Below, piece by piece: positions 1 to 64,000 of a stretch of 64,000 nt of DNA. The notes below the pieces were generated by a model. That model was given only the letters and a program-made list of their open reading frames with translations. It made no database searches and was not told the DNA's origin. The stretch comes from Glycocaulis alkaliphilus. Lineage in GTDB: Bacteria > Pseudomonadota > Alphaproteobacteria > Caulobacterales > Maricaulaceae. Both the position numbers and the translations under genes were made by a program. Position 1 is the first letter of the stretch. Every line of letters begins with the position of its first letter. Where the stretch lies: assembly GCF_004000605.1 (NCBI RefSeq), contig NZ_CP018911.1, positions 248,001 through 312,000 of the forward strand, read 5' to 3'.

Positions 1-160
1 TCGAGTCATGGGCGCGGTTCACGTAATTCAGCGCCTTCGCTGGCAGCTTCGACGCATCACCAAGCAGCACCTTGCGTCCGGTCGGTATGGACATGTCAGC
101 AAAAAACTTGGCCGCATCCGGGCTGTTGTTCAGCGGCTTGATCGGTTGAGCGTTAAACAT
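1..160 (-). CDS. Hypothetical protein, C-terminus outside window
   Basis: The ATG at 160 opens a frame that runs off the left edge after about 53 codons, beginning MFNAQPIKPLNNSPDAAKFF. It lies 14 bases after the stop of the preceding minus-strand gene, so it continues the same transcription unit of the integrative element. The purine-rich stretch upstream is only a weak ribosome site. I recognise no domain in the visible part. The position among phage-like small genes suggests an element-borne function, but none can be named. Confidence 0.55.
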   Translation of the reverse strand, partial: MFNAQPIKPLNNSPDAAKFFADMSIPTGRKVLLGDASKLPAKALNYVNRAHDS

Positions 161-174
161 GGCGTGGACTTTCT

Positions 175-489
175 TCAGTTGTAATTCGCCCTAGCCGGGC
201 GGTTGTTGAGTTCGTCAGATCGGGCGTCTTCATCGCGGCATTCTTCAAGAAGCTTTGCTTGCTGTTCTTCAATGAGCTTATCGACAGCGGCAATGTCTTC
301 AGGTTCGCGCGGGACTTCAGGCACAACTATCAAGCGGTGGCCTTCAGGTATGTCGCCGTATTGGCGCTGCATCCGGGCAAAGGCTTCGTCTTCAGTCTCG
401 TTCCAACGCACCCCCACAACATGCGGCCAGTGGGTGCCGGTGCCGCGCTCTAGGCGCTCTAGGCGTCTGGACAGGCCGCGAAGGCTCAT
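175..489 (-). CDS. Small charged hypothetical protein of the integrative element
   Basis: This 104-residue protein begins MSLRGLSRRLERLERG and is strongly charged throughout. A helical acidic/basic tail (EEQQAKLLEECRDEDARSDE) follows a short proline-rich middle section. No catalytic motif or membrane segment is visible. Its ATG overlaps the stop of the upstream gene by four bases (ATGA), which implies translational coupling and supports both genes being real. Similar small proteins occur near phage packaging or regulatory genes, but I cannot assign it to a family. Confidence 0.6.
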   Translation of the reverse strand: MSLRGLSRRLERLERGTGTHWPHVVGVRWNETEDEAFARMQRQYGDIPEGHRLIVVPEVPREPEDIAAVDKLIEEQQAKLLEECRDEDARSDELNNRPARANYN

Positions 490-773
490 TGCAGCGTCCT
501 GCCCTTCTCAAGCGCCTCTACACGGGCCTCTAGGGCCGATCCCTCAATCATCCGCGACAGGATCGACAGAATGTTGGCTAGGCGGCTGGCGTCTTCGACC
601 TTGATTGAGCCGGAGCGCGCGTCCCTGAAAAGCCTTGCGGTCTGGTGGGCACAGTCGGTCACGCTCGACAGCCGCGCCCTGAACGCCTTGCGACGGCCAC
701 CCACAGCCCCTTTAGCGGGGGCAGGCAGGGGAACCCCGTCTTCAACCGGAAACTCGCTTTGCTCGACTTGCAT
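486..773 (-). CDS. Small DGVP-motif hypothetical protein
   Basis: This is a roughly 95-residue protein. The open frame extends to a GTG at 803, but the ATG at 773 (MQVEQSEFPVEDGVPLPAP) is the more natural start because it places a VEDGVPLP motif near the N-terminus. The same motif occurs at the N-terminus of the protein encoded at 3698-3964 (IEDGVPVP), also followed by a glycine/arginine-rich linker. The C-terminal half is predicted helical and ends in a short leucine-rich segment. Function is unknown. A DNA-binding or packaging role would fit an element gene but is only inference. Confidence 0.55.
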   Translation of the reverse strand: MQVEQSEFPVEDGVPLPAPAKGAVGGRRKAFRARLSSVTDCAHQTARLFRDARSGSIKVEDASRLANILSILSRMIEGSALEARVEALEKGRTLQ

Positions 774-880
774 TTCTCGACACCCAAGGCAGCTATTACC
801 CACAGCCTAGAGGCGATTATTTGCATTAGTCAATAATAATGAAATCTGCAATACATATTCAACGAATGCATATTGTTTAA

Positions 881-1261
881 TTAAAGTTCACCACTCGCTT
901 TCTTGCGCATGTGTTCATCATATAATTCAAACATCAACTTTGTCGCTTCAAAAGCGACTTCCCTATCCGGCGAATTCACCGCTCGCAACAGGCATTCGAT
1001 TGAGTGATTCAAGAGCCAGTTGCCTTCTTCACCCTTGGGTTTGAATTCTTCACGGGTCATAAGAATCTGAAGGGCCGCAATGGCCGTGCTGCGATCCGAT
1101 TGGTTCACCCAATGCTTCGCCAGCCGTTCAGCCGTTTTCAGGTAACTGCGCTCGATTAGCCGATTGATTTCTTCATCGGTTGGAGCCGGTCCCGTGTCCG
1201 GTTTGTATTGGCGTTCCCACGGTGTTTCATTCCACCAATCCGCCCTTGGTTCATCCGTCAT
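881..1261 (-). CDS. Hypothetical protein of the integrative element
   Basis: This 126-residue protein starts MTDEPRADWWNETPWERQYK. The longer frame starts at a TTG at 1321, but the ATG at 1261 has an AAGGA ribosome site seven bases upstream and is preferred. The protein is helical and acidic, with a tryptophan-rich N-terminus and a repeat-like C-terminal region containing paired helices (EVAFEATKLMFELYDEHMRKK). No known domain is recognised. It lies directly downstream of the primase-helicase and shares its strand, so it probably belongs to the element's replication or control module. Confidence 0.6.
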   Translation of the reverse strand: MTDEPRADWWNETPWERQYKPDTGPAPTDEEINRLIERSYLKTAERLAKHWVNQSDRSTAIAALQILMTREEFKPKGEEGNWLLNHSIECLLRAVNSPDREVAFEATKLMFELYDEHMRKKASGEL

Positions 1262-1427
1262 TTCAAAGTTCCTTTTGTTATTTATGTTGGCCGGTATGTT
1301 GGCCAAGTTGATGTTGTTCAATCAAAAGTCCTGCAAACTCTGTCGAATGTGGCGGAGTGTAAATCCGCGAGCGCCGAAATCGGGGCGCTCTAGAGAAGGG
1401 GCGGTAACAACGGTCACAAGGTAACAA

Positions 1428-3383
1428 TCACGAAAAAAGACCCCCCTCATTCGTTACTTTGTTACCGTTGTTACCGGGGGTATAAGGGTGAGCGTATTTT
1501 CCGCGCCCTTCTTTGCGCAATTCGCCCGCCGCCACCATTTTGCCAAGTAACCGGCGAATGTTACCGGGGGACTGGCCGGTAACATTGGCGATCTCTTGAG
1601 GGGTGAGAGGGGCGTTTGCACGGGCCACAGCGGACAGGATGGCCGCGCGCTCATCGGAGCGGCGAACCTCTGACGGCGCACCTAGACTTTCCCAACGACA
1701 GGTATCCCGGTCGAAGTCCAGCGCGAGTTCAAATTCTTCAACGTCGCGCCCCCTGCCCGCCAGAACAGGCCCATTGCTATCGCGGCTCAACACAAGTGTG
1801 GTGTCGGCTGCGCCGGTCAGGCCATTGGTTCCGCTGGTTCGCTCTAGCTTATCGTCAGCTTCAGCTTTGCGCGTGTGGTGAACAACAACCACGCCAATGC
1901 CAAATTCATCCGCCAACGCCTTCAATGGCTGGACGCTTCGATAATCATAAACGTATGCGTCTTCACCTTTGCCCTTGGACGGGCGAACCATGTTGAGAAC
2001 ATCAACCACGATCAGGCGTGGGTTCACGGCTGAAGTTATCCAGTTCCGCAAAGCGTCAACGCCGCCCTTGTCGAGCGTTGGCATTTCAGTCCAGATCGTT
2101 AGCGCCGGGCCGGGCTTCACGGTGCAAATCCGTTGAAGCCGGTCCTTAATCCGGCGCGGTGTATCCTCTAAGGCCGCATACAGCACGCTCCCTTGCGGGC
2201 AATGCATGTTCAGCGCAAAGCCGCCATGCGCAACGGCGTTCGCCAAATCCAAGGCTAGCCATGATTTCCCTAGCTTCGGCGCGCCAACCAGCAATGTGAG
2301 GCCAGCGGCAACGAGTGTGGGCACAATCCATGCAATCGGGGCAAAGTCCGCATCCCACAGTTCTTCAGCCGTGTATGAGGTTTGCCGGGCGGGCCTGCCT
2401 CCGACTTTCGCGGCGATTTCAGCGGTTAGCTTGCTGCTATCAACCAAGGCAAAGTTCGGTCGCGAGTCCATCGCCCTGTTGATTGTCCGTTCACGGTAAT
2501 CCGGTCGAGATTGCGTCTTCTCACGCTGACCTAACGGGCTGGCCAGCCAAAGGCGTTCAACTTCAGCCGGGTTAAAGTTCGTGCGCGGAGCAAGTGCATT
2601 GCAAAGGGCTTGATCGGCTGCGCTGTGATCCCCGCCGTGGGCGCTTAGATCGCCGTTATAGAGGGCGGCTAGGGCCGGATCGGCAAACAGGCTGGCCAAC
2701 ACCTCGCCATTGCCCACAGAAGGGGCCTGTGAGGGCTGTGGGGGTGTTTCCGGTGCCGGACTGCCCAAATCTGCCGAAAGGCGCTCTAGGAGGCCCTGAC
2801 AGTCGTTTATCGGGCCGGGCCGGACGAACCTGCCGGTCATTGTGAAATACCGGCCAGAGGAATAGACCTCGACCTTGCCGCGTCGTCTCGACGCCACTTT
2901 GCCCTTCACGATGATATGTAGTCCGCGTCCTGACGGTGAAAGTTCGGCGTAGCTATCGAACGCTTCATAAATCCGCCGTTGGACGGCAAAAGCTTCAGCG
3001 TCATCGCCAGCGTCATCAAGGTCAATGCCGGTGAACGGATCATTGTCCGTGAACACAAAGCCAATGCCATCAAACCCGCCTGCCTTGAATGCGGCAACAG
3101 CTTCATCAAATCCGGTCCAATGTTCGGGGTTCGACACACTGGCCTTACCGTGTCCAACCGCCTTATATGGAACTTTAGTTGGCTTGTTTCCTTCACGATG
3201 TTCATATCGCCAACAAACAAATTGCCTGTAATTTCGCATTTCTACAGGAATGCACTCGAACTGCTTTGTGGTATCGAGCGCGCTAGCTTGCATTGTCGGT
3301 GAATTTAGACTAACGTAGTCTCTGCCATCGTGACTATCGTTAGCCGTCGCCTCATTGCCGGGGCGGCGGCTTTCGCTTTCCAT
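1428..3383 (-). CDS. PrimPol-helicase replication protein of integrative element
   Basis: This 651-residue two-domain protein probably replicates the excised element. Residues about 45-190 resemble the NrS-1/phage primase-polymerase N-terminal domain: a W-R..K.PY start, a GIGFVF strand and an acidic GIDLDD site. Residues about 340-540 form a RepA/AAA_25-type helicase with Walker A GAPKLGKS (367-374) and Walker B LIVVD (457-461), followed by VVVVHHTRK and a G-T-G-L-G-A-AD sensor region. The C-terminus (585-625) is a winged-helix module. The ATG at 3383 lies five bases after the stop of the AlpA-like gene, suggesting coupling; an internal ATG at 3293 is a weaker alternative. Fused primase-helicases of this type are typical of P4-like satellites and integrative islands. 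Confidence 0.85.
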   Translation of the reverse strand: MESESRRPGNEATANDSHDGRDYVSLNSPTMQASALDTTKQFECIPVEMRNYRQFVCWRYEHREGNKPTKVPYKAVGHGKASVSNPEHWTGFDEAVAAFKAGGFDGIGFVFTDNDPFTGIDLDDAGDDAEAFAVQRRIYEAFDSYAELSPSGRGLHIIVKGKVASRRRGKVEVYSSGRYFTMTGRFVRPGPINDCQGLLERLSADLGSPAPETPPQPSQAPSVGNGEVLASLFADPALAALYNGDLSAHGGDHSAADQALCNALAPRTNFNPAEVERLWLASPLGQREKTQSRPDYRERTINRAMDSRPNFALVDSSKLTAEIAAKVGGRPARQTSYTAEELWDADFAPIAWIVPTLVAAGLTLLVGAPKLGKSWLALDLANAVAHGGFALNMHCPQGSVLYAALEDTPRRIKDRLQRICTVKPGPALTIWTEMPTLDKGGVDALRNWITSAVNPRLIVVDVLNMVRPSKGKGEDAYVYDYRSVQPLKALADEFGIGVVVVHHTRKAEADDKLERTSGTNGLTGAADTTLVLSRDSNGPVLAGRGRDVEEFELALDFDRDTCRWESLGAPSEVRRSDERAAILSAVARANAPLTPQEIANVTGQSPGNIRRLLGKMVAAGELRKEGRGKYAHPYTPGNNGNKVTNEGGLFS

Positions 3384-3388
3384 GGGGC

Positions 3389-3628
3389 TTACACCGGCAT
3401 TGCGGCGCGGCGGGCCTCAAGGGACGCGACTAGCACCCTGATCTCATCATCGGACTTGCCAGAGATACGGGCGGCGTTGATGGCCGCGATTTCCTCTGAC
3501 GGCCATGCCGACGCTGTGCCGATCTTGACCGGTTTAGGGAACGTGCCGCGCCGAATGTCCCTATAGATGGTTGGCCGGGCTAGGCCGCTAACGCGCCTCA
3601 CCTCTGGCATTCGCAACAACTCGCTCAC
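3389..3628 (-). CDS. AlpA-family phage regulatory/excisionase-like protein (GTG start)
   Basis: This is a short winged-helix protein of 79 residues. The visible AlpA signature is LLRMPEVRRVSGLARPTIYR followed by a basic wing with FPKPVKIG. The open frame can be extended to a TTG at 3673, but a perfect AGGAGG lies six bases before a GTG at 3628, and that start gives the usual AlpA length. AlpA proteins of CP4-57 and P4-like elements activate integrase expression or act as excision factors. Here it sits between the integrase module and the primase, the expected place. The exact role, activator or excisionase, cannot be read from sequence. Confidence 0.85.
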   Translation of the reverse strand: MSELLRMPEVRRVSGLARPTIYRDIRRGTFPKPVKIGTASAWPSEEIAAINAARISGKSDDEIRVLVASLEARRAAMPV

Positions 3629-3697
3629 CTGAAGCCTCCTGTGTCTTGGTGTAGACGCAGAATTGGCCGACAAGATCAGGGGCGTCGTGGGGAATAA

Positions 3698-3964
3698 TTA
3701 TTCCATCAAAGCTTTGTCTAGTTCACTTTTAATTCGGTCGGTTATATCACGAAGTTTAATGTTCCGCATTTCTTTATCATAAGATTGATGTTGAACGCCG
3801 GCATATTCAGGCAGGTATGCTTTAGCAGCTTCGCGAGCGTTACGATACTTGCCAGCAATTACGTCTTGGGCTGCAAGAACGTCGAGTTGTTCAAGCCGGG
3901 CATCACGCGGACGCCCGCGATTGATCGGGGGGACGGGAACGCCATCTTCAATCACAAAGCTCAT
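3698..3964 (-). CDS. Small DGVP-motif protein next to integrase
   Basis: This 88-residue protein starts MSFVIEDGVPVPPINRGRP. The open frame begins further upstream, but the ATG at 3964 overlaps the integrase stop (ATGA) and puts the motif at the N-terminus, so it is chosen. After the GRP linker come two helical segments, LEQLDVLAAQDVIAGKYRNA and AREAAKAYLPEY, and a charged C-terminus. The arrangement suggests a small DNA-binding protein with a helix-turn-helix-like core, but no family is recognised. It is translationally coupled to the integrase and resembles the N-terminus of the protein at 486-773. Confidence 0.6.
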   Translation of the reverse strand: MSFVIEDGVPVPPINRGRPRDARLEQLDVLAAQDVIAGKYRNAREAAKAYLPEYAGVQHQSYDKEMRNIKLRDITDRIKSELDKALME

Positions 3965-5283
3965 TGGCCAACCGCCTCGTTGATCGCAACGACATTGCCG
4001 GACGGCTTTTGTGGCTTCGCGCAATACGTTGTCCAATCCGCCATCAACCTTGCCCGCTTGGCCAGCAAATCCCCACGCTGATACGCGGCCTCTGCCTTGT
4101 CCTTCAGTTGGTGCGCCAGCGCGTGTTCAATGACTTCACGCGGGTATGACGTAGTTTCGCCAGCCCAATCGCGGAACGTCGAACGGAAGCCGTGTTGTGT
4201 GATGTCATCACGGCCCATGCGCTTGAGAACTGCCGTCAAGGCGCTATCCGTCAAGGCCCCGCCCCGGAGTGCCGGAAAGACGTAGGGCGAACCCTTCACG
4301 CGCTGAACACCCTCTAGGAGCCTCGCAGCGGCGTCAGACAGGGGAACGCGGTGTTCCTTGCCTGCCTTCATGCGTTCTGCCGGGATCACCCACAGGCGGG
4401 CCTTCAGGTCGATTTCCGCCCACGTCGCGGCCCGGACCTCGCCTGACCGGCTGGCGCACAAAATGGCGAACTCCAACGCCTTAGCCGCCATCCCGTCGCG
4501 CTTGCGAAGTTCAACGATGAACTTACCGACTTCAGCGTATGGCAAAGCGGCATGATGTTTGACCTTCTTCACCTTGCTAGGGGCAGGCAACAGCTTGTCC
4601 AGATGCCCACGCCAACGGGCAGGGTTCTCGCCTTCGCGGTATCCGCTGACGGTTGCCCAATCCAGAATGCTTTCAATCCGCCCACGCAACCGGCTGGCCG
4701 TTTCCGTCTTGGTTGACCAAATGGGGCGTAACACGTCCAGCACCATTGCCCGGTCCACCGACGCCACCGGCAACTTGCCGAACTTGGGAAATGCGTAGGC
4801 TTCAAGCGTGGCCAGCCATTGCTTGCCGTGTTTCTCGTTCTTCCATTCGGGCCGCTTGGTTTCAATGAAGGCTTCAGCGCATTCACGAAACGTCTTGGCC
4901 TTGGCGACTTCAAGAAGTTCAGCTTGGGCTTGAGCCTTCACCGCTTCTGTCTTGGCAACTGTGGGGGAAATGACGGTGCCGGTTTCCTGTGCCATCGCGC
5001 GCAACTCGCGAGCCTTCGCACGGGCTTCAGCCAATGACAGTCCGGGCAGCTTGGCGGCTTCAGCGTCAGTTGCGCCAGCCTTCGCGTTATACGGTCCAAG
5101 GCCAATATCGCGGCGTTTCTCGCCAACCTTGATCCGCAAGGCCCATGACTTCGTTCCGCCCTCAATGCGCAGATGCAGCCCGGCGCAATCGCTAGGGCCG
5201 ACCATGACACGGCGGTTTTTCGAGCCTTCGGCCTTCAGCCGGTCAACGGCGGTTGCCGTCAGTTCTTTCGCGCGCTTGGGCAT
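3961..5283 (-). CDS. P4-type tyrosine-recombinase integrase
   Basis: This 440-residue integrase catalyses site-specific insertion and excision of the element. The N-terminal arm-binding domain (DUF4102 type) carries DCAGLHLRIEGGTKSWALR and a LSLAEARAKARELR helix. The catalytic domain shows the first arginine in CASRSGEVRAATW, then the HGFRSTFRDWAGE (HxxR) box, EHALAHQ and the tyrosine in AAYQRGD. The frame extends to a GTG at 5349, but the ATG at 5283 has AAGGA seven bases upstream and gives the standard start MPKRAKELTATAV. The gene is transcribed away from the right element border, the usual position for P4-like islands. Confidence 0.93.
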   Translation of the reverse strand: MPKRAKELTATAVDRLKAEGSKNRRVMVGPSDCAGLHLRIEGGTKSWALRIKVGEKRRDIGLGPYNAKAGATDAEAAKLPGLSLAEARAKARELRAMAQETGTVISPTVAKTEAVKAQAQAELLEVAKAKTFRECAEAFIETKRPEWKNEKHGKQWLATLEAYAFPKFGKLPVASVDRAMVLDVLRPIWSTKTETASRLRGRIESILDWATVSGYREGENPARWRGHLDKLLPAPSKVKKVKHHAALPYAEVGKFIVELRKRDGMAAKALEFAILCASRSGEVRAATWAEIDLKARLWVIPAERMKAGKEHRVPLSDAAARLLEGVQRVKGSPYVFPALRGGALTDSALTAVLKRMGRDDITQHGFRSTFRDWAGETTSYPREVIEHALAHQLKDKAEAAYQRGDLLAKRARLMADWTTYCAKPQKPSGNVVAINEAVGQ

Positions 5284-5633
5284 ATCCGATCCTTGGCCAA
5301 CAATCCGGCCAACATAAAAGCGTGGATCGGGGGAGCCGTCAAGAGTCACCCATAGACAGGCGGCTTAGCTAAAACATTGGTCTAGATGGAGTTTTGAAGC
5401 CTTCCATAGACACCCGTAGCCGCGATGGAGGCGGACTCCCTCTCCGCCATTTTTATATTAAAATCAATGCATTAAAATACTGACTGGCTCTCCGGACAGC
5501 ATGGCGGTCATCATTGTGCCATGCGTAATTTTGTAGAATCGATCTCTGCTCGCTATCTCACAACTGCCCACCACGCTCACCGGTATAGGGGGCATAAGGT
5601 GATGCATACTAATGACCCGACTGAGATGCCTAA
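5284..5633. other. Gene-free border between integrative element and chromosome
   Basis: This stretch contains the integrase promoter region, the candidate attachment core at 5430-5455 and a moderately AT-rich segment (5450-5540). I see no open reading frame with a ribosome site and no RNA gene. The composition changes from the CTAG-rich island to ordinary chromosome within this interval, so the recombination border is probably here. Confidence 0.5.
5430..5455. other. Candidate attachment-site core / displaced tRNA 3' end or hairpin at element border
   Basis: About 150 bases upstream of the integrase, the plus strand reads GGCGGACTCCCTCTCCGCCA followed by a T-rich run. The end CTCTCCGCCA resembles the acceptor 3' end of bacterial serine tRNAs, a common target of P4-type integrases. 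GGCGGA/TCCGCC can also form a six-base-pair stem with a seven-base loop, so a terminator is the alternative reading. No complete tRNA is present here. A displaced 3' end at the distal element border would fit, but the matching copy would lie outside the window. Confidence 0.35.
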
Positions 5634-5990
5634 TGACCTGCGCCCCGTTTGGCCCCGCATTTGAAATGGGAGTCTGCTCAACAAGGAGACGGACCCATGA
5701 GGAAGAGCAGGTTCAGCGAGGAACAGATCATCTCGATCGCGCGTGAGCAGGAGCAGGCAAGGCCGACGCCGGAGGTCTGCTGCGCGCACGGAATCAGCGC
5801 GAACACCTTCTATCGCTGGACGTCGAAATGCGGCGGGATGGAGGTGCCGGACGCTCGCCGGCTCAGGCAGTTCGAAAATGAGAGCGCTCGGCCGATGCTC
5901 GTACCTAGGGCCGTGCGAGCGGTGGAGCCTGGACTTCCTGGCGGATGTGTCCGACGCAGCGAGGCGCTGCTCAACGCTTTACCTCTGATG
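5634..5990 (+). pseudogene. IS3-family insertion sequence remnant (orfA fused to orfB fragment)
   Basis: A left-end-like sequence TGACCTGCGCCCCG begins near 5634. The frame at 5698 starts MRKSRFSEEQIISIAREQEQ and continues with HGISANTFYRWTSKCGGMEV, the helix-turn-helix OrfA of the IS511/IS3 group. After about 65 codons the similarity stops, and a second frame shows ERWSLDFLADVSDAARR, which matches the RWSMDF...DG.R start of the OrfB catalytic DDE domain. The intervening OrfB N-terminus is missing and no right inverted repeat is visible. This is therefore an internally deleted, inactive copy. Confidence 0.75.
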
Positions 5991-6024
5991 ATTTTCGCGG
6001 CTCGATACCCGCATAGCGTGTAAA

Positions 6025-6534
6025 ATGCGAGTTGAGGGTTGCGTGAAGAATAATTTACTACAAATGATTGATCTGCGCGGGGCAATTGTGCGGGGCGGGA
6101 GTTTGACCCAGAAGCATGTCGGGCCAAATGGCAAGTTTCGTCTGCCTACGTTCGGGGCAAGCGTACAGACCATCGTATCGCATCGCGGGCTTGCGGCTGA
6201 GCGGGAGCTGATCGAGTTTCTGGGGCTTGCCCGTCTCATGCAGATTTATGATGGCGTCGATCCGAGCTTTCCTGAAGCGGTAGAGATTGCGCGCATCCTG
6301 AGCGTGCCCATCACCTCTTTCGTGCCCATTGACCCCGGCTCGATGCGCGAGCTCGACATTGCCTATGCCGAGCTGCTCTACGCCGCCGCGCCACTGTCTC
6401 CTGGACAACGCGCTGCCCTGGCCGCTCATGTTACGGATCTGGCGGAGGATCTGCGTACAGGCAAGCCGGACCGAATGGCGTCGGCACAGGAGCAGTATGG
6501 CAACCATCTCAATGAAGGGGCGGGCCATGAGTAG
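6025..6534 (+). CDS. Hypothetical protein with partial XRE-like segment
   Basis: This 169-residue protein has no named family. The segment around residues 70-98 (ARLMQIYDGVDPSFPEAVEI...LSVPITSF) resembles the C-terminal half of an XRE helix-turn-helix (QxYxxG..P....A..LgVp...F). The preceding helices do not match well. The rest is helical with an LSPGQRAALAAHVTDLAEDL tail. There is no clear ribosome site at 6025, and the internal ATG at 6064 is an alternative start. Its stop overlaps the start of the TIR-like/TPR gene by eight bases, which makes co-translation likely and links it functionally to that gene. Confidence 0.6.
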   Translation: MRVEGCVKNNLLQMIDLRGAIVRGGSLTQKHVGPNGKFRLPTFGASVQTIVSHRGLAAERELIEFLGLARLMQIYDGVDPSFPEAVEIARILSVPITSFVPIDPGSMRELDIAYAELLYAAAPLSPGQRAALAAHVTDLAEDLRTGKPDRMASAQEQYGNHLNEGAGHE

Positions 6535-8536
6535 TGCGCCAGCCATCGCGCTTATCTGCTCTGAAGTTGACCGTCCCCGGATCTGGGGGCTCGCGGCCTG
6601 GCTAATGCGCCAGGGCAGTCCCGTTGTCGTTGGCTGGAATGCCAGCACCGATCCCGTCCCGGGCTGGCTTGTCGTGTGCTACTCTGACGCAACCGTGGAA
6701 GATATCGAGGTAAGCCGCGTCGTTGCGGGCTTTCTTGGCCATGCGCCGCGCGAGCGCCTGCTGCGTGTGGAACTGGGGACCGATCCGGGCGGGAGTAACG
6801 GGCCAGTCTTGCCGCCCGTTCTGGCTTGTAACCGCGGACCGGAAGGTCTTCTGGTCCCCCAGCCGCCTCCTTTTCTGGCGGGGGCCTTGCGCCCTGCACG
6901 CGAGACGGCAGACATCGAGACCGTGGGCGCAAAGCTTCTGGAGGTGGCGGGTACCGGCAAAGCTCAGAGCCGGCGCGCGCTGTACCTGCGGACATCCTTT
7001 ATCGCCCTGAACGCCGCCATTGCCATAAGCCTTGTGCTCGGCATTTTTACTGTCCAGCTAGGCAACGAGCTGGAGCGCAGCCGCACTGCTGAAGCCGAAG
7101 CAATCCGGTTCGCAGATGTCCAGCTGATCGAGATCGCAGGTTCCCTGCAAACCAGCGCCCGCCAGGGTGTGATGATTGCGGCTAGCGAGGCCGTCCTTGA
7201 GCGAGGACTTCCAGATAGACCTACCGACGAAGACATGGCCCGTCGTATCCGGCTGCTGACCTGGCTCGCAGAGGCGCGCGATCTGTCCGGCGATCCGTCA
7301 GGTGCGGCACAGGCCTATTCGACGGCGATGACCCTTGGTGATCAATGGCACGACACTCCGCCGGATTCGGCTGGCGTGCTGGCTCTGGCTGAACTGACCA
7401 TGTCGGCGGGCATTTCGGCCTATCGTGCCGGTGATCTCGAGAGGGCACGCACGATGTTGGATACGAGCCGCCAACATGCCGACGCGCTCCTCGTGCTGGC
7501 GCCCGGTGACCGTGAAACCCGCCGGCGCGCCGCAAGTGCCTATGTCAACTCTGCCGTCATGGCCGTGGAGAGTGATGAGCCGGATCAGGCGCTCGAATAC
7601 CTCCAGGCAGCGATCACGGGATTTGACGAGCTGCAGCGCGAGTACGGCGAGTATGCGGGCGATCTGGCCAATGCCCTTGGCTGGACAGCTGACGCGTTCC
7701 GGGCCAACGGCCAGCTGGGTGAGGCCGCTGATGCGCGCCGGCGCGAAGCGGAGGTATTCGCCGGTCAGCTCAGAAATGATCCGGACAACCATCTGACCGC
7801 CTTCCGGCTGGCCAGTGCGGCTCATGCTGAAGCCGCTCTGCGGGTCGATGCTGGCGAGACTGCAGGCGCCTCAGCAGCGCTCGAGCAGGCGGCCTCCATT
7901 CTGGAGGGCCTCGTGGCTCAGGACCCCGAAAATGCGCGTTATCTGCGCCTGCTTCTGAGCGTCCAGCGGGACCGGGCTGAACTGTCGCTCTTTGATACCG
8001 CCCTGATACGCGCCCAGTTGCTGATCGATCGAGCGCGGCGCCTGCGTGTGAGCCGGGATCCGCAGGGCGGTTATGATGGTCGTGTGCTCGAAAACGCGAG
8101 CTTTGACATCCTGAGTGGCCAGATCGCTCTTGCCGCAAACGCCTATGATGACGCAGCTGTCAGCGCGGCCAATGCGCTCGCCGGCCTGACACCGGAGCTG
8201 GAGTCTGGCCGTGCCAATGCCCGCCTGCTCGCCCTGAGGGCTCACCTGTTGCGCCATGACGCGTTTGTGGCACTTGGCAGGCCGGAAGCACCGCGTGTCC
8301 TGCGTGAAGCGCTGTCGCTGATCGAGGATATGGATTCGGTCCGCGATCTGCGAATGCGTGATCTGGCCTCGCGGGTCTACTGGCTTGCCGGTGAGCGCGA
8401 TCAGGCATTGGCCCTTCGTACCGGGCTGGAAGAAGCAGGCTATGCACGGCCCGATTTTGTGTATTTCTGGGAACGTTCCGACGCTCCAGAGACAGTTTCG
8501 ACATTGAACGCGGAAAGCACAGGAAATGGCGGCTAA
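6527..8536 (+). CDS. TIR-like / transmembrane / TPR protein
   Basis: This 669-residue protein starts at the ATG at 6527 (MSSAPAIALICSEVDRPRIW), which overlaps the upstream stop; the longer frame from 6329 is an unlikely extension. Residues 1-145 alternate hydrophobic strands and helices in a TIR-like order (ALICSEVD, WLMRQGSPVVVGW, WLVVCYSDA). One transmembrane helix spans about 157-178, followed by a long alpha-helical region with TPR-like pairs (YRAGDLERARTMLDTSRQHA, SDEPDQALEYLQAAITGFDE and others). TIR-TM-TPR proteins are known from alphaproteobacteria as presumed signalling or effector proteins. The TIR assignment is by pattern only, and a catalytic glutamate could not be identified. Confidence 0.55.
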   Translation: MSSAPAIALICSEVDRPRIWGLAAWLMRQGSPVVVGWNASTDPVPGWLVVCYSDATVEDIEVSRVVAGFLGHAPRERLLRVELGTDPGGSNGPVLPPVLACNRGPEGLLVPQPPPFLAGALRPARETADIETVGAKLLEVAGTGKAQSRRALYLRTSFIALNAAIAISLVLGIFTVQLGNELERSRTAEAEAIRFADVQLIEIAGSLQTSARQGVMIAASEAVLERGLPDRPTDEDMARRIRLLTWLAEARDLSGDPSGAAQAYSTAMTLGDQWHDTPPDSAGVLALAELTMSAGISAYRAGDLERARTMLDTSRQHADALLVLAPGDRETRRRAASAYVNSAVMAVESDEPDQALEYLQAAITGFDELQREYGEYAGDLANALGWTADAFRANGQLGEAADARRREAEVFAGQLRNDPDNHLTAFRLASAAHAEAALRVDAGETAGASAALEQAASILEGLVAQDPENARYLRLLLSVQRDRAELSLFDTALIRAQLLIDRARRLRVSRDPQGGYDGRVLENASFDILSGQIALAANAYDDAAVSAANALAGLTPELESGRANARLLALRAHLLRHDAFVALGRPEAPRVLREALSLIEDMDSVRDLRMRDLASRVYWLAGERDQALALRTGLEEAGYARPDFVYFWERSDAPETVSTLNAESTGNGG

Positions 8537-8969
8537 AAACGACACTGAGATTTTTACCGGAGCGGGTCATCAAGGCCCCAACGTCCTGCACATACTGGTA
8601 CGGGTGTTTCCGTATCAGGAAGTCGCTGGCGGTGCGGGGCAGACCGCCCATAAGGTCTATGTCGGTGCAGGCTCTGGTGATTTCCAGGCAACCTATCCCA
8701 CGCGGTTTGTTTTTGCACTGGCCGATGAGGACTGGGAGTTTCACGAGTTCGAGCTGGACGGCAAGACCTGGCCGGGGCTCGCCATCTTCCCGCAATCGGA
8801 TGATTTCGAGGTAAGCTTTGGAGATCCCGAACGCAGGAGCGTGGTGCTCGACGATGCGTGCGAGATCATGAAGTCATACCGCTATCAGATTGTTGTCCGG
8901 CACCGGCAGACCGGTGCGCTGGCAACCTGTGATCCGGCCATCGAGAACGGTGATCGGGAACGAGTCTAA
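8526..8969 (+). CDS. DP-EP family-like small protein
   Basis: This 147-residue protein probably folds as a beta sandwich. It ends with RYQIVVRHRQTGALATCDPAIENGDR, which resembles the C-terminal DPxIxN signature of the DP-EP family. The body is strand-rich (HILVRVFPYQEV, TRFVFALADEDWEFHEFEL, GLAIFPQSDDFEVSF). No signal peptide or membrane segment is seen. It overlaps the end of the TIR-like/TPR gene by 11 bases in another frame, with a weak AGGAA immediately before the ATG, so translational coupling is likely. Its biochemical role is unknown. Confidence 0.6.
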   Translation: MAAKNDTEIFTGAGHQGPNVLHILVRVFPYQEVAGGAGQTAHKVYVGAGSGDFQATYPTRFVFALADEDWEFHEFELDGKTWPGLAIFPQSDDFEVSFGDPERRSVVLDDACEIMKSYRYQIVVRHRQTGALATCDPAIENGDRERV

Positions 8970-8986
8970 CAAGGGAGGCTCAGGCT

Positions 8987-9406
8987 ATGGTAGATAAAGG
9001 CACTCCACGGTCACCCAACCCAATTGACCGGTATGTCGGCATACGCATCCGGCTGCGTCGCCGGGTCATGGGGATGTCCCAGCAGGCTCTGGCGGCCAAA
9101 CTCGGTGTCACCTTCCAGCAGCTGCAGAAATACGAAAACGGGGTGAACCGTATCGGCGCAGGACGGCTCTACGAGCTGGCACGCGCGCTGGGCGTCCCGG
9201 TAGGCTATTTCTACGAGGATTTTGACCCGGCTGTTGACCCCTCGAAGCGTAGCGAAGAGGAAACACAAGCCATTTCAGTCTTCATCGGAAGCCGGGAAGG
9301 GGTGCAACTCGCCCAGGCCTTCAACCGCATCGACGACGCAAAGATCCGCCGCCACATCTTGCAACTGACCAACACACTCGGGTCTGATGACAGCCAAGAC
9401 GCCTGA
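8987..9406 (+). CDS. XRE-family transcriptional regulator
   Basis: This 139-residue DNA-binding protein has an N-terminal XRE helix-turn-helix at about residues 17-75: GIRIRLRRRVMGMSQQALA, then KLGVTFQQLQKYENGVNRIG and LYELARALGVPVGYFY. The C-terminal part (EETQAISVFIGSREGVQLAQ...) is helical and probably dimerises or senses. It resembles the many alphaproteobacterial HTH_3 regulators of this length. A good GGGAGG site precedes the ATG by eight bases. It closes the cluster that starts at 6025 and is the natural candidate to regulate it. Confidence 0.85.
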   Translation: MVDKGTPRSPNPIDRYVGIRIRLRRRVMGMSQQALAAKLGVTFQQLQKYENGVNRIGAGRLYELARALGVPVGYFYEDFDPAVDPSKRSEEETQAISVFIGSREGVQLAQAFNRIDDAKIRRHILQLTNTLGSDDSQDA

Positions 9407-9700
9407 AACGGGGTGCCAGCGTTCTGTTTGGGTTGGCCTCCGTCATCTTGGCCGACCTGGAATTGAGTGATTTCCGAAACGCGCCTTTCCGGATTTAGTT
9501 TGGCGGCCTCATCCCCGCCATTCGCCGCCGATCACCGCATGCTGATCTGGGAGGTGGAGTTGGCTTGCCGTACATATCCTTGGCGTGCAACACGGTTTGC
9601 TGCTTGATCGTTTGGCGTTTGCCGCACATGACTTAAGAGAGAAGAAGCGCGGATCGCTCGCGCTTCACAGACAATGCCGCGCCGGGAGACGGCTGCAGTT
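9407..9700. other. Intergenic region with possible decayed sequence
   Basis: No gene with a convincing start is seen here. On the minus strand around 9550-9640 one frame reads MCGKRQTIKQQTVLHAKDMY, which looks protein-like but is soon interrupted and matches nothing I recognise. It may be the relic of a deleted gene. The region separates the XRE gene from the convergent LysR gene and should hold their terminators, but no classic hairpin with a T run is evident. Confidence 0.3.
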
Positions 9701-10543
9701 TCAGCCTTTGCTGAAGGCGGCCACCAGCATATCGGCGACCGCTCGCACGGCGGGGGCGTGTTTCAGATCGGCGTGGATCACCATCCAGACCGACCGTGGC
9801 GCTGGTTGTTCGCCGCAGACACGGACGAGTTCCTTGCAAGGTTGCCCAATCACACAAGGCAGCAAGGCCACCCCAAGGCCTGCCCGGGCGGCGGCGAACT
9901 GGCTGTGAAAATCCCCGGTCAGCAGGTCGAGCGGGCGACTTCCGGCAAACTCTTCCAGCCAGCGTTGTTGGGGCACATGCGCCAGCGTTTCGTCAAAGGC
10001 GATGAACCGCCATTGCTGTGGAGGCAGTCTGGCAATGTCCGGCGCCGCATAGAGCGCGAATTCGACTGAACCGATCCGCCGGACGATGTTCTGCTTTCCT
10101 TGCGGCTCGACCATCCGGACCGCCAGATCGGCCTGGCCGCTGTCGAGAGAGGCGATGTGCGAATTGGCAGAAAGCACGATCTGCAAATCGGGATGATTGG
10201 CGCGCAGATCGCGCATGGCCGGGATGATGACCTCGCTGACCAGTGCGGGTGGCGCGGTCAACCGCACTCGGCCAGACAGCGTGCCCTGCGCGGCATGTGT
10301 CAGACGTTCGATCCGCTGCGCGCTTTGCTCCATGTCGCGGGCTATTGCGGCGATCTCCTTGGCCCTCTCGGTCAAAGGTGTGGACCGTGCGAGGCGCCGC
10401 ACGAGCGTTTGACCCAGGCTCTCTTCAAGCGCCGAGATACGCCGAGACACCGTGGCGTGATTGACACCCAGTGCCCGCGCCGCGCCGGCCAGAGAGCCTT
10501 CGCGCTCCAGCACCGCCAGCACATGCAGATCATCCCAGTTCAT
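9701..10543 (-). CDS. LysR-family transcriptional regulator
   Basis: This 280-residue regulator has the LysR layout. An N-terminal winged helix-turn-helix (MNWDDLHVLAVLEREGSLAG, then NHATVSRRISALEESLG, residues 1-60) is followed by a linker helix and a periplasmic-binding-protein-like effector domain (about 88-275). The N-terminus matches the subgroup starting M-WDDLR.FL. It is transcribed divergently from the aldo/keto reductase at 10638 with 94 bases between the start codons, the classic LysR arrangement, so that gene is its likely target. The effector is unknown. Confidence 0.92.
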   Translation of the reverse strand: MNWDDLHVLAVLEREGSLAGAARALGVNHATVSRRISALEESLGQTLVRRLARSTPLTERAKEIAAIARDMEQSAQRIERLTHAAQGTLSGRVRLTAPPALVSEVIIPAMRDLRANHPDLQIVLSANSHIASLDSGQADLAVRMVEPQGKQNIVRRIGSVEFALYAAPDIARLPPQQWRFIAFDETLAHVPQQRWLEEFAGSRPLDLLTGDFHSQFAAARAGLGVALLPCVIGQPCKELVRVCGEQPAPRSVWMVIHADLKHAPAVRAVADMLVAAFSKG

Positions 10544-10637
10544 CTGATAGATATTACACAGATAGCGTGCGAGATCATGCAGTTTTCATCAGGTGTCATG
10601 GCTGCGAAAAGAATTAATCAGAACAGGAGCACCGACA

Positions 10638-11618
10638 ATGATCCCCACACTCCCGCTTGGAGCCGATGGCCCCCACCTGCCCGCGCTTGGTCTTGGGTGC
10701 ATGGGCATGTCCGAATTTTACGGGGAGACCGACGATACCCAATCGCTCGCCGTTCTGGCCCGCGCCTATGAACTGGGCGTGCGGATGTTCGACACCGCGG
10801 ATATGTATGGCAACGGCCATAATGAGAAACTGCTGGCGCGATTCCTGAACGAGGGCCGTCCAGACGCCTTGGTTGCCACCAAGTTCGGCATTCGCAAGGC
10901 GCCGGGCGAATATGCCCGCAGCATCGACAACAGCCCGGACTATATCCGGCAGGCCTGCGATGCCTCGCTGCGGCGTCTGGGCGTTGAACAGATCGGGCTC
11001 TATTATGTCCACCGGGCCGAAGCGGGACGCCCCATCGAGGAAACGGTGCAGGTGCTGGCCGATCTCGTGCAGGCGGGCAAGATTGCGCGGATCGGCCTCA
11101 GCGAAGTGTCCGCCGATACACTGCGCCGCGCCCATGCCGTGCATCCTGTTGCTGCCGTGCAGAGCGAATACTCGCTGACCACCCGTGATATGGAGGCAGA
11201 AGTTCTGCCTGCCTGCCGCGAGCTGGGCGTCGCCTTTGTCGCGTATAGCCCTTTGGGTCGCGGCCTGCTGTCGGGTGTTTTTGACCGCGACAGCCTTGCC
11301 GAGAACGATTTCCGCCGCAACGCCCCGCGCTTCGGCGATGAGGCGCTGGGGGCCAATAATGCGCGGCTCGACACCCTGCGTGCCATCGCCGACATGCGCG
11401 AGGCGGCACCGTCACAGGCCGCGCTCGCCTGGGTGCTTGCCAAGGGCGCGTTTGCGATCCCCGGTACCAAGCGTCTGGCGTATCTGGAACAGAACATCGC
11501 CGCCACCAGTCTCCGCCTGTCCGCCGATGACATCACCAGGCTCGACCGCGCCTATGCGCCGGGCAGTTTCACCGGCGAACGTTACACTGCCGAAGGTATG
11601 AAAGGGGTGAATGTATGA
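10638..11618 (+). CDS. Aldo/keto reductase
   Basis: This 326-residue NADPH-dependent oxidoreductase of the AKR superfamily (AKR13/YakC-like) probably reduces aldehydes or ketones in the cytosol. The active site is visible: FDTADMYGNGHNE gives the Asp and Tyr, VATKFGI the Lys and YYVHRAE the His. The NADP-binding loop near the C-terminus contains IPGTKRLAYLEQN. The frame opens at 10593, but the ATG at 10638 has AGGAG eight bases upstream and gives the normal N-terminus MIPTLPLG. It is divergent from the LysR gene at 9701-10543, which probably controls it. Confidence 0.92.
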   Translation: MIPTLPLGADGPHLPALGLGCMGMSEFYGETDDTQSLAVLARAYELGVRMFDTADMYGNGHNEKLLARFLNEGRPDALVATKFGIRKAPGEYARSIDNSPDYIRQACDASLRRLGVEQIGLYYVHRAEAGRPIEETVQVLADLVQAGKIARIGLSEVSADTLRRAHAVHPVAAVQSEYSLTTRDMEAEVLPACRELGVAFVAYSPLGRGLLSGVFDRDSLAENDFRRNAPRFGDEALGANNARLDTLRAIADMREAAPSQAALAWVLAKGAFAIPGTKRLAYLEQNIAATSLRLSADDITRLDRAYAPGSFTGERYTAEGMKGVNV

Positions 11619-11666
11619 GTGCCCCGTCATCTCGCCTACACAGACAGGCTTGATCGGTGATCACGC

Positions 11667-11709
11667 GATGAAGCGGATGACTGCGCGGTTTCGCCGGCTT
11701 CATCCTTTT
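11667..11709 (+). terminator. Rho-independent terminator after aldo/keto reductase
   Basis: A perfect eight-base inverted repeat GATGAAGC/GCTTCATC (11667-11674 and 11697-11704), with extra internal pairing in the loop, is followed by CTTTT. It lies about 50 bases after the reductase stop and before the convergent Anbu gene. Confidence 0.65.
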
Positions 11710-11835
11710 GCGCACTGATTGGTTTCGCGATGCGACAGAAACGCTTCCAAGGTCCGTAATCCGCCACGCGGAAGCTTATCCAGATTGCTCTCGCAACGCC
11801 CTCTTCGTCCTGAACCTGACTGAGGGCGCAAAGCG

Positions 11836-12576
11836 TCAGTCATCGGCCCAGGGCGGTGGCGGCATGGATCTGTGCGCTTTTGCAAGGGCATCAGACCATT
11901 GCGCCCCTAGTTCACGGAAATAGGGGTCGTCGGCCTCGATGCGCCTTTGTGTGCCGGCAAACCGGTCAGGCCGGATGGTGACCATGTCAAACGGCAGGCC
12001 GACGCCCAGATTGGAGCGCAGCGTCGAGTCAAAGGAGATCAGCCCCAGCTTGATCGCTTCGACAAGCGGTGTGTCGGTGCGCAGGGCGCGGTCCAGAATG
12101 GGCTTGCCGTACTTGAATTCACCGATCTGGAGATAGGGTGTGTCCGATCCGCACGCGATGGCATTGCCCTGGGGGTAGATCAGGTAAAGCCCAAGCGGCC
12201 CGCCCCTGATCTGGCCCCCCAGAAGGACGGTCGCGCCCATATCCACGGCTTCGGCCTCAAGCCCGGCCTCGAAATCGTTGCGGACGGTTTTGAGGGCATA
12301 CCCGACGAGTTCCACCGCGCGTTCCAGCGTGGGAACGTTCAACAGAGTTTCAGGCTGATCGGACCCTGGCAGTTTGATGCCGCTTTTCAACCGGCTGAGC
12401 GCGGTTTGTGTCACAGAGAGATTGCCGGCCGTGGCGATGGCGATGACACGCTCGCCGGTCTGCTCGGTTACAAACAGCTTCTTGTAGGTGGAGACATTAT
12501 CGACGCCCGCATTGGTGCGGGTATCGGCGATCATCGCCAGACCTTCTTTCAACAGCATGCCAACGCAATAGGTCAT
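11836..12576 (-). CDS. Anbu-type proteasome-like peptidase
   Basis: This 246-residue Ntn-hydrolase belongs to the Anbu (ancestral beta-subunit, COG3484) family of proteasome-like peptidases. It starts MTYCVGMLLKEGLAMIADTR. The catalytic Thr is expected to be exposed near the N-terminus, and the DTRTNAG segment matches the family's core. Other Anbu features are AIATAGNLSVTQ and DMGATVLLGGQIRGGPLGLYLIYPQGN. It is last in an operon with an ATP-grasp protein, an alpha-E protein and a transglutaminase-like protein, the association described for Anbu. Its natural substrate is unknown; the neighbours suggest cleavage of a ligated peptide. Confidence 0.9.
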   Translation of the reverse strand: MTYCVGMLLKEGLAMIADTRTNAGVDNVSTYKKLFVTEQTGERVIAIATAGNLSVTQTALSRLKSGIKLPGSDQPETLLNVPTLERAVELVGYALKTVRNDFEAGLEAEAVDMGATVLLGGQIRGGPLGLYLIYPQGNAIACGSDTPYLQIGEFKYGKPILDRALRTDTPLVEAIKLGLISFDSTLRSNLGVGLPFDMVTIRPDRFAGTQRRIEADDPYFRELGAQWSDALAKAHRSMPPPPWADD

Positions 12577-12644
12577 GGACGGGGCGCTCCCACGCCTGAA
12601 TCATAATCCCACGTGATAGCTGATTCCGCGTCCATGCACGTGGT

Positions 12645-13466
12645 CTATTGCTGTCTTTGCCCGAGCGGCTGGCCGCGCACCTGCAGGCTTACCGTCAGGC
12701 GCTCGCCCTGCCCGCCATAGCTGGCACCGCGTACCGGCGCTGCGCCGAGATAGTCCAGCGCCGAGGCGACACGCACATAGTTCTCGTCGGGGCAGATACC
12801 GTTGGCCGCATCAAAGCCGACCCAGCCCAGCCCTTCCACCAGCGCTTCTGCCCAGGCGTGCGCTGCTTCCTGTTCGGCTTCGCCATCGGTCCGGCGAAGA
12901 TGGCCGGAGACATAGCGGGCGGGCACGCCAAGCCATCGGGCTGCCGCCAGGAAGATGTGGGTGTGGTCCTGACACACGCCCCGGCCGAGCGCGAAAGCCT
13001 CCTGCGCGCTGTGGCTCACATCTGTGACGGCCGTGTCAAAGGCTATGCGCGTGTGGATAGCCGCCATCAGCGCATGCAGCATGTCGAGCTGGTCGCGGCC
13101 CGGCAGCTCGCTGGCAAAGCTGCGGATTGCATCATCGGCCTGAGTCAACGGTGTTGACCGCAGGAATACCAGAGGCGGCTGGCGCTCCGGCCAGCCATCC
13201 AGCATGCCGGCACTGGTGCTTGTTTCCACCTCTCCCGACACGGTGACCGAAAGGCTCTCTACCGGCCCGTCCGTGTAGAGCGCGTGCGTGATATTGCCGA
13301 AAGCATCCTCGCCCTGGCGGATACGCACGTCGGCATCGGCATTGATGCGCCAGCGGCGGACATGCTGGCTGGAGCAGGCGCGTGGTGTCTTGCGCAATAC
13401 CTGGACCACGAAGCGTGGTGCGCGGTCATAGTGATAGCAGGTCGCGTAATCGACGCGGATCAGCAT
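12645..13466 (-). CDS. Transglutaminase-like cysteine protease family protein
   Basis: This 273-residue protein has an N-terminal bacterial transglutaminase-like beta domain (about 1-95, MLIRVDYATCYHYDRAPRFV) and a papain-like transglutaminase core. The catalytic triad is visible: Cys in GRGVCQDHTHIF, His in AAHAWAEA and Asp in WVGFDAANG. In this gene neighbourhood it is thought to hydrolyse or form amide bonds in peptides made by the adjacent ATP-grasp ligase. It lies 12 bases from the alpha-E gene. No signal peptide is seen, so it is probably cytosolic. Confidence 0.92.
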   Translation of the reverse strand: MLIRVDYATCYHYDRAPRFVVQVLRKTPRACSSQHVRRWRINADADVRIRQGEDAFGNITHALYTDGPVESLSVTVSGEVETSTSAGMLDGWPERQPPLVFLRSTPLTQADDAIRSFASELPGRDQLDMLHALMAAIHTRIAFDTAVTDVSHSAQEAFALGRGVCQDHTHIFLAAARWLGVPARYVSGHLRRTDGEAEQEAAHAWAEALVEGLGWVGFDAANGICPDENYVRVASALDYLGAAPVRGASYGGQGERLTVSLQVRGQPLGQRQQ

Positions 13467-13478
13467 CCGGCGCGCTCC

Positions 13479-14417
13479 TCAGGTCAGGTATTGTTCTGTG
13501 ATGGTCTGGCCCAGCTGGTTGTTTCCGGCCAGGAAGTCTTCGATGAATTCGTGCAATCCGGACTGGAAGATCGCATCAATGGACGCCTCCTCCAGCTTGC
13601 CGAGCCGTGCAGTGGCCAGACGCTGGGCGGGGCCGCGGCGGCCATAATCGGCTGCCAGCCGCTCAAGAGCGTCAACGATGGCGGCCTGACAGCTGGCCAG
13701 CGAGCGCGGCATCTGCCGGTTGAGAACCAGAAGATCGGCCACCAGCCACGGCTTCACACCGTCACGGTACACCCAGTTATAGGCGGTCAGTGCCGAGACC
13801 TGCCGAAGCAGCGTTGTCCATTGATAATAGTCCAGCTGCCCGCCGACCGGCTCGCCCTCTGGCAGGAGCAGGTGGTATTTGACATCCAGCAGGCGGGCTG
13901 TGTTGTCGGCCCGTTCCAGCGCCGCGCCCAGTCGCAGGAACCAGTAGGCATCATTGCGCAGCATGGAGCGGCTGGCCGCCCCCTCCACCGACTGGGTGAC
14001 CGATTTCACCCAGCTCAGGAAATCGCCAAACTCCGCGCGGCTCGCAGGCTGGCCCTGATCTTCCAGCGCATTCCAGGCTCCGTTTATGGCTTCCCACAGC
14101 TCGATGGTCAGTGCAGTGCGCACGGCACGGGCATTGGTCCGCGCAGCGATGATGCAGTTGCTGATCGAGGACGGGTTGCCGGTACTGAATGCCAGAAACT
14201 CCCGTGCGGCCTGCTCGCTGACGCTGCGTCCGCTGGCGTCGAACAGCGCGCCGGCGCCAGATGAGTCCAGCGCGGTGCGCCAGGCCTGATCCGCGTTGCC
14301 CTCACGCGACGGGACCACGGCCAGACGCAAGGTGGCTTCCAGAATGCGTACAACGAAATCGGCACGCTCCACATAACGGCCAACCCAGAACAGATGATCT
14401 GCGCTGCGAGACAGCAT
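13479..14417 (-). CDS. Alpha-E domain-containing protein
   Basis: This 312-residue all-helical protein of the alpha-E family (DUF403) starts MLSRSADHLFWVGRYVERAD. The open frame is longer, but the ATG at 14417 overlaps the TAA of the ATP-grasp gene by one base and gives the family's standard N-terminus, so it is chosen. Typical motifs RTNARAVR, ELWEAINGAWNAL and DAYWFLRLGAALERADNTAR are present. Alpha-E proteins always travel with circularly permuted ATP-grasp proteins and are believed to assist peptide ligation. The biochemical role is not established. Confidence 0.92.
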   Translation of the reverse strand: MLSRSADHLFWVGRYVERADFVVRILEATLRLAVVPSREGNADQAWRTALDSSGAGALFDASGRSVSEQAAREFLAFSTGNPSSISNCIIAARTNARAVRTALTIELWEAINGAWNALEDQGQPASRAEFGDFLSWVKSVTQSVEGAASRSMLRNDAYWFLRLGAALERADNTARLLDVKYHLLLPEGEPVGGQLDYYQWTTLLRQVSALTAYNWVYRDGVKPWLVADLLVLNRQMPRSLASCQAAIVDALERLAADYGRRGPAQRLATARLGKLEEASIDAIFQSGLHEFIEDFLAGNNQLGQTITEQYLT

Positions 14418-15835
14418 TACGTGTCCAGCACCCAGGTATCCTTGGTGCCGCCTCCCTGACTTGAGTTGACCACCAATGACCCTTCCTTCAGCGCGACCCG
14501 CGTCAGGCCGCCTGGCGTAACCTGAACGCCGTTTGGTCCGGTCAGCACGAAGGGACGCAGATCGACATGGCGTCCGGCAAGGCCGGAGCCGCAAAGCGTG
14601 GGAGCCGTGGATAGTTGCAGGGTTGGCTGAGCGATGAAAGCAGCCGGGTCGGCCATCAGCTTGCGCCGGAACGCCTCGATCTCGGCGCGTGTGGCAGCCG
14701 GGCCGACCAGCATGCCATATCCACCAGACCCGCCGACTTCCTTGACCACCAGTTCGTCCAGCCGCGAGAGTACTTCCTTGAGCGCCTCCGGCTCACGGCA
14801 GCGCCATGTCGGCACGTTATGCAGGATGGGCTCCTCGCCGGTGAAGAAGCGGATGATTTCCGGCATGTAGGTGTAGACGGCCTTGTCGTCTGCGACCCCT
14901 GTTCCCACCGCGTTGGCGAGCGTCACATGGCCCGCCTGATAGGCCAGCATGAGCCCCGGCACGCCCAGCGCGCTGTCGGGATTGAAGGTCAGCGGATCCA
15001 GAAAGTCGTCATCGACCCGGCGGTAGATGACGTCCACCTTGCACGGGCCTTCCGTGGTGCGCATGAACACCTGGGCGTCGTCGACATAGAGATCTGAGCC
15101 CTCCACCAGCTCCACCCCCAGCTTGTCGGCCAGGAAAGAGTGCTCGTAATAGGCCGAATTGTAGGGGCCAGGCGTCAGTACAACCACGCAAGGTTCACGC
15201 TTCGCCCCGGAAGGCGCAGAGTCCTTGAGGGTCTGCAACAGCATGTCGGTATAGGTGTCGACGGGCCGGACGGGATATTCGCTGAACAGGTCGGGAAAAA
15301 GCCGCATCATCATCTCGCGGTTTTCCAGCATGTAAGACACACCCGAAGGGGTGCGCGCATTGTCCTCCAGCACATAGAACGCATCCTCGCCGGTGCGCAC
15401 AAGATCAACCCCGGCGATATGGACCCAGATGTTCTGGGGCGGAGGCCGGCCCGACATTTCCGGGCGGAAATAGGGATTGGTCAGAACGATGTCGGCGGGG
15501 ATTATCCCGGCGCGGATGCATTCCTGCGGCCCGTAAATATCGCTCAGGAAGAGGTTCAGAGCGCTCACGCGCTGCACCAGCCCGGCTTCCAGCAGCAACC
15601 ATTCGCGCGCCGACAGGATGCGCGGGATGATGTCAAACGGGATCAACCGCTCGCTTGCGTTGGCTTCGCCATAGAGCGAGAACGTAATCCCCAGACGCCG
15701 GAAAAAGAATTCCGCCTGACGGGAGCGCGCTTCAAGAAGGCCGGGCGGAGATTCCTCAAGCCACTGGGCCAGTGCGCGATAGCTTTCGCGCACCTGGCGT
15801 GCTGCTTCTTGCCCGGCCATTTCGTCAAAGCTCAT
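14417..15835 (-). CDS. Circularly permuted type 2 ATP-grasp protein
   Basis: This is a roughly 472-residue ligase-like protein of the COG2308 type, predicted to join a carboxylate to an amine using ATP. The start at 15835 (MSFDEMAGQEAARQ) is chosen because GGAGG precedes it and the 67-residue extension upstream looks non-coding. Family features are FFFRRLGITFSLYGE, LSAREWLLLEAGLVQR, YVLEDNARTPSGVSYMLENR, LANAVGTGVADDKAVY and the C-terminal LVVNSSQGGGTKDTWVL. It is the first gene of the four-gene Anbu operon. The ligated substrate is unknown. Confidence 0.92.
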   Translation of the reverse strand: MSFDEMAGQEAARQVRESYRALAQWLEESPPGLLEARSRQAEFFFRRLGITFSLYGEANASERLIPFDIIPRILSAREWLLLEAGLVQRVSALNLFLSDIYGPQECIRAGIIPADIVLTNPYFRPEMSGRPPPQNIWVHIAGVDLVRTGEDAFYVLEDNARTPSGVSYMLENREMMMRLFPDLFSEYPVRPVDTYTDMLLQTLKDSAPSGAKREPCVVVLTPGPYNSAYYEHSFLADKLGVELVEGSDLYVDDAQVFMRTTEGPCKVDVIYRRVDDDFLDPLTFNPDSALGVPGLMLAYQAGHVTLANAVGTGVADDKAVYTYMPEIIRFFTGEEPILHNVPTWRCREPEALKEVLSRLDELVVKEVGGSGGYGMLVGPAATRAEIEAFRRKLMADPAAFIAQPTLQLSTAPTLCGSGLAGRHVDLRPFVLTGPNGVQVTPGGLTRVALKEGSLVVNSSQGGGTKDTWVLDT

Positions 15836-16326
15836 CGCGCGCCGCCTCCAGGGGATGAGTGTGACCGGCAATTCATCGCGGCCGCAACAAAAATGTTGCA
15901 GAGCAAAAAAGAGCCGGCCGCGAACCCAAATGGGCGTTGTGGGCGCCAGGCTGGGTTGCTGGCCGGCCAGATGTCCGCTGCCATGGCGGGGCGCCCCATG
16001 CTCCTGGAAATTCGTGTTTGCACGAGCTTCGGGCAAGGCTGCCCGTGCAGGGGGCGTGAGTTCACGGGGTCGTGACCGCGATCACTGCAATGGCTTGCCC
16101 GTCCCAGGCAGTGCAGGCCCGAGTGTGCCCGGCGAGATGAGCCCGAAAATTTCCATTTTTCTGTAATCGCTTAAGTGGCGTCATATAACTGTATTAAATA
16201 TCTGTACGGATGAAATTTAAACAAAAGTGAGAAAAAACAGATATGTTATTTCATTAATTCTACATAGTTTTGTCGTGGCTCCTCGCCACCAATCTGGCCT
16301 CACATCTCTATTGAGCGGGGGCTCCC
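15836..16326. promoter_or_regulatory. Divergent intergenic region: Anbu operon / TonB receptor promoters
   Basis: This 490-base region contains no gene. GCAACAAAAATGTTGC at 15884-15899 is a perfect six-base inverted repeat about 50 bases upstream of the ATP-grasp start and could be an operator or a small hairpin. The part from 16150 to 16265 is strikingly AT-rich for this genome and must hold the promoter of the TonB receptor. I cannot assign a -35/-10 pair with confidence. Confidence 0.4.
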
Positions 16327-18882
16327 ATGAACAGAAAGATTATCGCGTCCGGCGTCAGCTGCCTGGCCATCGCCGTATCGGCAGGTGCCTTGCCTGCCAG
16401 CGCTTTCGGCCAGGAATCTGCAGCCGAGTCACCTGAACGGATTGCGGTTGTTGGCTATCGGGCCCAGACCGAACAGGCGGTCGAACAGAAGCGCTCCAGC
16501 GAGCTGATCGCCGAGTTTCTGCTGAGTGACGATATCGGACAGCAGCCGGACTATAATATCGCCGACAGCTTCCGCCGGGTCCCAGGTGTGCAGACCATCT
16601 TCGACGAGGATGAGGGACGCTACGTTTCCATCAGGGGCCTCAATCCCGGCTATACGCTAGGCTCGCTCGACGGAGCGACGCTTGCCACGGCAGAGCGCTT
16701 CAACCGCCAGCTCAATCTGGAGGCGGTGCCCTCCACCGCGGTGCGCGGGCTGGAAGTGATCAAGTCACGCACGCCTGATGTCGACGGCAACGCTATTGGC
16801 GGCACGATCAATCTGATGACCCGCTCGGCCTTTGATGCTGACGGTCTTTACGCGGTCGGCAATTTCTTCGTCGGCACGTCGGACTCGCAGGACGTGCCCG
16901 GTGTGGGCTTTGGCCGCGACAGCGATGACGGGCTGAACTTCCGCCTGGACGGTACGGTGTCGAACGTGTTTGGCCGCAATGAGCAGTTCGGCGTTCTGTT
17001 CACCGGCTCCTACAGCCGCAAACGCCGTGACCAGGAACGCCTCCTGCCGCAGATCGTGCCGGTCGATACCGGCTCCGTCCCCAATGCGCCGACGGGTCCT
17101 ACCGACCTTCTCTGGTCCAATTACCCCAACACGGTGAACCGTTATGGCGGCACGCTGAAGCTCGAATACCGGCCGAGCATGGACTTCCAGGCTGCCGTCA
17201 CGACAACCTATTTCATCCAGGAAGACCGTGAGCTGCGCCATTCCCACCGCCTGCGTAACGGTACGGGTTCGGCGGGCACGTTCGTGCGGTTCAATGACTT
17301 CTTCATCGACAAGCCGCTTTTCGTGTTCCAGACCGATTTTGCGTGGACGCCGGACGGCCCGCACAGGGTTTCAGGGCGGGCATCCTATTCCGAAGCCACC
17401 TTCTATGAGCCGTCCTTCCAGCCTGTCTTCACCCTGACCGGCCCCGCGCTGAACTTTGATGTCAGCCTGCAGAATGGTATCGCGGTTGCGTCCAATCTCG
17501 ACCCGCGTGTCAGCGATGCCACCCAGTACGCGCTGACGGGCTTTGAGAACTATCTTGATGACTCAGACGATTACGTCACCGAGTTCCAGCTCGATTACGG
17601 CTTCAACTCACAGCGCGGCGATGAAGGCTGGGGCTTTGGCACCGGCATCAAGCACCGCAACATGGTGCGTGACACTGACCGCGATGCGAACGTCTATCTT
17701 CCTGCTCCCGGCGTCGATCTGCGTCTGAGCCAGTTCGAGCAGGTAGAGAATTACACCCCTATCTACGCCAACTTCCAGCAGCTCTTCGTCGATTTCCAGA
17801 GCTTCCTGGAATACTTCAACGCCAACCCGAACGATTTCGTGCTCGACGAGCTGAACACCGGGCGCCGCACCATCGGCAACGACTCGCGGGTTGAAGAGAA
17901 CATCACGGCTGTCTATGCGCTGGCACGCCATGCCGGCCCGCGCCATAGCCTGATTTTCGGTGGCCGCTATGAGCATACCGAAACCACGTCAGACTTCTTC
18001 ACCCGTACCACCGCGGGTGGTGTGGACACCTTCACGCCCGTCACGCGTTCGGGCAGTTATGACAACTTCCTGCCATCGGTGACGTTTGGCTATGAGCTGT
18101 TTGACGGGATGCGCCTGCGGCTGGCCTATGCCGAGGCTCTGGGCCGTCCCAATCCGTCCCAGCTTGCTGGCGGCGAGGTTCAAAACCAGGACGGCTCAAT
18201 CTCACGGCCCAACCCCGAACTCGAAGCGCGTTATGGCCGCAGCTATGACGCGGCCTTGGAATATTATTTCCCTGACAATCTCGGCCTGTTCGCGGTCAGC
18301 CTGTTCCACAAGGAGATCGAGAACGAGATATTCTCGATCCGTGAGCTGGAAGATGTGAACGGCGTGATGACCGAGGTGACGACGCCGCGCAATGTGGAAG
18401 ATGCGACCATTACGGGCCTGGAGCTCAACCTGATCGTGTCACGCATGCCCTTCCTGCCCGGCCGGCTGGAGAATTTCGGCATGTCTTCCAACCTGACATT
18501 CCTGCAGGGCCGTACCGCCATCCAGACGACCGGCGTGCGCCGCCGGCTGGACTCCCTGCCCGGTCAGGCCGACTTCCTTGCCAATTTCGCGGTCTTCTAC
18601 GAGGAAGGTCCGTTCCGGGCGCGGGTATCTTACGCCCATACCGGGTCGCACTTGACCTCTGTCAACCCGACCAACCCGGCAGCGGACCGCACCGAGCGTC
18701 CCTACAACTCGGTCGATGCGCAGGCGCGCTATGCCTTCTCTGACCGGATCGAGTTCATCACCGAGGTACGCAACCTCACCGATGAGCGCCGCCTGAACTA
18801 TACCGGCCCGGACCAGAACATCGCACGCGATGTGAACTTCTTTGGCCGTCAGTTCTGGGTTGGTGCTGCCCTGCGCTACTAG
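16327..18882 (+). CDS. TonB-dependent outer-membrane receptor (TonB-Xanth-Caul type)
   Basis: This 851-residue receptor actively imports a ligand across the outer membrane with TonB energy. It has a signal peptide (MNRKIIASGVSCLAIAVSAG, cleavage after AFG/QES), a TonB-box-like ERIAVVGYRA stretch, a plug domain with RRVPGVQTIFDEDEGRYVSI and RGLEVIKSRTPDVDGNAIGG, and a 22-strand barrel ending in the terminal aromatic RY. The plug motifs match the TonB-Xanth-Caul subfamily, often linked to carbohydrate or glycoconjugate uptake. The two exported proteins that follow on the same strand probably act on the same substrate. The substrate is unknown. Confidence 0.93.
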   Translation: MNRKIIASGVSCLAIAVSAGALPASAFGQESAAESPERIAVVGYRAQTEQAVEQKRSSELIAEFLLSDDIGQQPDYNIADSFRRVPGVQTIFDEDEGRYVSIRGLNPGYTLGSLDGATLATAERFNRQLNLEAVPSTAVRGLEVIKSRTPDVDGNAIGGTINLMTRSAFDADGLYAVGNFFVGTSDSQDVPGVGFGRDSDDGLNFRLDGTVSNVFGRNEQFGVLFTGSYSRKRRDQERLLPQIVPVDTGSVPNAPTGPTDLLWSNYPNTVNRYGGTLKLEYRPSMDFQAAVTTTYFIQEDRELRHSHRLRNGTGSAGTFVRFNDFFIDKPLFVFQTDFAWTPDGPHRVSGRASYSEATFYEPSFQPVFTLTGPALNFDVSLQNGIAVASNLDPRVSDATQYALTGFENYLDDSDDYVTEFQLDYGFNSQRGDEGWGFGTGIKHRNMVRDTDRDANVYLPAPGVDLRLSQFEQVENYTPIYANFQQLFVDFQSFLEYFNANPNDFVLDELNTGRRTIGNDSRVEENITAVYALARHAGPRHSLIFGGRYEHTETTSDFFTRTTAGGVDTFTPVTRSGSYDNFLPSVTFGYELFDGMRLRLAYAEALGRPNPSQLAGGEVQNQDGSISRPNPELEARYGRSYDAALEYYFPDNLGLFAVSLFHKEIENEIFSIRELEDVNGVMTEVTTPRNVEDATITGLELNLIVSRMPFLPGRLENFGMSSNLTFLQGRTAIQTTGVRRRLDSLPGQADFLANFAVFYEEGPFRARVSYAHTGSHLTSVNPTNPAADRTERPYNSVDAQARYAFSDRIEFITEVRNLTDERRLNYTGPDQNIARDVNFFGRQFWVGAALRY

Positions 18883-18895
18883 GTCCCTCACCCAG

Positions 18896-18932
18896 GCGCG
18901 CCCGGAAATACCGAGGGGTTTTCCGGGCGCGC
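18896..18932 (+). terminator. Long perfect hairpin between TonB receptor and glycosidase
   Basis: GCGCGCCCGGAAA and TTTCCGGGCGCGC form a 13-base-pair stem (18896-18908 and 18920-18932). No T run follows, so it is more likely a partial terminator or an mRNA-stabilising hairpin that lowers expression of the downstream genes relative to the receptor. Confidence 0.5.
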
Positions 18933-18979
18933 AAGCCCTGCCGCAACAGACACCCTCCCTATGAGAACTGGATACTGCC

Positions 18980-19912
18980 ATGCTGCGATCATTACTTGCT
19001 CCATGCCTGCTTTCCCTCGTCCTGACGGCGGCTGCCCATGCTCAAGGGGCGCTGGTCAGCGCAGACCAGTGCGCCCAGCAGCGTCTGGAGCGCTGTCAGC
19101 TTGCCGAGGGGCTGGAATATCACCGTATTGAGAGCTCTGATCCCGCAGAGCGGGTCGTTCACGTGCTTGTCGCCGATATGAGCCATCCCGGCCTGAGCGT
19201 AGGCTTGACCGAGCCGGACCCGTCAGCGGGCCTGCAATACCGGGCGATGCGCCTGAGTACCTTCCTTGAGCGCACCGGGGCGCTGGCCGCGATCAATGCC
19301 AGCTATTTCCTGCCCTTTGCTGGCGGCAGTGACGGCGGGGATGACTACATCCCGCAGGAGTTCGCCGCCGCTGAAGTGTCCGGCGCGGTCTATGTGGACG
19401 GTGAAACCGTGTCCCCGGTCGACTGGGAGACCGACCGGCGTGTCGAAGCCATTATCTGCTTTGAGCCTGGTCACGCGGTACTTGTCGCCGGCCAGATCTG
19501 CCCGGACGGCTTTGCCAGCGGCCTGTCATCAGGCCCGCACCTGATCGAGAACGGCGAGGCCAAGACGCCTCGGCAGCGTCCCGGCCAGCCAGAAGCCGAT
19601 CCCGCCGTGCCCGGTCCTGGTGGTCCGCGCACCGCCATTGGCCTCGCTGATAACGGTACCCGTCTCATCATGGTGGTCGCAGACGGGCGCCAGCCGGGAT
19701 ACTCGCAAGGCATGAACCATGCCGCGCTCATCGAGCTGTTCCAGGCTTATGGCGCCCATGACGCGATGAGCCTTGATGGCGGTGGCTCCTCCACCATGGG
19801 CGTGCGCGGAGAGACAGGCCCAGTGATCATGAACCGGCCGATCCACACCCGCGTACCGGGCCGGGAGCGCCCGCTCGGCAACCACATCGCGATCTTCGCG
19901 GTGAGCGAATAG
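18980..19912 (+). CDS. Secreted phosphodiester glycosidase family protein (NAGPA domain)
   Basis: This 310-residue exported protein has a clear signal peptide (MLRSLLAPCLLSLVLTAAAH, cleavage after AHA). The phosphodiester-glycosidase (NAGPA/DUF2233) fold is shown by AAINASYFLP, GPRTAIGLADNGTRLIMVVA, DGRQPGYSQGM and the hallmark SLDGGGSSTMGV. Members hydrolyse GlcNAc-1-phosphodiesters; bacterial ones are poorly characterised and may trim cell-wall or glycolipid phosphodiesters. It lies about 100 bases after the TonB receptor and 19 bases before the propeller-like gene, so the three probably form one uptake unit. Confidence 0.88.
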   Translation: MLRSLLAPCLLSLVLTAAAHAQGALVSADQCAQQRLERCQLAEGLEYHRIESSDPAERVVHVLVADMSHPGLSVGLTEPDPSAGLQYRAMRLSTFLERTGALAAINASYFLPFAGGSDGGDDYIPQEFAAAEVSGAVYVDGETVSPVDWETDRRVEAIICFEPGHAVLVAGQICPDGFASGLSSGPHLIENGEAKTPRQRPGQPEADPAVPGPGGPRTAIGLADNGTRLIMVVADGRQPGYSQGMNHAALIELFQAYGAHDAMSLDGGGSSTMGVRGETGPVIMNRPIHTRVPGRERPLGNHIAIFAVSE

Positions 19913-19931
19913 GGGCATGAGGAAAGACATG

Positions 19932-20831
19932 ATGTCCATCCGTACCTGCACCGCCGCGCTTGCGTGCATTCTGGCCAGCGCCGGCGCGGTCTCCGCCCAG
20001 CAGGCACAAGGCTGGCGCTCGATCATTCCCGAGTACGAGCCGGTGGAAGTCCGGCAACTCAGTGCCGAACTCCAGCGCGTCTATGAGGCGCCTGAGGCCC
20101 GGCAGGGTGTGGCCATTGAGGGCGATCATTTCTACGCTGTGGTGAACACCGTAATCGCCAGATACGAGGTGGAGAGCGGGGAGCTGGTCACGCGCTGGAT
20201 CGGTCCGCGCGGCGGGCTGATCCGCCATCTCAATTCCTGCTATGCGGAAAATGCACGCCTGATCTGCGCCAATTCCAACTTCCCCGAACTGCCGCAGGCC
20301 AGCTCGGTGGAGATTTACGACGCCGAGACCCTCGAACACCTCGAAACCCATAGCCTGGGTGTGATGGATGAGGGTTCGTTTGTCTGGTTTGAAGCCTATG
20401 GCGAGGGCTGGATCGCCGGTTTCGCCCATTATGACGGCGTGGGCGGGGTGGGTTTCAAGGACTCCACCCATTCCGGCATCGTTACCTTCGACCGCAACTG
20501 GCGGCGCACCGGCGGCTGGCTGATCCCGCAAAGTGTGCAGGAGCGCATGAGCCCGCATGCCGCGTCTGGCGGCTCCATCGGTGATGATGGCCTGCTCTAC
20601 CTGTTCGGTCACTCGGCGCCGGAAATGTACGTGCTGGCACGCCCGTCCATGGGCCCGGCGCTCATTCACGTCGCAACCATCGATATTGACGCCGCCGGGC
20701 AGGCCTTCGCCTTTGACCGCGCGAACCCGGGCATTCTCTACGCGATTGACCGGCCCACGGGCACGGTGCGCCGCTTCCGCATGCCGGAGATCATCGCCGA
20801 CCATGCTGATGTGCGCCGCTTTGAGCGGTGA
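19932..20831 (+). CDS. Exported propeller-like hypothetical protein
   Basis: This is a roughly 299-residue protein with an N-terminal signal sequence (MSIRTCTAALACILASAGAV, cleavage near SAQ). Starts at 19917, 19929 and 19932 are possible; GAGGA at 19919-19923 is best spaced for 19932. The mature part repeats short strand blocks such as GDHFYAVVNTVIARYEVESG, GSFVWFEAYGEGWIAGFAHY and DGLLYLFGHSAPEMYVLARP, as expected of a beta-propeller. No catalytic motif or named domain is recognised. It is last in the TonB receptor/glycosidase unit and ends before a terminator-like hairpin. Confidence 0.7.
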   Translation: MSIRTCTAALACILASAGAVSAQQAQGWRSIIPEYEPVEVRQLSAELQRVYEAPEARQGVAIEGDHFYAVVNTVIARYEVESGELVTRWIGPRGGLIRHLNSCYAENARLICANSNFPELPQASSVEIYDAETLEHLETHSLGVMDEGSFVWFEAYGEGWIAGFAHYDGVGGVGFKDSTHSGIVTFDRNWRRTGGWLIPQSVQERMSPHAASGGSIGDDGLLYLFGHSAPEMYVLARPSMGPALIHVATIDIDAAGQAFAFDRANPGILYAIDRPTGTVRRFRMPEIIADHADVRRFER

Positions 20832-20925
20832 GTGCGTCGAGATGCCTTAAACAGGCTTCGCTCTCGAAGGTGAATTGACCGCCCAAGGCCTTTGCAGGCC
20901 ACGTTCTGTGACGCCGGATTGAGCG

Positions 20926-20951
20926 AAGCGCGAAACTCGCGCTTTCGGTTT
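20926..20951 (+). terminator. Terminator after the glycosidase operon
   Basis: AAGCGCGA/TCGCGCTT (20926-20933 and 20937-20944) form an eight-base-pair stem with a three-base loop, followed by TCGGTTTT. It lies about 100 bases after the propeller-like gene. The remaining intergenic sequence to 21111 shows no further gene. Confidence 0.6.
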
Positions 20952-21111
20952 TGAGTCTGGTGGTGCCAGACCGGCCGTGCGCTATCCGCCCGCCCTGACG
21001 GGCCGCTATTCCGGCAGGATGATACGCACGCCTTCGGCAAAGGCAGTGCCTTTACTGCGAATAGTTCGCAATTTTTACATGGCAGCAAAGGCGGGCAAGA
21101 GGTATCAGGCG

Positions 21112-21768
21112 CTATCCTGTGGCGTCGCGCTTCTCGCCGATATGGACCAGGCTCTCCATATCTATGCGCTCATCACCGCCGCATACGCCGATAACCAGGG
21201 CCTCGTCACACCCTTCGCCGGCCAGGTAGGCGTGGCCCATAGAGCTGTCGAGATAGAAGGATTCCCATTTCTCCAGCACGACCGGGTCGTAGAACTCGGT
21301 ATGCACCTCGACGCGGCCTTCGAGCACGAAGATGAACTCTTCCCCGCCATGGCGTATCAGATCCCCGAACTCCTCGACCGAGCGGGCGCGCACCTTCGTG
21401 AAAATGGGGATCATGCTCTTCTTGCGCAGTTCGGTGCACAGATAGAAATAATCATAATTGTCCGTCTCGACGCGCATGCCGGTATCCAGGGTGCCCTTGG
21501 CGCGCAGCCCCGTCACCGGACCGGAGGCGGGTGCGCTGTCCTGCGCGGGCACGCTGAACAGGTCTGACAGCGGGATGTTCAGCCGCTGGCTGAGCTGCAA
21601 GAGCTTGTCATAGGTCAGGGTCAGCCGGTCATGCTCGATCTTGGACAGGGTTGAGAGCGGAATGCCGGAGCGCTCGCTCATCTCCTTCAGGGTCCAGCCA
21701 TTACGCTGCCGTATGGCGCGCACGACCTGACCGAGTGTCGTGTGGGTGTCGGCGGCGGAATTGTTCAT
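21112..21768 (-). CDS. XRE-cupin transcriptional regulator of the D-glutamate locus
   Basis: This 218-residue regulator has an N-terminal XRE helix-turn-helix (TLGQVVRAIRQRNGWTLKEM, then SGIPLSTLSKIEHDRLTLTY) and a C-terminal cupin sensor domain (HGGEEFIFVLEGRVEVHTEF). The frame extends to 21879, but the ATG at 21768 has AGGGG seven bases upstream and gives the normal start MNNSAADTHTTLG. XRE-cupin regulators commonly control amino-acid or amine catabolism by binding a metabolite in the cupin. It is divergent from the TonB receptor at 22060, and repeated operator-like sequences lie between them. Confidence 0.9.
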   Translation of the reverse strand: MNNSAADTHTTLGQVVRAIRQRNGWTLKEMSERSGIPLSTLSKIEHDRLTLTYDKLLQLSQRLNIPLSDLFSVPAQDSAPASGPVTGLRAKGTLDTGMRVETDNYDYFYLCTELRKKSMIPIFTKVRARSVEEFGDLIRHGGEEFIFVLEGRVEVHTEFYDPVVLEKWESFYLDSSMGHAYLAGEGCDEALVIGVCGGDERIDMESLVHIGEKRDATG

Positions 21769-21929
21769 TGCAGGCCCCTGATTCATCTGATTCTCAAAAT
21801 AACCAGAACCGACCCGTTCGGAAAACCGATTTCCATCCGGGACTTGCAAATCTCCGGTCAAACTCGCTGTCCCACCCACCGGTAACCCTGACAGGGCAAG
21901 GTGATCACCCCGCGCGAGACAGAATTATC

Positions 21930-21962
21930 CTGATTAGAAAATTTTGTTGACAATTCTCTTAT
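21930..21962. promoter_or_regulatory. Two operator-like sites upstream of TonB receptor
   Basis: Site A (21930-21943) reads CTGATTAGAAAATT. Site B (21951-21962) reads CAATTCTCTTAT, whose complement is ATAAGAGAATTG. Both match the palindrome-like sequence upstream of the D-aminoacylase gene (CTGATAAGAGAATTG on the minus strand near 32419-32442). TTGACA at 21946-21951 could be the -35 element and overlaps the end of site B, so binding there would be expected to affect transcription. The adjacent XRE-cupin protein is the obvious candidate binder. All of this is inference from sequence. Confidence 0.5.
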
Positions 21963-22059
21963 TGGGATCGACTTTCGGTTCACAGGCCTGATCTGATTGC
22001 CGCAACCAGTCTGTCAGGGCGCAACCATGAACGCAAAGTTCAGGAGGGGAGACTACATC

Positions 22060-24417
22060 ATGATCAGGCATTCACTACGCGCGGGGCTTCTGGGCACGGC
22101 CGCCACGGCCATGTGCGCACCGGCACTCGCTTTTCAGGACGCGCCCGACGAAGAGGCCGTTGCCACCTCGCAGGCGCGCGAGGTCATCACTGTCACCGCG
22201 CGTTTCCGCGAGGAGTCGGTCCAGAACATCGGTGCCAGTATTGCCGGCCTATCGGAAACGCAGATCCGCGAGCAGGGCATCTATGACATCGAGGATCTGG
22301 CGCGAACCGTCGCCGGTCTGGAAAATGTCCGGTCGCGCCCGAACGCCAACAATATCGCCATTCGCGGCGTGCGTACGGCGGGCAGCGGCTATGAAACCAG
22401 CTCAGTGTTCAGCGTCTTCCTGGACGATGTGTCGGTGACCGGCGCGGGCAGCATCCGCGATTTCAGCTCTGTTGACCTCAATCGTATCGAGGTTATCCGC
22501 GGGCCTCAGCCCACCCTGTTTGGTGAAGGCGCTGTTGGCGGCGTGATCCGCTATTTTACCAACGACCCTGATCTGGACGGCCCGACCTTTGAGGGTGTGG
22601 CGTCAGGGCGCTACGAGACGATCACCGATGGCGGCTTTGCACACAGCGTGGACAATGCACTGTCGGTAATCCTTGTTCCCGGGCGTCTGGGCATCCGCGT
22701 TTCGGGCTTCCACCGTCAGGATGACGGGTTCATCGACAATCCCAGCGAAGGCTCTGACGTCAACGACTTCCAATCCTATGGCGGACGTGCGGTTTTGCTG
22801 GCGCGCTTTTCGGACGATCTCGAGCTCCGGCTCTCCGCGTTCGTGACGCGCGACGAGGCAGGTGAAGCAACGCAGGTGGATCCGGGGTCTGACCCCCGCG
22901 ACCTGACATATTCCGCTTCGCCGCTCTCTGGCACCTATATCGATGATTTCGATCTTTACTCGGCTCGGGTTTCCTATAGCGGGCTGGACTGGCTCGATAT
23001 CACCTCGATCACCGGCTATTATAACAGGCGCACCAGTTCCGCGCTGTTTAGCGCCGGCAATTCCTTTGGTCTCGCCCCGTTCTTCCCGACCGTCGATACG
23101 ACTACCTACAATACGGGTTCGGGTAACACCCGGCAGTGGTCGCAGGAATTCCGGTTCGTCTCCAATCTTGACGGCCCGCTCAACTTCACATCGGGCCTCT
23201 ACTACCGCGACCGTGAGAGCAGCAGCGGCCAGTTTTTGACCTGTGTGGGGTGCGCGGCCGTGACCACGCCCCAGAGCGAGAGCCTGGCAAGCCGCCTCTC
23301 GACAACCCACACCGAGCAGTATTCGGCGTTCGTGGAACTGACCTACGAGTTGACGGACCGGCTGCGCCTTATCGGTGGCGTGCGCTATGTGAACGACACC
23401 GTCACGAGTGCCTTGCAGCTGGATAACACGGTGAACCTAGTTCCGCAGTTTGACGGCAGCGGCAACCTGATCCCGTGGACCCAAGCCAATCCGATCGGTT
23501 TTGTCAGCACGCTGGACGTCCTCAGGGGCGCGGGCGTTGGCACGGAGTTCCGTTTTGATCTGGAAGAATTCCTGCCGCGCGTCGGGATAGAGTTCGATCT
23601 GTCCGATTCCATCCTGCTTTATGCGAACTATGCTCGCGGCGTACGTAATGGCGGCATCGGCAATGCGCTGGCGGCGCTGGGCGCGTCCGGCGGCAATCAG
23701 GATGTTTTCCTGGCCAACCTGTCCTTTGACGCCGACGAGGTGATCTCCATCGATGGCGGTGTGAAGGCGTCCTGGTTCGGCGGCAATCTCGTCACCAATC
23801 TGGGTGTGTTCCACACCACCTATAACGACACCCAGATCCAGGTGAACACGCCGGCGAACAACACCGTGAACGGTCCGCAGCAGACCATTCTCGGGCTGGA
23901 GTTTGAAACCACCCTCCAGGTCAATAGCGACCTTTCCACCTTCTTCAACGCGTCAGTTATTGATGCGGAATTCCAGGAAGGCATGCTCATCACCTCTGCG
24001 CCGGGCGGGGTAGTCGGGCCGTTTGATCTGCGCAAAGGCAACAGCCCGTCCAACATTCCGGGGCTCACCCTGACGGCCGGCTATTCCTACTCGCGCCCGG
24101 TTGGCGGGGGAGAGTGGTCGTTCAACTCGAGCGGCTCCTTCCAGTTCATCGATGAGCGCTATTCCAACGTTCAGAACTATCGGTCAGCCCGGCTGAACAC
24201 GCTCGAATACCTCAATTTGCGTGCCGGCTTCTCGAACGATGTCTGGTCGATTGATCTGTATGGTGCGAACCTGCTGAACGATGTCGAAGCAATCAGCATC
24301 GGCTCAAACGCCCTCCAGCAATTCATCACGCCTGAAGGCGAGCTGGATGCGCCGATCATTGCAACGAGTGTCAACCGGCCCCGCAGCGTCGGCATAAGCG
24401 TACGCCTTCGCTACTAG
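22060..24417 (+). CDS. TonB-dependent receptor of the D-glutamate locus
   Basis: This 785-residue outer-membrane receptor starts at the ATG at 22060, where AGGAGGGGAG precedes it; the frame also contains ATG 22027 and a TTG at 21997. A signal peptide (MIRHSLRAGLLGTAATAMCA, cleavage after ALA) is followed by a TonB box (VITVTARFREE), a plug (DLARTVAGLENVRS, RIEVIRGPQPTLFGEGAVGG) and a barrel ending in RLRY. It resembles FecA/siderophore-like receptors in form. Its place ahead of a serine hydrolase and the DgcA/DgcN genes suggests import of D-amino-acid-containing peptides or cell-wall fragments, but the substrate is inferred from context only. Confidence 0.92.
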   Translation: MIRHSLRAGLLGTAATAMCAPALAFQDAPDEEAVATSQAREVITVTARFREESVQNIGASIAGLSETQIREQGIYDIEDLARTVAGLENVRSRPNANNIAIRGVRTAGSGYETSSVFSVFLDDVSVTGAGSIRDFSSVDLNRIEVIRGPQPTLFGEGAVGGVIRYFTNDPDLDGPTFEGVASGRYETITDGGFAHSVDNALSVILVPGRLGIRVSGFHRQDDGFIDNPSEGSDVNDFQSYGGRAVLLARFSDDLELRLSAFVTRDEAGEATQVDPGSDPRDLTYSASPLSGTYIDDFDLYSARVSYSGLDWLDITSITGYYNRRTSSALFSAGNSFGLAPFFPTVDTTTYNTGSGNTRQWSQEFRFVSNLDGPLNFTSGLYYRDRESSSGQFLTCVGCAAVTTPQSESLASRLSTTHTEQYSAFVELTYELTDRLRLIGGVRYVNDTVTSALQLDNTVNLVPQFDGSGNLIPWTQANPIGFVSTLDVLRGAGVGTEFRFDLEEFLPRVGIEFDLSDSILLYANYARGVRNGGIGNALAALGASGGNQDVFLANLSFDADEVISIDGGVKASWFGGNLVTNLGVFHTTYNDTQIQVNTPANNTVNGPQQTILGLEFETTLQVNSDLSTFFNASVIDAEFQEGMLITSAPGGVVGPFDLRKGNSPSNIPGLTLTAGYSYSRPVGGGEWSFNSSGSFQFIDERYSNVQNYRSARLNTLEYLNLRAGFSNDVWSIDLYGANLLNDVEAISIGSNALQQFITPEGELDAPIIATSVNRPRSVGISVRLRY

Positions 24418-24440
24418 GCCTCGTGCATGTTCCGGTGTGC

Positions 24441-24464
24441 GGCGGAAGGCTCCGGCCTTCCGCC
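24441..24464 (+). terminator. Intra-operon hairpin after TonB receptor
   Basis: GGCGGAAGG and CCTTCCGCC form a nine-base-pair stem with a six-base loop right after the receptor stop. There is no T run, so partial termination or mRNA protection, giving more receptor than downstream enzyme, is the likely effect. Confidence 0.45.
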
Positions 24465-24547
24465 GCCACTGGCCGGCAGCCTGCGTTAACGCAACGATAC
24501 CCGAAGCGGCCAACAGCGGCCGGAACTGGGACAGGGAAGGAAAAGTG

Positions 24548-26545
24548 ATGGTAAGGCACTGGATGCGGGGCGCGCTTGGCGCCCTGCTGGCGGGGTTCAC
24601 CCTGTCGGCAGCCACAGCTCAGGTACCCGATCAGCCTGAGGCTGAAGGTGAGGTGTTGCAATTGCCGGTGCCCGAGGCGCCGCCGGAGGCAACTGCCACC
24701 GCATCCGGCCCTGTCGACCCGGCTGACCTTGAAAGCTGGCTTGACGGCTTCATGCCCTACGCGCTGGCCCAAGGCGACATTGCCGGCGCCATCGTAACGG
24801 TGGTGGCAGACGGTGAAATCCTGCACTCGCGCGGCTATGGCTATGCCGATGTGGAAACCCGCACCGCGATTGATCCTGAAACAACGCTCTTCCGCCCCGG
24901 CTCGATCTCCAAACTCGTCACCTGGACGGCTGTCATGCAGCTCGTCGAGCAGGGGCTGATCGATCTGGATGCTGACATCAACACCTATCTCGATTTCGAG
25001 GTCACGGGTGTCGAGCGCCCGATCACCATGCGTCATCTGCTTACCCATACACCGGGCTGGGGTGAACAGGTGCGTGCCCTCATCATGGATGACCCGGAGC
25101 GGCTGCAACCGCTGGACGAATATGTCCGCAACAACATCCCGGCTGCGGTCTACCCGGCCGGTGAGGTGCCTGCGTACTCCAATTACGGCACGGCGCTGGC
25201 CGGTCATGTCGTGGCAGAGGTATCAGGCCAGTCATTCGACGATTATGTCGACGAGCACATCTTTGCGGCGCTCGGCATGGAGTATTCCTCCATGCGTCAG
25301 CCTCTGCCCGAACACCTGCAAGGCCTGATGTCCTCGGGCTATATGCGCGGTTCGGATGGCGAAGGACGTGCTTTCGAGATCGTGACGGCTGCCCCGGCGG
25401 GCTCCATGTCGGCCAGTGGCAATGACATGGCCCGCTTCATGATCGCCCACCTCAATCGCGGCGAAGGGTTGCTGTCACCGGAAACGACTGAGCAGATGCA
25501 CACCACGGCCGACCGCAAACTCACCGGCGTCAATGCCATGCTGCTCGGCTTTTACGAGCAGAACCGCAATGGTCACCGCATTATCGGCCATGGCGGCGAC
25601 ACCACGCTGTTCCATTCCAACCTGCACCTGTATCTCGACCATGGCGTCGGCCTGTTCATTTCGATGAACAGCACCGGGCGTAGTGGTGCCACGGGGCGTG
25701 TCCGCCAGGCACTGTTTGAAGGCTTCACGGACCGCTACTTCCCGGCTGAAGCTGGCGAAGACCTGCCGACGCTGGACACGGCCGAAGAGCATGGCCGCAT
25801 GCTGGTTGGCAATTATGTGATCTCCCGGCGTGCCCACCAGAATTTTGTTGCGGCGACGGCTCTGCTGACCCAGCCCAGCGTGACCATGAATGCCGACAAT
25901 GAAATCAGCCTGTCCATCCTGACCGATGCGTCGGGCACGCCGTTGCGTTTCCGCGAGGTGGAGCCCTTCGTCTGGCAGCAGGTGAACGGGGTCGAGCGCC
26001 TGTCTGCCCGGATTAACGAGAATGGCGAGGTGGAGATGTTCTCCGCTGCCTTCTTCGCGCCCTTCATGATGTTCACGCCGGTCGAGTGGTGGCGCAATGG
26101 CGCGCTTCTCATGCCGCTGGCGGGCATTGCCGCCGCCGCGCTTCTGCTGACCGTACTGTTCTGGCCGGTCCGTGCTATCGTCCGCTGGCGGTTCAGGACG
26201 CGCTTTGCGCTCACTGGCCGTCAGGCAATGGCCTACCGGCTCTCGAACATCGGTGCCTTGCTGCCTCTGGTTTATGCCGCTGGCTGGCTGCTCCTCATCA
26301 CACACCTGATGGGTGAGCTGAACAGGCTTGATGGGCGCATGGATGGCATGATCGTCTTCATGCAGTTCTTGTCTGTCCTGCCGGTACTAGCCCTGCTGAT
26401 CGCTATCTGGAACGCCTTCGTCGTATGGACGGGCGGTGCAAGCTGGTTTGCCCGGCTCTGGAGCCTTGTGCTCGTTGCGTCCACGCTGGTGCTGATCTGG
26501 TTCGTGATAGCCGCCGGCTTCTTCAATTTCGGTCTGACCTACTAG
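24548..26545 (+). CDS. Serine hydrolase (beta-lactamase family) with C-terminal membrane domain
   Basis: This 665-residue exported enzyme starts at 24548 (GGAAGGAAAAG upstream; the frame from 24437 is an over-extension) with signal peptide MVRHWMRGALGALLAGFTLS. Residues about 45-370 form a class-C beta-lactamase/D-alanyl-aminopeptidase fold with SxxK in PGSISKLVTW, YxN in PAYSNYG and HGG in IIGHGGDTTL. A beta-rich linker and about five hydrophobic helices (from WWRNGALLMPLAGIAAAALL onward) anchor it in the inner membrane. Such enzymes act on D-amino-acid peptides. In this operon it could release D-residues from imported peptides in the periplasm. Confidence 0.88.
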   Translation: MVRHWMRGALGALLAGFTLSAATAQVPDQPEAEGEVLQLPVPEAPPEATATASGPVDPADLESWLDGFMPYALAQGDIAGAIVTVVADGEILHSRGYGYADVETRTAIDPETTLFRPGSISKLVTWTAVMQLVEQGLIDLDADINTYLDFEVTGVERPITMRHLLTHTPGWGEQVRALIMDDPERLQPLDEYVRNNIPAAVYPAGEVPAYSNYGTALAGHVVAEVSGQSFDDYVDEHIFAALGMEYSSMRQPLPEHLQGLMSSGYMRGSDGEGRAFEIVTAAPAGSMSASGNDMARFMIAHLNRGEGLLSPETTEQMHTTADRKLTGVNAMLLGFYEQNRNGHRIIGHGGDTTLFHSNLHLYLDHGVGLFISMNSTGRSGATGRVRQALFEGFTDRYFPAEAGEDLPTLDTAEEHGRMLVGNYVISRRAHQNFVAATALLTQPSVTMNADNEISLSILTDASGTPLRFREVEPFVWQQVNGVERLSARINENGEVEMFSAAFFAPFMMFTPVEWWRNGALLMPLAGIAAAALLLTVLFWPVRAIVRWRFRTRFALTGRQAMAYRLSNIGALLPLVYAAGWLLLITHLMGELNRLDGRMDGMIVFMQFLSVLPVLALLIAIWNAFVVWTGGASWFARLWSLVLVASTLVLIWFVIAAGFFNFGLTY

Positions 26546-26563
26546 GAAGGGGCACTGCACATC

Positions 26564-27580
26564 ATGTCCGTTGCCAAGCCGCTATCCCTATCGGTCCGGA
26601 TTGATCCGGTCCGCCTGAAAACACCGTTCCGTATCACGGGCCATGTGATGGACAAGGTCGATCTGGTGGTCTGTACGCTGGCGCGTGCCGGTCATCAGGG
26701 TCGCGGCGAGGCGACAGGCGTCTATTATCACGCCGAGACCGGCGCCAGCATGCTGGCGCAGATCGAGGCCGTCCGGGGTCGTATTGAGGCGGGCATTACC
26801 CGCGAGGCGCTGCAGACGTTGCTGCCCGCTGGCGGGGCCCGTAACGCGGTAGATTGCGCGCTCTGGGATCTGGAGTGTGCCGAGTCCGGGGAAGCGGCGT
26901 GGAAACGGGCTGGCCTGCCCGCGCCGTCCAACCTGCTCACCACCTTCACTCTGGGCGCCGACAGCCCTGAGGTGATGGGTGCCAGGGCGGCGGGGCTGAC
27001 ATATGCAAAGGCCCTCAAGCTCAAGCTCATCGGGGATGGACTCGATGCTGAGCGCGTTCGGGCCGTGCGGGCAGCAGCGCCCGATGTCTGGATCGGTGTG
27101 GACGCCAACCAGGCGTTTGACCGCGCAGGCACGGAAGCCTTGATGCCGGTTCTGGTCGAGGAGAAGGTAAGCCTTCTGGAGCAACCCTGTGCGATCGGCG
27201 CTGATGACAGCCTGATCGGGCTGAACTCGCCCATCCCGCTGGCGGCAGACGAAAGCGCGCAGACCAGCGCCGACATCGCCCGGCTCGCGCCCATCTACGA
27301 CATTATCAATATCAAACTCGACAAGTCCGGCGGTCTCACCGAAGGGCTGAAAATGGCGCATCTCGCGCGCGAGCACGGGATGGGTGTCATGGTCGGCAAC
27401 ATGGTCGGCACCTCGCTCTCGTGCGGCCCGGCGGCCATTGTCGGACAACTCTGCGATGTGGTGGACCTTGATGGTCCCTGGCATCTGTCGGCCGACCGGG
27501 ACCCGGCGGCTGTTTACGAGAATGGCTATCTCTTGTGCCCGCCTCGCGGCTGGGGTCTGCCGGAAAGGAAAGCGGCCTGA
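26564..27580 (+). CDS. dgcA: N-acetyl-D-glutamate racemase DgcA (enolase superfamily)
   Basis: This 338-residue enolase-superfamily enzyme belongs to the dipeptide-epimerase-like group. The active-site residues are visible: KxK in KALKLKLIG, metal ligands in VDANQAF, LLEQP and AADES, and the second lysine in NIKLDKSGG. Orthologues paired with a DUF1611 protein have been shown to racemise N-acetyl-D-glutamate to N-acetyl-L-glutamate in the DgcN-DgcA pathway. Here its stop overlaps the start of that partner by one base. A true L-Ala-D/L-Glu epimerase is the alternative and would also fit cell-wall peptide use. Confidence 0.85.
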   Translation: MSVAKPLSLSVRIDPVRLKTPFRITGHVMDKVDLVVCTLARAGHQGRGEATGVYYHAETGASMLAQIEAVRGRIEAGITREALQTLLPAGGARNAVDCALWDLECAESGEAAWKRAGLPAPSNLLTTFTLGADSPEVMGARAAGLTYAKALKLKLIGDGLDAERVRAVRAAAPDVWIGVDANQAFDRAGTEALMPVLVEEKVSLLEQPCAIGADDSLIGLNSPIPLAADESAQTSADIARLAPIYDIINIKLDKSGGLTEGLKMAHLAREHGMGVMVGNMVGTSLSCGPAAIVGQLCDVVDLDGPWHLSADRDPAAVYENGYLLCPPRGWGLPERKAA

Positions 27581-28620
27581 TGAGTGTTCTGTCCCTTCCG
27601 CGGCCCTATCTGCTGTTTCTGGGCGACGTGACCGACCTGTCCTACGCCAAGACGGCGGCGGGTCTGCGTGACTGGGTGCCAGACCAGTGCGTCGCCGAAT
27701 GGGCGCTGCCGGGCAATCCGCTGCGTCTGGGCCTGCCCGTCATGAACCCGGCGGAGGCTGCGAGGGCGGGTGCGCGCGCGCTGGTAATCGGCGCAGCGAC
27801 CATGGGCGGCGCCTTGCGTCCGGCCTGGGTGCCGGCCCTTCTGGAGGCCATGGAAGCCGGTCTCGACATCATTTCCGGCATGCACATGCCGCTGGCCAGC
27901 ATTCCGGATCTTAAAAGCGCCGCCGAGCGGCTTGGACGCCAGCTCATTGATGTCCGGCGCCCGCCGGCTGACCTCCCGCTTGGCACGGGCCGCAAACGCA
28001 CCGGCAAGCGGCTGCTGACCGTCGGTACCGATTGCGCGCTGGGCAAGAAATACACCGCTCTGGCCTTGGCCCAGGCGTTCACGCGCGCCGGAGCCAAGGC
28101 AACCTTCCGCGCCACCGGCCAGACCGGCATACTCATCGCGGGCGGCGGTGTACCGATGGACGCGGTGGTCAGCGATTTTCTGGCGGGTGCTGCCGAGGCT
28201 CTGTCTCCCGATGCGCCAGCCGACCACTGGGACATTGTCGAAGGGCAGGGTTCGCTCTTTCACCCCTCCTACGCAGGCGTTTCGCTGGGCCTCCTGCACG
28301 GCAGCCAGCCCGATGTGCTGGTGATCTGCCATGAGTTTGGCCGCAAACGGATTATCGGTCTCGACGCGCACTACCCCATTCCCTCCATCGAGGAGGTTAT
28401 CGAGCTCAACCTGATGCATGCGCGCCGGGTGAACCCCGATGTGCGGGTGGGCGGGATCAGCCTGAACACCTCCAAGCTGTCAGAAGACGAGGCACGGCGC
28501 GCCATCGAGACTGAAAGCCGCCGGACCGGCCTGCCATGCGCCGATCCGATCCGCGGCGGCGCAGCGTTCGACCGGCTTGTGGAGGCTTGCCTGGAACCCG
28601 AAGCCGCCCTCGCCCAATGA
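27580..28620 (+). CDS. dgcN: D-glutamate N-acetyltransferase DgcN (DUF1611)
   Basis: This 346-residue DUF1611 protein starts at 27580 (MSVLSLPRPYLLFLGDVTDL), where the ATG overlaps the DgcA stop. It shows the family's P-loop-like GTDCALGKKYTALAL (about residues 147-161), then GQTGILIAGGGVPMDAV, DIVEGQGSLFHPSYAGV and CHEFGRKRIIG. DgcN transfers acetyl from acetyl-CoA to D-glutamate, feeding DgcA. The tight coupling with dgcA and the surrounding D-amino-acid genes supports this assignment over other DUF1611 roles. It is cytosolic. Confidence 0.85.
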   Translation: MSVLSLPRPYLLFLGDVTDLSYAKTAAGLRDWVPDQCVAEWALPGNPLRLGLPVMNPAEAARAGARALVIGAATMGGALRPAWVPALLEAMEAGLDIISGMHMPLASIPDLKSAAERLGRQLIDVRRPPADLPLGTGRKRTGKRLLTVGTDCALGKKYTALALAQAFTRAGAKATFRATGQTGILIAGGGVPMDAVVSDFLAGAAEALSPDAPADHWDIVEGQGSLFHPSYAGVSLGLLHGSQPDVLVICHEFGRKRIIGLDAHYPIPSIEEVIELNLMHARRVNPDVRVGGISLNTSKLSEDEARRAIETESRRTGLPCADPIRGGAAFDRLVEACLEPEAALAQ

Positions 28621-29720
28621 GCGCGGCGCCCAGCCTCTTTCAGCGCCTGATCTTGCCGGGTCTTGCCTTCAAGGCAGTGGTGATCGGCGGAGGCTATGCC
28701 ACGGGGCGCGAACTGGTTGAGTATTTCATGCCGTCCGGCCCGGTGGGCGGATTGCTGGGGCTGGCGCTGGTCACCGCATTGTGGAGCGGTATCTGCGCCC
28801 TGACCTTCGTGTTCGCGCATGCCACGCGCAGCGGGAACTATCTGACCTTCTTCAAGGCGCTGCTGGGGCCGTTCTGGCCGCTCTTCGAGATCGCCTATCT
28901 GCTCTTTCTGTTCCTGATCCTCGCCGTGTTCGGCGCGGCAGCAGGCGAAATCGGCGCAGCGCTGTTCGGCTTGCCCAACCTTGTCGGATCGGTGGCGCTC
29001 GCGCTCTCCATCCTGGTCTTTACGGCCCTCGGCCAGGAGAGCGTTGAGCGGCTTTTCAAATACGCCTCGCTCTTCCTCTACCTGGTCTATCTCGTCTTCG
29101 TGGTGATGTGCTTCACCCAATTTGGCGGGGACATTCTCGCTGGCCTTGATGCCGGTATTCCGGCCACGGGCTGGGTGTCCGGCGGCATCACCTATGCGGG
29201 CTATAACGTGATCGGTGCGGTGGTGATCCTGCCCATGCTGCGCCATCTGACCAGCCGCAAGGACGCCGTGATTGCCGGCACGCTGGCCGGACCGCTGGCC
29301 GCGCTTCCGGCCATTCTCTTCTTTGCCTGCATGATCGCCTTCTATCCGGAGATTTCGCAAGCGGCCCTGCCGTCAAACTATATCCTCGAACGTCTCGGCT
29401 CGCCGGTCTTCCAGATGGCGTTCCAGTTCATGGTCTTTGTGGCCCTGGTGGAAACCAGCGTCAGCGCGGTCCACGCTGTCAATGAACGTATCTCGGCGGT
29501 GCGGCCACGCCCCATCGGGATACGTACCCGTCTTGCATTCACTGGGGCGCTGCTGCTCGCCGCCATGGTGGTCGCGGACCGGTTCGGCCTCATCGCCCTG
29601 ATCGCCAATGGCTATCGCATGCTGGCTTTTGCGATCATCGCCGTCTTCGTCCTGCCGCTCCTGACGCTCGGCGTCTGGAAGCTGATGAGGACAGGCTCTA
29701 CTGGCGCACCCAGTTCATAG
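28617..29720 (+). CDS. YkvI-type membrane transporter (APC superfamily-like)
   Basis: This 367-residue integral membrane protein starts at the ATG at 28617, overlapping the dgcN stop (ATGA). About ten hydrophobic helices are visible, beginning LILPGLAFKAVVIGGGYATG, a motif typical of the YkvI family related to LeuT/APC transporters, followed by GRELVEYFMPSGPVGGLLGL. Its coupling to dgcN suggests it carries D-glutamate or the released amino acid across the inner membrane. The substrate has not been shown for this family as far as I know, so this is inference from operon context. Confidence 0.82.
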   Translation: MSAAPSLFQRLILPGLAFKAVVIGGGYATGRELVEYFMPSGPVGGLLGLALVTALWSGICALTFVFAHATRSGNYLTFFKALLGPFWPLFEIAYLLFLFLILAVFGAAAGEIGAALFGLPNLVGSVALALSILVFTALGQESVERLFKYASLFLYLVYLVFVVMCFTQFGGDILAGLDAGIPATGWVSGGITYAGYNVIGAVVILPMLRHLTSRKDAVIAGTLAGPLAALPAILFFACMIAFYPEISQAALPSNYILERLGSPVFQMAFQFMVFVALVETSVSAVHAVNERISAVRPRPIGIRTRLAFTGALLLAAMVVADRFGLIALIANGYRMLAFAIIAVFVLPLLTLGVWKLMRTGSTGAPSS

Positions 29721-30174
29721 GACGGCCTTCGCATCCAGTGGCGTGGAACTCGGCGACATTGTTCTCCATGTTCCGTTCAAGGCGGCTCAGATCATTGCGC
29801 GCTTGAGAAATCTCTGCCTGCAGGGTGCTTCTGCGGCGTTCAGCTTGAGCCAGTCTGCTCCGTGCATTGTCAAGCTGGCTGGCCAACGCAGCCGCTCCTG
29901 CTCCCGGCACCTCCTGAAGCACACCAACCAGCCGGCCTGGCCGGCGCGGCGGCACAGGGCCGTGGGGCAGAACCGATAATGTCTCCAGCCTGCGAACCTC
30001 GGCGCGTAGTGCCGGTATCTCGGCTTCAATGGCGACGAGAGACTGCTCAGCTCTCCTCCAGTCCCGGCCCGCTTGTGCTTGCTGGGCGCTATCGAGCTGG
30101 ATATTGCGCTTTATCCGTTCGCAGACTGGCGGTTCGGGTTGAGCTTGTTTCGGGTTCTTGGATACAGGCTTCAT
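29698..30174 (-). CDS. Coiled-coil hypothetical protein
   Basis: This is a roughly 158-residue protein with heptad-like helices (AEQSLVAIEAEIPALRAEVR and LASQLDNARSRLAQAERRRS) separated by a proline-rich break, and no signal peptide. The frame reaches 30204, but the ATG at 30174 has GAGG eight bases upstream. Its 3' end overlaps the convergent transporter gene by 23 bases. It ends with CEGRPMNWVRQ. The long lysine- and glutamine-rich N-terminus and coiled coil suggest a structural or scaffolding role. No family is recognised. Confidence 0.55.
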   Translation of the reverse strand: MKPVSKNPKQAQPEPPVCERIKRNIQLDSAQQAQAGRDWRRAEQSLVAIEAEIPALRAEVRRLETLSVLPHGPVPPRRPGRLVGVLQEVPGAGAAALASQLDNARSRLAQAERRRSTLQAEISQARNDLSRLERNMENNVAEFHATGCEGRPMNWVRQ

Positions 30175-30292
30175 ATTGCGGGCCTCGACGATTAGGCTGT
30201 GCATTATAGAGCCGTCGCGGGAGGGGGCGGATTAGTTCCGTATGTGCTCTTTCGATTGAAGAACTTGCCGGAATTTCAGCGGGGACAGCGGC

Positions 30293-30829
30293 ATGAAACC
30301 GGCATTTCTCACGGCGGTTATAGGGGCGTTTGCCGCTGCGGCCTGCGTTGCAGAGGAAGAGCGTGCGCCAGACTGGGTGGAGACACCGGAAATGGAGGCA
30401 GCGCGGCTCCTTCACGAGGCAGCGTGCGCGAACTGGCCTGATCCTCACGCACTTTACGATGCAGCCTGGCAAGGCGATCTGGGCGCTATTGATTGCGAAA
30501 TAGCCAGTGACGAATGGCGCTTTGCCGCCTCCACCGGCTATGAATATGTGGATTATTACCGGCTTCAAACAGGCTACCGGCGCTGGCAGGTTAGCGGGGA
30601 GCGCGATGAGCGTGCGCTAACGGCGGCCCGGAACCTGCCGCGCTTCGAGGTGGCAGGCGAGGTGGCCTATCACGGCTATCGCCTGCGCAAGGCCAGCAAT
30701 CCCGATGAGCCGCTATTGCCCCACAATCCGTGCTGGGAACTGAACGATATCCAGCTTGAACTGGTCCGGGTGGCGATCCCGGATGAGGAGAGCGCCCCCT
30801 GCCTCGAAAGCTGGGGGATTGACGACTGA
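30293..30829 (+). CDS. Putative lipoprotein, hypothetical
   Basis: This 178-residue protein starts MKPAFLTAVIGAFAAAACVA. The hydrophobic stretch ends in AAAC, which could serve as a lipoprotein signal, making the Cys the lipidated N-terminus. Two further pairs of Cys (ACANW, AIDCE, NPCWE, APCLE) could form disulfides. A GGGGAC stretch precedes the ATG. It is convergent with the D-aminoacylase gene, only three bases separating the ends, and has no recognised domain. Function is unknown. Confidence 0.6.
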   Translation: MKPAFLTAVIGAFAAAACVAEEERAPDWVETPEMEAARLLHEAACANWPDPHALYDAAWQGDLGAIDCEIASDEWRFAASTGYEYVDYYRLQTGYRRWQVSGERDERALTAARNLPRFEVAGEVAYHGYRLRKASNPDEPLLPHNPCWELNDIQLELVRVAIPDEESAPCLESWGIDD

Positions 30830-30832
30830 TTC

Positions 30833-32389
30833 CTACTCCGCCCCGCTCGCCACTGTCCCCCGGACCGGGCGGCCCGGCAGGACGGAGGTGTCCAGCTCGC
30901 CGCCATCGACCAGCACCGTGCCGTTCACGATCACATACTCAAAGCCGACGCTCGCCTGTGCGGGCCGTTCAAACGTCGCGCGGTCGGCCACGGTTTCGGG
31001 GTCGAACACCACGATATCGGCGTCCATGCCGGGCTGCAGGCGGCCCTTGCGGCGCATTTGCGGCACGGCGTCTGAAAGGATGCGGGCAGGATAGAAGCTC
31101 GCCTTGGCGACGGCTTCCGGCCAGTCGATCACGCCGCGCTCTCGCGCATAGATGCGCAGGAAGCGGCCATAGGTGCCAGCGCTGCGCGGGTGGGCATGGG
31201 CGTCCTCCGGGATCGGCCAGATGTCACCATCAAGACGCTCGCTGCCGACAGACCATGGCCCGCCATCAGAGGCGATTGCCCCGCCGGGAAAGAGGATGGA
31301 CCTGTCCAGATAGGCCTGATGCTCCGGGCGCTCATCGGGGTTCAGGAAGTGGACCACAATGCCGGTGCCCGGCGCATTTTCCTGCAGATCGTTAAAGCGT
31401 TCCTCGTCCAGCGGCACGCCCTGAACGGTGAAGTCGGAATACTCGATACCGCCCATGCGGTCGCGCCAGCCTTCGCCCCGGAACATGGCCGCGCCAATGC
31501 CGGTTGCGCCTGCGCCATAGGGGTAGGCTTCCACGGTGATGTTCACGCCATTGGCCTGCGCCGTCTCGATCATGTCGGCGATACGGTCGATGTCCGAAAG
31601 GCTGATCGAGTTGAGATGGCTGATATGCATGTGCGCGCCGGTACCGGCAGCGACAGCCACCATCTCCTGAAAGCCCTCGAACGAGCTTTGCGGCTCTATC
31701 GCGCTCAGGAAGCGTGCATGGGTGAAGGTGGGAACATCGCGCGCTGCGGCCAGCGCGTTGACGGCGTGATACTCGCCCCGGCTGATGCCGGGCGCGTAGC
31801 CCAGCAGGATGCCGATGCCCAGCCCGCCCTCTTCCAGCCCGGTATTGATATGGCGCAGGATTGCTGACAGGCGCTCATTGTCGGCCAGTTCGGTCTGCCA
31901 GCGTGGATCGCCGATATAGCGGAAGAACCAGTATGTGTCGGCATGCGGCTCGACATCCATGACCGCAGCGATGCGTGCATGCGCCCAGCTGGACGCCGCG
32001 CCGTAATTGATCGGACGGCCTTGTTCGGCGGCGCGGGCGTAGAAGTCCGACACGGGCAGCACACCGGATTCCAGCTCCAGCGTGGTCGTCACCCCGTCCA
32101 GCGCCTGCATGCGTCCGGCTGGCGTATCCTGTCCGTGTCCGTGCAGATCGATAAAGCCGGGCGCCACGATGCGGCCCGCCGCGTCAATCGTGCGCGTGCC
32201 TTCCAGCGGGGTTTCGGAGATGATCGCTATCTCGTCGCCCCGGATACCGACATGGCGGATCGCGTCCAGCCCGGTTTCCGGGTCGATGACCCGGCCATTG
32301 TTCAGAACAAGGTCATAATCCTGCGCGAACGCGGCCGGGCTAAGCGCCAGAGCGCCTGCCAGGGCCAACTTCGTGATGATACCAGTCAT
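30833..32389 (-). CDS. Exported N-acyl-D-amino-acid deacylase (D-aminoacylase family)
   Basis: This is a roughly 518-residue amidohydrolase. The start at 32389 (MTGIITKLALAGALALSPAA) is chosen because GGGGAG lies seven bases upstream and it exposes a signal peptide (cleavage after AFA); the open frame continues to a TTG at 32420. Metal-binding features are HGHGQD after GFID, ELESGV, FTHAR, HMHISHLNS and IASDGGPW, as in D-aminoacylases. It would cleave N-acyl-D-amino acids or D-terminated peptides in the periplasm. An operator-like palindrome shared with the TonB receptor lies in its promoter, tying it to the same regulon. Confidence 0.88.
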   Translation of the reverse strand: MTGIITKLALAGALALSPAAFAQDYDLVLNNGRVIDPETGLDAIRHVGIRGDEIAIISETPLEGTRTIDAAGRIVAPGFIDLHGHGQDTPAGRMQALDGVTTTLELESGVLPVSDFYARAAEQGRPINYGAASSWAHARIAAVMDVEPHADTYWFFRYIGDPRWQTELADNERLSAILRHINTGLEEGGLGIGILLGYAPGISRGEYHAVNALAAARDVPTFTHARFLSAIEPQSSFEGFQEMVAVAAGTGAHMHISHLNSISLSDIDRIADMIETAQANGVNITVEAYPYGAGATGIGAAMFRGEGWRDRMGGIEYSDFTVQGVPLDEERFNDLQENAPGTGIVVHFLNPDERPEHQAYLDRSILFPGGAIASDGGPWSVGSERLDGDIWPIPEDAHAHPRSAGTYGRFLRIYARERGVIDWPEAVAKASFYPARILSDAVPQMRRKGRLQPGMDADIVVFDPETVADRATFERPAQASVGFEYVIVNGTVLVDGGELDTSVLPGRPVRGTVASGAE

Positions 32390-32418
32390 GGCCGGTCTCC
32401 CCGTTTTCATTTTCTCCA

Positions 32419-32442
32419 TCAATTCTCTTATCAGAGAAAATT
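32419..32442 (-). promoter_or_regulatory. Operator-like imperfect palindrome upstream of D-aminoacylase
   Basis: The minus strand reads CAATTTTCTCTGATAAGAGA followed by ATTG, an imperfect palindrome with half-site CAATTnTCT and a centre around TGATA. The same CTGATnAGAnAATT core occurs at 21930-21943 and ATAAGAGAATTG at 21951-21962 (complement). It lies 30 bases upstream of the chosen start codon. A regulator binding here could also affect the divergent ATP-grasp gene. Confidence 0.5.
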
Positions 32443-32478
32443 GACCCTGTCAGGTTTGTTTGCGCAAGAGGTGAAGCT

Positions 32479-32503
32479 GGAACCCGATCGCGCCCGGCGC
32501 GTT
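32479..32503 (+). promoter_or_regulatory. EcfG-type promoter, ATP-grasp gene (leaderless)
   Basis: GGAAC (32479-32483), 16 bases, then CGTT (32500-32503) is the consensus recognised by alphaproteobacterial EcfG sigma factors. Only eight bases separate CGTT from the ATG at 32512, so transcription should begin at or next to the start codon. This fits the absence of any Shine-Dalgarno sequence. Confidence 0.75.
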
Positions 32504-32511
32504 TCCACCGC

Positions 32512-33813
32512 ATGAAAAAACCGATTGTGATTATCACCTATGCCCGCAGCCTCATGTCGTTGACGGTGGCGGAATCCTGCCGTGAACTTGCTGGCCGCAT
32601 CGTCGCGGTCGACAGTGTTGACCTGACGCCTCTGGGTTTCTCGAAGAATTGTGATGAGGCGGCCGTAACAGCCGATTGCCGCAGTGATCCGCAAGGCTTT
32701 GTCGACGGCCTCGTCGAAGTGTGTGCCCGCTTTGCAGGCGAACCGATCATCATCATGCCGGTATTCGAGGAGATGGAACTGCTGGCGCGTGAGCGGCACC
32801 GGTTTCCCGCCAATGTCACAATCGCAGCGCCTGAGGCAGAGGCTATCGGCAAGGTCACGCCCAAGCACAAGCTGGCCGAGACCATTTCCGGCACGGACAT
32901 TCCTGCCCCTGCTACCGAGATCATAGGAGATGGCAAATCCGGGCTGAACGAGCCGGAGGGCTTCACCTATCCCTTCCTCGTCAAACCGTCTGAAGGTGCC
33001 GGCGGTCGCGGCATCAGCAAGGTGGAAGGCCGGGATGAGCTGGATGCCTATGCGGCGGGTCTTCGTGAGAAGGATGTCATCCTGGCCCAGTCCCTTGCCC
33101 CGGGTGAAGACTATTGTGTCTCCGCTCTGTGCCGGAAGGGCGAGCTGGTGATCTGCTCGGCCTACACCAATCTGGAGCAATTTCCCAAGGAGCACGGGGC
33201 CGGTGTGGTGCGTGAAACGGTGGATGCCGCGCCCTTTGTGGAAGCGATACGCAAAATTGCGCGCGAAACCGGGTGGGACGGCATCTTTGAGGCCGATTTC
33301 ATGTGGACGGGTGAGGAGGGCGATACGCCGCTCCTCATCGAGATCAATGCCCGCTTCTGGGCCGGCGTGCGTCATTCCAAACTGTCCGGCGTCGACTATC
33401 CCCGCCTGCTGCTGGAGCAAGTCCTGTTTGGCGAGATCCGTTCCGACCCCGGAGAGCCGGAAATCGGCCATCGCTCGAAGGTACCCATGATCTGGATGCC
33501 CTCTGCCGTGACGGAGGCTTTTTCCGAGACGGAATATGCCGAAAAGCTGTCCGATGCCTGGGAGCACCTTCAGACTTCGGGCGAAAGCCTGCTGGAGCGC
33601 GTGGGCCGTTTTCTTGGAACGCTGGGCAGCGCGAAATCGGCCGGTGAAGCGATAGACGACATAATGTTCCGGCTCACCGACAGGTCTGATCTTGATATCG
33701 ATCTGATCGCCGAAGATGATCCGCGCTCCGCATTGGGAGTGCTGTTCATTGCCTCCCATCTCGCACGCCACGGCAAGCTGCCGCCGGAAATCTCCTACAA
33801 GCCCATGGACTAG
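32512..33813 (+). CDS. ATP-grasp carboxylate-amine ligase
   Basis: This 433-residue ATP-grasp enzyme has an N-terminal Rossmann-like domain (MKKPIVIITYARSLMSLTVA) and an ATP-grasp core with FLVKPSEGAGGRGISKV, the lid, and the metal-binding LLIEINARFWAG. It belongs with carbamoyl-phosphate-synthase-like and biotin-carboxylase-like ligases that make amide or peptide bonds. It is followed after six bases by a class-I glutamine-amidotransferase-fold hydrolase, so ligation and removal of a gamma-glutamyl-type bond may be paired. An EcfG promoter abuts the start codon. Substrates are unknown. Confidence 0.85.
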   Translation: MKKPIVIITYARSLMSLTVAESCRELAGRIVAVDSVDLTPLGFSKNCDEAAVTADCRSDPQGFVDGLVEVCARFAGEPIIIMPVFEEMELLARERHRFPANVTIAAPEAEAIGKVTPKHKLAETISGTDIPAPATEIIGDGKSGLNEPEGFTYPFLVKPSEGAGGRGISKVEGRDELDAYAAGLREKDVILAQSLAPGEDYCVSALCRKGELVICSAYTNLEQFPKEHGAGVVRETVDAAPFVEAIRKIARETGWDGIFEADFMWTGEEGDTPLLIEINARFWAGVRHSKLSGVDYPRLLLEQVLFGEIRSDPGEPEIGHRSKVPMIWMPSAVTEAFSETEYAEKLSDAWEHLQTSGESLLERVGRFLGTLGSAKSAGEAIDDIMFRLTDRSDLDIDLIAEDDPRSALGVLFIASHLARHGKLPPEISYKPMD

Positions 33814-33819
33814 TCCCTG

Positions 33820-34509
33820 TTGAAACCTGTTATCGGATATATCGGCGCTCCGGACGGTGACCGGCTGGTTGGCGCTCTGACCTCGCTCATCATCCGCCTT
33901 TCGGGTGGCAAGCCGGTCCGCCTGCGTAAACCCCCCGGCACGCAAGAGCGGCGCATTGACGGGCTGATCCTGCTGGGCGGTCTGGATATACACCCCAGCC
34001 GTTACAACGCTGAGATCGAGGTCGAAAGCCAGTTCGACCTGCAGCGGGACGAGCTTGAGCTGGCGTGGCTGGATGTCGCGTTTGAGCGGTCCATACCCGT
34101 TATGGGCATCTGCCGCGGGCTGCAAATGCTCAATGTGAAGGCGGGCGGCGATCTTCATCAACGCCTCGACCCTGAGGTAACGAGAAACTGGCCGAGCGGC
34201 CCGGTCGGCTATGCGCTGTTCCGCAAGCCGGTCGAGGTGTTACCTGAAACCTTTCTGGCCCGCGTGTTTGGTCCAGGACCGCTGCGGGTGAACAGCCTGC
34301 ACCGGCGTGCCGTGCGTAATGTGGCGCCCGGTTTCAGGGCGGCGGCCTGCGGAGAAGGGGGCGGCGTGCAAGCCATCGAGGCGCAGGGAGATGTGCTGCG
34401 TTTCGGTGTCCAGTTTCACCCTGAGCTTCTGCCTCATCGCAAGGATATGCGCCGTCTGTTCCGGCGGTTTGTCGATGCCTGCAGGACCCCGCAAAAGACA
34501 GATAATTGA
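33820..34509 (+). CDS. Gamma-glutamyl-gamma-aminobutyrate hydrolase-like protein (class I GATase fold)
   Basis: This 229-residue peptidase C26 protein has catalytic Cys in MGICRGLQMLN, the oxyanion-region GLDIHPSRYN and the His/Glu pair in GVQFHPEL. The start is a TTG at 33820 giving LKPVIGYIGAPDGD (Met in vivo), six bases after the ATP-grasp stop. PuuD-like enzymes hydrolyse gamma-glutamyl amides; the pairing with an ATP-grasp ligase suggests it acts on that ligase's product or supplies ammonia to it. Both genes should be expressed from the EcfG promoter upstream. Confidence 0.82.
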   Translation: MKPVIGYIGAPDGDRLVGALTSLIIRLSGGKPVRLRKPPGTQERRIDGLILLGGLDIHPSRYNAEIEVESQFDLQRDELELAWLDVAFERSIPVMGICRGLQMLNVKAGGDLHQRLDPEVTRNWPSGPVGYALFRKPVEVLPETFLARVFGPGPLRVNSLHRRAVRNVAPGFRAAACGEGGGVQAIEAQGDVLRFGVQFHPELLPHRKDMRRLFRRFVDACRTPQKTDN

Positions 34510-34558
34510 AACCTGATGGCAGCAGGCGCGTTTACCGTTTCAACGGAGGTAACACGCG

Positions 34559-35173
34559 ATGCACATGGCAATCGGATCGACAATCGCCGCAGCGCTGACG
34601 GGTCTCGCGGCTGGCACAGCGGTGATGCTCGCTGACCCGCAAACCGGGCGCAGCGGTGTCCTGGCCGCGTCTGCAGCGCCTGCAGATGCGTTCGAGGGCA
34701 TGCGCGTCCAGCTTGCCGAAGGGCGCGCCTATATCGATCAGGTGCATTATGGCGAGGCAGGTTCGCCTGTCGCCTTTACCGTGCGTATTGGCGCCGGTTC
34801 GCGCACCGCAGCGCGGTTCGTCCCTACCCTCCCTGCCCGAGTTGATGCAGCCGACATCCACATTGATCCCGAACGCGGTATCGCTCTTGCCGCCTACGGT
34901 GAGGGCGCCCTGCTGGCACAGCAGATGTCATCAAGCGTGGAGATTGCCGATAGTGACCGGGCAGCGCTTGCTGGCGCTCCGGTCATCACCGACCGGGGCC
35001 ATCGGTTCGGAGAGGTGGAACGTCTCGCGTCAGAGCCCGGAGCCGGGCTGGTGCTGATGGTTCGCCTTGGTGGCGCTGGCGGCGGTATACAGCCTGTACC
35101 GTCCTCGTGTGCTGCTTTTGTCCGCGAGACAGGGCTGGTCATCGTGCGCACCTGTAATCTCGGCACGATCTGA
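34559..35173 (+). CDS. Exported hypothetical protein with barrel-like tail
   Basis: This is a 204-residue protein. GGAGGT lies eight bases before the ATG at 34559. The N-terminus (MHMAIGSTIAAALTGLAAGT) is a signal peptide or membrane anchor. Two strand-rich blocks follow (AEGRAYIDQVHYGEAGSPVA and GHRFGEVERLASEPGAGLVL), which are reminiscent of PRC-barrel-type beta sheets but do not match well enough to name. It sits between the ATP-grasp/GATase pair and the convergent histidine-kinase gene. Function is unknown. Confidence 0.6.
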   Translation: MHMAIGSTIAAALTGLAAGTAVMLADPQTGRSGVLAASAAPADAFEGMRVQLAEGRAYIDQVHYGEAGSPVAFTVRIGAGSRTAARFVPTLPARVDAADIHIDPERGIALAAYGEGALLAQQMSSSVEIADSDRAALAGAPVITDRGHRFGEVERLASEPGAGLVLMVRLGGAGGGIQPVPSSCAAFVRETGLVIVRTCNLGTI

Positions 35174-35180
35174 GCAAAGC

Positions 35181-36932
35181 CTAGTCGTCCCAGCTCTTGC
35201 TTATGGGGAAGGAGACGGCGGCTTCATAGCCGCCCAGCCCGCTGACGCGTGTTTCAAATTGGCCGCCCAGCTGCTGGGCAAAAGCATGCATCAGGGACGA
35301 GCCTGTACCAGCGCTGGCCGAAGGATCAACGCCGGTGCCATCATCGCCAATCGAAATCAGGCACTGATCGTCTTCCTCACACGTCAGACGCACCAGTATG
35401 CGCCCCGTCTCTCGGCCGGAGAAGGCATGTTTGAAGGCATTGGTGACCGCCTCGGTGACGAACAGGGCCATGGGTGCGGCCTGATCGGGGCTCAGAGCCA
35501 GCTCTTCACAATCCACGTCCACCCTGATCTTGCTGTCATGTCCGCCCAGAACGTCGCCCAGATTGCGGATCAGGTCGTTCAGGAACGGCGCGACTTCAAT
35601 GAAACGCAGATCATCGGTTTCGTAGAGACTGCGGTGGACCAGGGCGAGCGCATTGATCCGCCGGCGTGCATCCATCAGCGCCTCTGCCGCTGCCGGATCG
35701 CTTATCCGGCCAGACTGCAGATTCAGAAGGCTGACAATCACCTGGAGGTTATTCTTGACCCGGTGATGGATTTCCCGGAGCAGGCCCGAGCGCTGGTCAA
35801 CGGCGTCTGCAAGCTCGGTACGTTGCTCGTCCAGCGAGGCGGCCATCTGTTCCATCACCGCCGCAAGCCGGGCCACCTCACGCGGCGCCTTGCGTGCGCG
35901 CTGCGGCACCAGATCCAGACGGCCTGCGGCGTATAGCTGTGCGATACGCTGGAGATAGGTAAGCCAGCGCAGGATGAAATAGTCCACCGCCACCCAGACA
36001 CAAACCAGCACCAGCAAGGTCATGAGAGCCGGTATCGCGAACGTGCTGATGACGCTGATACCACTCCAGTCCTCAAACACGCGTGCGGGCGCCGCTATGG
36101 CGACTCCGAGCCGTTCCGGGATCAGCGAAGCAACGATCACCTCATAGCCGGACCGCATGCCTGTGCCTTGCGCGCGGATAGCTTCGCCAGGCTGGGCCTG
36201 CTCCAGAAGTGCGCCGACAGCGACATTCTCGAACAGATTATCAATGATGGTGCTGCCTTCGAGTTTCAGGGCGCCCTGGCGGCTGATCAGGGCGATCTGG
36301 GCGTCCGCGCTCAGCCGCTCGCGCCGGACAAGGCGTGCCGCGGCACTCATGTCTGTCGCAACCGCAACCACGCCGGCAAAGGTGTTGGATTCTGTCCCGT
36401 CAGCGGCCGGGACCGCGCGCAGGCGCCTGACGGTCAGTACCACCTGGCGCTGGGACATGGCACCGAAAACCACATCGCTATGGGTCCTGTCAGCGCCGTC
36501 ACGTAACGCCTGAAACCAGTCGCGGGAGCCGAAATTCCGCTCATTGGTGGCCGGTTGCACGGCAGAGCAGACAAGCTCGCCTTGCGCATCCAGAACGGCG
36601 ATGTTCGAGACGGTTTCGTCCGCCCGGGCCATGTGCTGGAGCGTTCGTTCGCACGCCGCGGGATCATCCATCAGCGCAAAAGACCAGGACGCAATCGCGC
36701 CTGCCTTGCCGTCAGCGCGCGAAAAGGCCGCTGTTATGGCTTCTGAGGCTGTGAGCGCAGCTGCATGCAGGCGGTCAATCTCGCGTTCGCGCTGCTGCTC
36801 ATACTCCATAAGCCCCTGCACACTCGACAAGACGAGCAAAGGCATGAGCGCAAGGACCAGCACTGCGAGTAGCTGGATCCGCAGACCCCTGCGCGATCCG
36901 TTTTCCAGCGCTTCCGAGACCCCCGTCAGCAA
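35181..36932 (-). CDS. Sensor histidine kinase (HisKA_2 type) of the general stress response
   Basis: This is a 583-residue membrane sensor. A first transmembrane helix (IQLLAVLVLALMPLLVLSSV), a periplasmic dCache-like domain (about 45-305), a second transmembrane helix (ISTFAIPALMTLLVLVCVWV), a HAMP-like linker, a HisKA_2 phosphoacceptor (REIHHRVKNNLQVIVSLLNL) and an HATPase_c domain (ALFVTEAVTNAFKHAF, IGDDGTGVD) are visible. Kinases of this class (PhyK-like) phosphorylate PhyR. The start appears to be a TTG at 36932, five bases after the ecfG stop, so it is part of the nepR-ecfG operon. Confidence 0.9.
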   Translation of the reverse strand: MLTGVSEALENGSRRGLRIQLLAVLVLALMPLLVLSSVQGLMEYEQQREREIDRLHAAALTASEAITAAFSRADGKAGAIASWSFALMDDPAACERTLQHMARADETVSNIAVLDAQGELVCSAVQPATNERNFGSRDWFQALRDGADRTHSDVVFGAMSQRQVVLTVRRLRAVPAADGTESNTFAGVVAVATDMSAAARLVRRERLSADAQIALISRQGALKLEGSTIIDNLFENVAVGALLEQAQPGEAIRAQGTGMRSGYEVIVASLIPERLGVAIAAPARVFEDWSGISVISTFAIPALMTLLVLVCVWVAVDYFILRWLTYLQRIAQLYAAGRLDLVPQRARKAPREVARLAAVMEQMAASLDEQRTELADAVDQRSGLLREIHHRVKNNLQVIVSLLNLQSGRISDPAAAEALMDARRRINALALVHRSLYETDDLRFIEVAPFLNDLIRNLGDVLGGHDSKIRVDVDCEELALSPDQAAPMALFVTEAVTNAFKHAFSGRETGRILVRLTCEEDDQCLISIGDDGTGVDPSASAGTGSSLMHAFAQQLGGQFETRVSGLGGYEAAVSFPISKSWDD

Positions 36933-36937
36933 TACCG

Positions 36938-37561
36938 TCAGGCCCCCGATGTGAGGGATTTGACCTCAGCCATGATCAGATCAGCCGATTCAGAGGGCTT
37001 TATGTCGTCACCGGCAGAGCGCTGTTTGGGACCGGATTCCAGTATCGCGGCCAGTGCAGCGCGCGCCCGGCTGACCCGGCTTTTCACCGTGCCTACCGCG
37101 CATCCGCAGATATTGGCCGCTTCCTCGTAGGAAAAGCCGCCCGCACCAACCAGAATGATCGCCTCGCGCTGGTCATCGGGAAGCTCGAGCAGCGCGCGGC
37201 GCGTCTCGTCCAGCTCCATCACGCCATTCATCGAGGAGGGACCAGTCAGCGTCCGGTCCGCCTGTTCCTGGTCCCAGGCCACCTGGCGCCAGCTCCGCCT
37301 GCAATTTGAGTAGAACTGGTTGCGGACGATCGTGAATATCCACGCTCGGAAGTTTGACCCGGCGCGGAAGCGCTTGCGCGCATTCCACGCTTTCATAAGT
37401 GCATCCTGGGTCAGATCGTCTGCCGCGCTGTCATCGCCTGTCAGTGAGCGGGCAAAGGCTCGCATGTAGGGAATGGCCTCGGCCATCTCCCGCTTGAATT
37501 CGCCGACGGGCAACGGTTCGGCAGGCGTGTCCGCAACTGTATCGCAATCGGGGCTAACCAT
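36938..37561 (-). CDS. ecfG: EcfG general stress sigma factor
   Basis: This 207-residue extracytoplasmic-function sigma factor of the EcfG (ECF15) group directs RNA polymerase to GGAAC-N16/17-CGTT promoters. Region 2 is PYMRAFARSLTGDDSAADDL with AWIFTIVRNQFYSNCRR; region 4 is LLELPDDQREAIILVGAGGF then SYEEAANICGCAVGTVKSRV. GAGGG precedes the ATG at 37561, which lies three bases after the nepR stop. Activity is controlled by the anti-sigma NepR, titrated by phosphorylated PhyR encoded divergently. The upstream EcfG promoter indicates autoregulation. Confidence 0.95.
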   Translation of the reverse strand: MVSPDCDTVADTPAEPLPVGEFKREMAEAIPYMRAFARSLTGDDSAADDLTQDALMKAWNARKRFRAGSNFRAWIFTIVRNQFYSNCRRSWRQVAWDQEQADRTLTGPSSMNGVMELDETRRALLELPDDQREAIILVGAGGFSYEEAANICGCAVGTVKSRVSRARAALAAILESGPKQRSAGDDIKPSESADLIMAEVKSLTSGA

Positions 37562-37564
37562 GTG

Positions 37565-37774
37565 TCAGCCCTCATTCCCGTTGGAGCCGTTCTTCACCGG
37601 GCCGCTCTGGTCATCCAGCTCGTCCAGCGCCGCCAGCATCTGCTCGAAATCGTCCGGCACGCCTTGACGTACGACATCGTCGTATACGGCTTGCAGGCGC
37701 GCACCTATGACACGCTGGCGGCTCTTGACCGCCTGCGCGTCCGGTTTGTCATCAGACTTGTTCATAGCACTCAT
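37565..37774 (-). CDS. nepR: NepR anti-sigma factor
   Basis: This 69-residue protein carries the NepR signature RQRVIGARLQAVYDDVVRQG followed by VPDDFEQMLAALDELD. NepR binds and holds EcfG inactive until phosphorylated PhyR, through its sigma-like domain, sequesters NepR. It is the first gene of the nepR-ecfG-kinase operon. The start at 37774 (MSAMNKSDD) is used; the second Met at 37765 is possible. An EcfG promoter about 90 bases upstream makes the module self-activating. Confidence 0.94.
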   Translation of the reverse strand: MSAMNKSDDKPDAQAVKSRQRVIGARLQAVYDDVVRQGVPDDFEQMLAALDELDDQSGPVKNGSNGNEG

Positions 37775-37866
37775 ACTTACTCTTTGCGGTTGCGCTTCAT
37801 TCCGGCGGTACGGCTATCTGACATAGCGCCTGAAACATCTTGCTGTATCGTCCCATCGAGCCACAA

Positions 37867-37891
37867 AACGCGCCTGCGTCAAAGAGGTTCC
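37867..37891 (-). promoter_or_regulatory. EcfG-type promoter for nepR-ecfG
   Basis: On the minus strand GGAAC (37891-37887), 16 bases, then CGTT (37870-37867). It faces nepR and lies about 93 bases upstream of its start, indicating autoregulation of the stress sigma factor. Confidence 0.85.
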
Positions 37892-37920
37892 GCTGAACGG
37901 CTGTATTTGTCAGCTGCCAT

Positions 37921-37945
37921 GGAACGGGTATCGGCCGCGCGCGTT
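37921..37945 (+). promoter_or_regulatory. EcfG-type promoter for phyR
   Basis: GGAAC (37921-37925), 16 bases, then CGTT (37942-37945), 30 bases upstream of the phyR start. Together with the divergent nepR promoter it forms a back-to-back EcfG control region. Confidence 0.85.
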
Positions 37946-37975
37946 AACAGGGCAGGTTCCGTCCGGAGGAGACTG

Positions 37976-38746
37976 ATGAGTTTTTCGAATGCTATCCGCC
38001 CGCATCTGCCATATTTGCGGCGCTACGCCCGTATTCTGACGGGGTCCCAGACAAGCGGTGACGCGTATGTGCGCGCTTGCCTGGAAGCTGTTCTTGCCAA
38101 TCCGCAAGGGTTTGACCGCGAGCAGAGTCCGAAGATTGCGCTCTATCAGCTTTTCCACGCCACCTGGGACAGTTCCGGCGGCCTGGAGTTCGCGTCGGCG
38201 CTGGACAAGCGTCTGTCGCAGATAACCCCGCTGCACCGCCAGGTGATGCTGCTCACCTCCGTCGAGGGGTTCAGCCTTGAAGATGCTGCAACCATCATGC
38301 GCATCAGCAAGGAGCAGGCGGAGGGCGCTCTGGTAAGTGCGCAAAAAGAGCTGGAGCAGGGGCTTGCCACCTCCGTGCTGATCATTGAGGACGAGCCGAT
38401 TATCGCCCTCGATCTTGCCACTGTGGTCGAGCGTCTGGGGCACCGCGTGTGCGATACCGCCCGCACCCGCAGCGAGGCTGTGCAGAAGGCCGAACAGCAT
38501 CGTCCTGGCCTCGTGCTCGCCGACATTCAGCTGGCCGACAATTCTTCCGGCATTGATGCGGTGCGTGACATTCTCGCCGCTCAGGATGTGCCCGTGATCT
38601 TCATCACCGCCTATCCTGAGCGTCTGCTCACCGGCGAACGCCCGGAGCCGACCTATCTCATTACAAAGCCGTTTATGCCTGAAACCGTTGCCGCGACGAT
38701 CAGCCAGGCGCTGTTCTTTGCAGCGGAACCTGCTGAAGCCTCCTGA
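37976..38746 (+). CDS. phyR: PhyR anti-anti-sigma response regulator
   Basis: This 256-residue master regulator of the general stress response has an N-terminal sigma-like domain (MSFSNAIRPHLPYLRRYARI; ITPLHRQVMLLTSVEGFSLE) that binds NepR, and a C-terminal receiver domain with the acidic pocket IIEDEPII, phosphoacceptor Asp in VLADIQLAD, Thr in FITAYPE and Lys in LITKPFMP. The frame extends upstream to 37562, but GGAGGAG precedes the ATG at 37976, which gives the usual PhyR length. It is divergent from nepR-ecfG and co-directional with the DUF1328 gene 17 bases downstream. Confidence 0.95.
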   Translation: MSFSNAIRPHLPYLRRYARILTGSQTSGDAYVRACLEAVLANPQGFDREQSPKIALYQLFHATWDSSGGLEFASALDKRLSQITPLHRQVMLLTSVEGFSLEDAATIMRISKEQAEGALVSAQKELEQGLATSVLIIEDEPIIALDLATVVERLGHRVCDTARTRSEAVQKAEQHRPGLVLADIQLADNSSGIDAVRDILAAQDVPVIFITAYPERLLTGERPEPTYLITKPFMPETVAATISQALFFAAEPAEAS

Positions 38747-38763
38747 TCTGGAAGGGATGAACC

Positions 38764-38937
38764 ATGTTTGGCTGGGCCTTGCTGTTCCTGATAATCGCCA
38801 TTGTGTGCGCGGTATTGGGCTTCATGACACTTGCCGGAGCGGCCGCGACGATCGCTCAGGTGCTTTTTGTTATCGCGTTGGGGCTAGCTGTCCTGTCGGC
38901 GGTCATCCAGGCATTCCGTGGGCGCCCGCCGGTATAA
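38764..38937 (+). CDS. DUF1328 small membrane protein
   Basis: This 57-residue protein reads MFGWALLFLIIAIVCAVLGF followed by MTLAGAAATIAQVLFVIALG and ends AFRGRPPV. Two transmembrane helices separated by a GAAA turn are typical of DUF1328, a family common in stress regulons and small enough to be missed by length cut-offs. AAGGGATGAACC precedes the ATG. It lies 17 bases after phyR and before a strong terminator, so it is co-transcribed from the EcfG promoter of phyR. Its function is unknown. Confidence 0.85.
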   Translation: MFGWALLFLIIAIVCAVLGFMTLAGAAATIAQVLFVIALGLAVLSAVIQAFRGRPPV

Positions 38938-38958
38938 ATTCTCAGTTCTGAAGACATT

Positions 38959-38998
38959 AAAAGCCAGATCATAACATAAATTATGGTCTGGCTTTTTT
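38959..38998 (+). terminator. Strong rho-independent terminator of phyR-DUF1328
   Basis: AAAAGCCAGA (38959-38968) pairs with TCTGGCTTTT (38987-38996), with further ATAA/TTAT pairing inside, and runs into TTTTTT. It is the end of the phyR transcript and insulates the next EcfG promoter at 39012. Confidence 0.9.
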
Positions 38999-39011
38999 AG
39001 TGAATTATTCT

Positions 39012-39036
39012 GGAACGGATACGAGGGTGTAACGTT
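39012..39036 (+). promoter_or_regulatory. EcfG-type promoter for PRC-barrel protein
   Basis: GGAAC (39012-39016), 16 bases, then CGTT (39033-39036), 44 bases before the ATG at 39081. Confidence 0.85.
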
Positions 39037-39080
39037 TGTCTGCCTAGGAGCTTTCGACTCCTGATTATATGGAGGTGGAC

Positions 39081-39860
39081 ATGAAAATGTTTCTGAAAAC
39101 ATGCACGATTATTGCCACAGGTGGCCTGCTGTCGCCGATGGCTTTCGCAGACGAACCGTCATCCGGAAATCCCGACCGCTCACAGGAAGCGCGTGAATGG
39201 GCCGGAGACCGTGCTGACCAGGCTGGCAACTGGGCATCTGAAACCGGCGATACGCTGGGTAATGCCATTCTTCCGGACCGCACGCGCCTGACCGCGCGGA
39301 CCCTGACCTCGACGGACCTTGAGTATGAGGGCGGTTCGGCGCCGATCCGTGATCTTCGCATGAGCACGGATGGCGAGATCGAGGCGATTGTCGTCGCCCA
39401 TGGCGGTTTCCTTGGCATGTTCGGTGATGAGGTCGAAGTTGATGCCGTGTCGGCGTCTGTTCGCCATGATCTCGACGATGGCGAAATTGTCGTCGAGGCC
39501 AATATCACCGAGGCCCAGATGGAAGCCGTGGCAGAGGGCGAGCGTTCGGCCATGTCGCTGGAGCTGGTTGAAGAGCGCTCCGATACGGCGCTCTACTATT
39601 CCGACCTCTCCGGCGCGGAAGTCCATGGCGCCAACGGTGAAGCCATCGCGGTCATCCGCGATGTGGAACTGAGCGCAGATGGCCGGGCCGAATACGCCAT
39701 CGTCCGCGATAGCGGCTTCTTCAACATGCTGGGCGAAACGGGCCGTCTGGCCTTTTCCGACCTGTCGCTTGAGCACAATGGCGATGGTTGGGAAGTACAC
39801 GCCCGGTCGATCACCGAAGCTGATATCGAGCGTATTACCGAGGACGACGATGCCCGCTAG
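39081..39860 (+). CDS. Exported double PRC-barrel stress protein
   Basis: This 259-residue protein starts at 39081 (GGAGG five bases upstream; an in-frame ATG at 39069 is poorer). A signal peptide (MKMFLKTCTIIATGGLLSPM, cleavage after AFA) is followed by an acidic linker with a WAGDRADQAGNWASETGD repeat. Two PRC-barrel domains follow, about 75-125 (SAPIRDLRMSTDGEIEAIVV) and 180-240 (GEAIAVIRDVELSADGRAEY), the second ending GETGRLAFSDL. Proteins of this type are frequent EcfG targets. The EcfG promoter and a following strong terminator make it a single-gene stress unit. The molecular role is unknown. Confidence 0.85.
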   Translation: MKMFLKTCTIIATGGLLSPMAFADEPSSGNPDRSQEAREWAGDRADQAGNWASETGDTLGNAILPDRTRLTARTLTSTDLEYEGGSAPIRDLRMSTDGEIEAIVVAHGGFLGMFGDEVEVDAVSASVRHDLDDGEIVVEANITEAQMEAVAEGERSAMSLELVEERSDTALYYSDLSGAEVHGANGEAIAVIRDVELSADGRAEYAIVRDSGFFNMLGETGRLAFSDLSLEHNGDGWEVHARSITEADIERITEDDDAR

Positions 39861-39884
39861 ATAGCGGAGTATCCGTGCCAAAAT

Positions 39885-39918
39885 GGCCCCTGCGCGGCAA
39901 TGCGCGGGGGCCTTTTTT
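39885..39918 (+). terminator. Rho-independent terminator after PRC-barrel gene
   Basis: GGCCCCTGCGC and GCGCGGGGGCC form an 11-base-pair GC stem (39885-39895 and 39902-39912 approximately) with a short loop, followed by TTTTTT. It also faces the convergent sigma-like gene. Confidence 0.9.
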
Positions 39919-40342
39919 ATTCTGTGCCGGGCTGCAGGGTGAACAGGCCGCTCAACATGGACTGCTCGGCCCGGTGCAGGGGCAAGTCGAGAATGAAGGC
40001 GGTTTCCGCCAGCGAAAAACCTTCTACACACACGAGTATCAGTGAGGCTCTTGCCGTGAAGGGCAGGCCCCACAGGGCCGCCGCAAACGAGGCAGGGCTT
40101 GCCGGGGCCGACGCTGGAAATGACCGCAGATTGGTGTTGGCCACCGGGCTGGCGTGCTGCAGCCGGGATGTAAACTGACGGAACAGCTCGCGCTCGGTAC
40201 TGGTCAGCTGCGCGTCCGGGTCATTGGCGGGCGTGTCGGCAAGAAGCCGGCCAAGCACAATGCCGGCGGCGGCCAGATCAGCGGTCAGCAGGAATCCGTA
40301 CCTGTGAAGGCGGATGGCGAGGGGGAGTTTGGAAACGGGCAT
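39917..40342 (-). CDS. Stand-alone sigma-like (PhyR/ECF-type) protein
   Basis: This is a roughly 141-residue protein starting MPVSKLPLAIRLHRYGFLLT. The frame extends to a TTG at 40396, but the ATG at 40342 gives the sigma-like N-terminus. A region-2-like helix (LHRYGFLLTADLAAAGIVLG) and a region-4-like helix (TARASLILVCVEGFSLAETA) resemble the sigma-like domain of PhyR, including the shared VEGFSL motif. It lacks a receiver domain and normal DNA-contacting residues are not obvious. It may bind NepR as a decoy or be a degenerate ECF factor. It sits inside the general stress cluster. Confidence 0.6.
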   Translation of the reverse strand: MPVSKLPLAIRLHRYGFLLTADLAAAGIVLGRLLADTPANDPDAQLTSTERELFRQFTSRLQHASPVANTNLRSFPASAPASPASFAAALWGLPFTARASLILVCVEGFSLAETAFILDLPLHRAEQSMLSGLFTLQPGTE

Positions 40343-40438
40343 TGGCTGACGGCATTGCCGCCTGCTCCTTTGTCTAACGCCCACTCCCCTTACCAATCGC
40401 GCGCGTCTGGCGCGCTAACATAGATTGTCTGGCGGCCC

Positions 40439-41191
40439 TCATGCCTGCCCGGCGCCTGCGAGGTCCAGCGCGTGATCGGGCCGGGCCAGATGCAGATAGC
40501 GGGTATCGTAGTCGGCTTCGCGCGCCAGCGCGTCGATGTCGGTGATCCGCAGCCGGCCTTGTGCTTCAAGGACGACCAGACCCTCGCGCCGCAATTCACT
40601 CAACGTGCGCGATACATGGACAGGTGTCAGGCCAAGGCAGTCAGCCATCACCTCGCGGGTCAGCGCCACCTCGACAAGCCCGTCGCTGGGTCCGCCGCCA
40701 AGCGCCTGCCGCCGGACGAGTTCGAGCAGCAAATGCGCCAGCCGGACACGCGCGCTGCGGCGGCCGATGCGGACGATGTGCTCGCGTAGAATGCCCTCCT
40801 CCTGAACCACGCTCCACAAGAGCGAGGTTGCCACTTCCGGGTCGTCGTGGAGCAGTTGCAGAAACCGCGCAGGATCGACTTCGCACAGCATGACCGCAGT
40901 CATCGCTTTGACGGAATGGTCAGCCCGGGTGTCGATCAGGCCCTGAAGGTCGCAAATGTCGCCGGGCAGCAGCATGTTCAGTATCTGGCGCCGCCCATTG
41001 GCCAGGTTGCGATAGCGCATGGCCCAGCCGCTTTCGATCCAGAACAGCGAGCTTGTCCTCTCCGCCTGCCGCATGAGGCAGTGACCTGGCTCCACCAGAC
41101 GATTGCGTTTTCTGCAGGCGAGCAGCGCTTGCGCGGCGCGGTCACCCAGCTTGCCATGATGGCGCAGGCGCAAGATGAGAGGGCTTGTCAT
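40439..41191 (-). CDS. Crp/Fnr-family transcriptional regulator
   Basis: This is a roughly 250-residue regulator. The start at 41191 (MTSPLILRLRHHGKL) is chosen because GGAG is well spaced upstream; the frame runs to 41329 and an ATG at 41200 is the alternative. It has a cyclic-nucleotide-binding-like domain (ERTSSLFWIESGWAMRYRN, ILNMLLPGDICDLQGL) and a C-terminal winged helix (LTREVMADCLGLTPVHVSRT, then LSELRREGLVVLE). No cluster of N-terminal cysteines for an Fnr iron-sulfur centre is seen, so it is a Crp-like or stress-type member. Neighbours suggest a stress role. Confidence 0.9.
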   Translation of the reverse strand: MTSPLILRLRHHGKLGDRAAQALLACRKRNRLVEPGHCLMRQAERTSSLFWIESGWAMRYRNLANGRRQILNMLLPGDICDLQGLIDTRADHSVKAMTAVMLCEVDPARFLQLLHDDPEVATSLLWSVVQEEGILREHIVRIGRRSARVRLAHLLLELVRRQALGGGPSDGLVEVALTREVMADCLGLTPVHVSRTLSELRREGLVVLEAQGRLRITDIDALAREADYDTRYLHLARPDHALDLAGAGQA

Positions 41192-41286
41192 AGGGGACAT
41201 CTCCACGGTGATCGCCCGCACAACGGCCGGGGCAAGCTGAAGATATACGTCCAAGCGTGAAGCCCGGTTCCGGGCCCTCAACGCAA

Positions 41287-41313
41287 ATGCGCCCGCCGGA
41301 GCGGCGGGCGCAT
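41287..41313 (-). terminator. Hairpin between csbD-like gene and Crp gene
   Basis: ATGCGCCCGCCG and CGGCGGGCGCAT form a perfect 12-base-pair stem with a three-base loop. On the minus strand it is followed by TTTGCG. It probably terminates the CsbD transcript. Confidence 0.6.
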
Positions 41314-41344
41314 GGGAATATGCAGTCAAGACAGAAAGGCAAAA

Positions 41345-41530
41345 CTACAGGTTTTCCAGTTCTTTCTCGGCCTCTTCGCGAGTTTTCCCGTAACGTTCCT
41401 GAATCTTGCCGACGAGCTTGTCTTTCTCGCCATCAATCTGTTTCAGGTCGTCATCGGTAAGCTTGCCCCAACGGCTTTTTATGTCGCCAGTGAGCTGTTT
41501 CCACTTGCCTTTGATTTCGTCGGAATTCAT
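41345..41530 (-). CDS. CsbD family stress protein
   Basis: This 61-residue protein is MNSDEIKGKWKQLTGDIKSR followed by WGKLTDDDLKQIDGEKDKLV and a charged C-terminus, the standard CsbD-like fold. AAGGAGAACC precedes the ATG at 41530; the longer frame from 41554 is less likely. CsbD proteins are small, highly expressed general stress proteins of unknown function. An EcfG promoter on the same strand (41584-41560) supports membership in the stress regulon. Confidence 0.93.
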   Translation of the reverse strand: MNSDEIKGKWKQLTGDIKSRWGKLTDDDLKQIDGEKDKLVGKIQERYGKTREEAEKELENL

Positions 41531-41559
41531 CTGGTTCTCCTTATCATGCCCCATCTGTA

Positions 41560-41584
41560 AACGTAGCTCATGCCGGGCAGTTCC
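41560..41584 (-). promoter_or_regulatory. EcfG-type promoter for csbD-like gene
   Basis: On the minus strand GGAAC (41584-41580), 16 bases, then CGTT (41563-41560), 29 bases upstream of the CsbD start at 41530. Confidence 0.85.
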
Positions 41585-41780
41585 GCCAAAAAACTGGCAG
41601 ATGGCAGGGATCGCGTTGGAAAGTGCCGCGTTAGATGGTCTACAGTGAGGAGGACAGCTGTTTGCGGATTTGCCGCATACGGTTGAACTTCGTCTGTGGC
41701 ATCATATCTGGAAAACTCATCGCCGGTTCCGGCGGATCATCCGGATTTTTCAACAGTATTGATTTCAGGAGGCATTTTGT

Positions 41781-43553
41781 ATGTGCGGTATTGCCGGTGA
41801 ATTGCGTTTTGACGGAGAACCTGCCGACATCTCCGCGCTGGAGGCTGTCACGGGCCTGATGACGCCGCGCGGACCGGATGCGGGCGGTCTTTATGTCCAA
41901 GGCGCGGCCGCCCTTGGGCACCGTCGCCTCAAGATCATCGATCTTACCGATGCCGCACAGCAGCCCATGGTCGATTCCGAGCTTGGTCTTTCGGGCGTGT
42001 TCAATGGCTGCATCTATAACCACAAGGAGCTGCGTGCGGAGCTGGAGGCCAAGGGCTACCGCTTCTTTTCTGACGGTGACACCGAAGTGCTGCTCAAAGG
42101 CTATCACGCCTGGGGGGAGGATTTCGTCCAGCGTCTGAACGGCATGTTCGCCTTCTCCATTGTCGAGCGAGATTCAGGACGTGTACTGATTGGGCGCGAT
42201 CGCCTGGGCATCAAGCCCCTCTATTATAATGAGACAAAAGGCGCGTTCCGTTTTGCATCGAGCCTGCCTGCGCTGCTGGCCTTTGGCGATATTGACACCT
42301 CGCTGGATCCCCAGGCGCTCAATTTCTATTTCTCCTTCCATGCTGTTGTCCCGGCGCCGTGGACGATATTGAAGGGCGTGCGCAAGCTGCCCCCGGCAAC
42401 ACTCCTGAGGATCGAGCCTGACGGCACGCGCTCCGAGCGCCGTTTCTGGACATTGCCCTTCGGCCCGCGCGATGACGAAGCCGGTCTGTCGCGCGGCGAG
42501 TGGAAAGAGCGTGTCGCCGATGCGATGCGCCTGGCCGTTAAGCGGCGTCTCGTTGCGGATGTGCCGGTCGGCGTATTGTTGTCGGGCGGGCTCGACAGCT
42601 CGCTGATTGTCGGCTTGCTGGCAGAGGCCGGGCAGACGGGCCTGAAGACCTTCTCCATCGGCTTTGAGAGCGTGGGCGAAGAGGCTGGCGATGAGTTTCA
42701 GTACTCGGACATCATCGCGGAGCGTTTCCAGACCGATCATCATCAGATCCGCATTGATACCGCCCGCGCATTGCCTGCGCTGGAGCGCGCGATCGGCGCC
42801 ATGAGCGAGCCGATGACCAGTCATGACTGCGTGGGCTTCTTCCTTCTCAGCGAAGAGGTGTCAAAGCACGTCAAGGTCGTTCAGTCCGGTCAGGGCGCTG
42901 ACGAGATCTTTGCCGGCTATCACTGGTATCCGCCCATGCTGGACGCCAACGATGCCGTCGGGACCTATGCCAAGGCCTTCTTTGACCGTGACAGCGCGGA
43001 AATGGGCGAGTTGCTGCACGATGGATGGGCCGATGGCGATTTCGCCCGCAAGTTCGTCGCCCAGCACTTCGCGAAAGGCGGGGCGGAGCGGCCGATAGAC
43101 AAGGCCTTGCGCATCGATACCGAGATCATGCTGATCGACGATCCTGTAAAGCGGGTCGACAACATGACCATGGCGTTTGGGCTGGAGGCGCGCGTGCCTT
43201 TCCTTGATTATGAAGTGGTGGAGCTGGCGGCGCGTGTACCTGCGGAGCTGAAAATCGCTGATGGAGGCAAGGGCATATTGAAAGATGTCGGGCGCGACGT
43301 GATACCGTCCGAAGTCATCGACAGGCCCAAGGGATACTTCCCGGTGCCGGCGCTGAAATACCTGCGCGGCCCGTATCTGGAGCGGGTTCGTGACGCTGTC
43401 ACATCAGACAGCTTCCGGTCGCGTGGCATCGTGCAGGATGGCTATGTCGACAGGCTTCTGGCAGACCCGGAGGCCCATATCACGCCTTTGCGCGGCTCGA
43501 AGCTCTACCAGATCGGCTTGCTCGCCATGTGGCTTGAAGCGCATAATGTGTAA
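41781..43553 (+). CDS. asnO: N-acetylglutaminylglutamine amidotransferase (AsnB-like)
   Basis: This 590-residue asparagine-synthetase-family enzyme carries out the last amidation in synthesis of the osmoprotectant N-acetylglutaminylglutamine amide (NAGGN). The N-terminal Ntn glutaminase domain begins at Cys2 (MCGIAGELRFDGEPAD; MTPRGPDAGG; FNGCIYNHKELR), and the C-terminal synthetase domain has the ATP loop SGGLDSSLIVGLL and GQGADEIFAGYHWYP. AGGAGG precedes the ATG. It is first of a three-gene operon with ngg and an M42-family hydrolase, the conserved trio that identifies the pathway. Confidence 0.93.
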   Translation: MCGIAGELRFDGEPADISALEAVTGLMTPRGPDAGGLYVQGAAALGHRRLKIIDLTDAAQQPMVDSELGLSGVFNGCIYNHKELRAELEAKGYRFFSDGDTEVLLKGYHAWGEDFVQRLNGMFAFSIVERDSGRVLIGRDRLGIKPLYYNETKGAFRFASSLPALLAFGDIDTSLDPQALNFYFSFHAVVPAPWTILKGVRKLPPATLLRIEPDGTRSERRFWTLPFGPRDDEAGLSRGEWKERVADAMRLAVKRRLVADVPVGVLLSGGLDSSLIVGLLAEAGQTGLKTFSIGFESVGEEAGDEFQYSDIIAERFQTDHHQIRIDTARALPALERAIGAMSEPMTSHDCVGFFLLSEEVSKHVKVVQSGQGADEIFAGYHWYPPMLDANDAVGTYAKAFFDRDSAEMGELLHDGWADGDFARKFVAQHFAKGGAERPIDKALRIDTEIMLIDDPVKRVDNMTMAFGLEARVPFLDYEVVELAARVPAELKIADGGKGILKDVGRDVIPSEVIDRPKGYFPVPALKYLRGPYLERVRDAVTSDSFRSRGIVQDGYVDRLLADPEAHITPLRGSKLYQIGLLAMWLEAHNV

Positions 43554-43577
43554 TCGGGATGTGATCGGAGGCGGCAC

Positions 43578-45347
43578 ATGAGCCAGCCACGCAAGTCCGG
43601 CAAACGCAACCCGATGGGTCACCGCCTGAAGCGTATGCGCGATCAGTCCATGCGTGCTGCTGTTCCGGGTGCGGACGATGCGGCGCCTCCCTCTCTGCCC
43701 GCCAATGTTGTCGTTGATTGTGGCTGGGGGCGGCTGGCCTTTGCCCAGACCTTTGAAACCGCCGACGAGCTGGTGGACGTTCTGCGCAGCGAGGAAAGCG
43801 CAAAGCGCGACATCGCCTTCTACATCCGTGACCCTCATGTGGTGCTGGCCGCTGCGCCGCAGGAGCTGTTTCTCGATCCGTCGCATACCTACAGACTTGA
43901 TCTTGCCACCTACCGCCCGCGCCGAACCCCTGTTCGCGGCTATTTTGTCCGGCGGCTATGTTCCGAGGCGGATGCCAAGGCGGTAAACCGGATCTACCGG
44001 GCACGCGGCATGGTGCCCGTGGAACCAGAATTTTTCTGGCGCCAGCGCGACAGCCGCACACTGACGGTCCTGGTGGTGGAGCACGATGAAACGGGCGAAG
44101 TTCTGGGGGCCGTCACGGGCGTCGACCATAGCCGGGCTTTCAATGACCCCGCGCACGGCTCCTCGCTCTGGTGCCTGGCGGTGGACCCGCGCGCCAGCCA
44201 GCCGGGCATTGGCGAAGCGCTTGTGCGCCGCCTGGCGGAGCTTTTCCAGGCCCGCGGTGCGGCGTTTCTGGATCTCTCCGTGCTTCACGACAATGAATCC
44301 GCGATAGCGCTCTACGAGAAACTTGGCTTCAAGCGCATCCCTGTGTTCACGCTCAAGCGCAAGAACACGATCAATGAAAAGCTCTTCATCGGTCCGCCCC
44401 CGGAGGAGCAGCTGAACCCTTATGCCCGCATCATTGTCGATGAAGCCCGGCGGCGCGGCATCGGCATCGAGGTACTGGACGCGGAAGGCGGCTTCTTCAG
44501 GCTGAGCTGGGGTGGGCGCGCCGTCACCTGCCGGGAATCCTTGTCTGAACTGACGACGGCGGTGGCGATGAGCCGTTGCGATGACAAGGCCGTGACGCGC
44601 CGGCTGATGGAAGCGGCCGGTGTTCCGGTGCCGCGCCAGCTCAGCGCAAATGCCAGCGAAGCCGACCGTACAGCATTTCTCGATGCGTGCGGCTCGGTGG
44701 TGGTCAAGCCGGCCCGGGGGGAGCAGGGGCGCGGTGTTGTGGTGGGCATTGAGACGCTTGCCGATATGGACGCTGCACTGAAGCACGCCGCATCGATTGG
44801 GCCTGACATTCTGATCGAGGAGTGCGTGCAGGGCGATGATTTGCGCGTGGTGGTGATAAATGACGAGGTGGTCGCGGCTGCGCTGCGCAAGCCGCCTGAA
44901 ATTCTCGGCGATGGCGAGCGTACCATCCGCCAGCTGATAGAGCGTTTGTCCCGGCGCCGGTCAGCGGCCACGCAAGGAGAGTCCCGCATCCCGCTTGACG
45001 ATGAGACGGGCCGGTGCGTACGGGCAGGCGGCTACAGCCTGGATGATGTTTTGCCACGCGGCGCGCACCTGCGTGTGCGCCGGACGGCCAATCTGCATAC
45101 GGGTGGCACGCTGCACGACGTAACCGCCGAGCTTGGCCCGGCTATTGCGGCCAGTGCCCTGAAGGCGGCGCGCGCCATTGATATACCTGTGGCTGGCATG
45201 GACTTTATCGTCACCGATCCGGCAGGCACCCACCATGTCTTCATTGAAGCCAATGAACGTCCCGGCCTTGCCAATCACGAACCTCAGCCGACTGCCGAGC
45301 GCTTCATCGACCTGCTGTTTCCGCTGTCGGCGAGGCGCCCTGAATGA
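43578..45347 (+). CDS. ngg: N-acetylglutaminylglutamine synthetase (GNAT/ATP-grasp fusion)
   Basis: This 589-residue fusion enzyme has an N-terminal GNAT acetyltransferase domain (about 100-270; LVVEHDETGEVLGAVTGVDH, WCLAVDPRASQPGIGEALVR, HDNESAIALYEKLGF) and a C-terminal ATP-grasp ligase (about 300-589; VVVKPARGEQGRGVVVGIET, VFIEANERPGLANHEPQPTA). Together they acetylate glutamine and join it to a second glutamine to give N-acetylglutaminylglutamine. It lies 24 bases after asnO and overlaps the next gene (ATGA). The fusion architecture is diagnostic of NAGGN synthesis. Confidence 0.95.
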   Translation: MSQPRKSGKRNPMGHRLKRMRDQSMRAAVPGADDAAPPSLPANVVVDCGWGRLAFAQTFETADELVDVLRSEESAKRDIAFYIRDPHVVLAAAPQELFLDPSHTYRLDLATYRPRRTPVRGYFVRRLCSEADAKAVNRIYRARGMVPVEPEFFWRQRDSRTLTVLVVEHDETGEVLGAVTGVDHSRAFNDPAHGSSLWCLAVDPRASQPGIGEALVRRLAELFQARGAAFLDLSVLHDNESAIALYEKLGFKRIPVFTLKRKNTINEKLFIGPPPEEQLNPYARIIVDEARRRGIGIEVLDAEGGFFRLSWGGRAVTCRESLSELTTAVAMSRCDDKAVTRRLMEAAGVPVPRQLSANASEADRTAFLDACGSVVVKPARGEQGRGVVVGIETLADMDAALKHAASIGPDILIEECVQGDDLRVVVINDEVVAAALRKPPEILGDGERTIRQLIERLSRRRSAATQGESRIPLDDETGRCVRAGGYSLDDVLPRGAHLRVRRTANLHTGGTLHDVTAELGPAIAASALKAARAIDIPVAGMDFIVTDPAGTHHVFIEANERPGLANHEPQPTAERFIDLLFPLSARRPE

Positions 45348-46540
45348 AGAATAGCGTCATGCCCCTTATCGACGACACCTATATTGCAAGCTTTCTCAAG
45401 ACCTTGCTCGAGACCCCAAGCCCGACCGGCTACACCGATGCGGTAACACGGGTGTGTTGTGCCGAACTGGAGAGGCTGGGTGTCAGCTATGAGATAACGC
45501 GCCGCGGCGCGATCCGCGCCCGGCTGCAGGGTGGCCGCCGCCAGCCGGCCCGCGCCCTCATCGCGCATGTCGACACGCTGGGCGCGCAGGTGAAATTCCT
45601 CAAAGAGAACGGACGCATGGAGCTGGTACCGATCGGGCACTGGTCCTCGCGCTTTGCAGAAGGCGCGCGCTGCACGGTCTTTACCGCCGGGCACGGCGCG
45701 TTCCGGGGTACGATCCTGCCGCTCAAGGCGTCGGGTCACACCTTCAATGAAGAGGTGGACACACAGCCCGTGGCCTGGAGCCAGGTCGAGTTGCGCCCTG
45801 ACATAGTGGCCGAGAATGCGGCGGATCTGGCCGTCACGGGCTTCAATGTCGGAGACTTTGTCGCCATTGATCCGCAGCCGGAGTTTCTCGATAACGGCTT
45901 TGTGGTTTCGCGCCATCTCGACGACAAGGCCGGTGTCGCGGCGATGTTTGGCGCCATCAAGGCCCTGGTTGAGGGCGAAGTGCAACTGGCGGTCGATACC
46001 TATTTCCTGATTTCAGTGACCGAGGAGGTGGGCCATGGCGCAAGCTCGGTTCTCACGCACGACATTGCCTCCATGGTGACCATCGATAATGGCACCACCG
46101 CGCCTGGACAGAATAGCCGGGAGTTTGGTGTCACCATAGCGATGGCCGACCAGACCGGGCCGTTTGACTATCACCTCACCCAGAAACTGCTGCGCCTGTG
46201 CCGGGAGGAAGAGATCGAGCATCAGCGCGACATATTCCGGTATTACCGCTCGGATTCGGCAGCGGCGATTGAATCCGGGGCCGATGTGCGAACGGCGCTG
46301 GTCACGTTCGGCATAGACGCCAGCCACGGCTATGAGCGCATCCACATGCATGCCTTGCACTCAGTGGCGCGCCTGATTCATGCCTATGCCGCATCGCGCG
46401 TGGAGATACGCCGCGACGCCGAACCGCTCACCGATTCGCTCAAAGGCTTTACCGGCCTGCCCATGGACCCGGCCAATGAGGAAAGCTGGGATGGGCGCGA
46501 TGATGCACCCGAGCGCCCGTCTGAAGGCGGCCAGAACTAG
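45344..46540 (+). CDS. NAGGN-associated M42-family peptidase
   Basis: This 398-residue metallopeptidase-like hydrolase has the di-zinc site of M42/M20-like enzymes: His/Asp in IAHVDTLGAQ, Asp in SRHLDDKAGVAAMFG, catalytic Glu pair in SVTEEVGHGAS, and a terminal HGYERIHMHAL. This protein is the third, conserved member of the NAGGN trio and is thought to degrade or process the osmolyte. Its ATG overlaps the ngg stop. It ends four bases into the convergent EAL gene. Confidence 0.92.
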   Translation: MKNSVMPLIDDTYIASFLKTLLETPSPTGYTDAVTRVCCAELERLGVSYEITRRGAIRARLQGGRRQPARALIAHVDTLGAQVKFLKENGRMELVPIGHWSSRFAEGARCTVFTAGHGAFRGTILPLKASGHTFNEEVDTQPVAWSQVELRPDIVAENAADLAVTGFNVGDFVAIDPQPEFLDNGFVVSRHLDDKAGVAAMFGAIKALVEGEVQLAVDTYFLISVTEEVGHGASSVLTHDIASMVTIDNGTTAPGQNSREFGVTIAMADQTGPFDYHLTQKLLRLCREEEIEHQRDIFRYYRSDSAAAIESGADVRTALVTFGIDASHGYERIHMHALHSVARLIHAYAASRVEIRRDAEPLTDSLKGFTGLPMDPANEESWDGRDDAPERPSEGGQN

Positions 46541-47310
46541 CCCGCCGCTGCCAGCCCGACAGGGGCCGGCTCCGGCCAGCTGATGTCGGGCAGACCGGCG
46601 ATTTGCGGGCGGGCAAAAAGGAAGCCTTGCATCAGATCAATGCCGAGCGACTGAAGTGCATGGAACTCTTCGACGGTTTCGATGCCTTCAGCGACAAGTT
46701 TCAGATCGAGAAGCCCGGCGGTCGCAACTATCCCTTTAAGGATGGCATTGCGGCCTTTGTCGGCATGTACATTGCGCACCAGCCCCATATCCAGCTTGAT
46801 GACGTCGGGGCGGAACTCTGCCAGCAGGCCGAGGCCGGAAAACCCGGCCCCGAAATCATCAATCGCGGTAATCAGATTACGCGCCTGATACTCGCGGACA
46901 ATGGATTTGACGTGATCCACGTCCTCCATTTTTTCGCCTTCAGTAAATTCGAGCATGATCCGGTTGACCGGGAAGCCGGTCCGGTCCGCGGCGTCCAGTG
47001 TGGCGCGGATGCAGGCGGCTGGCACATAGACGGCGTTGGGCAGAAAGTTGATGGACAGGATCGGGCCGTCAGCCTCGTTGAACAGCGCCGCTGCCATCTC
47101 GATGGCTTTTACCCGGCAGGACTGGTCGAACGCGTAGCGGTTCTCGGCTGTCACCTGATCAAGGACCCAACCCGCTCCCTGGCCTTCCGGGCCGCGAACC
47201 AGCGCTTCATAGGCCCACACCCGGCGGGCCCGGATGTCGATGATCGGATGAAACGCCATGGTGAAATCGAAGGGCGCCTTGACGCCGTCGCGGCATGCAG
47301 AGCAGGGCAT
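46537..47310 (-). CDS. EAL-domain c-di-GMP phosphodiesterase
   Basis: This 257-residue protein is a single EAL domain with no visible sensor or membrane part. All usual catalytic features are seen: EAL in YEALVRGPE, the Asn in SINFLP, EFTEGE, DDFGAG, KLDMGL, AEGIET and the terminal MQGFLF. It should hydrolyse cyclic di-GMP to pGpG. The N-terminus MPCSACRDGVKAPF has a CxxC that could bind metal or sense redox. It is a monocistronic gene convergent with the NAGGN operon. Confidence 0.9.
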   Translation of the reverse strand: MPCSACRDGVKAPFDFTMAFHPIIDIRARRVWAYEALVRGPEGQGAGWVLDQVTAENRYAFDQSCRVKAIEMAAALFNEADGPILSINFLPNAVYVPAACIRATLDAADRTGFPVNRIMLEFTEGEKMEDVDHVKSIVREYQARNLITAIDDFGAGFSGLGLLAEFRPDVIKLDMGLVRNVHADKGRNAILKGIVATAGLLDLKLVAEGIETVEEFHALQSLGIDLMQGFLFARPQIAGLPDISWPEPAPVGLAAAG

Positions 47311-47485
47311 AAGGCTGATCCGTAAAGCTTAAAACGTCATGAATTCTAGCTCCACAATCATAATAAGTTCTTACACTTAACGGGCGCCGGCGGCCCCCGC
47401 TGCCTGCCAGGCCTAACAGGGCTTGCGGCCCGGCAAAAACTGCTAAGATGGCTTCCGCATTGCAGCATAAACTGGATATTGCCCC

Positions 47486-48403
47486 ATGAAATACGATCCC
47501 GCCCGCGCCGCCGAGCCCTTCCCCGTCGACAGTCAGGATGTGCAGGGGCTCGCCGATGGCCTTGCCCGGCTCCTGACCGTGGAGGAACTCGACACCGATC
47601 TTTACCGGGGGCCGCGCAATCCCGGCGGCAAGGGCCGCGTGTTTGGCGGACAGGTGGTGGGCCAGGCACTACGCAGCGCGGCAGCATCGGTCGATCCGGA
47701 CCGCGTAGCTCACTCGCTGCACGCCTATTTCATGCGCGCGGGCAATGAGGACTACCCCATCATCTTCCGCGTAGAGCGCGATTTTGATGGCGGCAGCTTT
47801 TCCACCCGCCGTGTGATCGCCATGCAGAAGGGCCAGCCCATTCTGAACATGGCGGCCTCCTTCCAGCGTCACGAGGAAGGCCTCTCCCATTCGGACGACA
47901 TGCCGGAGGTGCCTGGCCCGGAAGAACTCAAAAGCGAAGCGGAACTGGCGCTGGAACAGAAGGATTCCCTGCCGGAAGCCTTCTTCAACATGGTCACCCG
48001 CCCGCGCCCGATAGAGCTGCGCCCGGTCGGCCCGTGGTCGCCCGGCAATCCGCCAAAGCTCGATCCCGTGCGCCATATCTGGTTCCGCGTGCGCGGCAAT
48101 CTGGGTGACGACCCGTTACTGCATCAGGCCGCGCTCGCCTATGCGTCCGACATGGCGCTTCTGGGCACGTCCATGCAGCCGCACGGGGTCAGCTGGGTGT
48201 CGCCGGGCCTGCAGTCCGCGAGCCTTGATCACGCGGTCTGGTTCCATGGGCGTGTACGCATGGATGAATGGCTGCTCTACACCACGGACAGCCCGTGGGC
48301 GGGCGGCGGACGCGGCTTTAACCGGGGCCGGCTCTTTACCCGCGATGGCAGGCTGGTCGCCTCCACCACGCAGGAAGGCCTGATCCGGGTACGCAAGAAG
48401 TAG
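47486..48403 (+). CDS. tesB: Acyl-CoA thioesterase II (TesB)
   Basis: This 305-residue double-hotdog thioesterase hydrolyses acyl-CoA to free fatty acid and CoA. Typical segments are DLYRGPRNPGGKGRVFGGQV (N-terminal hotdog), HSLHAYFMRAGNEDYPIIF, FSTRRVIAMQKG and, in the second hotdog, AYASDMALLGTSMQPHG, SLDHAVWFHGRVRMDEWLLY and GGRGFNRGRLFTRDGRLVAS, with the Asp, Thr/Ser and Gln of the TesB catalytic triad within these stretches. The start lacks a strong ribosome site. It stands alone between the EAL gene and a palindrome-rich intergenic region. Confidence 0.94.
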   Translation: MKYDPARAAEPFPVDSQDVQGLADGLARLLTVEELDTDLYRGPRNPGGKGRVFGGQVVGQALRSAAASVDPDRVAHSLHAYFMRAGNEDYPIIFRVERDFDGGSFSTRRVIAMQKGQPILNMAASFQRHEEGLSHSDDMPEVPGPEELKSEAELALEQKDSLPEAFFNMVTRPRPIELRPVGPWSPGNPPKLDPVRHIWFRVRGNLGDDPLLHQAALAYASDMALLGTSMQPHGVSWVSPGLQSASLDHAVWFHGRVRMDEWLLYTTDSPWAGGGRGFNRGRLFTRDGRLVASTTQEGLIRVRKK

Positions 48404-48679
48404 GGCTGGGAATATCCTCGCGCATTGTCATCCTCCGGCCGCGAAGCGGTCCGGGGGACCCATGCCTCTTTTAGTTCCGCAACGCATCCGCGTTGCGATG
48501 TTCCGCGAAAAGTCGCGGGCAGCCGGTCGGCCTTGCGGCCCCTGCCGGGGCCGGACTGGCTCCCCGGCGCGCAGAGCCGCAAGCGCGAACGCGCGCCCGA
48601 GCTAATGCGAGGAGCGACGCACGGATGTGCGGAGCATCAAGAGAAAATGGGTGGCCCGGACAAGCCGGGCCATGACACC
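48404..48679. repeat. Palindrome-rich non-coding region
   Basis: This stretch contains successive inverted repeats: CGGCCGCGAAGCGGTCCG, GCAACGCATCCGCGTTGC, CCGCGAAAAGTCGCGG, CCGGTCGGCC.../GGCCCCTGCCGGGGCC and GGCCCGGACAAGCCGGGCC. No reading frame has protein-like character or a ribosome site. It resembles the clustered palindromic (REP-like) intergenic elements of alphaproteobacteria. The last hairpin could act as a terminator for the two convergent genes. Confidence 0.6.
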
Positions 48680-49816
48680 TCAAGAGCCTCTCAACGCCGC
48701 GAACCACGGCTCCATGCGGGAAATCGCCTCCTTCACCTCCGGCGTCGACACAGCGAAGCTGAAGCGCATGAAGCGGTGGCCATTGACCGGATCGAAATCG
48801 AGCCCCGGTGCGGTGGCCACAAAGGTGTCGCGCAGGAGCCGCTCGCAGAAGGCCAGCGAGTTGTCCGTTAGATGGCCAATATCAGCCCAGATATAGAAGG
48901 CTCCGTCCGGCGGCGCGATGGAGCTCAGCCCCATGCGCGGCAGGGCTTCCAGCAGCGCGGCCCGATTGGCGCGATAGGTCTGCACATGGGCTTCCAGCTC
49001 CTTGTGGCAGTCCATCGCGGCCAGTGCCGCATGCTGGCTTAAGGAAGGCGGCGTGAGGAAGAGATTGCCGCGATAGGCGCGCACCGTGTCGGCCTTGTCC
49101 TCAGGCGCAATGATCCAGCCCAGCCGCCAGCCCACCATGGAATAGTATTTGGAGAAGCTGTTGACGATGAAGGCCCCGTCATCGAACTCCAGAACGCTGG
49201 GCGTCGGCTTGTCGTAAGCGATGCCGTGATAGATCTCGTCGGAAATGATCCGTATGCCGCGCGCCTTGCAGACTTCAGCGATGGCGGCGAGTTCTTCCGG
49301 TGGCAGGATGGTGCCGGTAGGATTGGCCGGGCTGGCGATGATAATGCCGGCTGGTGCCGGGTCCATCTCCGCAAGCATCTGCGCACTGAGCTGGTAGCGG
49401 GTCTCCGGCCCGCAATCGATCTCGACGGGCTGCAGATGGATGGCGCGCGAGGTGTTGCGATAGGCGACGTAGCCGGGGCGCGCCATGGCGATGCGGTCAC
49501 CGGCTTCAAACCCTGCCAGCATGGCCAGCAGCAGGGCAGGAGAGGCCCCTGCGGTCAGGACCACACGCTCCGGCGCAATATCCAGCCCATAGGTTTCGCG
49601 ATACTGCGCGGCGATGCGGGCACGTAGCGGCGCGCTTTCCCAATAGCTCATCGCATCACTGTCGAGCACGCGGTGCGCGGTCTCAATGGCGGCCTTTGGC
49701 GCGCCGGTGGAGGGCTGGCCAAACTCCATATGGATGACGGGCTTGCCTTCGGCTTTCAGCCGGTGGGCAAGCTCTGAAATGGCAATGGCCTTGAAGGGTT
49801 CGATGCGTGTCGTCAT
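48680..49816 (-). CDS. Class I/II pyridoxal-phosphate aminotransferase
   Basis: This 378-residue fold-type I aminotransferase has the cofactor lysine in NSFSKYYSMVGWRLGW, the NPTGT motif in ASPANPTGTILP and the Asp/Tyr of the PLP pocket in GIRIISDEIYHGIAYD. The N-terminus (MTTRIEPFKAIAISELAHRL) is typical of the AspC/AlaT-like subgroup. It transfers an amino group between an amino acid and a 2-oxo acid; which one cannot be read. It is convergent with tesB across the palindromic region and 10 bases upstream of the DUF4197 gene region's end on the same strand. Confidence 0.92.
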   Translation of the reverse strand: MTTRIEPFKAIAISELAHRLKAEGKPVIHMEFGQPSTGAPKAAIETAHRVLDSDAMSYWESAPLRARIAAQYRETYGLDIAPERVVLTAGASPALLLAMLAGFEAGDRIAMARPGYVAYRNTSRAIHLQPVEIDCGPETRYQLSAQMLAEMDPAPAGIIIASPANPTGTILPPEELAAIAEVCKARGIRIISDEIYHGIAYDKPTPSVLEFDDGAFIVNSFSKYYSMVGWRLGWIIAPEDKADTVRAYRGNLFLTPPSLSQHAALAAMDCHKELEAHVQTYRANRAALLEALPRMGLSSIAPPDGAFYIWADIGHLTDNSLAFCERLLRDTFVATAPGLDFDPVNGHRFMRFSFAVSTPEVKEAISRMEPWFAALRGS

Positions 49817-49825
49817 GCGGCCTGT

Positions 49826-50524
49826 CTAGCCGCCAATCAGCCCCCGCAAAAGCCCCGATGCACGGCGCACCGGATCACGCCGGATGGAGCGCTCCTCCTC
49901 ACCAACATAGTGGAAGATACCGCCTAGCGCGCGCTCCACGGCAAAGTCGGTCAGCTGGCCGCGCAAACTCGCCGCCGGGCTGTTCCCGCCGCCGCGCCCA
50001 AACAGCCCGCCAAGGCCGGAGCGCTGAGTGACAAGGTTTGATGCTCCATCGAGCGCGGAATATGCGCCAGACGCAGTGAGCGTCTCTTCCATGGGCGGAC
50101 GTAAGAGGCGCGTCAGCGGCGTTTCAGTGCGGCCTCTCAAGTACTGCGTGGCGGCCGTATCCGGCCCACGCAGGATCGAGGCGGCATCCTGGATCGTCAG
50201 GGACCGGATGGCATCGACGACTAGGCGGCGCGCGGGCGGCATGGCCTGTTCCGCCGCGCGGTTCATGCGCATTTCCACATCATCGAGCGGCCCGGCGAGG
50301 CCCAGCGGCTGCAGGCGCTGCTGCGCGCTGCGCATCGTGCCGGGCAGGGGTATGCGCACCACCGGATCGCCAAAGAAGCCGTCACGCCGGCCAAGCCGCG
50401 TGGTCGCCGCTTCGGTGGCGGTGGTGAGAAGCTGGCGGATGGCCGCGCCGCCATCGGCTTGCGCAAAGCCCGCAGGCGTGATTGCGAAGGCCAGCCCCGT
50501 GGCCAGAAATGTGCGGCGGTCCAT
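49826..50524 (-). CDS. DUF4197 family exported protein
   Basis: This 232-residue protein has a Tat/Sec-like signal (MDRRTFLATGLAFAITPAGF, cleavage near FAQA). The DUF4197 pattern is seen in ATEAATTRLGRRDGFFGDPV, VRIPLP, MNRAAEQAMPPARRLVVDAI and AASILRGPDTAATQYLRGRT. Proteins of this family are periplasmic and of unknown function. It is followed by the aminotransferase gene on the same strand, nine bases apart, so the two may be co-transcribed. An unusual glycine-rich loop (GLFGRGGGNSP) lies in the C-terminal third. Confidence 0.88.
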   Translation of the reverse strand: MDRRTFLATGLAFAITPAGFAQADGGAAIRQLLTTATEAATTRLGRRDGFFGDPVVRIPLPGTMRSAQQRLQPLGLAGPLDDVEMRMNRAAEQAMPPARRLVVDAIRSLTIQDAASILRGPDTAATQYLRGRTETPLTRLLRPPMEETLTASGAYSALDGASNLVTQRSGLGGLFGRGGGNSPAASLRGQLTDFAVERALGGIFHYVGEEERSIRRDPVRRASGLLRGLIGG

Positions 50525-50606
50525 TGGTATAGCTCCTCAGCCCTTGATGCGTGCAAGAGTGACTATACGCCGATGAACGGGGGCTGACAGAAAAACCGGA
50601 GCCTAT

Positions 50607-52526
50607 TTATTCCGCCGCGATTTTGTCGGCGCCCGCCGCGCCTGCATCACGGTGGCGCAGCGCCCGGCCCAGCTTGGTCGTGCCATGATCCTTGGTGAAG
50701 CCGTCCTTCGTCCAGACCAGCCCGCCACCGACCAGCACGTGGGTTACCACACCGTCAGAACGGTTCACCAGCTGCTCGTGGTCGAACACATCGCGATGGA
50801 TGAATTGCAGCCCGGCATCGGAATCGTAGGTCTTGAGGGCCTCAGGGTCGATGATCGCAATATCGGCCACATCGCCGGTTTCGATACGGCCGGCCTCGAT
50901 GCCGATGAAGTCTGCCGGGTCGCGCGTGAGGCGTTTCACCTGCGCGGCGACGCGTTCCATGCCATCGGCCTGCGCCAGCTGCAGGCAGCGTAGATTGCCG
51001 TCATAGAAGGCCATATTGGTCAGGTGCGCACCGGAATCGTTGAAGCCGGGGAAGATCTGCGGATCAACCAGCAGCTTTTTCACCACCTCCATGTCCCGGT
51101 TGGCCGAGATCGTCCACCAGCGCAGATCGGTATCGTAAAGCTGGAACAGGCCGATGATGAAATAGGGCTCGCCGACATCCGGCGTGGTCGCCATCAGCGG
51201 CAGGGCATCAAACGCCGCGCGCTCCTCTTCGGAGCGGATGACGTCCGGCATGCCAAAGCTGACCTGATAGCGCCGGAACACGTCCTCGAAGGTTTCGCCT
51301 ACCCAGTCGGCCGGGCAGCCCGAATGGAACACCATCTGGGCCATGTCACGGTCGAACGCCATCTGCTCGGCGCGCATCTTGCGCTTGAAACCAGCCAGCC
51401 CGCCCTGCTTGCCGTGCATCCACATGGCAGCAAAGCGCGCCTGATAGTCCGGGTCGGCAAGAATGCGCTGGCGCGCCTCGCGGTCTTCAAGATCGGGCTC
51501 GTTCAGTTCGCGCAGTTCAGGAATTTCCTCCGCCAGCGGATTGACCGGCCCGTCCCAGTAGAGCCGGAAGGGGGCGGCGAGCGCCTGAAAGCGGAAATGA
51601 CCCTTGAAGAGGCTGGAATTCAGCAAACGCGTCAGGATTTTGGCGAGCTTTACCAGATTGCGGTTTGCGGCGACGTCCATTGCGGCGACGGCGGTGACTT
51701 TGAGCGGTTTGCCGTGCGCGCGTCCGCTGGTCAGCAGGAAGTTGCGGAACACTTCTGCCGGATTGTCCTTTGGCGGGGTTGCCTGCCACAGCCTGTCCCA
51801 GCGGCGCAGGATCGCGGTCAGGCGCTTCAATTCCTTGTAGCTGCCGAACTGGGAGGGGATTTTGGTCTTGCGGTGCGGGTCTTCGGCCAGGAAGTGGAAG
51901 GGCAGCGCGTCGGTTGAGAAGCCGACATAGCCCTCGCCCATCGCGGTCTCCAAAAGGCTCTCCATCTTTTGCAGCTCGTCTTCGCGCGGATCACGCGTGA
52001 CGCTTTCCCTGAGCCCCATCACTTCGGCGCGCAGCATGGAGTGGGGCACCATGGGGATCACATTGATGCCGAGTTTCAGCGTATCGAGATGGTCCAGATA
52101 CTCAGCCGTCGTCGTCCAGGTCGCGAGGTCGGCAGCTTTTTTCAGCACGTGCTTGGGCATGTTCTCCACGCGCGCAAAGCAATCGACGATCGGATCCTCG
52201 CCATTGCGGCGCTGATGGCCAAAGCAGATACCCAGCGAGCAGTTCGACATGAGCACGGTCGTGGTGCCGTGACGCACCGCTTCGGGCAGGCCCGGATCAA
52301 GCTCAACCTCAAGGTCGAAATGGGTGTGGATGTCCAGTAGCCCCGGCATCACCCACTTACCCTCGGCCTCGATCACGTCTGTCGCCTTGGCCGGATCAAG
52401 CCCTGTCCCGCGCGCGGCGATCCGGCCATCCTTAATGGCGACATCGCCGGTCACCGGCATGGCGCCGGTCCCGTCAATGACGAGGCCGCCCCGGATCAGT
52501 GTGTCCCATTCGCGTCTGGCGGCCAT
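50607..52526 (-). CDS. Amidohydrolase family protein (N-acyl-D-amino-acid deacylase-like)
   Basis: This is a 639-residue cytosolic amidohydrolase without a signal peptide. The metal site begins with LLDIHTHFDLEVELD (HxH), then HGTTTVLMSNCSLGICF, and near the C-terminus FNDSGAHLTN and TRDPADFIGIEAGRIETGDV. The length and motifs match the N-acyl-D-amino-acid deacylase/dihydroorotase-like subgroup that is often annotated only as an amidohydrolase. The substrate is unknown. It ends before a gene-free stretch of 24 bases and the alpha/beta hydrolase gene on the same strand, so the two may be one operon. Confidence 0.86.
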   Translation of the reverse strand: MAARREWDTLIRGGLVIDGTGAMPVTGDVAIKDGRIAARGTGLDPAKATDVIEAEGKWVMPGLLDIHTHFDLEVELDPGLPEAVRHGTTTVLMSNCSLGICFGHQRRNGEDPIVDCFARVENMPKHVLKKAADLATWTTTAEYLDHLDTLKLGINVIPMVPHSMLRAEVMGLRESVTRDPREDELQKMESLLETAMGEGYVGFSTDALPFHFLAEDPHRKTKIPSQFGSYKELKRLTAILRRWDRLWQATPPKDNPAEVFRNFLLTSGRAHGKPLKVTAVAAMDVAANRNLVKLAKILTRLLNSSLFKGHFRFQALAAPFRLYWDGPVNPLAEEIPELRELNEPDLEDREARQRILADPDYQARFAAMWMHGKQGGLAGFKRKMRAEQMAFDRDMAQMVFHSGCPADWVGETFEDVFRRYQVSFGMPDVIRSEEERAAFDALPLMATTPDVGEPYFIIGLFQLYDTDLRWWTISANRDMEVVKKLLVDPQIFPGFNDSGAHLTNMAFYDGNLRCLQLAQADGMERVAAQVKRLTRDPADFIGIEAGRIETGDVADIAIIDPEALKTYDSDAGLQFIHRDVFDHEQLVNRSDGVVTHVLVGGGLVWTKDGFTKDHGTTKLGRALRHRDAGAAGADKIAAE

Positions 52527-52550
52527 CAGGGCCTCCCTTGTTTTGTTGCT

Positions 52551-53453
52551 CTAAAGAGTTTGCGGCATGCCGTGGAAATCCAGAAAGGCGGCCAGCACCG
52601 CGTCTGGCGCTTCCACCTGCGGGTAATGGCCGATCCCCTCAAGGATCACCGTGTCGGGGTCCGGCACCAGCTCGCGATAGCGGGCAACCATGTGCGCGCC
52701 CGATACCGGATCAGCCCCGCCATCGATGACCCGCAAGGGAATTTGCGCCGCCTGCAGCGCGCCAACCCAGCGTTCGCGGTTCTCGCGCCGCTCGGCGATA
52801 TAGCGGATCAGCTTGTGGCCAATGGCGGGCATGCCGCCATTGGCGGTCACCAGCGCCCAGAACTCCTTGAGCGCCGCATCATCGGGCTGGGTGTCCGGAC
52901 CGAACACCTCGGAAAAGCCCTTGCGGAAGCGCTTTTGCGTCATCAGGCGCGAGATTAGAAAGCCGATCGGCGAATGCAGGAGCTTCTGGTTGAAGGTCGC
53001 GTGATGGGTCTCCGGGAAGAGGCCGCCATTCAGGAACACGACCGATTGCAGCTTGGGCGTCCCGCCTTCGCTTTTGTTATGCCGGGCGAGCAATTCCTGC
53101 GCGACCGTATCGCCATAATCATGGGCTAGCACATGGCATTCGGCGATCCCCAGCGCCGCGCACAGGCCCGCATGCAGGTCGGCCTGATCACGGATGGAAT
53201 AGTCATAAGACGGGGGCTTCGCCGAGAACCCGAACCCGATCATGTCCGGCGCGAGCAGGCGGAAACGGGCGCTCAAAGGCGCCCACATATCCACCCAGTC
53301 CCAGCTGGCGGTGGGAAAGCCGTGAATGAGCATCAGGACCGGCTTTGACGCGTCGGACCAGTCGCCGCCCTGCCAGAACGCGATTTCGTGCCCGCGCCAG
53401 TCATGGCGCTGGGCGGTCTTGCGCCAGTCTTCCAGGCTCGGCCTTGCGGCCAT
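52551..53453 (-). CDS. Alpha/beta hydrolase (haloalkane dehalogenase-like)
   Basis: This is a roughly 300-residue alpha/beta hydrolase starting at 53453 (MAARPSLEDWRKTAQ), where GGAGGAGACAGC lies upstream; the frame begins at 53471. The oxyanion HGFP motif (LIHGFPTASWDW), the nucleophile elbow LAHDYGDTVAQ with Asp, and the catalytic His in GIGHYPQVEAP are visible. An Asp nucleophile groups it with haloalkane dehalogenase and epoxide-hydrolase-like enzymes rather than esterases. It is divergent from the lycopene-cyclase-like gene and probably co-transcribed with the amidohydrolase. Confidence 0.88.
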   Translation of the reverse strand: MAARPSLEDWRKTAQRHDWRGHEIAFWQGGDWSDASKPVLMLIHGFPTASWDWVDMWAPLSARFRLLAPDMIGFGFSAKPPSYDYSIRDQADLHAGLCAALGIAECHVLAHDYGDTVAQELLARHNKSEGGTPKLQSVVFLNGGLFPETHHATFNQKLLHSPIGFLISRLMTQKRFRKGFSEVFGPDTQPDDAALKEFWALVTANGGMPAIGHKLIRYIAERRENRERWVGALQAAQIPLRVIDGGADPVSGAHMVARYRELVPDPDTVILEGIGHYPQVEAPDAVLAAFLDFHGMPQTL

Positions 53454-53582
53454 GCTGTCTCCTCCCGTCATGCTTTTCGCTTCAGACTATTGTTCACTGA
53501 CACATCACTCAACAGGTTTTGCCGTATTGCGGTGCGCGCCCGTATTGGGAATGGTGGGCGAACCTGTCTGGAGGTCTTGCGC

Positions 53583-54665
53583 GTGCGCCCCGATGTGGAT
53601 GTCATCATTATCGGTGCAGGGCTTGCCGGCCTCATGCTGGCAGAGCGTCTGGCCGTTTCGGGCCGCCGCCGCATGCGGGCCGAGGTGCTGGAGCAGGCCG
53701 CCGCAATCAATTTATCAGGGCGCAGCTGGAGCTGGTACGAGGCGGGAAAGCCAAGGACCGCCTTCGCCGCCAGCTGGCCAGCCTGGCAGGTGGGCGGGGG
53801 CAATCTCACGGCCGGGCGCAGGTTTGCAGACGGCCGCTACGGCCTCATGCGCAGCGAGACGGTGGTTCAACGGGCGGTGGATACGATTCAAGCCAGCCAG
53901 GATGTTGAGCTGCGCACCGGAGTCACCGTGAACGCGATGTACAGGGCATCCGGTTTCGTCCGGCTGGAAACCTCTGATGGCACGCTGACCGCCCTGCGGG
54001 TGATCGACACCCGGCCCGCCGGAGCAGAGCTGATGGACGCCGCGCGCTGGGTGCGCACAGGCGTGCGCGCTGAAGTCCGTGCCGGCTCTGCTTGCTTTGC
54101 GCCTGACACGGCTATTCTGGTGCATCGCCTGCGCCAGGAGGGCCGCGCCCTGGCTTTTGAGACCATTCTGCCTCTGGCCCCTGATCAGGCGGTCGTGGAG
54201 GCTGTTCGCATAGCGCCTTCAGGTGATGAGCGCCGCCCCGAGTTCGACGGCGCGCTGGAGCGTATTACCGGGGGCGGTGCTGCTGATACCGGTGTGCGCA
54301 CGCGCAGCGCCAGCCCTCTGGGGCTGTCTGACCATTGGCCGCTAATGGCCGGCCCGGCCCACCTCGCCGCCAGCCGCGGGGCGGGCCTTGCCCTTGTCGG
54401 CGCGCCGGGACGCGATGCGCACCGGGCACTTGCCTGGGTTGAACCGGCCTTTGGCGCGCTTGTCGATGGCCGCCAGCCGCCCGGCCTTCATGTGCAGCCT
54501 GTGCTGGCCTGGCTGGCTGGCCGCGCCGTCATTAACCGCCTGATGTCCCGCCCCGCCCGGCTTGTCACGATGGCCGAGAGGACGGCTGGAGATGGCCTTG
54601 TGAGGTCACTGGGCGGTGCCGGCACGGTTCGCGGCGCGTTGAATCTGCTCTGGGCCAGCCGCTAG
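53583..54665 (+). CDS. Lycopene cyclase-family FAD-dependent protein
   Basis: This is a roughly 360-residue flavoprotein. The frame is open from 53388, but GGAGG lies eight bases before a GTG at 53583, giving [20 protein letters not shown] with the dinucleotide-binding GxGxxG at the N-terminus. [15 protein letters not shown] and [15 protein letters not shown] match the pattern of bacterial CrtY-type lycopene cyclases. No other carotenoid gene is nearby, so an alternative FAD oxidoreductase is possible. It overlaps the stop of ilvD by four bases on the opposite strand. Confidence 0.65.
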
Positions 54666-56353
54666 GCGCTGGCGAACGGGAAGGACGTCACCGCGCCATC
54701 GGATGCCGATGATACCAGCGCCGCATACTTGGCATAGGCACCGGACGGGTAGCGTGGTGCGGGCGGCGTAAAGCCTTCCGCCGCGCGCGCTTCCAGATCG
54801 GCGTCCACGTCAATCCGCTGGGCTTCCACATCGATGCGTATGCGGTCACCGTCGCGCAGGAAGGCAATCGGACCGCCATGGGCCGCTTCGGGCGCGACAT
54901 GGCCGACCATGAAGCCATAAGTGGCCCCGGAAAAGCGTCCATCCGTGATCAGGGCAACATCATCGCCAAGGCCTGCACCCTGCAGGGCAGCCGTGACGGC
55001 CAGCATTTCGCGCATGCCCGGCCCGCCGGCGGGCCCTTCATAGCGGATCACCACCACATCGCCTTTTGCAATGCGCCCGGACTGAACGGCGGCAAAGCAG
55101 GCATCCTCGCTGTCGAACACGCGCGCCGGACCCTCAAAAGCCAGACGGTCATGCCCTGCCAGCTTGGCAACGCAGCCCTTCGGGGCCAGATCGCCATATA
55201 ATATTCCGAACCCGCCGCGCGCCTTGAGAGGTTTGTCCGCTGTAAGGATGACGTCCTGGCCTTCTGCCTCTTGCGCGTGGGCGGCAAGCCCGAACAGGCT
55301 ATCGCCGGTAATGGTGGGCGCGTCGGTGATCTTGCCCGCTTCCATCAGCCGCCGGGCGAGGAGCGCGGTGCCGCCCGCCCTTGCCATGTCTGGTGCCATA
55401 TAGCGTCCGCCGGGCTTCAGATCGGCGATGACGGGGGTCTGGCGCGAGATCGCGTCAAAATCATCAATGCCAAAGGCGTCAGGTCCCAGACCGGCCTCGC
55501 GCGCCACCGCTACAAGGTGCAGGACGGCATTGGTCGACCCGGCAGTGGCGCTGACGGCGGCGGCGGCGTTCTTGAGCGATTGAGGGGTAACAAACTGTCT
55601 GGCATTACGCCCCTCACGGAAGGCTTCGACGACCAGCTCCCCGGCGCGCCGGGCGGCATCGGGCTTTCTGGGATCCGTTGCCGGAATATCATTGAGACCC
55701 ATCGGAGAAAGGCCCAGAACGGTCAGGGCCAGTGCCATCGTATTGGCGGTGAACTGCCCGCCGCACGCGCCTGCTCCGGGGCAGGCTTGCCGTTCTACCT
55801 CGCCAAGTTCGTCCTCGCTGATCTTGCCAGCAGCGCATGCGCCGACCGCCTCGAACACGTCCTGGATAGTGACTGCCTTGCCGTGCAGCTTCCCCGGCAT
55901 GATCGATCCGCCATAGAGCACGACGCTCGGCAGATCGAGACGTGCTGCGGCCATGGCAGCGGCCGGGATAGTCTTGTCGCATCCGGCCAGGAACAGGACC
56001 GCATCAAGGCAATGTCCCCGTACGGCCAGTTCGGCTGAATCGGCCACACATTCCCGGCTCATCAGGCTGGCGCGCATGCCTTCGGTGCCCATCGCGATGC
56101 CATCAGTAACGACGATGGTGTTGAAATCCACCGGCGTGCCACCGGCTGCGATGATGCCCTCGCGCGCGTAGTCAGCCAGCCGGTTCAGATGCATGTTGCA
56201 TGGAGTGACGCTGGTCCAGGTATTCACAATGGCGATCATGGGTTTCGCCATTGCTGCATCGTCATAGCCTGCAGCCCGTAACATGGCCCGTGCCGGTGCC
56301 CGGCTGGGCCCTTCGACAAGTGTTCGCGACGGTGAAGAGGGGTGCCTTGCCAT
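54662..56353 (-). CDS. ilvD: Dihydroxy-acid dehydratase
   Basis: This 563-residue iron-sulfur dehydratase converts dihydroxy acids to 2-oxo acids, the third step of valine/isoleucine synthesis. Cluster-binding cysteines appear in [20 protein letters not shown] and [14 protein letters not shown], and the catalytic region includes [20 protein letters not shown]. It is the last gene of the thrA-thrB-thrC-ilvD operon; its ATG overlaps the thrC stop by one base. Placing ilvD behind the threonine genes links threonine supply with isoleucine synthesis. Confidence 0.95.
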
Positions 56354-57672
56354 TATGCGTGTCCTGCGGCTGTTTGTGTGTAGGGAAAGGCGGCGGCCAG
56401 CGCTGCAGCCAGCGCGTCGGCATTCGCTGCCAGCTCATCCACCCTCGACGGGCGGCTTATAACGGCTTTCAGCGGTGTGCTGGGCTCGATAGCCTGTCCG
56501 ATGAGAGGTTCGACAATGTCGGCAAACTTGTAAGGATGGGCGGTTGCCGCCGCGATCCAGACGCGCTGCTCGCGCGCGGCTTCAGGCAGGCGGTGCCAAG
56601 CCTCTGCCGCGATGGCGGAGTGCGGGCACCATATATAGCCTGTCCGCTCAAAATCGTTCCGGATCCGGGCGCGGATGGCATCATCATTGACAAGTTCAAC
56701 ACTGATGGCGCGCTGATCCGATGCCAGATGATCGAGCCGTTCGAAATTGCTGGGCGTGCCGATGTCCATCGCGTTCGCCACCGTAGCTATGGATGGACGC
56801 GGCCGGTACACGCCGGTCTGGTTCCATTCGTGCAAGGTGGCATTGGCATTGGTCGCGATGACCACCGGGCCGATGGGCAGGCCCATGGACCGCGCATAGA
56901 GTGCGGCCAGCCCGTGCCCCAGATTGCCGCTGGGGATTATCAGTCCGGGGACAGTGCCGCTGGCGCGCCATGCTTTCAGTGCCGCGTCGGCCAGATAGAC
57001 CATTTGCGGCAATAGCCGCACGATATTGATTGAGTTGGCTGATGTCAGCCGGAACCGGCGTACCAGCGCGTTGTCGGCAAATGCCTGCTTTACAAGGGCC
57101 TGACAGGCGTCGAAATCGCCGCTGACGCGGTAGGCGCGCACCGGATCATTCCAGCAGGTCAGCTGGTGCTCCTGGAACCGGGACACCCGCCCTTTCGGGT
57201 ACAGCACCGCCAGCCGCACACCTTTGCGGCCTTCCGCTGCCTGAGCGGCCGCGCCGCCGGTATCCCCGGAGGTGGCCACCAGAACCGTAAACGGATCATC
57301 TTCAGCGCCGAGATGATCCAGAGCACCCATCAGGAAACGTGTGCCGAAATCCTTGAACGCGCCGGTAGGCCCGTGAAACAGCTCCAGCGCCCGCAGGCCG
57401 GGTCTCGCCGGGTCGGGAATCGTGAGGGGGACGGGAAAGTCAAAAGCGCCCGCGCACAGGGACGGCAAATGAGCTTCCAGTGCGTCGTCCTCGAAGAAGG
57501 GGCCGAGAAGCCTCTCCGCAAGGCTGGCCAGTGACAGATCCGGACCCAGATCCTCAAGGGTCATCCGCGGCAGCGATTGCGGGATGAACAGCCCGCCTCC
57601 CGGCGCACTGCCCTGGCATATCGCCTCGCTCAGCCGGGCAGGCTGGCTACCGCGCGTTGAGACGTATTTCAC
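56353..57672 (-). CDS. thrC: Threonine synthase
   Basis: This 439-residue PLP enzyme converts homoserine phosphate to threonine. It starts [20 protein letters not shown], has the PLP lysine in [18 protein letters not shown], the phosphate loop [12 protein letters not shown], and family segments [16 protein letters not shown] and [15 protein letters not shown]. The length matches the long (proteobacterial) type. Its ATG overlaps the stop of thrB (ATGA) and its stop overlaps ilvD, so all four genes are translationally linked. Confidence 0.96.
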
Positions 57673-58616
57673 CCCACCGCCTCCGATACCGGCTCGAGCC
57701 TCGCGCCGCGCGAGTTTATCGCGGCGTGATAGATGTGCGCCGACTGCCCCGCGGCGGCGAAAGCCGCGCGCATGGCCTCTTCAACATGCTCGCGGTCGCT
57801 CTCCTGGCACCAGGCAAACATGGATGGTCCCGACCCGGAGAATGAACAGCCCAGCGCGCCGGCCTGCAAGGCGGCAGCTTTCACGGCCGGGAGGGCGGGC
57901 AGCAGATAGCGGCGCTGGGGCTCGACCAGCACATCATCCAGTCCGGCACGGATCAGATCATGATCGTCTGCTGCGCAGCCCGCGACAAAGGCCGCCAGCC
58001 TGCGCGAATGTTCGACAACCGTCTCCATGGCCACGGACGGACGCAGTATCCCGCGCGCGGCGCGTGTCTCGATTTCGGCATCCGGGTGGGCAACGATGGA
58101 GACAAGGCCCGATGGCGCCGGTATGCGCCGCACCTGAGAGGCGTCCAGCCTGGCGGCAATAACCAGCCCGCCCAGAAGGCTTGCCATGACATTGTCCCAG
58201 GGCGGCGGATCAGACGATACGCGCTCGCCCTCAAGGCCGAAGGGCAAAAGCTCTGCATGAGGATAGGGCTTGTCGAGCAGGGCGTTGACGGCAACAGCGG
58301 CCGCAACCGCCGAGGCGGCAGACCCGCCCATGCCCGCGCTGAGCGGGACGCCTTTGTCGATGTCCAGCCTTACGCCGAAATCGGCTCCGGCATCATCCAG
58401 AAGGGCTTTGGCGGCCGCCAGCGCGGTATTGCGCTCGGGGGAATCGGGCAGGCTCTTCAACCGGCCGGACACCTTGCCAAGCCGCACGCCGGGCTCGGCC
58501 TCGCGCCGCGCCGTGACCTCGTCCTGAAGGGCGTCGAAAGCCTGGCCCAGAATGTCAAACCCCGGCCCGACATTGCCGATACTGGCCGGCGCACTCGCTC
58601 TTGCGATGTCTGTCAT
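57669..58616 (-). CDS. thrB: Homoserine kinase (GHMP family)
   Basis: This 315-residue GHMP kinase phosphorylates homoserine. It begins MTDIARASAPASIGNVGPGF, has the phosphate loop VPLSAGMGGSAASAVAAAVA and the C-terminal GCSFSGSGPSMFAWC. The open frame starts at 58643 and ATG 58625 is possible, but 58616 has AAGGA upstream and the family's normal start. It is the GHMP type of homoserine kinase as in enterobacteria, not the ChoK-like (ThrB2) type common in many alphaproteobacteria. It lies 30 bases after thrA. Confidence 0.94.
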   Translation of the reverse strand: MTDIARASAPASIGNVGPGFDILGQAFDALQDEVTARREAEPGVRLGKVSGRLKSLPDSPERNTALAAAKALLDDAGADFGVRLDIDKGVPLSAGMGGSAASAVAAAVAVNALLDKPYPHAELLPFGLEGERVSSDPPPWDNVMASLLGGLVIAARLDASQVRRIPAPSGLVSIVAHPDAEIETRAARGILRPSVAMETVVEHSRRLAAFVAGCAADDHDLIRAGLDDVLVEPQRRYLLPALPAVKAAALQAGALGCSFSGSGPSMFAWCQESDREHVEEAMRAAFAAAGQSAHIYHAAINSRGARLEPVSEAVG

Positions 58617-58646
58617 CGCGCGCATCCTTTCCTTGCCGCCCATCGG

Positions 58647-60428
58647 TCAGGCCCTCAGCAGTGCAGGCGCTCTGGACGGTGCCGATGCGGCGGGTTCCGC
58701 GCGATCAGGCTCCGACAGTCCGCGATGAATGTCCATGATGTCTGCAAACACCGCTGCAGCGGTCGGCCAGCGTCCGGCGCCCTTGCCAAACAGGGTGATT
58801 TCGCCGCCGTCTGCGTGGACAAGGGTGAATCGGTTCTCCTCGTTGCGGGCGCCCGCCAGCGGGTGCTCCACGGGTACCGCGCGCACCCGTACTTCTGCCT
58901 TCACCTCTCCGTTTTCAGATAGCTCGCAAACGCCGATCTGCTTGAAAGCCATGCCCTCGTCACGGGCAGATTTCACGGCTGCAGGGTCAATGTCGGCCAG
59001 CGAGTCCTTGGGTATGCCGGCGGGATCAACCGCCTTGCCGAAAGCGGCCCGGATAAGCAGGGACAGCTTGTCGGCAGCGTCATGACCTTCAACATCGGCT
59101 GCCGGATCGGCTTCGGCAAACCCCAGGCGTTGCGCTTCTTTCACCGCACGGTCGAACGCGTCGCCTGCGGCCAGCCGGTCCAGCAGAAAGTTCGCCGTGC
59201 CGTTCATCACGCCTTCAATCCGCGCAGCTCCGCCAGTGGCGGCCAGCCGGTCCAGCGTTTCCAGAATGGGCGTGCCGCCACCGACAGCGGCGCTGAAGGA
59301 GAGCCGGGCTCCACCGTCACGCGCGGCGGCGTGCAGACGGTCATAATGGCGGGCAAGGGCCGCCTTGTTCGCGGTGACGATATGGGCACCGCGGTGCAGG
59401 GCATCGGCCATTATGTCCGCAGGCAGCTCGGCGCCGCCCAGAAGCTCCACCACCAGATCCGGCTCGCCCGAGAGTGCGGCATCAAGAGTATCGGTGAAGC
59501 GTACCGGGCCATTACCTGGCCGCGATGCCGTATTGCGGACGAGTACGGGATTGATCTCAAACAGATCTGGCCGCGAACGCAGATGAGCTAGCACGCCTGC
59601 GCCGACGGCGCCGCAACCCAGCAGCGAAACGCGTAAACGCCGCGCCGGCCTCGCTGCCGCCTTGCGGGCCGGAGCCGCGCAGATGCGGGTGGCATCACCG
59701 GCGCCCATGGCTGCGATCTCGATGACGAGATTGGCAGCCTTCGCCGCCGCGATGGCCTTGGGTTGTATCAGGCCCGCGCTGACATCGGCGGCCGCGTCAT
59801 AGTCCAGCTCTGCATAGCGTTCTGCCTGCGGGTTCTCGGCCGGATCTTCGGCGTAGACGCCGTCCACGTCCTTGATCAGGCGGACGCGCGCCGCCCCGCA
59901 CTGCGCCGCAAAGAAGACCGCCGTCAGATCGGTGCCGCCACGTCCGAGCGTGACAGCGCCGAAACGGGCATGCATGGCGGTGAATCCCGGTACGGCCAGC
60001 ACTTCATGATTGCAGAGCGCGTCTGCCACGGCCCGTCTGTCCAGCGCGCACAGATCGGCGTCCATCGGATCGCCCTCGGCTTCCAGTCCGATTTCATGCG
60101 GGTCCAGAACGCTCGTACGAACGCCGATCCGTCCCAGGGCCAGCCCCATCAGGGCGGCGGAGCGCAGCTCGCCCACCCTGGCAAGCCGTGCCATCGTGGC
60201 GGCGTGGGGCGTCGCCCCGCCGCCGCCAACCAGCTCGCCCTGCGCCAGCAGCGCATCGGTTTCTCCGGCGAGCGCGGAGACCACGGCGATGACTTTCTCG
60301 CCGCGCCGCACATGGCGGAAAACTTCCTGCGCTGCCGCGTCGTAATCGGCTTCTGATCCGAGCACGGAGCTGCCGAACTTGAGCACGCAAAGGGGCGCTG
60401 CGCCGGCTTTCATCGATTGGGGTTTCAT
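58647..60428 (-). CDS. thrA: Bifunctional aspartate kinase-homoserine dehydrogenase without ACT domains
   Basis: This is a 593-residue fusion. The N-terminal aspartokinase domain (about 12-255) has LKFGSSVLGSEADYD, GRGGTDLTAVFFAAQCGA and KDVDGVYAEDP. The homoserine dehydrogenase (about 265-575) has RLRVSLLGCGAVGAGVLAHL, VTANKAALARHY, GVMNGTANFLLD and GHDAADKLSLLIRAAFGK. The regulatory ACT domains that separate the two in the E. coli enzyme (820 residues) are absent, as the size shows, so allosteric inhibition by threonine through those domains is not expected. Transcription attenuation at the leader upstream may be the main control. Confidence 0.93.
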   Translation of the reverse strand: MKPQSMKAGAAPLCVLKFGSSVLGSEADYDAAAQEVFRHVRRGEKVIAVVSALAGETDALLAQGELVGGGGATPHAATMARLARVGELRSAALMGLALGRIGVRTSVLDPHEIGLEAEGDPMDADLCALDRRAVADALCNHEVLAVPGFTAMHARFGAVTLGRGGTDLTAVFFAAQCGAARVRLIKDVDGVYAEDPAENPQAERYAELDYDAAADVSAGLIQPKAIAAAKAANLVIEIAAMGAGDATRICAAPARKAAARPARRLRVSLLGCGAVGAGVLAHLRSRPDLFEINPVLVRNTASRPGNGPVRFTDTLDAALSGEPDLVVELLGGAELPADIMADALHRGAHIVTANKAALARHYDRLHAAARDGGARLSFSAAVGGGTPILETLDRLAATGGAARIEGVMNGTANFLLDRLAAGDAFDRAVKEAQRLGFAEADPAADVEGHDAADKLSLLIRAAFGKAVDPAGIPKDSLADIDPAAVKSARDEGMAFKQIGVCELSENGEVKAEVRVRAVPVEHPLAGARNEENRFTLVHADGGEITLFGKGAGRWPTAAAVFADIMDIHRGLSEPDRAEPAASAPSRAPALLRA

Positions 60429-60478
60429 GGCGGTGTCCTGTCTGGTGCTGAAAGTCTGGCCGGGTGGTTCAAGGCACG

Positions 60479-60509
60479 AAAAAACCCGCTCGCCGGGTGG
60501 GGAGCGGGT
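60479..60509 (-). terminator. Attenuator terminator of the thr operon
   Basis: On the minus strand ACCCGCTC and GAGCGGGT form an eight-base-pair stem (60509-60502 and 60491-60484) followed by TTTTTT. It lies 32 bases after the leader-peptide stop and about 50 before thrA, the position of a classic attenuator terminator. Confidence 0.85.
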
Positions 60510-60540
60510 CGGTTTGGTGTGGTGAGGTTTACCTGCCTCG

Positions 60541-60687
60541 TCAGACCATATCCGCTCCGCCCCCGGTGCCGCCGGTGGTGGTGATGATGATCGTGGTAAT
60601 GGTGATCTGAAGCGCAGGCACAGCGCGGCCGCCTCGGGCTTCAGCCCGGACGGTGGCGTTGCTGGTGAAGGCGTTAAGCGCCGACAT
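60541..60687 (-). CDS. thrL: thr operon leader peptide (Thr/Ile-rich)
   Basis: This 48-codon frame begins MSALNAFTSNATVRAEARGG and contains QITITTIIITTTGGTGGGA, with seven threonines and five isoleucines in 14 residues (ITITTIIITTTGGT). GAGGAAG lies seven bases before the ATG. The composition, position 113 bases upstream of thrA and the terminator hairpin between them match the E. coli thrL attenuator, whose leader is also a Thr/Ile run. Ribosome stalling at Thr or Ile codons when these are scarce should prevent the terminator from forming. Confidence 0.88.
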   Translation of the reverse strand: MSALNAFTSNATVRAEARGGRAVPALQITITTIIITTTGGTGGGADMV

Positions 60688-60990
60688 TGATCTGCTTCCT
60701 CAATCTGACCGGCAAACGCATTGCTGCGGCTGCTAAGACTTGCTCAGCTTCGGTGCAAATTGTGCGCGGCGTCAAACAAAATTTTCCAGAAATGTCTCCA
60801 AAGCACACGGAATTTGACCCGGAAGCGGGTATAAGATGCTGAAAAAATTGTAGAAAATAAAAATTACACTAAGCGCCAAATTTCCTCTTGCGCTTTTGCT
60901 GCGCTTGGCTCACGGTTTTTGCAGATGCGAGACGTATCGGTTTCGCGCCGCCAAAACGCAGCCGTCAGGGCTGATGAAGGAAACAGAAGC
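60688..60990. promoter_or_regulatory. Divergent promoter region of thr and ilv operons
   Basis: This is a 303-base gene-free stretch between the two leader peptides. It is AT-rich around 60830-60890 with TATAAGAT at 60830 and GAAAAAATTGTAGAAAATAA after it, and TTGACC upstream at 60818, so at least one promoter is here. No clear repressor palindrome is seen. Both operons should be fired from this interval in opposite directions. Confidence 0.55.
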
Positions 60991-61131
60991 ATGAGCCGCC
61001 GCGCCATTGCCATGGCTGCCCGCGCAGAGCGCGAGACCCGGACACGGATGATTGCCGTGACCGGGCTCATTACGCTTGTACTTGTGATTGTACTTACCAT
61101 TCCCATACCGGGAGCGGTTGTCCCTGCCTGA
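60991..61131 (+). CDS. ilvL: ilv operon leader peptide (Ile/Val/Leu-rich)
   Basis: This 46-codon frame starts [20 protein letters not shown] and ends [26 protein letters not shown], with a run of Ile, Val and Leu codons directly before a proline-glycine end. GAAGGA precedes the ATG by nine bases. The pattern matches the E. coli ilvL leader (VVISVVVIIIPPCG). A terminator hairpin follows 28 bases after the stop, then ilvC. The frame can be extended upstream to 60919, but the Arg-rich ATG at 60991 has the better ribosome site. Confidence 0.88.
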
Positions 61132-61158
61132 CGGTCCATACAAGACCTGAAATGCAAG

Positions 61159-61195
61159 AACCCCCGCTCCCACCCGGAAGCGGGGGTTTTCTTTT
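61159..61195 (+). terminator. Attenuator terminator of the ilv operon
   Basis: AACCCCCGCT (61159-61168) and AGCGGGGGTT (61179-61188) form a ten-base-pair stem followed by TTCTTTT. It lies between the leader peptide and ilvC, 39 bases before the ilvC start, and should stop transcription unless the leader ribosome stalls. Confidence 0.9.
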
Positions 61196-61226
61196 GCGCC
61201 AAACGCACACCAAGGAGACCTCGAGA

Positions 61227-62243
61227 ATGCAAGCCCGGATCTACACAGACAACGATGCCAACCCGTCCGCGATAAAGCCGGGGCCGGTGGCCATTATCGG
61301 CTATGGCAGTCAGGGCCGCGCCCATGCGCGCAATCTGCGCGACAGCGGCCATGATGTGATTGTCGGCGCGCGCGCCGGCGGCCGGGCGGAGGCTGCGGCG
61401 AAGGGAGACGGTTTTGCCGTGATGAGCCCGGCCGAGGCCGCAAAGGCCGCTTCGCTGATCGCACTTCTGACCCCCGATATGAGCCATGCCGAGGTTTATA
61501 CCCGCGACATTGCGCCGAATATGAGCGCAGGCGACGCCCTGCTGGTCGCGCACGGCTTTTCCATCCATTACGGCCAGATCCAGCCTGCGAAGGACGTCGA
61601 TGTCATCCTCGTCGCTCCCAAAGGGCCGGGCGATCTGGTCCGCCGCGAGTATGAGCGCGGGGCTGGCGTGCCGAGCCTCTTTGCCGTCTGGCAGGATGCG
61701 TCCGGAAAGGCGCGTGACAAGGCGCTGGCCTATTGCGCGGGCAATGGCGGCACGGCGGGCGGCGCCATCGAGACCACATTTGCCGAGGAAACCGAAACCG
61801 ATCTCTTCGGAGAGCAGGCGGTTTTGTGCGGGGGGGCCAGCGAGCTGGTCATCGCTGGCTACGAGACACTGGTGGAGGCCGGGTACCAGCCTGAAGTGGC
61901 CTATTTCGAGTGCCTGCACGAGCTGAAGCTGATCGTCGACCTCATGTATGAGGGCGGTCTCGCCAAGATGCATTCCTTCATCTCGGAGACCGCCAAATAT
62001 GGCGATCTGGTTTCCGGTCCGCGGGTCATCAATGCCGAGACCAGAGAGCGCATGCGCGAGGTGCTGCGCGACATCCAGACAGGCAGCTTTGCCCGCGACT
62101 GGGTGCTGGAAAATCAGGCAGGCAAGCCGCGCTATGCAGCTCTCCTGCGCGAGGATCTCGACCAGCCGATCGAGCACACCGGCGAGCGCCTGCGTGCGCG
62201 CATGGGCTGGCTGCAGCCCGGCGCGAATGCCGGTCAGGCGTAG
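61227..62243 (+). CDS. ilvC: Ketol-acid reductoisomerase
   Basis: This 338-residue enzyme converts acetolactate to dihydroxyisovalerate with NADPH and magnesium. The ATG at 61227 ([20 protein letters not shown]) has AAGGAG upstream; the frame from 61152 is over-extended into the attenuator. The nucleotide-binding [17 protein letters not shown], the Mg-binding region [12 protein letters not shown] and [18 protein letters not shown] are present. It is the short, class I type. First structural gene of the attenuated ilv operon. Confidence 0.95.
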
Positions 62244-62261
62244 AAGGCAGGGAACCGGATC

Positions 62262-63959
62262 ATGACGCCCGCATCGCCCCCCAAACTGGATACAAGGCCG
62301 GACACGCGTTCGGGTGCGCAGCTGGTCATCGACGCGCTGGAGCATCAGGGTGTGAGCCATGTCTTCGGCTATCCGGGCGGCGCGATCATGCCGGTCTATG
62401 ACGCGCTGACGGCCTCCAGCCTGAAGCATATTCTGGTCCGCCACGAACAGGCCGCAGCGCTCGCCGCTGATGCCTGGGCGCGGGTGACAGGCAAGCCTGG
62501 CGTGTGTCTGGCCACCTCTGGCCCAGGAGCGACCAATCTCGTCACCGGGCTGGCCAATGCCTTCATGGATTGCGTGCCCATGGTGGCCATCACGGGTCAG
62601 GTGGCGACCCCTCTGATGGGCACTGACGCCTTTCAGGAGATCGACACTTTCGGCCTCACCCTGCCGGTCGTGAAGCATTCCTGGCTGGTGCGCGATGCGG
62701 CGGACATCCCTGACGTTTTTGCTGAGGCTTTCCACTTTGCCAGATCGGGCAGGCCCGGCCCGGTTCTGATTGATCTTCCCAAGGACGTAACGCAGGCAAA
62801 CGGCATTTCCCCCCGTTCGTTGGCCTGCCGGACGGCGGCGCGGGCCGTGTTTCCCCTGGATGCGAAGGCGCTCGCTGCTGCGGACCGTCTGATCGCTTCG
62901 GCCCGCCGCCCCGTCCTCTATTTCGGCGGCGGCATTGCGCTGGGCAGGGCCGAGGACGCGTTGCGCGCCTTCTTCCAGCGGTCGCGCATTCCTGCCGTGG
63001 CCACGCTGAAGGGCCTGGGCGCGCTACCCACCGACTGGCCGGGCTTTCTCGGCATGCTGGGCATGCACGGCACGCGGGCTGCCAACATGGCGGTGCATGA
63101 CAGCGATCTGCTGATCTGTGTCGGTGCGCGCTTTGATGACCGGGCCACCGGCCGGCTGGACACGTTCGCCGCCAATGCCCGCGTTGTGCATATCGATGGC
63201 GATGCAGCGGAAATCTCCAAGCTGCGTGAGGCAGATGTGGCACTGGCGGGTGATGTTGCTGCAATCCTCTCCGCCCTGTCTGGCCAGACAGGGCCGATTG
63301 ATGGCTGGCGGCGCACCTGCGAGGAGAATGCCGGGCGCTGGGCCTTCCGCTATGACGCGCCGGGTTCGGGCGTCTATGCGCCTGCCTTGCTCAAACAGAT
63401 CTCCGAAGCCGCCGGGGACAAGTTCATCGCCACCTGCGATGTTGGCCAGCACCAGATGTGGGTGGCCCAGCATTGCCGCTTCTCACGGCCGCAAGCCCAT
63501 CTGACCAGTGCCGGGCTCGGCACGATGGGCTATGGCCTGCCAGCAGGTATAGGCGCGGCTCTGGCCGAGCCGGACGCGACGGTTGTCACCATCAGCGGTG
63601 ACGGCTCCATCATGATGAATATTCAGGAGCTGGCGACCCTGCGCCGCTATCGCATCCCGCTGAAAATCGTCCTTATCGACAACGCCCAGCTCGGCATGGT
63701 CCGTCAGTGGCAGGAGCTGTTCTACGAGGAGAATTTCTCCGAGGTCGATCTCTGGGATAATCCCGACTTTGCCGAGCTCGCACGAGCCTTCGGCATCGAG
63801 GCGTTCACGCTGGACCGCCGGGCCGATGTGCCGGGCGCCGTGGAGCGTCTTCTGTCCACGCGCGGGCCGGTCCTGTGCCATGTGCGCATCGACCCGCGTG
63901 AAAATGTCTGGCCGCTTGTGCCGCCGGGCAAAGCCAATTCCGACATGATGGAGGCCTGA
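62262..63959 (+). CDS. ilvB: Acetolactate synthase large subunit
   Basis: This 565-residue thiamine-diphosphate and FAD enzyme makes acetolactate or acetohydroxybutyrate. The conserved Glu in HEQAAALAADAWARVTGK, GPGATNLVTGLANAFMD, the FAD region, and the ThDP-binding GDGSIMMNIQELATLRRYRI with the Asn of the metal site in IDNAQLGM are visible. The size fits IlvG/IlvB-type catalytic subunits. It lies 18 bases after ilvC. The next gene begins three bases after its stop and is probably the regulatory subunit. Confidence 0.95.
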   Translation: MTPASPPKLDTRPDTRSGAQLVIDALEHQGVSHVFGYPGGAIMPVYDALTASSLKHILVRHEQAAALAADAWARVTGKPGVCLATSGPGATNLVTGLANAFMDCVPMVAITGQVATPLMGTDAFQEIDTFGLTLPVVKHSWLVRDAADIPDVFAEAFHFARSGRPGPVLIDLPKDVTQANGISPRSLACRTAARAVFPLDAKALAAADRLIASARRPVLYFGGGIALGRAEDALRAFFQRSRIPAVATLKGLGALPTDWPGFLGMLGMHGTRAANMAVHDSDLLICVGARFDDRATGRLDTFAANARVVHIDGDAAEISKLREADVALAGDVAAILSALSGQTGPIDGWRRTCEENAGRWAFRYDAPGSGVYAPALLKQISEAAGDKFIATCDVGQHQMWVAQHCRFSRPQAHLTSAGLGTMGYGLPAGIGAALAEPDATVVTISGDGSIMMNIQELATLRRYRIPLKIVLIDNAQLGMVRQWQELFYEENFSEVDLWDNPDFAELARAFGIEAFTLDRRADVPGAVERLLSTRGPVLCHVRIDPRENVWPLVPPGKANSDMMEA

Positions 63960-63962
63960 GCC

Positions 63963-64000
63963 ATGACCACACAGATCGATATCGATTTCCTGCCCGCCGA
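63963..64000 (+). CDS. Start of the next ilv gene, probable small ACT subunit (truncated by window)
   Basis: GGAGGCCTGAGCC is followed by an ATG at 63963 and 12 codons (MTTQIDIDFLPA) before the window ends. The position right after ilvB is where the small regulatory subunit of acetolactate synthase (IlvM/IlvN-type ACT protein) is normally found, and the short N-terminus is compatible. Too little is visible to be sure. Confidence 0.5.
   Translation, partial: MTTQIDIDFLPA

Follow-up and report, generated by a model that had tools for sequence, protein, structure and literature searches.

Gene content of the locus

The window, by which we mean the whole analysed stretch of 64,000 nucleotides from Glycocaulis alkaliphilus, harbors a locus for which the original prediction had named a regulator, a receptor, a serine hydrolase, a racemase, an acetyltransferase, a transporter and an amidohydrolase. 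All of them were found at their places:

21112–21879, minus strand: XRE-family regulator, divergent from the receptor gene, with a weak C-terminal cupin match; true start probably internal
22060–24417, plus strand: TonB-dependent receptor, type A; ORF from 21997, ATG at 22060 picked for its signal-like N-terminus
24548–26545, plus strand: SerH, S12 serine hydrolase with a membrane anchor, DL-peptidase-like; ORF from 24437, ATG at 24548 picked
26564–27580, plus strand: DgcA-like enolase-superfamily racemase of module type (G26, Y55, Q183, N279)
27580–28620, plus strand: DgcN-like DUF1611 N-acetyltransferase of module type; I254 versus canonical R254, numbering from 27595
28617–29720, plus strand: Tra, APC-superfamily-like inner-membrane transporter; fold from an AlphaFold model
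30833–32389, minus strand: AmiH, D-aminoacylase-type amidohydrolase; ORF from 32422, ATG at 32389; probably exported, given its hydrophobic N-terminus

The claimed overlaps of one to four bases along dgcA, dgcN and the transporter gene were measured as 1 base (dgcA end and dgcN ATG, both at 27580) and 4 bases (transporter start at 28617, dgcN end at 28620). For the supposed XRE-cupin regulator, the XRE part stood (HTH_19, 45.1 bits; HTH_3, 43.5 bits), but the cupin part is weak, Cupin_2 scoring 25.5 bits against a Pfam cut-off of 27.2. The receptor matched TonB_dep_Rec (110.4 bits) and Plug (54.1 bits). No Pfam or NCBIfam family matched the transporter, so ‘YkvI-type’ is a putative label for it. 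Its AlphaFold model (pLDDT 88.4) adopts an APC-type fold, with similarity to 9a52 (itself an integrative model; Z 31.8) and to the bacterial LAT BASC (9h76; Z 28.4, rmsd 3.2, 347 of 367 residues), the latter comparison extending the APC/LeuT-type fold over the whole chain. PADLOC returned no match for five window proteins.

SerH matches Pfam Beta-lactamase (191.4 bits) and possesses the class-C motifs and membrane anchor ascribed to it, with SISK, YSN and HGG and, by hydropathy, four TM-like stretches towards the C-terminus, as in the layout of S12 DL-peptidases. Its best solved sequence match is 2qmi. Comparison of the SerH model (pLDDT 86.8) with solved folds placed the esterase 7spn at the top of the 50 matches listed (Z 38.9) and also returned Pab87 (2qmi; Z 38.6, rmsd 2.9, 334 residues), the DL-peptidase Lip3 (9sn1; Z 37.8, rmsd 3.9, 436 residues, 20% identity, model range 56–665), a D-amino acid amidase (2dns; Z 36.5, rmsd 2.8, 328 residues) and beta-lactamases (up to Z 35). 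ClbP was absent among these 50 matches, which carries no weight either way. The model suggests that SerH resembles Lip3, among other S12 enzymes. Lip3 reportedly stems from Paenibacillus (Zhang et al. 2026, JACS); it and SerH share the S12 fold, but SerH lies in a Gram-negative uptake setting and its D-specificity is putative.

Two further S12 enzymes offer comparisons. PMC9889268 describes ClbP-type peptidases as a periplasmic domain with SxxK and YxN plus C-terminal transmembrane helices, and gives N331 as the D-Asn residue of the prodrug peptidase ClbP. SerH would share this arrangement, but has four TM-like stretches versus three transmembrane helices, and no biosynthetic cluster was seen at its locus. 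According to PMC2651629, the CubicO peptidase Pab87 specifically degrades D-residue peptides, and its gene has those of a D-aminoacylase and of a dipeptide transporter close by; unlike SerH, it is an archaeal octamer, with a lipocalin domain where SerH has membrane helices.

AmiH scored 684.6 bits against NF006560/PRK09061 (cut-off 340), and its nearest solved relative is the N-acyl-D-Glu deacylase 3gip (Bb3285/BbDam; 107 bits). Both are D-aminoacylase-like, and the AmiH members of the module keep HxH, two further His and an Asp. BbDam employs a Cys metal ligand, and Arg295 for the gamma-carboxylate, according to PMC12017989. Unlike BbDam, AmiH is probably exported, and its members have Ser, Ala or Val at the Cys ligand, preceded by an invariant E107, and hence lack the Cys/His/His arrangement of subtype V. 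The local alignment ends at 3gip residue 289, and gapless extension puts 295 at Met/Leu 302. At position 311, 10 of 11 members carry Arg and the eleventh Lys; by sequence, this basic residue is possibly near enough for a side-chain carboxylate site.

Recurrence among relatives

Conserved co-occurrence in relatives, whose absence had been named beforehand as grounds against the original prediction, was present in the order sample and in named records alike. The same parts, with gene order shuffled between lineages, recur in Sphingomonas, Sphingopyxis, Lysobacter, Stenotrophomonas, Steroidobacter and Glycocaulis. In a transporter-anchored scan, 80 named loci, the best of 485 relatives, were kept, among which Sphingomonas and Sphingopyxis are over-represented; score thresholds were of our own choosing (for example, at least 120 bits for the XRE homologue). 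Across the 60 full-length loci (at least 20 kb) from these best 80 of 485, SerH was present in 56, DgcN in 52, DgcA in 51, the TonB receptor in 46 and the XRE homologue in 45. DgcN, DgcA, SerH and receptor all occurred together in 41 of these loci and at least three of the four in 51; eight lacked DgcN and two any core partner. Additional parts of the same 60 loci were a second S12 enzyme (38), M19 dipeptidases (24) and POT peptide symporters (20). The receptor is exchanged between relatives within the module: L062 and L063 carry another type at its place, 28–29% identical to window type A.

At the level of the order, the transporter was found in 20 of 249 genomes, each of which also encodes DgcN, compared with 58 of 249 overall; 5 of 22 transporter places had no DgcN match within 20 kb. 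We inspected the neighborhoods of 60 of the 75 DgcN places outside the own genome; of the 15 set aside, two were additional full-length copies (G410, G400), and the others scored lower or were partial. A hydrolase match of at least 200 bits was present in 14/15 neighborhoods with the transporter versus 3/45 without it (Fisher p=5.5e-10, kinship ignored). All 14 AmiH orthologues in the order sample (at least 58% identity) lay near a DgcN match on the same contig.

The genes thus form a real co-inherited module rather than a chance grouping. That unrelated genes merely came to lie together is very improbable: TonB receptors are indeed common in these genomes (19/45 loci without the transporter), but the locus counts and the co-occurrence of transporter and AmiH with DgcN contradict chance, as do the same partners in differing orders from Glycocaulis to Sphingopyxis and Stenotrophomonas and the two separate racemase clades described below. 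The downstream ATP-grasp and C26 genes (32512–34509) were rejected as module parts, since only L062–L064 of the 60 order loci have them and the Glycocaulis locus L122 has other genes at that place. Homologues of the upstream genes (16327–20831) were not found within roughly 3 kb on that side in L062–L064.

A residue switch in the racemase and acetyltransferase

DgcA and DgcN are the best NCBIfam matches of the window pair, but both proteins score below the equivalog cut-offs (361.4 bits versus 400 for NF042940; 452.1 versus 480 for NF041892). Three canonical DgcA controls reached 498–508 bits, and four other module racemases 332, 357, 381 and 420 bits, the last of these (L099; type II, without the arginines discussed below) exceeding the cut-off. 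The window DgcN matched PF07755 (247 bits), with 7xrj as its nearest solved chain. Against PRK15129 (L-Ala-D/L-Glu epimerase), the racemase scored 240 bits, below the cut-off of 343; its PDB neighbors include such an epimerase, 1jpd.

We then compared canonical and module sequences position by position. Canonical rows were the 30 best-scoring of 75 DgcN-positive genomes in a class sample of 289 (29 usable DgcA, 30 DgcN), and are therefore canonical by choice. Module rows comprised loci with a transporter match of at least 150 bits, to which L067, L080, L090, L094 and L119 were added by hand. In the alignment, DgcA position 26 is Arg in 29/29 canonical versus Gly in 77/79 module rows, position 55 Arg in 29/29 versus Tyr in 78/79, position 183 Glu in 29/29 versus Gln in 77/79, and position 279 Cys in 28/29 versus Asn in 74/79. 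R254 of DgcN occurs in 30/30 canonical and 0/83 module rows, the latter mostly having Leu or Ile. From epimerase structures, we take the capping-loop arginines R26 and R55 of canonical DgcA, and R254 of DgcN, to bind the glutamate side chain; a search of a plant epimerase paper (PMC3605383) for residue terms was negative. K152, K154 and K251, presumably the catalytic Lys-x-Lys and Lys, were kept in all 145 racemase rows.

The switch is not wholly specific to the module. Of the 37 DgcA rows of the order that lie outside the module, 20 have Tyr55 and 8 R55, 21 have R26 and 3 Gly26, and 5 have Asn279; R254 was found in 13 of 40 non-module DgcN rows. In the racemase tree, module members split into two clades (68 and 11 rows), both of which carry the switch.

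The DgcN–DgcA D-glutamate pathway, reportedly described by Yu et al. (2023, ISME J; cited in PMC12363236), resembles the window in its adjacent DUF1611 acetyltransferase and enolase-superfamily racemase with the three lysines kept. It differs in that the window pair falls under both cut-offs, has its conserved arginines replaced, and is joined to a receptor, an S12 hydrolase, a transporter and an amidohydrolase. In support of the suggestion that a module of this composition may be undescribed, we found no published description in the searchable literature, a scope that leaves out the primary DgcN–DgcA paper.

Candidate route for D-amino-acid peptides

We consider it probable (roughly 60%) that the locus represents one variant of a module, widespread in proteobacteria, for the use of D-amino-acid peptides, most likely of a neutral D-amino acid and not of D-glutamate. 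What was computed is gene content, co-inheritance, the residue switch and model folds; from these we infer every substrate, the direction of flow, cellular locations and the order of steps. The TonB receptor would take up oligopeptides containing D-residues, which SerH, with its putative inner-membrane anchor and periplasmic catalytic domain, would cut at these residues. In the periplasm, AmiH may deacylate N-acyl-D-amino acids or L-Xaa-D-Xaa dipeptides, possibly aided in many relatives by M19 dipeptidases and the second S12 enzyme. The APC-type transporter would then bring the free D-amino acid inside, where acetylation and racemization would convert it—most likely a neutral, non-acidic one—to the L-form. 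Counting against this route, the module showed no deacetylase.

The original prediction instead had D-glutamate, D-Glu peptides or muropeptides being used via DgcN–DgcA to N-acetyl-L-glutamate. Its membrane-to-cytosol module, co-inherited and fit for D-residue peptides, has held up, but its substrate is weakened, and we now judge D-glutamate use unlikely. The best NCBIfam matches, the conserved racemase lysines, the type II racemase above the DgcA cut-off and the deacylase nearest to AmiH all speak for it, as does the basic residue 311 of AmiH, which might bind a carboxylate. Against these stand the two equivalog scores, the near-complete or complete loss of R26, R55 and DgcN R254 from the module rows while canonical rows keep them, the missing Cys ligand of AmiH, and two genomes (G342, G472) that carry a module-type locus plus a separate DgcN–DgcA pair elsewhere. 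On family cut-offs and conserved residues, D-glutamate specificity was dropped as the first choice. Somewhat less probable still is that the transporter imports L-Xaa-D-Xaa dipeptides for DgcA to epimerize to L-L dipeptides, with another substrate for DgcN. D301-x-D303, which in dipeptide epimerases presumably binds the N-terminal amine, is invariant in module racemases, so that dipeptide activity may persist, and 1jpd as well as the recurrent M19 dipeptidases and POT symporters fit; yet canonical DgcA is equally invariant there (28/28 rows with letters), the PRK15129 score is low, dgcA overlaps dgcN, and the transporter model resembles single-amino-acid carriers.

Alternatively, the main role could be defense, destroying D-residue antibiotics such as lipopeptides rather than feeding on them. 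The modelled likeness of SerH to Lip3 in fold and layout would suit this reading, as the commentary PMC13188892 credits Lip3 with cutting a lipopeptide at its DL bonds. Degradation of iturin, fengycin and surfactin is described for Stenotrophomonas maltophilia P373, with the responsible enzymes unidentified in PMC12516957, and the module occurs in a different strain of that species (L148). This link, however, joins two different strains, and action of the module in S. maltophilia is putative; moreover, destruction by itself needs no dedicated transporter, receptor, acetyltransferase or racemase. We regard defense as unlikely, on a par with D-glutamate use.

D-amino acids form a persistent pool in soils and sea, and D-residues make many antibiotic peptides resistant to ordinary peptidases. 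If use of neutral D-amino-acid peptides is correct, Sphingomonas, Sphingopyxis, Lysobacter and Stenotrophomonas would possess a complete uptake-to-metabolism system for D-residue peptides, unexplained lipopeptide degradation by S. maltophilia would gain candidate enzymes, and transfer of the DgcA and DgcN names would wrongly assign a whole subfamily to D-glutamate. More tentatively, the locus might feed on nonribosomal D-residue peptides, including antibiotics: an exchangeable TonB receptor, a membrane DL-peptidase and an amidohydrolase for N-acyl-D-amino acids would free neutral D-amino acids (for example D-Leu or D-Val), and a new acetylation–racemization route, arisen twice from DgcN–DgcA, would turn them into the L-form.

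Any tie between the module and genes for branched-chain or aromatic amino acids is a hint, since the counts gave no significant enrichment near the module, neither for a Leu/Trp-type dehydrogenase (1/15 versus 2/45 order loci without the transporter, p=0.59) nor for 2-oxoacid dehydrogenase E1 (2/15 versus 1/45, p=0.15). In favor of the neutral-amino-acid reading, the own genome encodes one branched-chain 2-oxoacid dehydrogenase E1 N-domain, nine M20 matches and a single homologue of the L066 dehydrogenase (Leu/Phe/Trp type). At single loci, the L066 dehydrogenase gene adjoins AmiH, and E1 genes lie beside L082, L084 and L090, the last being the sole E1 locus among the 45 and one that has other module parts.

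Gene content and co-occurrence of the module

The original prediction described seven genes at 21112-32389, running from an XRE-cupin regulator beside a TonB receptor through a membrane-anchored serine hydrolase (SerH), the enolase-superfamily racemase DgcA, the DUF1611 acetyltransferase DgcN and a transporter labelled YkvI-type to an exported D-aminoacylase-type amidohydrolase (AmiH). All seven lie where they had been placed, and the reported overlaps hold (one base for dgcA-dgcN, four for dgcN-transporter). The host genome (3.02 Mb, one contig) has a single DUF1611 match. The following features lie between or beside the seven genes:

16327-20831 (+): second TonB receptor (TIGR01782, 479 bits), then two ORFs that by look we take to be phosphodiester-glycosidase-type and NHL-like
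29698-30204 (minus): small ORF, no Pfam match
30293-30829 (+): small ORF, no Pfam match
32512-34509 (+): ATP-grasp protein, then a C26-type gamma-glutamyl hydrolase-like protein, opposite AmiH

The upstream genes (16327-20831) were not seen with the module in the related loci L062-L064, where roughly 3 kb on that side were covered. The ATP-grasp and C26-type pair is kept next to the module in these three loci and is absent there in Glycocaulis locus L122. The place of the two small ORFs is occupied in locus L065 by a class-A-type beta-lactamase2 gene, whose homologues stand at that position in L122 and L124.

Matches to the window DgcN occurred in 58 of 249 sampled genomes of the host's order. 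We fetched 60 neighbourhoods around them, 15 with the transporter and 45 without. A large S12 hydrolase was present in 14/15 of the former versus 3/45 of the latter, AmiH (at least 100 bits) in 11/15 versus 6/45, a second S12 (DUF3471) hydrolase in 10/15 versus 1/45, and a TonB receptor in 15/15 versus 19/45. The three transporter-less loci with the large hydrolase (L090, L094 and L119) each have other module parts. In the reverse direction, all 20 transporter-positive genomes of the 249 were DgcN-positive, with 17 of 22 transporter places at most 20 kb from a DgcN match; of the AmiH orthologues with 58% identity or more, 14/14 lay near a DgcN match, and of the weaker relatives (41-50% identity), 0/4. 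In locus L068 (genome G472), the transporter is read in two frames (3554-4635) near SerH, XRE and DgcN genes, suggesting a frameshift.

Scanning named genomes with a transporter alignment, we kept the best 80 of 485 relatives; among these listed matches, Glycocaulis and Oceanicaulis were the closest named records. In the 60 loci of at least 20 kb, DgcN, DgcA, SerH and TonB receptor were all present in 41, at least three of the four in 51, and none in two. All four partners plus the transporter were found in 46 of the 80 loci, including loci from Sphingomonas, Sphingopyxis, Lysobacter, Pseudoxanthomonas, Stenotrophomonas, Luteimonas, Steroidobacter, Peristeroidobacter, Rudaea, Glycocaulis and Oceanicaulis. 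Co-occurrence across the order and the named genomes confirms, and much strengthens, the proposed architecture. Our searches of the CC-licensed PMC literature, on D-glutamate catabolism, D-aminoacylases, DUF1611 proteins and lipopeptide degradation, listed no article whose title or abstract describes this module; the one article listed on DgcN and DgcA together concerns Shewanella, and of the 73 articles matched for DUF1611, none of the 15 listed names that family.

Substrate of the racemase, acetyltransferase and amidohydrolase

The proposed routing of D-glutamate through DgcA and DgcN is weakened: family cut-offs are missed, canonical residues are mostly replaced, and AmiH lacks a cysteine ligand. 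With 361 bits, window DgcA falls short of its cut-off of 400, as does DgcN with 452 bits for a cut-off of 480. Three canonical DgcA controls reached 498-508 bits; module DgcA from other loci gave 332, 357 and 381, one type II member 420, and three module DgcN 445-450.

We compared DgcA residues between 79 module rows (loci with a transporter of at least 150 bits, plus L067, L080, L090, L094 and L119) and 29 canonical rows (best-scoring DgcN-positive genomes of the class). Three lysines, which we take to be catalytic, are unchanged throughout, whereas canonical R26, R55, E183 and C279 are mostly Gly, Tyr, Gln and Asn in module rows. Position 29 is Arg/Lys in 29/29 canonical and Phe, Met or Tyr in 79/79 module rows. 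DgcN position 254 is Arg in 30/30 canonical rows; among 83 module rows it is Leu in 65, Ile in seven and Arg in none. Since the order's other rows are mixed (DgcA, n=37: R26 in 21, R55 in 8, Tyr55 in 20, C279 in 32; DgcN: R254 in 13/40), Gly26 with Asn279 is the best mark of the module, and loss of R55 or R254 alone is not. In the B. subtilis L-Ala-D/L-Glu epimerase, the Glu side chain is bound by an arginine in a loop that presumably corresponds to the R26 region; when the two are compared by eye without gaps, the exact residue lies one place off R26.

AmiH (PRK09061 family, 684.6 bits) lacks the Cys described as a metal ligand of BbDam (PMC12017989). In BbDam, Arg295 binds the gamma-carboxylate. 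The alignment to BbDam reaches as far as residue 289; extending it ungapped puts Met/Leu at the place of Arg295, but Arg311 is kept in 10/11 members. Taken together, we infer that a neutral side chain is favoured, and our best guess for the substrate is neutral D-amino acids from D-residue peptides.

The SerH model (pLDDT 86.8) matched S12 enzymes:

Structural matches of the SerH model
Esterase IS11 (7spn): Z 38.9, rmsd 5.0, 419 residues
Pab87 (2qmi): Z 38.6, rmsd 2.9, 334 residues
Lip3 DL-peptidase (9sn1): Z 37.8, rmsd 3.9, 436 residues, model range 56-665
D-amino acid amidase (2dns): Z 36.5, rmsd 2.8, 328 residues

Class C beta-lactamases came next (Z about 35), and SurE with D-Leu was among the Foldseek matches. 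The transporter model has an APC fold. Its top matches are a YcsG integrative model together with bacterial LAT, LAT2 and Asc-1 carriers; folds of the NRAMP and NSS types follow, lower by a few units.

Peptides are the theme of the module's gene content: M19 dipeptidases occur in 24 and POT peptide symporters in 20 of the 60 named loci of at least 20 kb, and further amidohydrolases, one M3 and one S10 peptidase were single examples among module loci. S. maltophilia P373 is reported to break down iturin, fengycin and surfactin, by that study's analysis to free amino acids, through enzymes that it does not name (PMC12516957). The module is present in another strain, IAM 12423 (locus L148), and we hypothesize that it is tied to S. 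maltophilia lipopeptide degradation.

In locus L066, the AmiH gene is followed after six bases by the gene of a Leu/Phe/Trp-dehydrogenase-type enzyme (13242-14357; NF035922, 320 bits, cut-off 600), and L150 and L183 also hold homologues of it close to the module. RPE65/lignostilbene-type dioxygenase genes are near it in L065 and L094 (Pfam) and L119 (clustering).

Racemase sets, apparent receptor exchange and gene order

A DgcA tree (145 rows, quick method) divided module racemases into a 68-row set (support 100) and an 11-row set (support 99), and its supported branches demand two label changes. The residue switch is present in both sets; either it arose twice, or both acquired an early module-type enzyme.

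The receptor seems to be an interchangeable component of the module, since its types swap among related modules whose flanks are still similar. The window's receptor (type A) is 85-86% identical to that of L064, which is collinear with the window through the 22.2-24.7 kb receptor stretch. L062 and L063, whose modules are closely related to the window's (DgcN 95% and 94%), have a type B receptor only 28-29% identical to type A. DNA similarity of the window to L062, L063, L122 and L123 is lost near 22.2 kb and resumes at 24.5-24.7 kb. Type A is also 47-74% identical to receptors next to type II racemases in L076, L082, L087, L093, L095 and L099, and L084 combines a type II racemase with a type B receptor.

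Gene arrangement varies among loci:

Gene order of the module (Tra, transporter)
Window: receptor-SerH-DgcA-DgcN-Tra, AmiH on the opposite strand
L066: DgcA-DgcN-Tra-AmiH-receptor-SerH
L093, L095, L099: receptor-Tra-DgcN-DgcA-SerH
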